Source: Desulfosporosinus acididurans (GTDB taxonomy: Bacteria; Bacillota; Desulfitobacteriia; Desulfitobacteriales; Desulfitobacteriaceae). Taken from it: a stretch of 32,803 nucleotides of DNA. Location of the stretch: contig NZ_LDZY01000021.1 of assembly GCF_001029285.1 (NCBI RefSeq), positions 1 through 32,803 of the forward strand. Reading direction: 5' to 3'. Below the pieces are notes generated by a model that saw only the letters and a list, made by a program, of their open reading frames with translations, was not told the origin of the DNA and did not search any database. The translations under genes and the position numbers were made by a program. Below, one piece after another: positions 1-32,803 of this stretch (position 1 is its first letter; the number at the start of each line of letters is the position of its first letter).

Positions 1-470
<470 letters not shown>

Positions 471-587
471 AAAAGATACAAAGCAAAGGGAACGTGGCTC
501 AAATGGTTCCGAGAAGACGAAGCTAGAAAGAGACTCTATGTAGTTTTGAGAGAACAGAGTTCGAAAAGGACAACTGAATCTCAGAGA

Positions 588-704
588 TCTGGTGATCATG
601 CCGGAGGGGTTCCACCCGTTTCCATACCGAACACGGAAGTTAAGACCTCCAGGGCCGATAATACTTGGGGCGCAGGCCCCTGGGAAAGTAGGTCATCGCC
701 AGGT
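588..704 (+). rRNA. 5S ribosomal RNA
   Basis: A 117-base unit starts TCTGGTGATCATG and ends CATCGCCAGGT, so the ends can pair as the 5S terminal helix. The internal CCGAACACGGAAGTTAAG is the conserved loop B/C region of bacterial 5S rRNA. It is the last rRNA gene of the operon begun by the 23S gene and is followed directly by a terminator. Confidence 0.96.
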
Positions 705-713
705 AAAACAAGC

Positions 714-745
714 AACAGACTGCCATAATGGTAGTCTGTTTGTGT
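714..745 (+). terminator. Terminator of the rRNA operon
   Basis: ACAGACTGCC and GGTAGTCTGT form a 10-bp stem (one G-T pair) around a short loop, followed by TTTGTGTTT. It lies ten bases after the 5S gene, as expected for an intrinsic terminator of the rrn operon. Confidence 0.8.
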
Positions 746-774
746 TTCATGAAAGAAGTGAAAGATATTGGGTC

Positions 775-907
775 CCACACTGCAGGAGAAGGCGTCACTG
801 GACGCAGTGTGGCGATAAGCTCGTCCGCTTATCGTGTTCGATCCACATTGCAGGAGAATGCGTTGCGGGACGCAATGTGGCGATAAGCTCGTACTTCGCC
901 ACGAAGT
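775..907 (+). repeat. Two tandem hairpin repeats downstream of 5S rRNA
   Basis: Two copies about 68 bases apart share a 9-bp stem, a loop containing AGGAGAA-GCG and a tail CGATAAGCTCGT. Copy 1 pairs CCACACTGC (775-783) with GCAGTGTGG (804-812). Copy 2 pairs CCACATTGC (843-851) with GCAATGTGG (872-880). The one stem difference is compensated (C-G to T-A), so the structure is preserved. In copy 1 the tail makes a second hairpin, CGATAAGC/GCTTATCG (813-834). In copy 2 the tail is followed by ACTTCG/CGAAGT (about 893-907). A fragment with CTGCAGGAGA recurs at 971-980. Function is unknown; it could be a mobile repeat or a processed RNA. Confidence 0.7.
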
Positions 908-1389
908 GAATCTCTAGGGTTGGTGGCTCGGCGAAACCCTCCACTGGAGGCTTTCGTGGTTTTCGTCACGCTGCAGGAGAGTGTAATAACATGACATTTG
1001 ACCTTCTTTTTGAGGAACGACACATGGCAGGTGAGTAATTGTCACTGGGTCAACGGTGAAAACCTTATAGGCGCACATAAAGTTGTCGCTTTGTAAGTCA
1101 GTAGATCTACAAAATTGGATCTGCACCATTATATTCGATAGAGACCTTCTACAAGGAATGTATAGGCTTTCTGAAAGTAGAAGCCAGAGCGACATGATAA
1201 TTAAAAGACTACCTCATCTGAGATAGTCTTTTGTACCAAAAAAATTAGTGTGGAAATACATGTTTGAATAATGCAGCTCGTACTTCAACGTTAAGCCTTT
1301 CGAAATATAATTTTCAGGGCTTGAGTTATTCGCAATTACTTTACTGGTTATCGAGATTAAATGTAAGTAAAACTAGTTGCTCTGAATTC
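908..1389. other. Intergenic stretch with a 15-codon ORF and a terminator-like hairpin
   Basis: No convincing gene is visible. A 15-residue frame at 991-1038 begins 10 bases after AGGAGA and reads MTFDLLFEERHMAGE. It could be gene debris or a leader peptide; I see no match. At 1203-1232 AAAAGACTA pairs with TAGTCTTTT around a 12-base loop, a terminator-like hairpin that could work on either strand. Confidence 0.4.
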
Positions 1390-1512
1390 CTAGGTTGATA
1401 ATTGATCAGCATGAATCTCTTTTTCATGCTTTTCAGCTTCATAACCAAAGCGAAACCTTTGATTACAATAAGAACAGTGAATAAATTTACCATCCTCTGA
1501 TGGAATTGGCAT
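1390..1512 (-). CDS. 40-residue C2H2 zinc-finger-like microprotein
   Basis: This short minus-strand gene starts at ATG 1512 and has a near-perfect ribosome site, AAGGAGGTG (1519-1527), six bases upstream. The 40-residue product begins MPIPSEDGKF and holds Cys13, Cys16, His29 and His34, i.e. C-x2-C-x12-H-x4-H. This is exactly the spacing of a classical C2H2 zinc finger, with the usual aromatic residue (Phe22) inside. Such single-finger proteins are uncommon in bacteria (Ros/MucR-type proteins are larger). Nucleic-acid or protein binding is an inference. It is monocistronic and diverges from the membrane-protein gene at 1627. The strong ribosome site and intact finger argue for a real gene despite its size. 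Confidence 0.7.
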   Translation of the reverse strand: MPIPSEDGKFIHCSYCNQRFRFGYEAEKHEKEIHADQLST

Positions 1513-1626
1513 ATTAACCACCTCCTTGATGGGGATTTTAACCATCTTGAAAGGAATTTAAACTTATTTGTATAAATGTTGATCTTATTATAAAGCACCT
1601 CATAAAGTAGAATTGAGGTGATGAAT

Positions 1627-1944
1627 ATGTGGCGAAGATGGATTGGTATACTATACATAGAATTCTACTGGTGGAAAAGAGACATAATTCGACGATTTAG
1701 GTTGGATACACCGACAGGTATATCGGGTATACTACTTGTAGCATCTGCTATTATTTTGTTGTTTATTTTAGGTAATGGGGCAGCTCAAATCTTTCGGGAT
1801 TATGTTCCCTGGATATCTGGGCGTAGGATTGGGGATGTATATTGGCAATCGATTAGTTTTGGTATAAAAGCTGCTTTAACATTCATGATATTTAGTGGGT
1901 CATTAATAGCCTTTATTATTTTTAAAATAATAGGCCGAAACTAA
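1627..1944 (+). CDS. Small two-helix membrane protein, function unknown
   Basis: A product of about 105 residues. ATG 1627 is chosen because GAGGTG (1615-1620) lies six bases upstream; a GTG at 1618 in the same frame would overlap that site. The N-terminus is basic and aromatic (WRRW, WWKRDIIRRFR), followed by one hydrophobic segment at about residues 34-50 and a second near the C-terminus (about 80-102). The region between them contains a YVPW motif and a short basic stretch. This predicts two membrane spans with a basic cytoplasmic N-terminus. No family is recognised. The next gene starts about 150 bases on with its own promoter-like sequence, so co-transcription is uncertain. Confidence 0.65.
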   Translation: MWRRWIGILYIEFYWWKRDIIRRFRLDTPTGISGILLVASAIILLFILGNGAAQIFRDYVPWISGRRIGDVYWQSISFGIKAALTFMIFSGSLIAFIIFKIIGRN

Positions 1945-2039
1945 ACATGACGATAATAAAAAATTATAGTTCTAAGACGTAATTGTGGAAAATAAATGTA
2001 ATAAATAAATAAAGTGGATAAAGTTCTTGGCAACTATTC

Positions 2040-2068
2040 TTGCATAGGTCAAAATCCTATGTTAGAAT
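2040..2068 (+). promoter_or_regulatory. Probable promoter of the glycosyltransferase gene
   Basis: TTGCAT (2040-2045) and TAGAAT (2063-2068) are separated by 17 bases, a good sigma-A layout. The predicted start near 2075 would leave a short leader before the AGGGGG ribosome site of the gene at 2095. Confidence 0.5.
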
Positions 2069-2094
2069 TTATTGGTCAGAAGGGGGTCAGATAG

Positions 2095-3372
2095 GTGGAT
2101 TTGTTCTCTGGGCTTTCGGTCACACAGTTATTTAACGTTATTATGATTCCGGTCCAAGTTATTATTATTTTTTTGACCTTTTATTATTTTATTTTGTCTT
2201 TGTTTGGACTGTTTAGGAGACGAGAGGATAAGATTCTAACGCCTGAGAAAAGTTTTGCCGTTGTTGTTGCTGCTCATAATGAGGAAGCTGTCATCGGACC
2301 GCTTGTAGAGAATCTAAGGATGCTGGATTATCCCAAAAAGCTCTTTGATATTTTTGTAGTAGCTGATAATTGCACGGATAAGACTGCATTAATAGCTCGG
2401 AATGCGGGAGCCATTGTTCATAGACGTTTTAATACTGAAAAACGTGGTAAAGGTTACGCGCTCGAATGGATGTTCCATCGCCTTTTCAAAATGGAGCGCC
2501 AATATGATGCAATCGTAATTTTCGATGCTGATAATTTAGTAAAAAATAATTTTCTCTTTGAAATGAACAGCAAACTTTGTCAGGGACATAAAATAGTTCA
2601 ATGTTACTTAGATTCAAAGAATCCAATGGATACATGGGTAACAAATACATTCTCTATAGCCTTTTGGGTTACAAACAGATTGCTGCAACTCGCAAGATAC
2701 AATACGGGGCGGCTTTCCAACGTTCTTGGCGGGACAGGCATGTGCATCTCAACCGATGTTTTGAGAGAATTTGGATGGGGAGCTACGTCTCTGACAGAAG
2801 ATCTTGAATTCAGCATGAAGGCTTTAACACACGGTATTAAAACAACTTGGGCTCACGATGCTGTCGTTTACGATGAAAAGCCTTTAACCTTTATGCAGTC
2901 TTGGTACCAAAGAAAACGTTGGGCTCAGGGGCAAGTAGATGTAGCGGGAAGATACTTCTTTCCCCTGATACTTAAAGGTATACGCGAAAGAAAAATCATG
3001 TATTTTGATGCTGCAATACATCTCTTTCAGCCTGCTCTTGTAATGATTGCAACATTTTTTATGATGACAAACTTTATTTCCGCCTTGCAGTCAAGTTATA
3101 CTCATGTCTTCACCTTAGTTATGCCTTGGACAGGGTGGCAAATATTATCCTCAATTCAATATCTGTATCCTGTTGCAGCTTTAGCTCTGGACCGAATACC
3201 TTGGAAAGCCTATGTAGGCCTGATTTTGTATCCTATTTTTATCTATAGTTGGATTCCTATTGTTTTTTTGGGATTCATTAATCGGAAGGATAAACAATGG
3301 TCACATACTAAGCATACACGTTCTATTAATATTGAAGATGTTGTTAAACAAAAAAAAGTATCCACAAGTTAG
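2095..3372 (+). CDS. Family 2 (GT-A) membrane glycosyltransferase
   Basis: The 425-residue protein starts at GTG 2095, six bases after AGGGGGTC. An N-terminal membrane helix (about 12-38) precedes a GT-A domain. The domain contains the nucleotide-sugar motif VAAHNEEAVI, a D-N-C-T-D segment, the DxD metal site FDADN (about 143-147), a conserved GGTGMCIS, the acceptor-base motif TEDLEFS and Q-x-x-R-W (QRKRW, from about 272). Three or four C-terminal helices follow (about 300-410). This is the layout of processive or polyprenyl-using GT2 enzymes related to IcaA, BcsA and hyaluronan synthases. It should transfer a sugar from a nucleotide donor at the cytoplasmic membrane face. The sugar and product cannot be read from sequence, and no polysaccharide operon surrounds it. 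Confidence 0.88.
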   Translation: MDLFSGLSVTQLFNVIMIPVQVIIIFLTFYYFILSLFGLFRRREDKILTPEKSFAVVVAAHNEEAVIGPLVENLRMLDYPKKLFDIFVVADNCTDKTALIARNAGAIVHRRFNTEKRGKGYALEWMFHRLFKMERQYDAIVIFDADNLVKNNFLFEMNSKLCQGHKIVQCYLDSKNPMDTWVTNTFSIAFWVTNRLLQLARYNTGRLSNVLGGTGMCISTDVLREFGWGATSLTEDLEFSMKALTHGIKTTWAHDAVVYDEKPLTFMQSWYQRKRWAQGQVDVAGRYFFPLILKGIRERKIMYFDAAIHLFQPALVMIATFFMMTNFISALQSSYTHVFTLVMPWTGWQILSSIQYLYPVAALALDRIPWKAYVGLILYPIFIYSWIPIVFLGFINRKDKQWSHTKHTRSINIEDVVKQKKVSTS

Positions 3373-3431
3373 TTTTAAATATACCATTTTATGGTTTTAA
3401 CGACAGAGGAACATTTTTTTTAAAAAATGTT

Positions 3432-3460
3432 TTGACACGGAGCACTTTTTTGTGTATACT
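3432..3460 (+). promoter_or_regulatory. Strong promoter of the tRNA operon
   Basis: TTGACA (3432-3437) and TATACT (3455-3460) are separated by exactly 17 bases, and the first tRNA begins 20 bases after the -10 element. Upstream, ACATTTTTTTTAAAAAATGT (3411-3430) is an AT-rich inverted repeat. It could act as an UP element or as the terminator of the glycosyltransferase gene. Confidence 0.85.
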
Positions 3461-3479
3461 GATATTCGTCAGTCGCCCC

Positions 3480-3555
<76 letters not shown>

Positions 3556-3575
3556 ACTAATTTGCGATTGAAAGT

Positions 3576-3651
3576 GGCCCCGTGGTGTAGCGGTTAACAT
3601 GCCTGCCTGTCACGCAGGAGATCGTCGGTTCAATTCCGATCGGGGTCGCCA
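3576..3651 (+). tRNA. tRNA-Asp (GTC)
   Basis: Cloverleaf with acceptor GGCCCCG/CGGGGTC (one G-T pair), discriminator G and encoded CCA. The anticodon loop CTGTCAC gives GTC. Discriminator G is the expected identity base for tRNA-Asp. Confidence 0.97.
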
Positions 3652-3661
3652 TTTATTTTAT

Positions 3662-3737
<76 letters not shown>

Positions 3738-3742
3738 TTTAT

Positions 3743-3817
3743 GCGGGTGTAACTCAGTGGTAGAGTGTCACCTTGCCAAGGTGAAAGTCGCGAGTTCGAA
3801 TCTCGTCACCCGCTCCA
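3743..3817 (+). tRNA. tRNA-Gly (GCC)
   Basis: Cloverleaf with acceptor GCGGGTG/CACCCGC, discriminator T and encoded CCA. The loop TTGCCAA gives anticodon GCC, reading GGC/GGT. Confidence 0.97.
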
Positions 3818-3829
3818 TTTGTTAAAGTT

Positions 3830-3903
<74 letters not shown>

Positions 3904-3911
3904 AATATTTT

Positions 3912-3999
3912 GCCGATGTGGCGGAACTGGCAGACGCACGGGACTTAAAATCCCGCGGGTTAATAGCCCGTACCGGTTCGATTCCGGTCATCGGCACCA
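3912..3999 (+). tRNA. tRNA-Leu (TAA)
   Basis: An 88-base class II tRNA with a long variable arm (GCGGGTTAATAGCCCGT region). Acceptor GCCGATG/CATCGGC, discriminator A, encoded CCA. The loop CTTAAAA gives anticodon TAA. Confidence 0.97.
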
Positions 4000-4003
4000 T
4001 TAT

Positions 4004-4080
4004 GGGTTTGTAGCTCAGCTGGTTAGAGTACCGCGTTGACATCGCGGGGGTCGGAGGTTCGAGTCCTCTCAAACCCACCA
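4004..4080 (+). tRNA. tRNA-Val (GAC)
   Basis: A 77-base cloverleaf with acceptor GGGTTTG/CAAACCC, discriminator A and encoded CCA. The loop TTGACAT gives anticodon GAC, complementing the TAC isoacceptor at 3480. It is the last tRNA before accessory DNA, so its 3' end is a natural integration target. I saw no second copy of that end in the window. Confidence 0.96.
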
Positions 4081-4092
4081 TATGTAAATTCC

Positions 4093-4140
4093 AAAAAGCC
4101 CTGGAATCCTTGTTATAAGCGGATTTCAGGGCTTTTGTTT
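4093..4140 (+). terminator. Terminator of the tRNA operon
   Basis: AAGCCCTGGAATCC pairs with GGATTTCAGGGCTT (one G-T) around an 11-base loop and is followed by TTGTTTT. It lies 13 bases after the last tRNA. Confidence 0.88.
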
Positions 4141-5059
4141 TACAATCAAGAGGCTGTACATTACCTTTCTATACATATGTAAGAATCCAATAGTATCCGC
4201 ATGTATCAATAGGTCCGAAAGGCACAGGCAGACAAATAGGCAGACAACATTGAGACACGATTTTAGACCCTCTGTCGTTTTAAAAAACCTATCGTCTTTA
4301 GTATGTAATCGTCAGATATATATATATAACGGAGAAAAACGCAATCAGATGGAGATGTGTTGGAAAAATCGTCATAATTGAGGGCTTTTAGACGTAGATG
4401 GTTATTTTACGATTATATACGGCTAATGGAGTCGTCAGGCAACAAGGCACAATAAAACAATAGAGAATACAATAGGTTGATTCATCAAACTTAAATGAAT
4501 CTGTAATAATCTAAATTAAAACAAAAGATAAAAAGAAGAAAATAGATAGTAATAAAGATCGGTAGAATAAAACAAATAAGCTCATTAAAAAAAGTTGCTA
4601 GAGACCAAGTATGTAAAACTGCTAATTATAATTATGCAAAATACTCATTCACTTTAAAAAGATTGGGTATTTTTTGTTGTCCTTATAGGAAGGACACTTG
4701 CATCTACAGCCTTCTAACCGCCTTCTAAAGGAAGTTAAAGTGTGATAGTGGGCTGGAAACAGTAAAGATGATTTAACAGGCTCATAGGCATGAAATAATT
4801 TACCTGGCGCCTTTTAATTAATTCTCCAATACAACTTTTAAGGTATTTAACCCAATAGCTAATCCGTCCTAAAAGACTTTCCGGAGTGCTCAGAGGAAGG
4901 GGAAAGTACCAATCGTGCTTTCTGCATTTCGTAAACTCTTATCAAAAAATTAATTTACAAAAAGATAAAATTCAACTTGATTTTCGTGGGAATCAAATTT
5001 TATTGTATGTCTTAGGGAAACACGAATATATTTCCAAAACGAAAAGGAGTGATGTTGCC
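4141..5059. other. AT-rich non-coding stretch after the tRNA operon
   Basis: No supported gene here. Visible items: GGCAGACAA twice close together (about 4227-4246); several ATCGTC words at 4291-4372; and a 51-base segment at 4293-4343 that resembles a minus-strand segment at 27600-27651. A terminator-like hairpin, AAAATACTCA/TGGGTATTTT, ends in T6 at 4638-4674, and GTCCTT/AAGGAC makes a small hairpin near 4679-4695. The open frame upstream of 5060 lacks a credible start. This is the likely left margin of the accessory region. Confidence 0.4.
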
Positions 5060-5554
5060 ATGATAACAAAGCTAAAAGTCCTAAATAATGACAATCAAGT
5101 TATTGAGTATGCAGTTGAGAATGCAGAGGGGAAAGGGATTAAAAAAATTGAATATGCTGTCGATGACATTAATTTTGGCTATTTTATCGAGAATGAAGTA
5201 GGTGAATTAATATCCGTTTATTATGTTGTGACTTATCCTGTGATAGTAGTCGAATATAAGGTAAATTATATGCAAAGACCAGAATATGTAGAACACCCTG
5301 ACTGGCGTGTGGATTATTATGAGTCCTATCGGGAGATTAATATACCGAAACTTGACATAAGATATACAGTAGGTGGTTGTATTAATGGAAATAGAATCGA
5401 TAATATAAGGAGAAGCATTGACCAATATTTACTGGAAAATTATGAATGCTTTGATCGCTATGGGAACACCCTCGCTATAATTGAGATAGGGAATATGAAC
5501 GATGTTGAACTTAAAGAATTCGATAAAAATATGTGGGGATTGTATAAATACTGA
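5060..5554 (+). CDS. Hypothetical protein, 164 residues
   Basis: ATG 5060 is preceded by AAAGGAG about ten bases upstream. The 164-residue product (MITKLKVLNN...MWGLYKY) is acidic and rich in Ile, Val and Tyr, with alternating patterns that suggest beta structure. One stretch (ISVYYVVTYPVIVVEYKV) is quite hydrophobic but carries charged residues at its end, so a soluble beta-sheet fits as well as a membrane segment. There is no signal peptide and no recognisable motif. It stands alone between non-coding stretches. Base composition is like the AT-rich backbone and unlike the restriction operon. I do not recognise the family. Confidence 0.6.
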   Translation: MITKLKVLNNDNQVIEYAVENAEGKGIKKIEYAVDDINFGYFIENEVGELISVYYVVTYPVIVVEYKVNYMQRPEYVEHPDWRVDYYESYREINIPKLDIRYTVGGCINGNRIDNIRRSIDQYLLENYECFDRYGNTLAIIEIGNMNDVELKEFDKNMWGLYKY

Positions 5555-6436
5555 TATTTTCGAAGAATAGTATGATAGAGTATTGATTTGTTATTTTAAC
5601 CCTAAATCAAAAAGTGAACTAGCTCTATTAAGTAGACAGGAACAGTTCTCTCAGACTGAATTAGGAGTTATACATCCCCTCGGCATCGCCAAGAAAGCAC
5701 TCACCTATTGATACAATGTATAAACATAGAAAGCCCAGTTGCTGGGTTTTTCTGCATTTCTTAGGTAAAATAAGTATCGCCTAAGACGGTGCTTTAGTGT
5801 TTTCGACACACAATCGTTAAATGATGCACCCACCTTGAGGGTGAATCAGCCTTTCGTTAAAAGTATAGGTATCTTTAAAAGGTATTAGGAAACGATAGAA
5901 TATCTTATTGATATGTTTCAGTAAAGTTATCACGTTGAGACAGTCGTTGTTGATAACGAGGGTGGAACAGTAGGTGTACGGAAAAGGCTTAAAATAAGCC
6001 TTTTTTGTTTTTTTTTTGAATAAATTGGATTGCATAAAAGTGATTTTTGCTTCGTGGGAACATATCGAGACATGGCCTAAACCCAGTGACAGAGCGATTT
6101 AGATGTCAGTGGTTGGCGAGCGGTCGATTTAGATGTTATTTGAAAAAACCAAGATTGTGTGGTCGGATTGGATGTAAGATCTGAAATTGGCAGCCTTACA
6201 GCCGAAAATTGGGAATTTATTGTGGTGAAGATAGATTGTCGCAGAATTTACACAGGATATATTAGAGACAGTAGTCGGGTCTCCGCATACACAGGGCAAA
6301 TATGCGGTACTCTTCCGTCAAAGACCGTGTAAGGTTCTCCTGTATAGTGCTCGGTATTTATATTGTATATTCGGCGCTTGCAGGCGTACCTCGACATAAA
6401 GGACAACTATTAGAAAGGAAAAAGGAGGAGGTAAGT
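5555..6436. other. Intergenic stretch with terminators and a T-box-like segment
   Basis: No gene of good quality is seen. CCCAG/CTGGG followed by a T-run at 5732-5752 looks like a terminator for the gene ending at 5554. At 5924-5968 GTTATCA pairs with TGATAAC and is followed by GAGGGTGGAAC, resembling the stem III/T-box region of an aminoacyl-tRNA-sensing leader, then a terminator at 5982-6018. CGATTTAGATGT occurs at 6095 and 6125, with a diverged copy at 6164. CCGCATA/TATGCGG makes a perfect 7-bp hairpin at 6283-6307. Confidence 0.35.
5982..6018 (+). terminator. Intrinsic terminator
   Basis: AAAAGGCTT and AAGCCTTTT form a 9-bp stem around a five-base loop, followed by a very long T-rich tail to 6018. 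No gene ends just before it, so it may belong to a leader RNA upstream (see the T-box-like observation). Confidence 0.75.
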
Positions 6437-6544
6437 ATGAGAAGACAAAGCGGGCTAAGCATCTTATTCGACTTCATCATGACAATCTTGACAGGCGGTT
6501 TATGGCTTATCTGGGTGCTCGTTAGATATTTGAGGACGCACTGA
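6437..6544 (+). CDS. 35-residue single-span membrane peptide
   Basis: ATG 6437 follows AAGGAGGAGGTAAGT, a strong ribosome site, whereas longer in-frame starts have none. The product is 35 residues: a short basic N-terminus (MRRQSGLS), a hydrophobic core containing TGGLWLIWVLV and a basic end (RYLRTH). The positively charged flanks and single span suggest an inner-membrane peptide. I recall similar short proteins with a GGLWLIW core in Firmicute accessory DNA, but without an established function. A toxin, holin-like or regulatory role is speculation. It lies upstream of the EcsC-family gene with about 280 bases of debris between. Confidence 0.6.
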   Translation: MRRQSGLSILFDFIMTILTGGLWLIWVLVRYLRTH

Positions 6545-6823
6545 GAATGATTATGGTATATTTAAAGGAGAAACTTACCATGCCAAAAGAAATCACCGAC
6601 GCCTGAGCCCTTTTGCCTCCTAGATTGCAGTTTTATGCGGGCAAAGAAGAATGTAAGCTGGTTAACACTATGAACATAAGAAGGGAAATAATTCACGATG
6701 GAATGAGGAAATGTTAGTTATAGACGTTATGAGCGGTTTTTTGGGTGAACGTGGGAAAATGGCGAGAACTCCTTCGAAAAATTTACAGCCTGTACTATAG
6801 AACGCCTAAAGGGAGATGGCAAA
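6545..6823. other. Short gap with a truncated reading frame
   Basis: AAAGGAG followed by ATG at 6580 opens a frame of only eight codons (MPKEITDA, ending 6606). A good start signal on a dead-end frame suggests the 5' remnant of a deleted gene, or a leader peptide. Nothing else is recognisable before the GGGAG ribosome site of the gene at 6824. Confidence 0.35.
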
Positions 6824-7891
6824 ATGGATGAAATAAAACGGCCATATGCACCTGTTCCGATTATAGATGAAAAAGAGGCAGCTTTGCTCGATGCTTTAAC
6901 AGAACGTTATAATAAACTGATTAAACCAAGTAAAATTGCTCAAATAAGTACAAAAGCTGGGGAACTCATTCCCAAGAATATTAAATCCCTGGGAGCGGAG
7001 ATTGCTGCGAATATTTCCGCACAAGAGTTGTATCAACAAGCCATGGAGTTAATCACAACAGGATTCAAGGTAGTAGAGGAACAGGCGGCTAAATTTTCGA
7101 TAAGCGAAAAGACGATTTTGCAAAAGGTCAACACAGTTGTTTCAGATTATGAGATAATTGAATTAAGTGAAGTTTGCTTTGCGAGAAGCTATAGCCTAGC
7201 AAAGTTAGTCAATGCCTACAAGAGCCAAGATACCGTTGCAGCGCTTGTGGAAGGCGGAGCAACTGGAGCATTTGGTTTTTGGGGATTACCATTCAACATG
7301 GTGCTTAGTACTTTCCTGTATTTTCGTGCCGTGCAATCAATTGCAATGTTTTACGGATATGATGTTAAAAACGATGGTTCTGAATTAGTAATTGCAAGCG
7401 AAGTGTTTACAAATGCTTTATGCCCTGCACAAAACGATGTAAACAACGAAGTATCAAGTATCCTCGTAAAAATTATGCTGATGAGTAAAGCAGAGGTAGT
7501 TAAGCAGACAGCTAAGAAAACATGGTCTGATATGGCGGCACGGGGTGGGGTAACGCTGTTGTTAGCACAGATGAGAGCGCTGGCAAACAAATCTGCTCAG
7601 AAAGCTCTTGAAAAAGCAGGAGCGAAAGGATTGGAAAATAGTCTTTTCCGGGAAGCTTTTGAACAAATCGGTCGCAAGCTAACATTGAAGACTGCGGGTA
7701 AAGTAGTCCCGTATTTTTCGGCACTATTTGGAGCACTAATTGATGCGGCTCAAATGCAGAGAGTATTGAACTACGCAGATGTTTTCTACCACAAAAGATA
7801 TTTATTGGAAAAAGAAAACCGCATAAAAGCTATTGTTGCGAGTGATGCAATCATAATAGACGCAGAAATTGTAGGCGAAGAAGAACAATAA
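6824..7891 (+). CDS. EcsC family protein
   Basis: A 355-residue protein starting at ATG 6824 after AAGGGAGATGG. The central part (about 140-185) has a Gly-rich hydrophobic stretch, GGATGAFGFWGLPFNMV, then AVQSIAMFYGYDV, which is the characteristic core of the EcsC family: an amphipathic or hydrophobic segment followed by an I-A-x-x-Y-G-Y-D motif. The C-terminal third includes a second Ala/Gly-rich hydrophobic segment (about 290-315), and the acidic tail ends EEEQ. EcsC proteins are named from the Bacillus ecsABC cluster, but the biochemical role of this family is poorly defined. Here there is no ABC transporter next to it, and it is followed by a strong terminator, so it is transcribed on its own or with upstream sequence. 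Confidence 0.8.
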   Translation: MDEIKRPYAPVPIIDEKEAALLDALTERYNKLIKPSKIAQISTKAGELIPKNIKSLGAEIAANISAQELYQQAMELITTGFKVVEEQAAKFSISEKTILQKVNTVVSDYEIIELSEVCFARSYSLAKLVNAYKSQDTVAALVEGGATGAFGFWGLPFNMVLSTFLYFRAVQSIAMFYGYDVKNDGSELVIASEVFTNALCPAQNDVNNEVSSILVKIMLMSKAEVVKQTAKKTWSDMAARGGVTLLLAQMRALANKSAQKALEKAGAKGLENSLFREAFEQIGRKLTLKTAGKVVPYFSALFGALIDAAQMQRVLNYADVFYHKRYLLEKENRIKAIVASDAIIIDAEIVGEEEQ

Positions 7892-7896
7892 AAAAA

Positions 7897-7943
7897 GGGA
7901 GCAGGTCACCCTGTAGCTATTTCGCTCAGGGTGACTTGCTCTC
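7897..7943. terminator. Strong, probably bidirectional terminator
   Basis: GAGCAGGTCACCCTG (7899-7913) pairs with CAGGGTGACTTGCTC (7927-7941), a 15-bp stem with one G-T, flanked by an A-run on the left and T-rich sequence on the right. It separates the convergent EcsC gene and the minus-strand regulator remnant. Confidence 0.85.
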
Positions 7944-7951
7944 TTATTCGT

Positions 7952-8258
7952 TTATATCGACAAGGGCATGTTGAGGTTTTTGACCGGAACGAGTACAATC
8001 TGTTGTATTGTTTCGGTTTTACTGTCAACAACAGTATTGACGATAGGTGACACAGTGGGTAAAACAAAAAGCGTTTCTATTGTTTCGTTTGGGAACGCCC
8101 TCAATAGACCGCTCATCAGCTTCTTGCCGCCGCTGAGCTGCCCCTTCATAAACCAGTTGGGCTTCGGCACAGGATATGCCCATCTGCCTCGCCAGTTCGC
8201 TATCAGACCATCCGCGCTCGTTCACCAGTTTCGTAATGTAGCCCCTGTTAGGTGTCAT
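7952..8258 (-). pseudogene. Frameshifted XRE-type regulator
   Basis: Read from 8258 leftward, the first frame gives MTPNRGYITKLVNERGWSDS and continues ELARQMGISCAEA, a helix-turn-helix start. The second frame continues NWFMKGQLSGGKKLMSGLL and RAFPNETIETLFVLP to a stop at 7952. Together they make one plausible phage-repressor-like protein of about 100 residues (helices 2/3 at about 20-40, then the typical GGKKL-x-x-GLL-x-AFP). The join needs removal of one C from a CCC run (GGG at 8159-8161 on the plus strand). It diverges from the restriction operon and shares its control region, so the intact ancestor may have regulated both. It could be a sequencing error rather than true decay. Confidence 0.7.
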
Positions 8259-8413
8259 TAGTAAACACTCTTCAATATAGCGTAGACAATAGGGAACATG
8301 GATATTGTACCCAGTGCTGATCTTAATGTCAATATTAAAAAATATTGTATCCCTTGGGTTACATACATTGTCAAATCATAAGTAGACTCTTGAAAGCATT
8401 ATGCATAAATATG

Positions 8414-8442
8414 TTGCCAATAGGTTACACCTATACTATAAT
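8414..8442 (+). promoter_or_regulatory. Promoter of the restriction operon with an embedded operator
   Basis: TTGCCA (8414-8419) and TATAAT (8437-8442) are 17 bases apart. The spacer contains TAGGTTACACCTA (8421-8433), a palindrome TAGGT-TAC-ACCTA. A related word GGGTTACA lies at about 8354-8361, and its inverse TGTACCC near 8308. A repressor bound in the spacer would block polymerase, so autoregulation by the XRE protein encoded just downstream is the natural reading. Confidence 0.7.
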
Positions 8443-8462
8443 ACAAAATGGAGGTGTCAACC

Positions 8463-8867
8463 ATGGATTCTCTTGGCGAAACAATAAAGGACAGAAGGCT
8501 CGGTAAAGGCTGGTCAAAGCGGGCTTTGGCAGAGAAGGCCGGCATAAGCCATTCAGAAGTCCACCGCATTGAAACAGGCGAACGCACTAATCCGTCAGTA
8601 CCTGTTTTGAATGCGCTTGCGGAAGCCCTCGGCATTCCGAAGGATGACTTACTGCTCGCTGCGGGTTACAAGAGCGACGACGGCGACATCCCGATGATTG
8701 AGCGTGTTTTCCCCGACCTTAAAACAGAGAAGCAGCAGCAGACGGCCCAGAAGATAATTGACGGGCTGGCTCGTAGTAGCGATATGGACGACAGCGATTA
8801 CGACCGGCTGGTCGAGCAAATGGAGATGTTTTTTAACTATGTCAAGAAAAAGGACGATACCAAGTAA
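8463..8867 (+). CDS. XRE-family transcriptional repressor
   Basis: A 134-residue protein. ATG 8463 is chosen over an in-frame ATG at 8448 because GAGGTG (8451-8456) sits six bases upstream. Residues 1-65 form a Cro/C1 helix-turn-helix domain (IKDRRLGKGWSKRALAEKAG, then ISHSEVHRIETGERTNPSV, then LNALAEALGI). Residues 66-134 are acidic and probably helical (ERVFPDLKTEKQQQTAQKII), ending in a Lys-rich tail. It overlaps the ImmA/IrrE gene by 29 bases. XRE-ImmA pairs act as a repressor and the protease that inactivates it. Together with the operator-like palindrome in the promoter, this indicates control of the whole restriction operon. Confidence 0.88.
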   Translation: MDSLGETIKDRRLGKGWSKRALAEKAGISHSEVHRIETGERTNPSVPVLNALAEALGIPKDDLLLAAGYKSDDGDIPMIERVFPDLKTEKQQQTAQKIIDGLARSSDMDDSDYDRLVEQMEMFFNYVKKKDDTK

Positions 8868-9857
8868 ACCGCGTTTTGCGTTTGCGGTTAGACGTGCGTA
8901 TGAAGTTCTTGCTGAGATCGGGGCTACCACTCTCCCGATTGACCCGTTTCTAATTAGTGAGTATTACCCTGAAATCCACATCGTGTCTTATACAGAGCTG
9001 AAGGAGAACACTGCCTGTGCCGACCCTTTTAACTTCGATAGGCGGAATGCGCAGAACGCTTTCCTCGAGATTTGACGCGCAGAAGCAGCAGCGACCGTAT
9101 TGACGGAGAAACGCACAAGTACCGTGGCGATAAGGAATACCTCGTGGTCTATGACGATCGCATCGGCAACGAACGACGTATCCGCTGGACGATAGCTCAC
9201 GAACTCGGACACATCTTTCTTGGTCACTTCGTTGAGTTTACGCTAACATCATTCCTTCGAGGAGCAGGCGGCGAGGAGCGCGTTGGGTTGACGGATGAAG
9301 AATATGGGGTGCTTGAAGTAGAGGCACACTTCTTTGCGTCGGCTTTCCTGTCTCCATCGACAGTGATTCGGAAGATTGACGCCTGCGAGAGTGCTTTTGG
9401 CATCATGGAGATCTGCAATATTTCCGAGGACGCGGCATACAAGCGACTCGACGAACTAAAGCGACTGCCGTGTGGCAGTTACGAGGTCGAAGGTTTGCTG
9501 AGCCGCAACTTCTACAATTATATATGGAAGGCTAATAACCCGGACGCCGCTATGTTTAAGCCGCCGCTTGATTTTCTGCCCTCGCAGTACGAGGACTATG
9601 CTGACTATGAATATTGGGCATACATAGTGGCTTTATTAGGCAAGAGCATAAAGTACAAGGAACTGGGAATTGCCCTTGCCGATAGCATAACGATTTATGA
9701 GGAGGACGATATGCAGATAATCACACAGACAGAAACCGCTAAGGCTATGGCAGACAAACACAAGGAGGTCATCAAAACCGTCCTTAGCAAATATGGAAAG
9801 ACTCACATCCAGAGTGTGTCGGCGCTAAGTGCCGAGATACTCATACTGCTGAGTTAA
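8839..9857 (+). pseudogene. ImmA/IrrE-family metallopeptidase, split by a frameshift
   Basis: The first frame (8839-9075, 78 residues) has the N-terminal region of an ImmA-type protein (AYEVLAEIGATTLPIDPF, then DPFNFDRRNAQNAFLEI) and stops at TGA. The second frame (9072-9857) continues with KEYLVVYDDRI, the zinc site HELGHIFLGH and a downstream EAHFFASAFLSP that supplies the third ligand region, plus about 150 further residues. Adding one T to the TTT at 9071-9073 joins them as ...FLEI-L-TRRSSSD.... As written, the stop overlaps a TTG (TTGA), so re-initiation producing the catalytic part alone is possible. The family cleaves XRE-type repressors, and the upstream neighbour is its expected target. 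It ends 14 bases before hsdM. Confidence 0.8.
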
Positions 9858-9871
9858 AGGAGAACGATACA

Positions 9872-12439
9872 ATGGCAAAGCTAACTATTTCCCAACTCGA
9901 AAACCACCTGCTGAAAGCGGCGGACATTCTGCGCGGCAAGATGGATGCGTCCGAGTTCAAAGAATACATCTTCGGTATGCTGTTCCTAAAACGTCTGTCG
10001 GATAACTTCGCCGTGAAGAGGGCTGAACTCAAAGCAAATTTCGAGGCACGGGGTTGGTCGGCGGAACGTGTGGCGCGGGAACTTGAGGAACCCGCCAACT
10101 ACGGAAACGTGTTCTTTGTGCCGTGGGAGGCGCGCTGGACGTGCGAGGAACACGAACTTGGCACAGCGGCAAAGCCCGAAAAGTGGTCGGGCATCCTGCA
10201 CCTTAAAACGGAGGTTGCTTCCAAGCTTAAGCGCGCCCTTACGAAGATTGAAAAGAGCAACCCTACACTTGAGGGTGTGCTTTCAAATATAGATTTCGGC
10301 AAAAAAGTAAAATCCAAGCAGATAATCAACGACGCGAAGCTGATTAAGCTAGTAGGCCACTTCAACAAATATCGTCTGACAAATGAGGACTTCGTATTCC
10401 CCGACCTATTAGGCGCGGCATACGAATACATGATTAAAAACTTCGCCGACAGCGCGGGTAAAAAGGGCGGAGAATTCTATACCCCCTCTCCGGTGGTGCA
10501 ACTCATGGTGCGCCTGATTAAACCGGTGGCGGGTAATCGCGTTTATGACCCGACGGTTGGCTCCGGTGGTATGCTGATTCACAGCAAGCAGTATGTCGAG
10601 GAAAACGGCGGCCGAGCCGACGACTTATCGCTATTCGGGCAGGACGACGCGGCTTCCGTGTGGTCTATCTGCAAGATGAATATGATAATGCACGACATAA
10701 AGGATCCGGATATTCAACACGGTGACACAATAGGTGAGCCGCATTGGACGGACGAAAAAGACCCGTCCCTTACGCGCCAGTTCGACCGCGTCATCGCAAA
10801 TCCGCCGTTCTCGCAGAACTACTCCCAAGCGGGAATGAAACTGCCGAATCGTTTCCAGTACGGCTTCGCGCCCGAAACGGGCAAAAAAGCCGACCTGATG
10901 TTCGTGGAACACATGATAGCGTCCACCAAAGACGACGGAGTAATGATAACGGTTATGCCTCACGGCGTACTATTCCGTGGTGGCTCGGAACAGCGTATCC
11001 GCAAAGGAATCCTGACTGACAAGCAAGATATTGTGCAGGCGGTCATTGGTTTGCCGCCGAATCTTTTCTACGGCACGAGCATTACGGCGTGTCTGCTTGT
11101 GATAAACAAAAAGAAGCCAAAGCAACTGGAGGGCAGCGTCTTCATCATAAACGCCGATGCTGAGTACGGCGAAGGACGCAATCAGAACTATCTTCGCCCG
11201 GAGGACATTGAGAAGATTGTCTACGTCTTTGACAACTTTCTCGAAGTGCCGGGCTATTCCCGCGTTGTGCCGATAAGCGAAATCACCGACGAGAACGGCA
11301 ACGACTGCAACCTGAACATTCGCCGCTATGTTGATAATACCCCGCCCGCTGAACCACACGATGTGAAGGCGCACCTTTTTGGCGGTGTTCCAAGTGCGGA
11401 AATAACTGCCCTGAACGGTCTGGTCACTAAGTACGGCATCGCCGAAAGCGATCTCTTCAACGACCGTGGAGACGGCTACGCTGACTTTGTTCACGCCGAC
11501 AAAGTCGCTATTAAGGAAGCCATACAATCGAACGCGGGCGTGACCGCCGCCAACAGTAAAGTTACCGAAGCCGCTAACAGCTGGTGGGTGAAGGCCGCCG
11601 CCGAAATCTCACAAATTGGCAAGACGGTGCAGGTATACGAATTCAAGCGGAAGTACACCGAACAACTGCGTGAGATGCTTGAACCACTCGGTGTGTTGGA
11701 CAGATTCCAATGCATCGGTGTGTTCGCCAACTGGTGGGAACACAGCTATACCGTGCGGGAATCTACTGAAATCGAGTCGGACGGCGACAGTAACACTAAG
11801 GTGACCGTCAAAGAGGTCATCTCCGTCAAGAATGTGTTTAAGACCATCACCGCGGAGGGTTTTGTCGCTGCGCTTGTTTCCGACGAGAAAATAGCCAAGG
11901 AACACTTTGCCGCCGAATTGGATGGCCTTAAAGTTTTGGAGCGCGATGCGGAGAACGCCGCCGCCGAACTGCAAAGCTACGCTGAGAGCATCGACATGGG
12001 TGAGGGCGACGACGATTCCGAGGGCGAGGAGGCAGACGAAGCCAAGGATGTCAAGGTTTCGGACGTTGAAAAATACCTAAAGACTCTGGGGACAGAGGAA
12101 GCGAAGGCATCCCTCAAGAAAATAAAGGACTTGAAGTCCGAGAAGAGCAAGGCAAACAAAGCTCTGAAAAAAGCGCAGACTGAACTGCAGGAGAAAATAG
12201 ACGCCATCCGTAAGGAACTGACCGCCGATCAATGTGAAATACTCGTGATGGAACTTCTACGGGAGGGGTTTGTTGCCGAGCTGGATAAATACTTGAAAGC
12301 CGAGCTCGACAAGACGGTCAAAGCCGTGCATCACCTCTGGGAGAAGTACGCTAAATCAGCGGAACAGCTAACCGACACACGCGCCGCCGCCGAGGATAAG
12401 CTGGACGGCTTTTTAAGGGAGTTGGGATACTATGGGTGA
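9872..12439 (+). CDS. hsdM: Type I restriction-modification DNA methyltransferase subunit M
   Basis: An 855-residue protein with AAAGGAG just upstream of ATG 9872. Residues 1-150 match the HsdM N-terminal helical domain (LRGKMDASEFKEYIFGMLFL). The N6-adenine methylase domain follows, with the S-adenosylmethionine-binding motif DPTVGSGGML at about 229 and the catalytic NPPF at about 310. It modifies adenine in the site chosen by HsdS. At 855 residues it is longer than the roughly 500 residues of classical HsdM. Residues beyond about 500 hold an acidic segment (EGDDDSEGEEADEAKD) and a Lys/Glu-rich coiled coil (about 735-800), as in the long clostridial subclass. It overlaps hsdS by eight bases, indicating translational coupling. 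Confidence 0.96.
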   Translation: MAKLTISQLENHLLKAADILRGKMDASEFKEYIFGMLFLKRLSDNFAVKRAELKANFEARGWSAERVARELEEPANYGNVFFVPWEARWTCEEHELGTAAKPEKWSGILHLKTEVASKLKRALTKIEKSNPTLEGVLSNIDFGKKVKSKQIINDAKLIKLVGHFNKYRLTNEDFVFPDLLGAAYEYMIKNFADSAGKKGGEFYTPSPVVQLMVRLIKPVAGNRVYDPTVGSGGMLIHSKQYVEENGGRADDLSLFGQDDAASVWSICKMNMIMHDIKDPDIQHGDTIGEPHWTDEKDPSLTRQFDRVIANPPFSQNYSQAGMKLPNRFQYGFAPETGKKADLMFVEHMIASTKDDGVMITVMPHGVLFRGGSEQRIRKGILTDKQDIVQAVIGLPPNLFYGTSITACLLVINKKKPKQLEGSVFIINADAEYGEGRNQNYLRPEDIEKIVYVFDNFLEVPGYSRVVPISEITDENGNDCNLNIRRYVDNTPPAEPHDVKAHLFGGVPSAEITALNGLVTKYGIAESDLFNDRGDGYADFVHADKVAIKEAIQSNAGVTAANSKVTEAANSWWVKAAAEISQIGKTVQVYEFKRKYTEQLREMLEPLGVLDRFQCIGVFANWWEHSYTVRESTEIESDGDSNTKVTVKEVISVKNVFKTITAEGFVAALVSDEKIAKEHFAAELDGLKVLERDAENAAAELQSYAESIDMGEGDDDSEGEEADEAKDVKVSDVEKYLKTLGTEEAKASLKKIKDLKSEKSKANKALKKAQTELQEKIDAIRKELTADQCEILVMELLREGFVAELDKYLKAELDKTVKAVHHLWEKYAKSAEQLTDTRAAAEDKLDGFLRELGYYG

Positions 12440-13559
12440 GTGGAAATGTGTTCAACTTGGCAACTATCTGGTTGAGCATACGGAGAAAACAACACAGAAT
12501 AATCAATACCCTGTGCTGACATCGTCACGAGAAGGTATTTTCTTGCAGACTGATTACTACAACCGTGTCGTTGCAAGCAAGGACAATACAGGCTACAACG
12601 TCGTGCCATATGGATATTTCACCTACCGGCACATGAGTGACGATGTCGTGTTCCGCTTTAACATCAATAATATCGTCGAAAAAGGTATTGTGAGTACGCT
12701 TTACCCTGTGTTTACAACCCGAAACATAGATGACTATTTCTTGCGGACGATACTGAACTACGGGAGCGAGTTTAAGAAGTTTGCCTTCTTCAATCAGCAA
12801 GGTTTGAGTAGGACCTATGTCTACTTCTCCATGCTGAAAAAGCTATACGTTACGATTCCTGACCTCGATGAACAACGTCGTATTGCCGCCGTTCTCGCCG
12901 CCGCTGACGAAGCCATCGTCGCAAGCCGCGCTCTGGTGGAGAAGTATGCCGCCGTGAAGCAGGGGCTTATGCAGGATTTGCTTGGCAAGGGTGAATTGAC
13001 CTTATTTGCTGACTTGGCTGATAGCATAACCCGTAAAGAACGTGCAACTGCGGAAAGCGTCTGTTTGAATATGGATTGCATTGAAAGCGGTTCAGGCAAG
13101 GTAATATCTCGCTCATTTGATTCAATGTCAAGCGATAAGATTGTGTTCAAAGCTGGAGATTTGCTGTTCGCTAAACTGCGTCCATATCTGCGAAAATACT
13201 GGCTTGCAGATATGGACGGGCTGTGTTCAAGCGAGTTCTTGGTATTCAAGATAAAGCCGAAAGTTCGTAGTAAATATTTGTACTATATCGTCTCGTCTAA
13301 TGAGTTCGTCGAATATAACAACTCACAGACTTTTGGGACGAAAATGCCCAGAACCAGTTGGAGCATAGCGAAGAAATACCAAGTCCGAGTGCCAAGTCTC
13401 GACGAGCAGGATAGGATAATTGAAATCCTCACCGCGGCAGACGAGCGGCTGACCGCCGAGTGGGAGCGGCTGAGAAAACTGGAGGACATCAAACGCGGAC
13501 TGATGGACGACCTGCTAACGAACAGGGTCAGCACCGATAAACTGCAAGGAGGGGTTTAA
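12432..13559 (+). CDS. hsdS: Type I restriction-modification specificity subunit S
   Basis: A 375-residue protein with two target-recognition domains separated by conserved helical spacers. The first half ends with IPDLDEQRRIAAVLAAADEA (from about 142) and KQGLMQDLL. The second half ends with VPSLDEQDRIIEILTAADER (from about 320) and KRGLMDDLL. This internal duplication is diagnostic of HsdS: each domain reads half of a bipartite site, and the spacers dock HsdM. The start overlaps the end of hsdM, and hsdR begins one base after its stop region. The recognition sequence cannot be deduced by eye. The length is normal for the family. Confidence 0.95.
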   Translation: MGEWKCVQLGNYLVEHTEKTTQNNQYPVLTSSREGIFLQTDYYNRVVASKDNTGYNVVPYGYFTYRHMSDDVVFRFNINNIVEKGIVSTLYPVFTTRNIDDYFLRTILNYGSEFKKFAFFNQQGLSRTYVYFSMLKKLYVTIPDLDEQRRIAAVLAAADEAIVASRALVEKYAAVKQGLMQDLLGKGELTLFADLADSITRKERATAESVCLNMDCIESGSGKVISRSFDSMSSDKIVFKAGDLLFAKLRPYLRKYWLADMDGLCSSEFLVFKIKPKVRSKYLYYIVSSNEFVEYNNSQTFGTKMPRTSWSIAKKYQVRVPSLDEQDRIIEILTAADERLTAEWERLRKLEDIKRGLMDDLLTNRVSTDKLQGGV

Positions 13560-13560
13560 G

Positions 13561-16500
13561 ATGGCAAGCGCCAAAGCTAACAACGAACTGACATACGTCG
13601 AAGAACCGTTCCTCGCCCACCTTGAAAAGGTGGGCTGGACTGTCGAGCGATGGAAAGGCGGCAAGGGCTGCCGCGCCGACTTCGGCGACGTTATACTGGA
13701 GAGACACGCGAAGGCCGCCCTCCTTGACCTGAACCCTTGGCTGACCGACAGCCAAGTGGACGACCTTGTCACGGAATTGCATAGTTTTGAGGGGCTTTCC
13801 CTGATAGACCGTAACCGCGAGGGCGATGATCGTCTGGCGGTCGGTCTTTCTGCATATAACGAGGAAACCGGTGAGGATAATCAGCCCGTGAGACTGATTG
13901 ACTACGCCGAGCCGAAAAACAACAGTTTCCTCGCCGTGTCGCAGTTCCGCATCCAGCGACTCGAAAAGGAAATCATCCCCGACATCGTCCTGTTTGTGAA
14001 CGGTCTGCCCCTTGTTGTCGTGGAGTGCAAATCGCCCACGCTAAAAGAACCGTTCTTTGACGGCGTAGCGCAGATTGAACGTTACAAGCGGGAGTTCCCC
14101 GACTTGTTCAGCTATAACCAGTTCGTCATCTCCACTTGCCGCCAGACGTCGAAGTACACCACCATCACGGGCAATGCGGAAAACTACCTCGAATGGAAAG
14201 AACCATACCCTTTCCCGCTGTCGGACATTGACCAGACAGGCGGCATCGTACCGAGCCAAGAGAAACTCGTGTGGGGTATGCTGTCGCTTGGCAATTTTCT
14301 CGACATCGTCCGCAACTACTCGGTTTGGGATGGGGCGATTAAGAAAGTGCCGCGCTATATGCAGTATCGCGGCGCTCGAAAATTAGTGGAACGCATTCGC
14401 GCCGATCGTAAGGGTGGCACGATTTGGCATACGCAAGGCTCCGGCAAAAGCTTGTCGATGATGTATGTCATTCGGCAGATGTATCATTCCGATGACTTGA
14501 AGGATTGGAAAATCGTCCTTATCGTCGACCGCGATGACTTAGAGAAGCAACTGCGCCAGACGAGCGGGGTTTTAGGCTATACGGTCAACGTAGCGAAAAG
14601 CATCGAGGGTGCGAAACAGCTTATCGCTTCCGAAGCGAGCGATATTACTCTCGCTATGATTCATAAGTTCGGCGAAACAGCCGAAAAGGATGGCCAAAAG
14701 AAAAAGGTCTCCGTTTTCCCTGAACTGAACACGTCCGATAAAATCCTCGTAATGATTGACGAGGCGCACCGCAGCGAGTACGGCGAACTTGCCGCCGGAA
14801 TGATTAAAGCAATGCCAAACGCCGTCCGTGTTGCGTTCACAGGGACACCGATAACTGCGACTACTAACACTTTCGGCGGCGTATTCGACACATACAATAT
14901 GCGCCAAGCCGTGGAAGACGGCGTGGTCGTGGAAATACGCTACGAGGGTCGGGCCGAAAACAGCACCGTCATAGACGAAGAAGCCATGAACGGCAAGTTC
15001 GTGGACATCTTCGGCTATGCGGACGACGAGGAAAAGCAGGACATCATGCGCCGATATACCCTCAAGGGCTATATGGAGGCTGATGCCGTTATCCGAGCCA
15101 AAGCCGCCGATATGATGGAGCATTACATCAGAACGGTATTTCAGAACGGCTTTAAGGCGCAAGTCGCGGCGTTTAACCGCGAAGCTGCTTACCGATATAA
15201 AAAGGCGTTTGAGGAATTGCTTGCCGCCAAAATTACCGCTCTCAAAGCGAATAACCCAGACGGCATTGACATCGCTCTTATGGAAAAACTGAAAGTCGAG
15301 TGCATTATCTCCTCTGGCACCGACGACGCAAACCGTCATCCGCACTTGAAGGCTCTCGTGGACAGCACCGATAAAGACGCGATTGTTGGGGAGGAAGGCA
15401 GCTTCAAAACGCCATTTGCCAAAGGTGGATATACGGGTATCGTTATCGTGTCCGATATGCTGTTGACTGGCTTTGACGCACCTATCGAGCAGGTTCTATA
15501 TCTCGATAAGAAACTGGTCAACCATAACCTTTTGCAGGCGATTGCCCGCGTCAACCGCACTTGCGGCAAGGATAAGACCTGCGGTTATGTCGTTGATTAT
15601 GTCGGCATTACCCAGCACCTTAAAGAAGCCCTTTCGGAATATGCCTCGCTTGAGGGCGTTTCTGAAGAGGATAAAGACCCTATGTTGTCTGTTGCCGAGG
15701 ACGTTGACCGCCTTAACTCGGCTTACAATGAAATTCTGACTTTTGTCCGTGATGAGGTTTGCTACGATATTTCCAGCCAGACCGAATCTGTTATAGAGGA
15801 ACTTGTTGCGGTTGAGGAGCTGCGTGACGAGTACAATGACCTTTTCAAAAAGCTGTCGAAGTATTACGACCGCGTTCTGCCAAACCCTGTGGCGCTCCAA
15901 TACCGCGACGGCTACAAGCAACTGGCGTTTATCCGTGAGTCAGTGGCAAACCGTACCCGCGACCCACGCTATTCCATGAAGGACGCCAGCGCCAAGGTTC
16001 GGGCGATCATCGAAGAGTATCTCGTCATCAGCGGCGTGGGCGTGGAAGTGCCGCCTATCGACATTCTCTCGCCCGACTTCATCGCCGGGGTTGGAAAACC
16101 CGACAAAACCGACCGCGCTGTCGTGGACGAACTGGAATATGCCGTCCGCGAGTACATTATTGAGAACACGCCGCGTGACCCGGAACTGTTCGAGCGATTC
16201 AGCGAACACCTGAACGAAATACTGAAAACTCTGAAAGGTAACTGGAAGGAACTCCGCAAAGCTCTTGAAAAGTTTATCAAGACCGACCTCTTTAATGCCC
16301 GTAACACAGAAAATACATACGGGTACGAAGCTGTAAAAGAGATGCCCTTTTTCTCGTTGCTCCGAAAAGAGGTCTTCGGTGACAAGAAGTTTGAGGACTT
16401 GACCGAGGTTGAATTCAATGCCCTGAAATCGCTGACGGATGACTGCTTGTCACGGCTAAAGACGGATACCGCCAAGCGGGACTTCTGGGAACATGATATG

Positions 16501-16632
16501 CAGATTCGGCAGACAAGGGCTGAAATCCGCTCCAAGCTACTGGACATGGAAGTAACCGCACCGAGCATCGGCAGCAAGATAAACGACATCGTCCAGAAAA
16601 TAATCGAATTAGGGAGGGAGCATTACAAATGA
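13561..16632 (+). CDS. hsdR: Type I restriction endonuclease subunit R
   Basis: A 1,023-residue protein after the ribosome site AAGGAGGGG. The N-terminal nuclease has the PD-(D/E)xK pattern IIPDIVLFVNGLPLVVVECK, with Asp near 141 and E-x-K near 155-157. The SF2 translocase follows: HTQGSGKS (about 290-298), DEAH (about 400-403), AFTGTP, then VSDMLLTGFDAP and QAIARVNR in the second RecA fold. The C-terminal region (about 750-1023) is helical and binds the M2S methylase. It translocates unmethylated DNA and cuts it away from the site. The catalytic residues visible are intact. Its stop overlaps the start of the YgjP-like gene (ATGA). Confidence 0.96.
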   Translation: MASAKANNELTYVEEPFLAHLEKVGWTVERWKGGKGCRADFGDVILERHAKAALLDLNPWLTDSQVDDLVTELHSFEGLSLIDRNREGDDRLAVGLSAYNEETGEDNQPVRLIDYAEPKNNSFLAVSQFRIQRLEKEIIPDIVLFVNGLPLVVVECKSPTLKEPFFDGVAQIERYKREFPDLFSYNQFVISTCRQTSKYTTITGNAENYLEWKEPYPFPLSDIDQTGGIVPSQEKLVWGMLSLGNFLDIVRNYSVWDGAIKKVPRYMQYRGARKLVERIRADRKGGTIWHTQGSGKSLSMMYVIRQMYHSDDLKDWKIVLIVDRDDLEKQLRQTSGVLGYTVNVAKSIEGAKQLIASEASDITLAMIHKFGETAEKDGQKKKVSVFPELNTSDKILVMIDEAHRSEYGELAAGMIKAMPNAVRVAFTGTPITATTNTFGGVFDTYNMRQAVEDGVVVEIRYEGRAENSTVIDEEAMNGKFVDIFGYADDEEKQDIMRRYTLKGYMEADAVIRAKAADMMEHYIRTVFQNGFKAQVAAFNREAAYRYKKAFEELLAAKITALKANNPDGIDIALMEKLKVECIISSGTDDANRHPHLKALVDSTDKDAIVGEEGSFKTPFAKGGYTGIVIVSDMLLTGFDAPIEQVLYLDKKLVNHNLLQAIARVNRTCGKDKTCGYVVDYVGITQHLKEALSEYASLEGVSEEDKDPMLSVAEDVDRLNSAYNEILTFVRDEVCYDISSQTESVIEELVAVEELRDEYNDLFKKLSKYYDRVLPNPVALQYRDGYKQLAFIRESVANRTRDPRYSMKDASAKVRAIIEEYLVISGVGVEVPPIDILSPDFIAGVGKPDKTDRAVVDELEYAVREYIIENTPRDPELFERFSEHLNEILKTLKGNWKELRKALEKFIKTDLFNARNTENTYGYEAVKEMPFFSLLRKEVFGDKKFEDLTEVEFNALKSLTDDCLSRLKTDTAKRDFWEHDMQIRQTRAEIRSKLLDMEVTAPSIGSKINDIVQKIIELGREHYK

Positions 16633-17291
16633 ATGAAATCCCCTATGAAATAGTACGCTCCAACCGAAAGACATTGGCATTGACAATTGACAGTGAGGCA
16701 AAACTTGTAGTCCGCGCCCCGATGCGGTTAGGCGAAGATGTTATCCGTGACTTCATCAAAAAGAAAGCACGGTGGATAACCGATAAGCAACGGCAAGTGA
16801 GCGACTACGCAACGAAGCAGAGTGCGTTTGTCTTGGAAGACGGCGAAAACGTCCTTTATTTCGGGAAGTCCTATGCTGTCCTCCGCAAAGCCGTTCAGGA
16901 AGTCACGACCGAGGGTAACTTCCTGCTTGTACCGGAGGATATGACGCTTGAAGGCTTTGGCAAGTGGATGAAGGCACAGGGCGAAACGGTTATCAGCGAA
17001 CGGGTGGACTACTATGCCAACCTGATGGGTGTGAAATACGCCTCTGTTAAGATGTCGGAAGCAAAACGCCGATGGGGTTCGTGTGGTGCTGGGAATACTT
17101 TGAACTTTGCTTGGAGGCTCGTGATGTGTCCGCAATCGGTCATTGACTATGTGGTGGTTCACGAACTTTCCCACATTACCTATAAAGACCACAGTTCAAA
17201 GTTCTGGACTCGAGTTGCCACCGTAATGCCTAGCTACAAAGAGGCACAGGATTGGCTGCGGTTGAACCGTAAACTGATGGAAGTTATTTAA
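16629..17291 (+). CDS. YgjP-like (DUF45/SprT-like) zinc metallopeptidase
   Basis: A 220-residue protein whose ATG overlaps the hsdR stop (ATGA), with GGGAGGGAG upstream. The N-terminal half has the typical strand pattern of this family (VRSNRKTLALTIDSEAKLVV). The C-terminal half has AKRRWGSCGAGNTLNFAWRL and VVHELSHITYKDHSSKFW. HELSH (His178, Glu179, His182) plus the following His are the predicted zinc ligands and catalytic Glu. Genes of this type are frequent neighbours of type I hsdR, but their substrate is unknown; maturation or turnover of the restriction enzyme is an inference. It sits between hsdR and the large helicase gene with a 16-base gap. Confidence 0.9.
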   Translation: MNEIPYEIVRSNRKTLALTIDSEAKLVVRAPMRLGEDVIRDFIKKKARWITDKQRQVSDYATKQSAFVLEDGENVLYFGKSYAVLRKAVQEVTTEGNFLLVPEDMTLEGFGKWMKAQGETVISERVDYYANLMGVKYASVKMSEAKRRWGSCGAGNTLNFAWRLVMCPQSVIDYVVVHELSHITYKDHSSKFWTRVATVMPSYKEAQDWLRLNRKLMEVI

Positions 17292-17307
17292 CGGAGGTAA
17301 TTGCTTT

Positions 17308-19038
17308 ATGGCACAGCATCTTTCTATTCGTATTCCATGGAAAGACAACGGCTACAGCGGACTGGTATGTGACAAGCCTTGCTACAACAATGCTTGCCTG
17401 CGGTTAAGAAACATTTCTGACAACAAGGATGACGAATTTGAGGAAACTCTCAAAGGGAGCCCTATTGCTGGTCATGAGCACGAAATACCTTGCGTGTCTG
17501 AGGGCGGCGTTTTCATGTCTGCAAAGCAACATTCGAGGATTAACATACACCCGTATAAGGAGTCTAATCCAGCTACACACGGACATTTTCGGGAAACGGA
17601 GTTGCTATATCCACCTTACTCTTTACCCGCCAGACCATTCGCTTGGACAATGCTCCGCAAAGGAAATGACCGAGAAGATCAGAATATTCGCCGACTTGCG
17701 GACAGATATAATATCGACTATGACCCTGCGAGAGAACCGGAGTTGTCGTTTACAACAAATTGGATACAGGATTCAGTAAACCAACGGGCAATTTTTAAGA
17801 CATTTTATGAAGACGTGACCCCGAACCAATCTTTGGTGATTGCATATGCGAAGCAAGTCCCCTTTATTGATGATTCAAAGCGAGTAGTTATGGGCATCGG
17901 TTTTGTGAAGTCAGTAACCAAACCGCCTGAACATAAGCATACAAATGACGGAACACTGCGCTCCATCCTCTGGGAAACAATGATCGGTCATTCTATTCGC
18001 AACGTCCGTAAGGATGGTTTCTTGCTTCCGTATGGGGATATGATGAAATACGCCGAAACACACCCTGATTTTGACATTAGATCAGTAACCGTCTTCGCTG
18101 AGGATGAATACTTCGATGAGTTCTCCTATGCTACTGAACATCTTTCGTATGATGCCGTCATCAGTGTTCTGCTTCAGACACTTAAAGCTTTGGAGATAAT
18201 TAAGGAATGCATACCTGGCAACTGGCAAGATTGCATTGACTGGACGAATCAACGGCTTATGGAAGTATGGCAAGACCGCGGCTCCTTTCCAGGGTTGGGA
18301 TCAATGCTATGCGCTGTCGGTTTCAAGTTCGGCATTGTGCTTGCAAATGAGATTAAAAGGATAATAAACAATAGTGTAGCGTTTGAGGAATATGTCGCTC
18401 AGGTATTGCAAAGTCCGGAAAATTACTTTAGTGCTGATATCGCCAATTCGATTGGCAGAACAGAACAGGGTTCTTTTTTCGCTCTCTCCGGTGATCGTAA
18501 ATCGCTATTCTGGCTTCTTTCTCGCCTGTCTTTGAGTGTTGAGCAAGCTAATGCCCTGTTTAACACCGAATACAGGCAAAAGGCGAAGATTGACTGTTCG
18601 GACAAAGAAATCATCGAGAACCCATATTTACTATATGAACGGACAAGGATGTGCGCCGACGAGTTGAAAATGGCCGTTCGCAAAGTTGATATGGCGGTAT
18701 TCCCACCTAAAGAACTGCGTGATTTGTATCCTCTTGCCGCTCCGACGGCACTCGACTCGGAAAACGATGAACGCCGAATCAGAGCAATCGCTATCAGTGT
18801 ATTGGAAAATCAGGCTGAGAGCGGACATACCGTGTATCCTCAAAACAAACTCATCATTGACATTAACGAGCTGCCCATAGAGCCGGGGTGTCTGGTTTCG
18901 AGCGATATTTTCAAAAGTATACAGGGTTTTCTTTCGGAAGAGCTTATGCCTGTGGAGTGTGCCGATGGAACCATTGCTTATCAGCTAAGCCGTCTTGCCC
19001 AGATTGACGATATTATTCGTAGGTCTGTAAACAAGTGA
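17308..19038 (+). CDS. N-terminal part of a helicase-nuclease protein, cut by an in-frame TGA
   Basis: A 576-residue frame starting at ATG 17308 after an ACGGAGG ribosome site. The region 1-550 has no recognised domain. It includes a Cys/His-containing start (CDKPCYNNAC), an aromatic middle section and a helical C-terminal part rich in Leu. TGA at 19036-19038 ends it after IIRRSVNK, but the same frame stays open straight into the ATPase of the next entry for 49 codons without any ATG, GTG or TTG. The natural reading is one protein of about 1,233 codons with a nonsense change; CGA (Arg) to TGA would need one substitution. As written, the product lacks its motor and nuclease. Confidence 0.75.
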   Translation: MAQHLSIRIPWKDNGYSGLVCDKPCYNNACLRLRNISDNKDDEFEETLKGSPIAGHEHEIPCVSEGGVFMSAKQHSRINIHPYKESNPATHGHFRETELLYPPYSLPARPFAWTMLRKGNDREDQNIRRLADRYNIDYDPAREPELSFTTNWIQDSVNQRAIFKTFYEDVTPNQSLVIAYAKQVPFIDDSKRVVMGIGFVKSVTKPPEHKHTNDGTLRSILWETMIGHSIRNVRKDGFLLPYGDMMKYAETHPDFDIRSVTVFAEDEYFDEFSYATEHLSYDAVISVLLQTLKALEIIKECIPGNWQDCIDWTNQRLMEVWQDRGSFPGLGSMLCAVGFKFGIVLANEIKRIINNSVAFEEYVAQVLQSPENYFSADIANSIGRTEQGSFFALSGDRKSLFWLLSRLSLSVEQANALFNTEYRQKAKIDCSDKEIIENPYLLYERTRMCADELKMAVRKVDMAVFPPKELRDLYPLAAPTALDSENDERRIRAIAISVLENQAESGHTVYPQNKLIIDINELPIEPGCLVSSDIFKSIQGFLSEELMPVECADGTIAYQLSRLAQIDDIIRRSVNK

Positions 19039-19185
19039 GTAAGTGCAAAAAGGCACGTCGTTCCTGAAAACTGGAGGAATCTTGTAGATTCCGCCTTTGG
19101 TGCGAATGCGGATGACGATTCAGAGAAACGCGCCCGTGAGGAAAAATCAGCCATTCTTAAGGAACTTGCAGAAGCTCGAATTTCT

Positions 19186-21009
19186 GTGCTTGTCGGCGGA
19201 GCCGGTACAGGCAAAACGACGTTGCTGTCGTTATTGTGTAAATCACCGCAAATTCGTGATGGTGGCGTACTTTTGCTTGCCCCTACCGGAAAAGCAAGGG
19301 TTCGAATGAGTCAAGCCATGCAGCGGCAGGGCGTTTCAAGCAACGCCAAGACTGTCGCGCAGTTTCTAATCCAGAACGGTAGATTCGACTACAATACGAT
19401 GCGCTATCAGTTATCGGACGCAGAAGTAAAGGACGTGCCATTTACCGTTATTGTTGATGAATGCTCTATGCTTACTGAAGAGATGTTCGGTGCGTTAATG
19501 CAGGCTCTGCGTAAGGCACAGCGTATCATTTTCGTCGGTGACCCCAACCAACTGCCGCCCATTGGCGCGGGCAGACCATTTGTTGACCTTGTTCGATACT
19601 TGAAAATGGATATTCCGTTGTTCCCGCGAGTAGGAAAAAGCTATGGCGAACTAATCGTCACCCGTCGTCAAAAAAATACAGACGGCAAAGAGCGTACTGA
19701 CACTGCACTCGCTGAATGGTATGCTGACACTACCGCCGAACTTGACGATGAGATATTCGTACGGCTACAAGGTAATAACTGCGGTAAAAATGTCACTTTC
19801 AAGATGTGGTCTACGCCGGAGGAACTTGAAAGCTTGGTCTTGCAGACTGTGGCCGAAGAGGTCGGCATGAAAAGTGTTGACGACGTTAATGGGTTTAACA
19901 TCAGTCTTGGCGGGACTGTCGGTCAGTATACTTATTTCAACCTCGGTTGTGCTGACAAATCTGAGAGTTGGCAAGTCTTGGCTCCAATACGAGGTTTGCC
20001 ATACGGCGTCGCAAACATCAACCACATCATCCATAGCAAATATCGTGAGAACTATCTTGAGTTGGCGAAGGAATCGTATTTCTGGAATAGAAAAATACCA
20101 AGACCTATTGGCGCAGAAGGCATTGTTTATGGAGATAAGGTCATCAATGTTATAAACACCAAGCGCAAAGCCTATCCAGACAACGCGGGTTCTATTCATT
20201 ACGTCGCTAATGGCGAAATAGGTGTCGCATTTTCAAATTGGGTAAAGAAAGACGACAGTGCTAAAGTCCGCAGTATGAAACTTGGTGGGTTAAAGGTCGA
20301 ATTTTCCTCACAGAAAGGGTACTCTTACCAATACGAAGGTAGGGATTTTGGTGAAGAGACTGACGCTGTCCTTGAACTTGCTTACGCTCTCACTGTCCAT
20401 AAGGCGCAGGGCAGCGAGTTTGGTAAGGTCATTCTGGTGATAAACGAACCGTGTGGTTTGCTCTCAAAGGAACTGCTCTATACTGCAATTACGCGGCAAA
20501 CCGATCGGCTTGTTATTCTTTACAACGCCGAGGCGTATCACCTGCGAAATTACTCATCGAGAGCGTTTTCCGACATCGCCAGACGTTTTACTTGCCTGTT
20601 TGAGAAACCCGAAATCGTTAAATTCAAGCAGCGATATTATGAAGCTTCGCTTATACATAAAACTCTTAAGGGTGAACTTGTGCGTTCAAAATCCGAGGTG
20701 ATTATAGCTAATATGCTCTATGAAGCGGGAATTCCTTATGAATACGAAAAGGAACTATCCCTCGGCGAGGACGGCACACGAATCCCTGATTTCACAATCG
20801 ACGATGCTGAAAGCGGTATGCTCTATTACTGGGAACACTGCGGCATGATGTCGGACAGGCACTACCGCCAGCGGTGGGAAGAAAAGAAAGCAGTATACGC
20901 CAAACACGACATCATTGAGGGAGAAAACCTGATTGTGTCTTACGATGACATGAACGGTAGCATTGACTCCGTGGCGATAAAGGCTCTTATTGAGAAATAT
21001 CTGCAGTAA
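19186..21009 (+). CDS. RecD-like SF1 helicase with C-terminal PD-(D/E)xK nuclease (continuation after the TGA)
   Basis: The frame is open from 19039; the first standard start codon is GTG 19186, inside the strand leading into the P-loop, so independent initiation would damage the fold. Motifs in order: VGGAGTGKTTLL (Walker A), VDECSML (Walker B), VGDPNQLPPIGAG (motif III), LTVHKAQGSEF (motif V) and LLYTAITRQTDRLVI (motif VI), which is an SF1B RecD-like set. The last 130 residues read LVRSKSEVIIANMLYEAGIP, then RIPDFTI, YYWEHCGM and EKKAVY. This has a predicted endonuclease-like pattern (Asp in PDF, Glu in WEH, a following Lys). With the preceding gene it forms a DNA helicase-nuclease attached to the type I operon. 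Whether full-length protein is made depends on the TGA. Confidence 0.82.
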   Translation: MLVGGAGTGKTTLLSLLCKSPQIRDGGVLLLAPTGKARVRMSQAMQRQGVSSNAKTVAQFLIQNGRFDYNTMRYQLSDAEVKDVPFTVIVDECSMLTEEMFGALMQALRKAQRIIFVGDPNQLPPIGAGRPFVDLVRYLKMDIPLFPRVGKSYGELIVTRRQKNTDGKERTDTALAEWYADTTAELDDEIFVRLQGNNCGKNVTFKMWSTPEELESLVLQTVAEEVGMKSVDDVNGFNISLGGTVGQYTYFNLGCADKSESWQVLAPIRGLPYGVANINHIIHSKYRENYLELAKESYFWNRKIPRPIGAEGIVYGDKVINVINTKRKAYPDNAGSIHYVANGEIGVAFSNWVKKDDSAKVRSMKLGGLKVEFSSQKGYSYQYEGRDFGEETDAVLELAYALTVHKAQGSEFGKVILVINEPCGLLSKELLYTAITRQTDRLVILYNAEAYHLRNYSSRAFSDIARRFTCLFEKPEIVKFKQRYYEASLIHKTLKGELVRSKSEVIIANMLYEAGIPYEYEKELSLGEDGTRIPDFTIDDAESGMLYYWEHCGMMSDRHYRQRWEEKKAVYAKHDIIEGENLIVSYDDMNGSIDSVAIKALIEKYLQ

Positions 21010-21037
21010 TAATCTAAACGCAGAACGGGGTGGTACC

Positions 21038-24000
21038 ATGATGGATAAACAACAGGCCATTTACTTCGAAGCATTAACCGCCGATGCGATGGAATCAGCA
21101 AAGGCACTTGAATCCTTTCGCTTAAGAGGTGTTAAAAATAGCGTGGTCGAGAAATACTCCGACCAAGCACACTTCATATATGAACTGCTCCAAAATGCTG
21201 ACGATGCGAAGGCAACGTCGGCCCGCTTTGAGTTGTTCAGGGACAGGCTTGTGTTTGCTCATAATGGTATACGCCGCTTTTCGGTTTCTAATCCTGCGAC
21301 GGAGGCAGAAGACCTTGAACGTGGAACGCTCGGTGATATAAACGCGATTACTGCGGTCGGTGGTTCTAACAAAACCGACGAAGCCACTATAGGCAAATTC
21401 GGCGTAGGATTTAAGGCGGTGTTCCAGTACACCGCCACCCCTCACATTTATGGCCCGAACGTATTTTTCAAAATTGAGCGTTTCATTGTTCCCATCCGTC
21501 TCGAAGAGGACTATCCGGGCAGACGGGACGGTGAAACTTTGTTTGTCTTCCCATTTGACCACGATAAGCGTAGCGTGGAAGAAGCGTATGCCGACATTTC
21601 CGAAAAATTACGCTCTTTAGATTACCCGCTCTTGTTCCTGTCAAATCTAAAGGAAATTGAATTCAAGGTTTCTGGTATACTCGGATTATATGGGAAGACC
21701 GTCGAGGAACGGTATGATTTCAATGGCACAACCGCCGAATTTATCAGACTTACTCAAAACGACGGGGCAAACCGAGAAGAACTCTATGACAATTTACTAT
21801 GGCTGTTTTCTCGCAATGACGGGAAAGATCACACATATTCTGTCGGGTATTTCATTGATGGAGAGGGAAACTTAATTCCCAAAACACATAGTGCGTTCTG
21901 CTTTTTCCCCACTAAGGAAGTTACCGGACTGAACTTCATTATTCACGCCCCGTTCCTGCTCACTGATAGCCGTGAGGGAATTCGTGCGGGTGTCCAGCAC
22001 AACCTCCACATGATTTCCTTGCTGTCGGAGTTGGCGGCTGATGGTCTTGTTTATCTCAAGGACATAGGGCAATCGAGAACCGTACCGCTAATTGATGACA
22101 ATATCTTTGACATAGTGCCGTATGACGAGAGCGGTTTCAGTGATGTAAATAGCAAGAAAAACATATCGTTCAAGCCGTTCTACATAGCAATAAAAGAGTG
22201 TTTTGAAACCGAGGCCATTATACCTACTTTGGAGAATGGCTACGTGTCTTCCTCGGACGCTTATTGGGGCGGCGTTGATAATAGTCAGTTGGCTGAAGTA
22301 TTCTCGAACAACCAATTAGCTTTCTTAACCAAAAATGAAAATGCGAGGTGGGCATTTGCTTCTCTTAGTACTCCACGTAGTGCTGGCAGAAGCGTGAAGT
22401 TCGACTACATACGGGCGATTGTCGGGAATATCGTCACTGATAATGCCATCATCGACTTGATAAGCAAGGTCTTTATTGAATCACAGAAAATTGAGTGGCT
22501 ACACTCCCTGTATAAGTACATTTCGGCAAACGCAGAACGTACTAAGCGTATAAAAACAAAGCCCATTTTTCTCGATTCGGCTGGAAAAGCCGTCGCCGCT
22601 TATGATGTCAAAGAACAAGCAATTCTGTTTTTGCCCTTAGATGGTGGAAGTGGCTACACCACCGTTAATGAATCCCTGCTGCAAAATGAGGACACCCTTG
22701 AATTTATTAAGCGAATAGGGGTCAGCGAGCCATCTCTGCGAGACGAGATTTATAATATCATTCTCCCACAATACAAAGATGGTGCTTCTATCTCTACTAA
22801 ACCGCACTTTAAAAAGTTCTTCCAATACTACCTATCTTGTCCCCAGACCACAGTTAAGTCATTCATCGATTTGCTGCGCGGTCAGAAATTTGTTTTATGC
22901 CACTCCAAGGATGACGAAAAGCAATATCGAGCTGCGCCAAGCAGTCTATACTTGCCGTTTGAATCTTTACCTTTGTGGTTTGCCGCAAAGCCAGCGACAC
23001 TACTTGTTTGCTTTGATGAATACCTTGAATTGCTTGGAAGTGATAAAGAAGAGGAACTCGTCAGATTTTTCACCGACCTAGGTGTTAAAGATACACCTAG
23101 GGTATTACAGCGTACTCTTACGGAAGATGAAGCTTATGCGATAAAGCCACGATACGATTGGTCACAGCCCACATATTATAATATGAATACCCGTAAATGG
23201 TCCGAACGGTATATCGATGGATGTAAAGAAAACATCGAGCAAATTATCGTAGAGCAAGACTCCGCATTATCCGTGGCAACGTGGAATCAGTTACTTAGAT
23301 TTGTCGAGTATGGTGTTTTCAAAGACCGCTATTCGTGGTCACGGGATAGTGTTTTGTTCGGGAAATATGAGTATTTCTATCGATCGCAACAAACTGAATC
23401 ATTTGACTCAAATGAAGCAAAACGCCTACGCACACAGCCGTGGCTTATGAATAGCGATGACGATTTTGTATCTGCAAGCGAACTGACCGTCCAAACCCTG
23501 AGCCCACAATATGAAGTATCGGTCGATGAGGCGCTTGAATTATTTCGCATTTTAGGCATCAAAGAAGAAGCTGTTGAAGAACTTGACGAGGATGACGATA
23601 TTACCTCTTTGGGCGAACAGTTGGGACTATCCGAGGAAGAACAGCGGCAGGCTTTATTGGAGTTTGCCAGCCGCAAAAAGGCTACCGAAAACAACGAAGA
23701 TTGGGAGGCCGGTGATGATTATGAAGACGCGGGCTTGTTTGACGACGAAAGCGACGATGATGAAATTAAGGATGCTTCTCCTATAAGTCCGTCCATCAAG
23801 CGAGTAGGAAAGGAAATTACGAAGCGAGCATCTTCTGCGCCCAAACTGCGACCAGCGAAACAAGATGACACGTCCGATGATGCTCCCACAGATGAGGACG
23901 ATTATTCGAGACAGACAGTAGACATCAGCAAGAAAATCGAGAGGGTAAAGGAACAGGCTGAACGCGAAATACAGGAAATCGCCAGATTGGAAGACCTAAA

Positions 24001-25873
24001 GCAACAGGCACAGGAAGCGGACATCTACTCATACGGATGGTTCAAAGCCCTTCTTGAACTCGAATCGCTTAACAGCGGTGAAAATAACGCTACAAGCCGT
24101 GAAATATCGATATCCTTTGCAAAAGTTGAACTTGAAGTGGGTACGTCCAGAACTCTGATTTTGAAGCACCCCAGCCGTTACATCCCACAGTCGATGGAAG
24201 ACCTTGCCGACATTCCCCTAGAACTACACTTTGCAGATCAACCGATGGTTAAGGTCGCTGTCGAAGTCGTGAATGTAAAATCATATACGCTTAGAGCAAA
24301 ACTTCGCACAAACGCTCAGATTGACAGCGTTGACCTTTCAAAGGTAACCGAGGCTCGGATTGTAGCGCGAAACCCTGTGTTCCTGATAGAGGAACTACGG
24401 AAAGCTTTTATAAAGCTTGGCGAAGACAACGGGTACAATGAAGACTTCAATATGCAGGATAACTTATGTGAGAACATTGAGTTTGTTTTTGGCCCACCTG
24501 GAACAGGCAAAACTACTTACGTTTCAAGGAATGTTATTCTCCCGATGATGAAGTCTGCGGATGATTTGAAGGTACTCGTCCTAACTCCGACAAACAAATC
24601 TGCGGATGTGCTTGTGCGTCGCCTGATGGAAAGTATGGGGGTTGACCAGAGCTATTTGAATTGGTTGGTGCGTTTCGGGGCTACAAATGATAACGCTATT
24701 GAGCAAAGCGGTGTTTTTCGTGACAAGACCTTTGACATCCGTACCTTATCCAGAAATGTGATTGTCACTACTATCGCACGTTTTCCATATGATTATTTTC
24801 TACCAGATGAAGGTACACGGCTTCATTTGAGTGCCTTGAAGTGGGATTACATTGTTATTGATGAAGCGTCCATGATTCCACTTGCGAACATTGTTTATCC
24901 GCTTTACAAAAAGGCACCAGCAAAGTTTATAATTGCAGGCGATCCGTTCCAAATCGAGCCAATAACAACGGTTGATGAGTGGAAAAACAAGAACATCTAT
25001 ACGATGGTCGAATTGGATTCATTTACTGCTCCGACGACGGTGCCACACGCATATCACGTTGAACTGCTAACGACCCAGTACAGAAGTATACCTGATATTG
25101 GAGAGGTGTTCAGCCACTTTGCCTATGGCGGGGTTCTGAAGCACTTTCGCACCACTAAAAGTCAACGTCCGCTACCGATTGAGGAATTTATCGATATAAA
25201 GCCATTGAGTATCATAAAGTTCCCCGTGAGTAAGTTCGAAAGCATTTACCGGCCGAAGCGGTTACAGGGTAAAACACCATATCAGGTGTATTCTGCACTC
25301 TTCGCTTTTGAGTTCGTGAAATATATTTCGTCGATTATTGAATTGGTGAAAGGGGACGAGGAGTTCCGAATCGGTCTAATTGCACCATATCGAGCACAGG
25401 CTGATTTGATTGATAAATTAATGACCTCTGTTGTCTTGCCAAAGAATATCGACGTTCAGGTTGGCACAATCCACGGCTTCCAAGGCGACGAATGCGACAT
25501 TATCATTGCACTCTTCAACCCGCCGCCATCAATAACAACTCACAAGGATATGTTCCTTAACAAGCTAAACATTGTAAATGTTTCAATAAGCCGCGCAAGA
25601 GATTACTTATTTATACTTATGCCGGATGATGCTACCGAAAATGTGGGAAACCTCTCGCTTATAAAAAAGGTAGAGCGGCTCTGCAAAGAGCAGCCTGAGT
25701 GGAGTGAGCAGCAGTCTCCAACCATCGAAGAGGTAATGTTTGGTAGCAAAACTTACCTTGAAGACAATTCCTTTTCAACAAGCCACCAACTGGTGAATGT
25801 GTACGGTAAGCCCGAAAAACGGTACGAAGTCAGAAGCGAGGACAACGCAGTCGACGTTCAGATTCACGAGTAA
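21038..25873 (+). CDS. Sacsin/HSP90-type ATPase fused to an SF1 (Upf1/DNA2-like) helicase
   Basis: A 1,611-residue protein; ATG 21038 (the first of two adjacent ATGs) follows GGGGTGG. Residues about 30-220 are a GHKL ATP-binding domain with FIYELLQNADDA (N-box, about 46-57) and GKFGVGFKAVFQYT (about 119), as in sacsin and bacterial relatives. A long middle region (about 230-830) has no visible motif. An acidic, disordered-looking segment and coiled coil follow (about 850-1000). The C-terminal helicase has FGPPGTGKTT (about 1151-1160), VIDEASMIPLA (about 1272), AGDPFQIEPI, VGTIHGFQGDECDI and VNVSISRARDYL. GHKL domains open and close on ATP binding, so a clamp feeding a motor is a reasonable inference. 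It is a neighbour of the helicase-nuclease in the same operon. Confidence 0.88.
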   Translation: MMDKQQAIYFEALTADAMESAKALESFRLRGVKNSVVEKYSDQAHFIYELLQNADDAKATSARFELFRDRLVFAHNGIRRFSVSNPATEAEDLERGTLGDINAITAVGGSNKTDEATIGKFGVGFKAVFQYTATPHIYGPNVFFKIERFIVPIRLEEDYPGRRDGETLFVFPFDHDKRSVEEAYADISEKLRSLDYPLLFLSNLKEIEFKVSGILGLYGKTVEERYDFNGTTAEFIRLTQNDGANREELYDNLLWLFSRNDGKDHTYSVGYFIDGEGNLIPKTHSAFCFFPTKEVTGLNFIIHAPFLLTDSREGIRAGVQHNLHMISLLSELAADGLVYLKDIGQSRTVPLIDDNIFDIVPYDESGFSDVNSKKNISFKPFYIAIKECFETEAIIPTLENGYVSSSDAYWGGVDNSQLAEVFSNNQLAFLTKNENARWAFASLSTPRSAGRSVKFDYIRAIVGNIVTDNAIIDLISKVFIESQKIEWLHSLYKYISANAERTKRIKTKPIFLDSAGKAVAAYDVKEQAILFLPLDGGSGYTTVNESLLQNEDTLEFIKRIGVSEPSLRDEIYNIILPQYKDGASISTKPHFKKFFQYYLSCPQTTVKSFIDLLRGQKFVLCHSKDDEKQYRAAPSSLYLPFESLPLWFAAKPATLLVCFDEYLELLGSDKEEELVRFFTDLGVKDTPRVLQRTLTEDEAYAIKPRYDWSQPTYYNMNTRKWSERYIDGCKENIEQIIVEQDSALSVATWNQLLRFVEYGVFKDRYSWSRDSVLFGKYEYFYRSQQTESFDSNEAKRLRTQPWLMNSDDDFVSASELTVQTLSPQYEVSVDEALELFRILGIKEEAVEELDEDDDITSLGEQLGLSEEEQRQALLEFASRKKATENNEDWEAGDDYEDAGLFDDESDDDEIKDASPISPSIKRVGKEITKRASSAPKLRPAKQDDTSDDAPTDEDDYSRQTVDISKKIERVKEQAEREIQEIARLEDLKQQAQEADIYSYGWFKALLELESLNSGENNATSREISISFAKVELEVGTSRTLILKHPSRYIPQSMEDLADIPLELHFADQPMVKVAVEVVNVKSYTLRAKLRTNAQIDSVDLSKVTEARIVARNPVFLIEELRKAFIKLGEDNGYNEDFNMQDNLCENIEFVFGPPGTGKTTYVSRNVILPMMKSADDLKVLVLTPTNKSADVLVRRLMESMGVDQSYLNWLVRFGATNDNAIEQSGVFRDKTFDIRTLSRNVIVTTIARFPYDYFLPDEGTRLHLSALKWDYIVIDEASMIPLANIVYPLYKKAPAKFIIAGDPFQIEPITTVDEWKNKNIYTMVELDSFTAPTTVPHAYHVELLTTQYRSIPDIGEVFSHFAYGGVLKHFRTTKSQRPLPIEEFIDIKPLSIIKFPVSKFESIYRPKRLQGKTPYQVYSALFAFEFVKYISSIIELVKGDEEFRIGLIAPYRAQADLIDKLMTSVVLPKNIDVQVGTIHGFQGDECDIIIALFNPPPSITTHKDMFLNKLNIVNVSISRARDYLFILMPDDATENVGNLSLIKKVERLCKEQPEWSEQQSPTIEEVMFGSKTYLEDNSFSTSHQLVNVYGKPEKRYEVRSEDNAVDVQIHE

Positions 25874-25939
25874 CGTTAGCGTTAAGCAAGATAATTGCTT
25901 ATATAATATTCACGAAATGTTTGTGAGAGGGGAAACACT

Positions 25940-26179
25940 ATGAAAGGTAAACTCATTTATTCAAGTGAAGAGAATCATCCAGGATATGGTGCCGGAAGTG
26001 GCGACACAGAACGTTACGAATACGAATGCCCCTGTGGAAAAGGAAAGATCGTGGAAGAACACGATAATATTCCTGGGTTTCGTGAACATAACGTTTGGAT
26101 TGATTGCGCCGAATGCTCACAAAATTACGTTGTAAATACTGATAATGGTGTGCGTAATTGGGATTTACAAGAAAAGTAA
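25940..26179 (+). CDS. Small zinc-ribbon protein
   Basis: A 79-residue protein, ATG 25940 after GAGAGGGGAAAC. It begins MKGKLIYSSEENHPGYGAGS and then has a C-x-C pair (YECPCGKGK) and a C-x2-C pair (IDCAECSQNYV) about 25 residues later, a zinc-ribbon layout. The conserved HDNIPGFREH between them lacks a helix-turn-helix. I recall similar small proteins beside type I restriction loci, without a known role. It lies 66 bases after the large ATPase-helicase gene and is probably the last gene of the operon. Base composition is intermediate between operon and backbone. Confidence 0.7.
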   Translation: MKGKLIYSSEENHPGYGAGSGDTERYEYECPCGKGKIVEEHDNIPGFREHNVWIDCAECSQNYVVNTDNGVRNWDLQEK

Positions 26180-26206
26180 TTTAAGCACTCAATGATAACA
26201 GACAAT

Positions 26207-26354
26207 ATCGACTTGTTTCCGAGAACTGATAGAAGCCGCAATAATATTGTGGACATGTTTCCGCGCACGGAAAATTCCTATTAAAGCCACTATCGACTTA
26301 TTCCCGCGAACGGAGAAAAGGTGTAAAACGCCGTCGACTTATTTCCTTATACGA
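26207..26354 (+). repeat. Four degenerate tandem copies of an (I/V)DLFPRT-coding repeat
   Basis: ATCGACTTGTTTCCGAGAAC (26207), GTGGACATGTTTCCGCGCAC (26249), ATCGACTTATTCCCGCGAAC (26292) and GTCGACTTATTTCCTTATAC (26333) are spaced 42, 43 and 41 bases apart. Each would read (I/V)D(L/M)FP(R/Y)T. Copies 1, 2 and 4 share a frame; copy 3 is one base out. A 28-codon frame, 26192-26278, covers the first two but lacks a clear ribosome site. The motif resembles the VDMFP-x-T near the end of RlmCD/RumA-type rRNA methyltransferases. Confidence 0.65.
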
Positions 26355-26433
26355 AAAAGTATAAAAATACACACCAGACATTCATATGAACGTCTCGGTT
26401 GTAAATACCACATATTAAATTTTGTAAAGATAG

Positions 26434-26458
26434 CAAAAAGAGGAGATAACTCTCCTCT
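26434..26458 (-). terminator. Terminator for the minus-strand gene at 26592-27101
   Basis: Read on the minus strand, AGAGGAG pairs with CTCCTCT around a six-base loop and runs straight into TTTTT. It lies about 130 bases after the stop of the minus-strand gene. Confidence 0.75.
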
Positions 26459-26591
26459 ATAATGCCCTGCCTGGCCGCAGTTTTTATAACTATTCACTTG
26501 TGGCAGTCGCAAAACTTGCGATTCGGTTGCCCTTCTTATCTTATGTATAGTATAACACAAACTAAAGCTAATATGTACAGGGAAGCTAGGA

Positions 26592-27101
26592 TTAGGCTTC
26601 CTTTTTTGATTTTCTTCGTCTCGGAGTAACTTCTTCCTTCGTTTCTTCGGTTATCTCTTTCATTTTTTCATCCTCCGTTGTTTCCCATTTTTCTGGAGTT
26701 GCCGTCATGTCGTAGTGGTACAAATCCATTTTCTTTCTAAAATACAAATCTATTTGAAACTTTTTTAGCATAGCGGCTGGGAAATACAGGATGGCTTCCT
26801 TTGTCATAACATTGCCTTTCTTTCCCTTCGCCTCGCCAAAAGTAGTGGTTATCTTGATGTTGAATTTTGCAAACTCGTTAGGAAACAGTTTGGCTATGTT
26901 CTCTTCTTTGATTTCAGTGGCTTCTTCATCCGAGCCGATAGGCTTGACAGTAAACCTTAATGCTTTATAACTTTCTATAAGAAGCCTTTTACCATCCTTC
27001 GTGCCTTTCAGCTTTTTTACCTGTACTTTATTGATTTTCGGAGCTTCAACATCCTTTTTTTCGACGCTGTTAAAACCGTTTATAATAATTTGTTTCACCA
27101 T
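26592..27101 (-). CDS. Hypothetical charged protein, 169 residues
   Basis: Starts MVKQIIINGFNSVEKKDVEA and ends TPRRRKSKKEA. The first 120 residues look like a compact beta-rich domain (TFGEAKGKKGNVMTKEAILY, then FQIDLYFRKK). The last 45 residues are strongly acidic and then basic, typical of a disordered tail. The start signal is modest (AGAAGTGATG about six bases before ATG 27101). There is no signal peptide, membrane segment or known motif. An intrinsic terminator on the same strand follows, and a plus-strand-oriented hairpin (GGAAGC/GCTTCC followed by T6, about 26581-26606) overlaps the stop region. Composition matches the AT-rich mobile region, not the restriction operon. Function is not recognised; a plasmid- or element-borne accessory protein is only a guess. 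Confidence 0.6.
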   Translation of the reverse strand: MVKQIIINGFNSVEKKDVEAPKINKVQVKKLKGTKDGKRLLIESYKALRFTVKPIGSDEEATEIKEENIAKLFPNEFAKFNIKITTTFGEAKGKKGNVMTKEAILYFPAAMLKKFQIDLYFRKKMDLYHYDMTATPEKWETTEDEKMKEITEETKEEVTPRRRKSKKEA

Positions 27102-27919
27102 ATCGCATCACTTCTTTCTTTCATTTGGGGGGATTGAATATCTGTTATCTCCTCTATGCTTAGATGATACGAAGTGATTTTTTAAGAAATCAAGTATTTG
27201 TTTAAATTAAATTCAGTTAATGTTTTTTTAAACGTCAAGATAAAGTTGACGATAATGAAAAGAGAAAAAAGAAAAACTAAATATGAAAAAGGCTGGAATG
27301 GAATGGTGATTATTTGTGGGGGAAATCCGATTGATTAAAGGAGCGGTTGGATGGGGACAAGATTAAAGGCAAGAGCAGTCAGTTAGCTGCCCGAAGAAGA
27401 GTTGTTTTCTTTTGTTTTTTAGATCAACGTTTCTTATCAATCATCGGGGCGGGGGAATGAATGGCTGGAATATGAAGCTTAATGGCCTAAAACCAATATA
27501 CTTTCAGCGTATTCACGCTGTCTTTAGATACTAAAAAGACTATATATAGACGGTAAAACGCCCATAAATTCGATTTCGGTAGCAATACGTTCGACTTCCT
27601 GCGTTTTTCGCCTATTTTCATTTATATATCTATTCTTTTATCTAAAGACTGATACGATTTTAAAAATACCTTTTGCTTAGATTACGCGTTTTTCGATCAT
27701 TTAACATCAAGAATAAAGGAAGGATATTTTGATATGCTTCGGAGGAATTAATCTGAATTAGTATAAGATAACACGCACTAATATGTAAAACGAAAGCCGT
27801 AGCTGCCCAGAAATTACGGCTTTCGTTTTATATAATGAGGATTTTGAAATGTTTTTATTTATCCGTCAAGTACTCATTCAAGGTTATACGGATATGATAT
27901 AATAATTCGGAGGGATAAT
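27102..27919. other. Non-coding, repeat-rich AT stretch
   Basis: I see no supported gene. CAGCGT/ACGCTG forms a hairpin at 27505-27520. GTCTTTAGATA (27520-27530) is repeated inverted at 27639-27649. The minus-strand segment 27600-27651 resembles 4293-4343 near the tRNA operon. GAAAAACGC occurs twice on the minus strand (about 27602-27610 and 27686-27694). Such clustered repeats would suit an origin or element end, but nothing proves it. Confidence 0.4.
27787..27829. terminator. Perfect long hairpin, bidirectional terminator
   Basis: AAAACGAAAGCCGTA pairs perfectly with TACGGCTTTCGTTTT (15 bp) around a 13-base loop, A-rich on one side and T-rich on the other. It insulates the coiled-coil gene that starts at 27920. 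Confidence 0.85.
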
Positions 27920-28237
27920 ATGGATGAAGAGTTAAGGAAGACGTTAGTTCAGCTCATAGCAGGCCAAGAGGCTTTAATATCTGGTCAAGAAGAATTAAGA
28001 GCTATGCAAAAAAGCTTAATAACTGGTCAGGCTGAGTTGAGAGCTGGACAAAGAGGCTTAATAATTGGTCAGGTTGAATTAAACATGAGATTATCTAAAT
28101 TGGAAGTTAAATTTGAAAATATGGATAACCGTTTAAAAAAGATGGTACAAATCCAAAAAGCTCATTACGGAGAAGATCAGCGCCAGCATAATGAGATGAT
28201 AAAACTACTCTCTAAAAGGCTGGGATATTTAAAATAA
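27920..28237 (+). CDS. Coiled-coil protein built of 14-residue repeats
   Basis: A 105-residue protein; ATG 27920 follows CGGAGGG with good spacing. Residues 13-60 contain tandem units LISGQEELRAMQKS, LITGQAELRAGQRG and LIIGQVELNMRLSK, preceded by a partial LIAGQEA. Fourteen residues are two heptads, and Leu/Ile recur in a/d positions, predicting a parallel or antiparallel coiled coil. The units are also similar at DNA level (42-base repeats), so copy number may vary between strains. The C-terminal part (61-105) continues helical and is basic near the end. No enzymatic motif and no known partner. It may multimerise or anchor an element-encoded complex, but this is inference. Confidence 0.7.
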   Translation: MDEELRKTLVQLIAGQEALISGQEELRAMQKSLITGQAELRAGQRGLIIGQVELNMRLSKLEVKFENMDNRLKKMVQIQKAHYGEDQRQHNEMIKLLSKRLGYLK

Positions 28238-28239
28238 TT

Positions 28240-28552
28240 AATTGGGAATCATCCTCCACCACTTTGTCAAACTCCGTTTAACTTTCTTAATTTCCTTCAC
28301 TTGGTCTTGCAAAAGTTCGACAAGCTCTTGTTTCTTATCTCCGAGTATTAATTTCGGGGATTTCCAGGGACAGAAATGGAGCTATACCTATCTTTATATA
28401 CAAGCTGAATTCCCGAAATACGTATTGTATATTTTGACTATATCGACAATCCCAAAATCCTCACTGATATTAATATCCTTTATTTTTAAAAATGAACGAA
28501 GTTTCGATTTCGTAAGTGATTGTTGGATTTTTCGACTTTTCCAATTCTTCAT
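28240..28552 (-). pseudogene. Decayed minus-strand coding remnant
   Basis: On the minus strand, ATG 28552 opens a 52-residue frame ending at 28394 (starts MKNWKSRKIQQSLTKSKLRS). Just downstream, a different frame reads KQELVELLQDQVKEIKKVKR then SLTKWWRMIPN before a stop near 28240. The second part has a clear helical heptad pattern. Both look protein-like, but no single frame covers them, so this is probably one damaged gene. There is no clear ribosome site and no family match. Confidence 0.35.
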
Positions 28553-28712
28553 TTGTTTTTCTTAACAAATGGCTTTAATGTTGCCAAGATAGCAACGGCA
28601 CAATAACATAAAAGTGTCATTGTCAATCCTTCAACTGATATCAACTAAGCTACAAAAATATTTACATTCCCTAGTTTTTAAAAAATACTTGAAAACTCTA
28701 ATAAACTTATTT

Positions 28713-28763
28713 AATAATCAGCCATGAAGTCAATACTTGGTATCGACTTCATGGCTGATTATT
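28713..28763. repeat. 51-base near-perfect palindrome
   Basis: AATAATCAGCCATGAAGTC (28713-28731) is the exact reverse complement of 28745-28763. Inside, ATAC/GTAT adds four more pairs after one mismatch, leaving a three-base TTG loop. It lacks a G+C-rich stem with a long T-run, so it is unlike an ordinary terminator. It lies about 280 bases upstream of the Rep-helicase gene and could be an element end, an origin hairpin or a protein-binding site. Confidence 0.75.
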
Positions 28764-28813
28764 ATTTACACCTATTTTGGGTTAATAATAAGAATTACTC
28801 CTTTACATAGCGG

Positions 28814-28850
28814 AAGAGCAAGGGCACTTGTAGTGATAGCCCTTGCTCTT
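28814..28850 (+). repeat. 12-bp hairpin upstream of the Rep-helicase gene
   Basis: AAGAGCAAGGGC (28814-28825) pairs exactly with GCCCTTGCTCTT (28839-28850) around a 13-base loop. ATTACTCCT before it and AGGAGTTACT after it partly extend the pairing. No T-run follows, so a structural or origin role is as likely as termination. Confidence 0.65.
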
Positions 28851-28967
28851 AATATAGGAGTTACTTTGTTATTAAATAGATTCTACCAATTCATTTTTTT
28901 GAATGTCAAATATTGTTTAGAGTCTGCTCCTGATGCTATGAAAATCAGCAAAAGGAGTGATGCCGTT

Positions 28968-29066
28968 ATGAGAAAGGCAAATGCACGTAACTTGATTACA
29001 TTACTTATTCCTGATGTCGCACACATCCAAAAGGAGTGTGAGACATATGGAAAAGAAATGCTTTGA
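28968..29066 (+). CDS. Possible 32-residue leader ORF overlapping the Rep-helicase start
   Basis: ATG 28968 follows AAAGGAGTGATGCCGTT, a good ribosome site. The 32-residue frame (MRKANARNLITLLIPDVAHI then QKECETYGKEML) stops 20 bases inside the downstream Rep-helicase gene, whose own ribosome site (AAAAGGAGTG) lies within this frame. Translation of the leader would therefore affect access to the replication gene's start, a common way to limit Rep expression. No protein family is recognised. It may instead be fortuitous. Confidence 0.45.
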   Translation: MRKANARNLITLLIPDVAHIQKECETYGKEML

Positions 29067-31770
29067 ATCGGTGAGAATACTAAAAAACCAGGTTAGTGGC
29101 AAGTTCTATGCCAAGGCGGTGACCTGTGGACTACTTGTCTGTGATCATTGTCGAGAACAAATAAAGGCAACGTTGGTAACCAAAATATTAAGGGCGGTTA
29201 ATTTGTATGACTTGAATCAATTTTTTACATTAACTACTGATAAATCGTACGACGACCTGGTTGCCGATTTTGAGTGCCTCAGGAAGAAACTTCACAGCAT
29301 AAAGAAATCGAATTATATAAAGAAATCAAGAGGTAGCACTTACAAGGAGCGAGAAGCAAAATATTATGCCAAGGTCGACCAGATGGTTTGCTATGAAATA
29401 AAGACAATGTTCTATGTCGCCTTTCTTGAAGAGGAAGCTGTTAGCATAGCAAAAAAAGAGGGTGTTGAATATAGATTTTTAAATACCGTTAGAAATAAAA
29501 CCAAGTATAAAAGCAAGGTAGATTTTATAAGGCAGCACTATGAACTTATAGTTGATCGGATAATAACAAGAGTTGATGATTTCAAACGAGGAAGTCTAAT
29601 GAAATTTACTCCAGTTATTAAAGATGAACCAAGAGTATTTACAACTTATGAAGAACTCTATAAATACTGTTGGGCTAAAATTACAAAAAATGACGATCAG
29701 GATTTTTACTTTATAAGAATTTTAGAAATAGCAGGGAAGCCCCATTTCCATATTCTCTGTAATAGGTACATTAATCATTATTTAATGTCTGAAATGTTTA
29801 GTGGAGTAGAGAAAAGGAGTCGTCGGGAAATAGAAGTATCCCAAAAGATTTATCTGAATCTCGATTTACAGGAGTTTTCAGATTTTACGACGGAGATACA
29901 GGCACAAAAAGCCGTTACTCAATACGTGACATTATATGTCACGAAGGAATTAGCCGATAGTGTAAACAAGTTTAAAGAATCATATCCTGGAAAAAAACGA
30001 ATTGATATAGTGAAGTCAAATAAAAGCATAGATACTGCTCTCAATACCAAATTCGTGGAAGATGAGGACGAAGAAAAAGAGAAATATATATATATTGAAA
30101 CTTATGAAAATAAGAAACCCCGATGCAGTTGGGAAGAAATAGAAGGGTCTAATGGCTATGATGGCAATAAGAAATACATCGAACTCCTGAAAGATATAAA
30201 AGATTATATTAAAAACCCGTATAGCATTTATATTGAACAAAACTATAAGGATTACCAAAATAAAATAATTCAACTCGGTAAGGAGTACAAAGTAAAGAAA
30301 GAAAAAGCAAAAGCTGAAGAGAAGCCAAAACTCTTACAGATGTTTAAGGATAAAAAATATGATTTAAAAAATATTTTTAGACAAGAAAAAAATCGTATAG
30401 AAACCGCTTGCCTAAAAGATGCGTTAGAATCAAAACTTGGAGAAGGAAGTATATCAATTAAAGTATATGACCAATATCTTATAGAACTCGAACTCAACTT
30501 GAGAAATAGGGCTGACTTTTCCTTAGAGGAGAAGCGGGATTATTTAAATGTTCAGAGGAATTTTGTGAGAGATATAGAAGATCCAGAGAAGAAGATAGTA
30601 TTTCTCTTGGGTAGTGCGGGCAGTGGTAAGACACAAACTATCGCTAACATTTGCAATAATTTTGTGCAGCAATATAAAATGGAGTTCTGTGCATTTTCTG
30701 CGAAAGCGGCTGATGTGTTATCTAGAAAAGGATTGAAAGCTAAAACCATACATCGCCTTTGTAGGGCAAGGTTTTCGGAAATAACCTATTTTTTGGCTGA
30801 TAAGAACAACACATTAGATGTGGATATCCTGTTTATTGATGAGATCAGTATGGTTACAAAATATGACTTTGCACTTTTATTAAATGCTCTAAAGCCAACA
30901 ACAAAGATTATTTGTTGCGGTGATAGTAATCAAATAAATCCCGTCGGGAGCAATAACCTAATCTATGAATTGGAACTTATTAAGAATAAGGCTGTTTCTT
31001 TTAATCACTTGCATTTAAATTTTCGATCAAGTGAAGGCGTTGCGATTATTGCAAATCAAGTGCTTCATAATGATTTTTCAGGCTTGGAATTCAAGTCGTT
31101 CAATATTGGAGACATACACAAGAAAATCGAATGTGGTTATAAAGTCCTCACCAATTCGACACATTTGATGGAATTGATTAATAAGTATGAGAGCCAATTC
31201 CACACTGAAATTATGGATACTTCTTTTTACACCTATAGCCCTGGACAAGACATAATGATTCTACGCAATGATCCAAAGAATGATGTTTATAACGGAAATA
31301 TATGCAAGATTAAGGGGGTTATAGAGCGGGAAGTGATTCAAGAAAAGAAAGAGATATCGGAAGTGGAATATGAAAGAGAGCCAACTCTATCTGAATTTTT
31401 TTCAGGGGTTGAAACTACTGTAAAAGAGAAGCATCAAGTTGTAAAAAAACGTACTGATGTAAAAATGGTACGAAAGCTTTGCATTGAGAAACCGAGCGGG
31501 GAAACCTTTGAATATTCTTTAGTGAAGAGTGCCAATTATTTTCAACCTGCTTTTGCTTTTACGATTCACAAAAGTCAAGGATCCGAGTTTCCTAAAGTTC
31601 TGATCGTTTTTGAGAACAAGGAAAAACTGCTGAATAATAATTTGCTCTACACTGCCATTACGCGAGCTAAAAGTAGCTTTGATATCTATGTTACTGATGG
31701 AGTAAATATAGAGGCTCTAAAGATAAAACAGGAAAACGAAGATAAATATACACTTTTAGATATTGTTTAA
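29047..31770 (+). CDS. Rolling-circle HUH Rep endonuclease fused to an SF1 helicase
   Basis: A 907-residue protein. ATG 29047 is chosen because AAAAGGAGTG lies about nine bases upstream. The N-terminus has a Cys cluster (Cys27, Cys32, Cys35; CGLLVCDHCR), as in some Rep proteins. KPHFHILCN places an HUH metal site at His233/His235. It is followed by AVTQYVTLYVTKEL with Tyr293 and Tyr297, a Y-x3-Y catalytic pair as in phiX174 gpA and IS91. A charged linker (about 335-500) leads to an SF1B helicase: GSAGSGKT (522-529), FIDEISMV (Asp598-Glu599), CGDSNQINPVG, TIHKSQGSEF and LLYTAITRAK. HUH before Tyr is the Rep order, unlike MobF relaxases. It should nick and unwind DNA for rolling-circle replication or transposition. 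The layout resembles Helitron RepHel. The gene is flanked by palindromes. Confidence 0.8.
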   Translation: MEKKCFESVRILKNQVSGKFYAKAVTCGLLVCDHCREQIKATLVTKILRAVNLYDLNQFFTLTTDKSYDDLVADFECLRKKLHSIKKSNYIKKSRGSTYKEREAKYYAKVDQMVCYEIKTMFYVAFLEEEAVSIAKKEGVEYRFLNTVRNKTKYKSKVDFIRQHYELIVDRIITRVDDFKRGSLMKFTPVIKDEPRVFTTYEELYKYCWAKITKNDDQDFYFIRILEIAGKPHFHILCNRYINHYLMSEMFSGVEKRSRREIEVSQKIYLNLDLQEFSDFTTEIQAQKAVTQYVTLYVTKELADSVNKFKESYPGKKRIDIVKSNKSIDTALNTKFVEDEDEEKEKYIYIETYENKKPRCSWEEIEGSNGYDGNKKYIELLKDIKDYIKNPYSIYIEQNYKDYQNKIIQLGKEYKVKKEKAKAEEKPKLLQMFKDKKYDLKNIFRQEKNRIETACLKDALESKLGEGSISIKVYDQYLIELELNLRNRADFSLEEKRDYLNVQRNFVRDIEDPEKKIVFLLGSAGSGKTQTIANICNNFVQQYKMEFCAFSAKAADVLSRKGLKAKTIHRLCRARFSEITYFLADKNNTLDVDILFIDEISMVTKYDFALLLNALKPTTKIICCGDSNQINPVGSNNLIYELELIKNKAVSFNHLHLNFRSSEGVAIIANQVLHNDFSGLEFKSFNIGDIHKKIECGYKVLTNSTHLMELINKYESQFHTEIMDTSFYTYSPGQDIMILRNDPKNDVYNGNICKIKGVIEREVIQEKKEISEVEYEREPTLSEFFSGVETTVKEKHQVVKKRTDVKMVRKLCIEKPSGETFEYSLVKSANYFQPAFAFTIHKSQGSEFPKVLIVFENKEKLLNNNLLYTAITRAKSSFDIYVTDGVNIEALKIKQENEDKYTLLDIV

Positions 31771-31786
31771 AAGTTTTATGTTTATT

Positions 31787-31834
31787 AATTAACCCAGCTA
31801 TGTTTTGCCTTATGCAAAACTAGCTGAGTTAATT
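31787..31834. repeat. Long imperfect hairpin after the Rep-helicase gene
   Basis: AATTAAC-x-CAGCTA then GTTTTGC pairs with GCAAAAC, TAGCTG and GTTAATT around CTTAT, giving about 20 bp with one bulge and one mismatch. It starts 16 bases after the stop. It may terminate transcription (TTTCATTT follows) or be the 3' hairpin of a rolling-circle element. Confidence 0.7.
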
Positions 31835-32008
31835 TCATTTATATAAATTTAATATCACAAAAAACGCGATATCTTATCACGATATTATAGATGCGTCTGA
31901 ATAGCCATTGTATTTTAAGTATTTAATGAAGGAATCCTTAATATTTGGATACATAAATGTTGATTTCATAAGGCAATTAATTTCTTTAGTAATATGTAGG
32001 AAAATGTA

Positions 32009-32152
32009 ATGGTTAGTGAAACAGTTGGAGTTATTGACACACAAAAAGAATGGCAGAGTAAAAGGGATGATCTTGACATTCAGTTATGTGATTTAATAAT
32101 GGAATATAAAAAGGATCTTCAAACAGAAAATAATTGCTCAACGATAAGATAA
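32009..32152 (+). CDS. Small hypothetical protein, 47 residues
   Basis: ATG 32009 has a modest ribosome site (TAGGAAA). The 47-residue product begins MVSETVGVIDTQKEWQSKRD and is acidic and mostly helical, with no Cys-pair or membrane segment. Its stop codon lies inside the left arm of a strong hairpin terminator, as often seen for compact genes. No family is recognised. It lies between the Rep-helicase gene and the IS21 remnant, about 240 bases after the former. Confidence 0.45.
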   Translation: MVSETVGVIDTQKEWQSKRDDLDIQLCDLIMEYKKDLQTENNCSTIR

Positions 32153-32185
32153 AACAGCACTGATGTACTGTTTTATCTTAGAAAA
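32146..32185 (+). terminator. Perfect 12-bp hairpin, likely terminator
   Basis: AAGATAAAACAG (32146-32157) pairs exactly with CTGTTTTATCTT (32168-32179) around a ten-base loop. It includes the stop codon of the 47-residue frame. The stem is A+T-rich and no T-run follows, so its efficiency as a terminator is uncertain. Confidence 0.65.
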
Positions 32186-32212
32186 AAGGAAAGATAAACA
32201 AAATAATCGATA

Positions 32213-32803
32213 TGTTGTAAGCAGTCAAGTAAAACCAGCAACTTTTCGCCACAAACCATACAACATTTTGTTACTGTGTAATAGTCTTCCTATGTTGGAG
32301 TCTGTAGCTGTTTCCCGTCATGTTTAAAATCTCGCAGTGGTGTATAAGTCGGTCTAAAATCGCAGTTGTAATGGTGGCATCCCCTAAAAAGTCAGCCCAT
32401 TCATCGAATCCTTTGTTTGAGGTAATGATGAGTGATGTTTTCTCGGACATTGAAGACACGAAACCGAAGAACAAATTGGCTTCTATTGTAGAAAGTGGCA
32501 TGAAGCCAACTTCATCAATAATAACCAGTGATGCCGAGTTGAGTATTTTTATTCGTCTCTTACTGGCGGTCGAGATTTTGCGAGGTTTTTAAGTGTAATT
32601 ATGAGTTCATCCAAGGTCGTAAAAGCTACGGCATAACCTAGGTTTAAAGCCTGTACCGCTAAGGACAAGGCCAGATGCGTTTTCCCAATACCAGGTGGTC
32701 CCAGGAAACAAATGTTAAACGCTTGCTCAACCCAAGTCATATCGGACAAACCTTAGCATCTGTTCCTTGGATACGCTGCGTTGGAATCCGAAGTCGAAGG
32801 TTT
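32213..32803 (-). mobile_element. IS21-family insertion sequence, 3' end (continues beyond the window)
   Basis: The istB remnant on the minus strand identifies the family. The end facing the window is placed provisionally at TGTTGTAAGC (32213), because IS21 elements begin with TG and carry short repeats such as the AACCAGCAACTTTTCGCCAC that follows. The other end and istA are outside the window, and no target duplication can be checked. Confidence 0.5.
32271..32803 (-). pseudogene. istB: IstB helper ATPase of IS21, two frameshifts, 5' end outside the window
   Basis: Read leftward from the window edge, the first frame gives TFDFGFQRSVSKEQMLR; the second gives SDMTWVEQAFNICFLGPPGI, GKTHLALSLAVQALNLGYAV and a following [12 protein letters not shown]; the third gives [20 protein letters not shown], then [20 protein letters not shown] and on to TQ at 32271. 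Walker A (GPPGIGKTH) and Walker B (VIIDEVGF) are present, as in IstB, which assists the IstA transposase in target selection. The first join needs one T removed from TTT near 32750; the second needs one A added to the A5 run near 32602. The gene as written cannot make IstB. Confidence 0.85.

Follow-up and report, generated by a model that had tools for sequence, protein, structure and literature searches.

The locus examined here, in a 32,803-nucleotide stretch of Desulfosporosinus acididurans DNA (the window), raises the question of whether a bacterial protein that joins an HUH nuclease to an SF1B helicase is the transposase of a Helitron-like element, as an original prediction proposed, or belongs to some other rolling-circle system. 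We consider it likely that this protein, here called RepHel, is a rolling-circle initiator of the two-tyrosine Rep type found in inoviruses, microviruses and small plasmids, carrying a fused RecD2-like SF1B helicase and probably derived from an integrated replicon. Its open reading frame is intact (29014..31770, plus strand, with an ATG at 29047), and from the N to the C terminus the product holds a Cys cluster, an HUH motif, a Y-x3-Y pair and a complete SF1B helicase (Table 1). The Cys cluster, His233/His235 and Tyr293/Tyr297 were all found at the predicted residues, and the HUH motif stands before the tyrosines, which is the Rep order and not the MobF order, again as predicted. Motifs are intact in both the nuclease and the helicase domain, the latter with Walker A at residue 522, IDEIS at 597, HKSQG at 841 and YTAITRAK at 868.

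Table 1. Features of the RepHel locus (window coordinates; a dot marks features without strand)
Feature	Position	Strand	Remarks
Palindrome, 25-nt arms 96% complementary	28712..28764	.	z -10.5, DNA folding energy -21.1 kcal/mol; may be an origin or a terminator
Hairpin, 12-nt perfect arms, 13-nt loop	28814..28850	.	z -4.9; candidate double-strand origin (inferred)
Promoter-like TTGACA-18-TAGAAT with TG (11/12), antisense in rep leader	28880..28909	-	
AAGGAG, likely ribosome-binding site	29031..29036	+	10-nt spacer before ATG; from sequence
RepHel gene	29047..31770	+	907 aa, intact; start codon putative
Cys cluster C27-x4-C32-x2-C35	29125..29151	+	also kept in pA38H1 RepHel
Candidate Rep motif I, FFTLT, residues 59-63	29221..29235	+	position differs between alignments
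HUH motif HFH, residues 233-235 (H233/H235)	29743..29751	+	
Y293-x3-Y297, then V-T-K300	29923..29937	+	candidate nicking tyrosines
RecD2-like SF1B helicase, about residues 505-900	30559..31746	+	
Hairpin directly 3' of stop codon	31787..31834	+	z -7.5, no T run
Palindrome, 16-nt arms	32145..32180	.	z -4.6; not followed by CTRR
IS21-type element (IstB), truncated	32216..32803	-	cut by contig end; outside Rep element

The bare motif is weak evidence for an HUH nuclease, as HxH followed 30-95 aa later by YxxxY occurred in 294 of 20,000 shuffled versions of the first 345 aa. The assignment is convincing because of homology instead. In hhalign, the N-termini of the two RepHels (the window protein and its plasmid relative from pA38H1) matched nine Reps, themselves weak RepHel hits or finds of the RepHel profile, with probability 97.3 and E 2.8e-11, while 20 column-shuffled profiles gave E 0.12 or worse and the linker 0.73. 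Against 67 viral Reps, E was 1.3e-7 for the RepHel pair and 1.7e-5 for the window protein alone, which scored 39.7 compared with at most 21.5 in 100 shuffles. The viral loci had been fetched with patterns including HxH or YxxxY, so that column invariance among them is partly due to selection; 39 of the 76 loci entered the column alignment, and 67, filtered by length and HxH, the profile test. Free of this selection is the finding that residues of the window protein land in the same columns as those of the viral Reps (39 of 76 loci).

In other comparisons the window protein on its own scores low: hhalign gave probability 6.7 and E 0.0054 with three microvirus Reps, and 53.8 and 1.3e-4 with five plasmid/inovirus Reps. 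Its N-terminus reaches 18.3 bits for PF23343 (REP_ORF2-G2P), below the cut-off of 27.8, and matches no PHROG of known function. The HUH assignment therefore leans on pA38H1 and on the larger profiles. The nuclease half of the pA38H1 protein (P0002) exceeds the PF23343 cut-off with 30.6 bits (the full-length protein scores 28.4), and it hits phrog_3419 at E 1.2e-7, a family labelled 'rolling circle DNA replication initiation'. For motif I, hhalign sets residues 27-85 against microvirus Reps (E 2.7e-6), whereas MAFFT and the AlphaFold model instead put residues about 168-174 there; FxTLT is present in 8 of 10 Reps, and CxxCxxC precedes motif I in two of the three microvirus Reps looked at. A single-sequence AlphaFold model had a pLDDT of 35. 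The model guided by a Rep alignment, which borrows Rep sequences, reached a mean pLDDT of 62.7 and a pTM of 0.53; for residues 191-260 and 281-300, pLDDT was 77-85. Of its 50 VIA-align neighbours, the top 15 are HUH nucleases at modest Z scores of 4.9-6.9; no VIA-align Z score reached 8, and families beyond those listed may also match; Foldseek returned no match at E <= 0.001. To this modest degree, the Rep-guided model bears out the HUH fold that had been anticipated.

The prediction of a complete SF1B helicase behind the HUH domain was confirmed, with a match to RecD2 (TIGR01448) at E 1.6e-49 and 168.7 bits, below the equivalog cut-off of 500. The Pfam PIF1 family, in contrast, gave E 0.0096 and 16 bits (cut-off 25.9). 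A two-sequence helicase profile likewise found RecD at 1.4e-23, the best PIF1-named chain at 1.3e-8 and Helraiser at 0.0078, and the pA38H1 helicase passes PIF1 (35.2 bits), yet its RecD2 match is much stronger (9.3e-64). In a tree from which L002 was left out as a duplicate of L026, both RepHels and pGR7 cluster in a single clade by their helicase halves (support 97/88), with RepHel P0001 on a long branch of 2.45. Because the helicase halves group together, the nuclease-helicase fusion looks, from sequence, as if it arose one time and was then inherited. The pGR7 entry has the helicase half only and may be an incomplete EcoRI clone. L026 and L027, long RecD-like proteins of 908 and 918 aa from related genomes, are unmatched by the RepHel N-terminal profile.

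Among 72,556 plasmids searched, the sole full-length relative (one locus covering at least 80% of the protein) is a 784-aa protein of the Sporosarcina plasmid pA38H1, with 26.3% identity, 97% coverage and E 2e-36. This plasmid is circular, 6,116 bp long (NZ_MN657153), and its RepHel is annotated as 'AAA family ATPase'. The N-terminal 433 aa alone find pA38H1 at 2e-10; at E <= 1 they match no second plasmid. The two proteins have C27/32/35, T61/T63, H233/H235, Y293/Y297 and K300 in common, the tyrosines of the pA38H1 protein being spaced Y-x6-Y. None of the six annotated genes of pA38H1 is named as a resistance or virulence gene, and the other five proteins match no replication family at E <= 0.01 in Pfam or NCBIfam. 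One number is missing from the series of locus tags, and the scanned table may therefore lack a gene near 4641-5540. We infer that RepHel is the replication-gene candidate of pA38H1, which agrees with the original suggestion of a replicon of a little-described type.

Searches for related loci in genome contigs and viral contigs yielded no further members. A DNA pattern for the HUH motif had no match, and one for helicase motif VI found two loci, one with a complete RecD-like frame without HxH (by eye) and one with a frame cut at the locus end. Across 398 genomes of the phylum, the N-terminal profile matched only its own genome and stand-alone Reps in G431 and G160; across 82 genomes of the class, which overlap with the 398, it gave its own match and one chance match. 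An apparent match in G024 (L032, E 3.7e-4) was discarded, its frame being antisense to an unrelated gene.

The RepHel gene lies next to a tRNA cluster in an island of the chromosome, downstream of genes for type I restriction-modification (RM) subunits and a homologue of PDC-S68. It is not known to have an extrachromosomal form. If RepHel were the transposase of a bacterial Helitron or another rolling-circle transposon, the flanking palindromes would be its ends. The chromosomal location, the Helitron-like order of nuclease and SF1B helicase, the two tyrosines and the palindromes on both sides would suit such an element. However, the gene is single-copy in its genome (of 17 candidates, all were scored). 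A query of 6.9 kb covering the gene retrieved from its own genome (40 of 48 first-look candidates scored) itself, two matches to its palindromes and otherwise only IS21 copies; from 45 family genomes, searched in part with six candidates scored per genome, came further IS21 copies, one short repeat and fragments of ~30-60 nt. No transposon ends or empty sites were seen in these partial searches. The palindromes that had been predicted on both sides are present, but none is indicated as an element end, and by eye no CTRR follows the two right-hand hairpins, which would be candidate ends at most. In the partial search of the 45 family genomes, no long match to the flanks turned up. In addition, no Helitron or IS91 family matches at E <= 5, the helicase is RecD-like rather than Pif1-like, and the nearest relative is a plasmid. 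The proposed Helitron kinship was thus not supported, and we regard a transposon as quite unlikely. Since the sole full-length relative is a likely plasmid replication gene, RepHel is better read as a plasmid-type initiator than as a bacterial Helitron.

In TraI-type relaxases, too, an HUH domain with two tyrosines is coupled to a RecD-like helicase, and RepHel has a weak similarity to TraA (TIGR02768, 4e-17). A TraI/TraA-like relaxase, nicking an oriT and unwinding DNA to mobilise an integrative element, is nevertheless unlikely. The HUH motif precedes the tyrosines in RepHel instead of following them, the nuclease half matches no relaxase family at E <= 5, and the best TraA stretch (residues 492-634) falls in the helicase. 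Moreover, pA38H1 is typed non-mobilizable, and the 10 window proteins scanned, four of them without any match, include no coupling or type IV secretion family. The RM and PDC-S68 neighbours, together with scores on PADLOC RecD-like models (4.1e-34), could instead suggest that RepHel has been domesticated, or works in defence, within the surrounding defence island and has lost its replication role. Yet the PADLOC stretches listed lie in the helicase, both domains keep intact motifs, and the N-terminus occurs in no other genome of the class (82), unlike a fixed host gene. The G+C content of RepHel (34%) also resembles that of pA38H1 (33%) and lies below the 51% of the RM genes and the 45% of the PDC-S68 region. 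A defence role is accordingly very unlikely, and the chromosomal RepHel gene is probably a remnant of an integrated plasmid or plasmid-like element.

As a rolling-circle initiator, RepHel would bind the origin with its N-terminal HUH domain, probably at a hairpin in the DNA that precedes the gene. The HUH domain would nick one strand and stay on the 5' end via Tyr293 or Tyr297, while the helicase would ride the displaced strand and unwind the duplex, with the 5'-3' direction expected as for other SF1B enzymes. Host polymerase would meanwhile extend the 3' end, and after one round the second tyrosine would cut and rejoin, releasing a single-stranded circle. The antisense promoter-like site in the leader, seen after the fact, might, speculatively, drive a possible copy-control RNA; among 1000 shuffles, 41 hold an 11-of-12 site and 5 of these have the TG. 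The hairpin behind the stop codon probably forms the end structure of the gene. No hairpin of similar strength is present in the pA38H1 leader (z +1.25), and a comparison of phiX/pC194-type nick-site words and shared non-coding words gave no convincing origin-like sequence common to both.

Small Gram-positive rolling-circle plasmids borrow the host PcrA/UvrD helicase, and a RepHel replicon would do without it. We see an even chance that RepHel marks a distinct bacterial lineage of rolling-circle replicons with two tyrosines, with its own 5'-3' RecD-type replicative helicase in the Rep chain and no need of PcrA/UvrD. If so, this would be the first 'RepHel' from a prokaryote, and the Helitron architecture would have arisen in bacterial plasmids too, by an independent fusion in which RecD took the place of Pif1. 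Whether a 5'-3' motor built into the Rep and running on the displaced strand can stand in for the 3'-5' helicase of the host is a testable question, and pA38H1 is a small plasmid suited to it.

Compared with known systems, the closest is the pA38H1 RepHel, with the same Cys cluster, HUH motif, two tyrosines and RecD2-like helicase, although it is only 26% identical, is shorter, has Y-x6-Y and resides on a 6.1-kb plasmid instead of a chromosome. MobF relaxases (TraI, TrwC, TraA) also combine an HUH nuclease with a RecD-like helicase, but their tyrosines precede the HUH motif; the HUH-then-Tyr order and the nuclease half free of relaxase families set RepHel apart from them. IS91/ISCR transposases were likewise rejected, as no Y2 transposase family matches at E <= 5 (Pfam) and a helicase is present. 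Helitron RepHels also carry a two-tyrosine HUH nuclease ahead of an SF1B helicase in a single chain, but their helicase is Pif1-type, whereas the Desulfosporosinus protein has a RecD-type helicase and a single gene copy. Neither RepHel N-terminus matches PF14214 (Helitron_like_N) at E <= 5; only the stand-alone G431 Rep does so, weakly (0.018). Direct common ancestry with Helitrons is disfavoured because of the helicase type, which makes RepHel an analogue and not a member of the Helitrons. REP_ORF2-G2P Reps (PF23343) of inoviruses, microviruses and small plasmids, such as Rep5 of pGTG5, share E-x-x-G-x-x-H-x-H and an HUH motif before Y-x3-Y..K, and two of the three microvirus Reps looked at have CxxCxxC. 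No fused helicase was seen in the 20 genomic loci matching PF23343, which come from 18 of 398 genomes and lie in open reading frames of 105-507 aa, or in the 76 viral Rep frames, all of at most 613 aa within the loci retrieved. The pCRESS Reps are bacterial nuclease-helicase Reps on integrated plasmids (PMC6668415), but with an SF3 helicase, in contrast to the SF1B RecD2-like helicase and two tyrosines of RepHel. For archaeal Reps, the word 'helicase' is absent from PMC13107129. A 2018 paper stated that all known prokaryotic two-tyrosine Reps are without a helicase, and a two-tyrosine Rep with an SF1B helicase, on one chromosome and one small plasmid, would fill this gap.

The RepHel gene is an intact open reading frame of 907 aa, preceded by a likely ribosome-binding site. 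Rolling-circle nickase motifs and SF1B helicase motifs are both intact within this one chain, at the positions that the original prediction had named. The HxH and YxxxY pair by itself would not convince as evidence for an HUH nuclease. When the N-terminal 345 aa were shuffled 20,000 times, such a pair at a suitable distance arose in 294 cases, and for this reason the question was settled through relatives. The N-terminus of the 784-aa RepHel of the Sporosarcina plasmid pA38H1 (NZ_MN657153) scores above the Pfam threshold for the Rep family REP_ORF2-G2P, PF23343 (30.6 bits, cut-off 27.8). The window protein also aligns to this family over residues 212-301, but at 18.3 bits (E 0.0028) it stays under that threshold; its N-terminus has no match among PHROGs of known function. 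In profile alignments, the two RepHel N-termini together matched nine phage, plasmid and chromosomal Reps (one of them chromosomal) at E 2.8e-11, against 0.12 or worse in 20 column shuffles. The window protein alone matched these nine (E 6.4e-6), 67 viral Reps (E 1.7e-5, score 39.7; maximum of 100 shuffles, 21.5), five plasmid and inovirus Reps (E 1.3e-4) and three microvirus Reps (E 0.0054, the weakest of the Rep sets). When the window protein was aligned by MAFFT with 39 viral Reps, the columns without variation were those of its E227, G230, H233, H235, Y293, Y297 and K300; that the HxH and tyrosine columns are invariant among the viral rows is due in part to how those rows were selected.

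The position of motif I is less sure. The candidate FFTLT at residues 59-63 has F59, T61 and T63 conserved in pA38H1, and the profile alignment with microvirus Reps, which takes in residues 27-85, speaks for it. The MAFFT alignment and the AlphaFold model built on it place motif I at residues ~168-174, and one pA38H1 alignment likewise takes this later stretch. AlphaFold gave a pLDDT of 35 from the single sequence, and a mean pLDDT of 62.7 with pTM 0.53 from the Rep alignment (77-85 at 191-260 and 281-300, 54-66 between). The predicted order is strand-helix-strand-strand(HUH)-helix-strand-helix(Tyr). Foldseek returned no match at E ≤ 0.001; among the best 50 rows of each search, ranks 1-32 against the PDB are AAV Rep chains throughout, and 7 of the 8 named rows against viral structures are replication proteins. 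In a second look with VIA-align, HUH nucleases fill the first 15 of the best 50 rows (Z 4.9-6.9), some by titles that we take to denote HUH enzymes. The model thus backs the HUH fold predicted around the histidines and tyrosines, as support short of proof because no Z reaches 8 and Rep sequences went into the model.

The helicase half is an SF1B enzyme of the RecD/RecD2 kind (TIGR01448, E 1.6e-49), and RecD structures rank first in PDB searches. Together with the Rep profile alignments, this upholds the predicted union of nuclease and SF1B helicase in one bacterial chain. The proposed Helitron kinship finds no support: the Helitron transposase Helraiser matches only at E 0.14, and at 0.0078 by profile. 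Among 37 helicase cores placed in a tree, those of the window protein, pA38H1 and the plasmid pGR7 (NC_010177) cluster together, with support 97/88 and recovery in 96% of 200 bootstrap trees; the long branch of the window row calls for caution. The simplest reading of these sequences is a single fusion event, inherited by both the window protein and pA38H1.

When RepHel was searched by tblastn against 72,556 plasmids, 116 records matched. Only pA38H1, a circular plasmid of 6,116 bp from Sporosarcina sp. ANT_H38, has at least 80% of the protein covered in a single place (97%). It is also the sole plasmid match of the N-terminal 433 aa (E 2e-10). Against 50,697 phage records, this N-terminus gave two chance-level matches, in an inovirus (E 0.4) and a microvirus (E 0.1), both annotated 'replication initiator protein'. 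Besides its RepHel, pA38H1 has five annotated proteins, none with a match to a replication family at E ≤ 0.01, in a gene table that may miss one gene; its RepHel is therefore the candidate initiator of the plasmid. As excerpted, the host-strain paper lists pA38H1 at 6,234 bp and mentions plasmid replication genes in general terms only (PMC11919988). The pGR7 record holds the helicase half only, 57% identical to the pA38H1 protein over 57% of its length. It starts at its single EcoRI site and may therefore be incomplete. This site is the junction of the helicase half with another small protein; the record is labelled Acetobacter, and its nearest relative is a Sporosarcina plasmid.

RepHel would nick at an upstream hairpin and remain attached at the 5' end, its helicase travelling 5'-3' along the displaced strand and the second tyrosine performing the rejoining. 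Two hairpins and an antisense promoter-like site upstream of the gene would fit an origin with a copy-control leader; among 1000 shuffles, 41 contain an 11-of-12 site and 5 one with TG. The pA38H1 leader has no hairpin matching those upstream of RepHel.

Features of the window discussed in the text
Feature	Position	Remarks
PDC-S68 homologue, two same-frame ORFs	17308-19038; 19186-21009	candidate defence gene
Degenerate repeat	26198-26340	four ~42-nt units
Candidate-origin hairpin	28712-28764	z -10.5
Candidate-origin hairpin	28814-28850	z -4.9
Antisense promoter-like site	28880-28909	11-of-12 site, noticed post hoc
RepHel	29047-31770	
IS21-type element with IstB	32216-32803	cut by contig end; two further genome copies, 99% identical

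The window is chromosomal, since 23S and 5S rRNA and seven tRNA genes lie within 1-4080. When positions 1-9900 were compared as DNA with 29 genomes of the genus (ten candidates scored per genome), the matches listed, the window aside, ended by 4141, so that an island seems to make up the remainder. There, the type I RM genes and the PDC-S68 homologue are followed by an A+T-rich stretch bearing RepHel (G+C 34%, flanks 33% and 27%; pA38H1 33%; other window stretches 36-52%). The split of the homologue may reflect either an interrupted gene or an assembly error. The repeat units (e.g. TCGACTTATTCCCG), each reading as I/V-D-L/M-F-P in some frame, sit downstream of a 1627-aa gene. DNA matching this stretch is also present in five further genomes of the family, one of which (G036:C33 11480-11770) has it directly after a RecD-like gene.

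That RepHel serves a rolling-circle transposon is improbable in our estimate. The gene has one copy in its own genome, and a 6.9-kb query around it recovered no long relative from 45 family genomes with six candidates scored per genome, a search with which dispersed ends would still be compatible. The matches were IS21 copies, a short repeat and pieces of ~30-60 nt, one short piece (29 nt) falling within the RepHel gene. The best reading of the sequences is a plasmid-type rolling-circle initiator carrying its own RecD-like helicase.

The RepHel N-terminal profile matches 3 of 398 genomes of the phylum, namely its own and two with a stand-alone Rep of 474-483 aa. None of 20 PF23343 places in 18 of the 398 genomes has an open frame above 507 aa, and none of 76 viral Rep loci exceeds 613 aa; the fusion thus appears rare in what was searched. 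Others could have escaped detection, because the PF23343 model itself misses the window protein. The stand-alone PF23343 HUH proteins of two other phylum genomes lie at 700-2151 of locus L030 (483 aa, E 8.6e-13) and 979-2403 of locus L031 (474 aa); the former has a weak Helitron_like_N match (0.018).

A prokaryotic RepHel plasmid was reportedly proposed in 2022 as the ancestor of Helitrons. Among titles and the starts of abstracts, a coverage outside which most subscription papers and preprints fall, we found no bacterial Rep-SF1 fusion. In the excerpted text of Heringer and Kuhn 2018, a helicase is absent from all known prokaryotic two-tyrosine Reps (PMC6213432), and in that of Kazlauskas et al. 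2019, the nuclease-helicase Reps of bacteria carry SF3 helicases (PMC6668415). By tests of membership, the window protein falls outside both Helitron RepHel and TraI, but it shares their arrangement, as both likewise couple a nickase to an SF1B motor.
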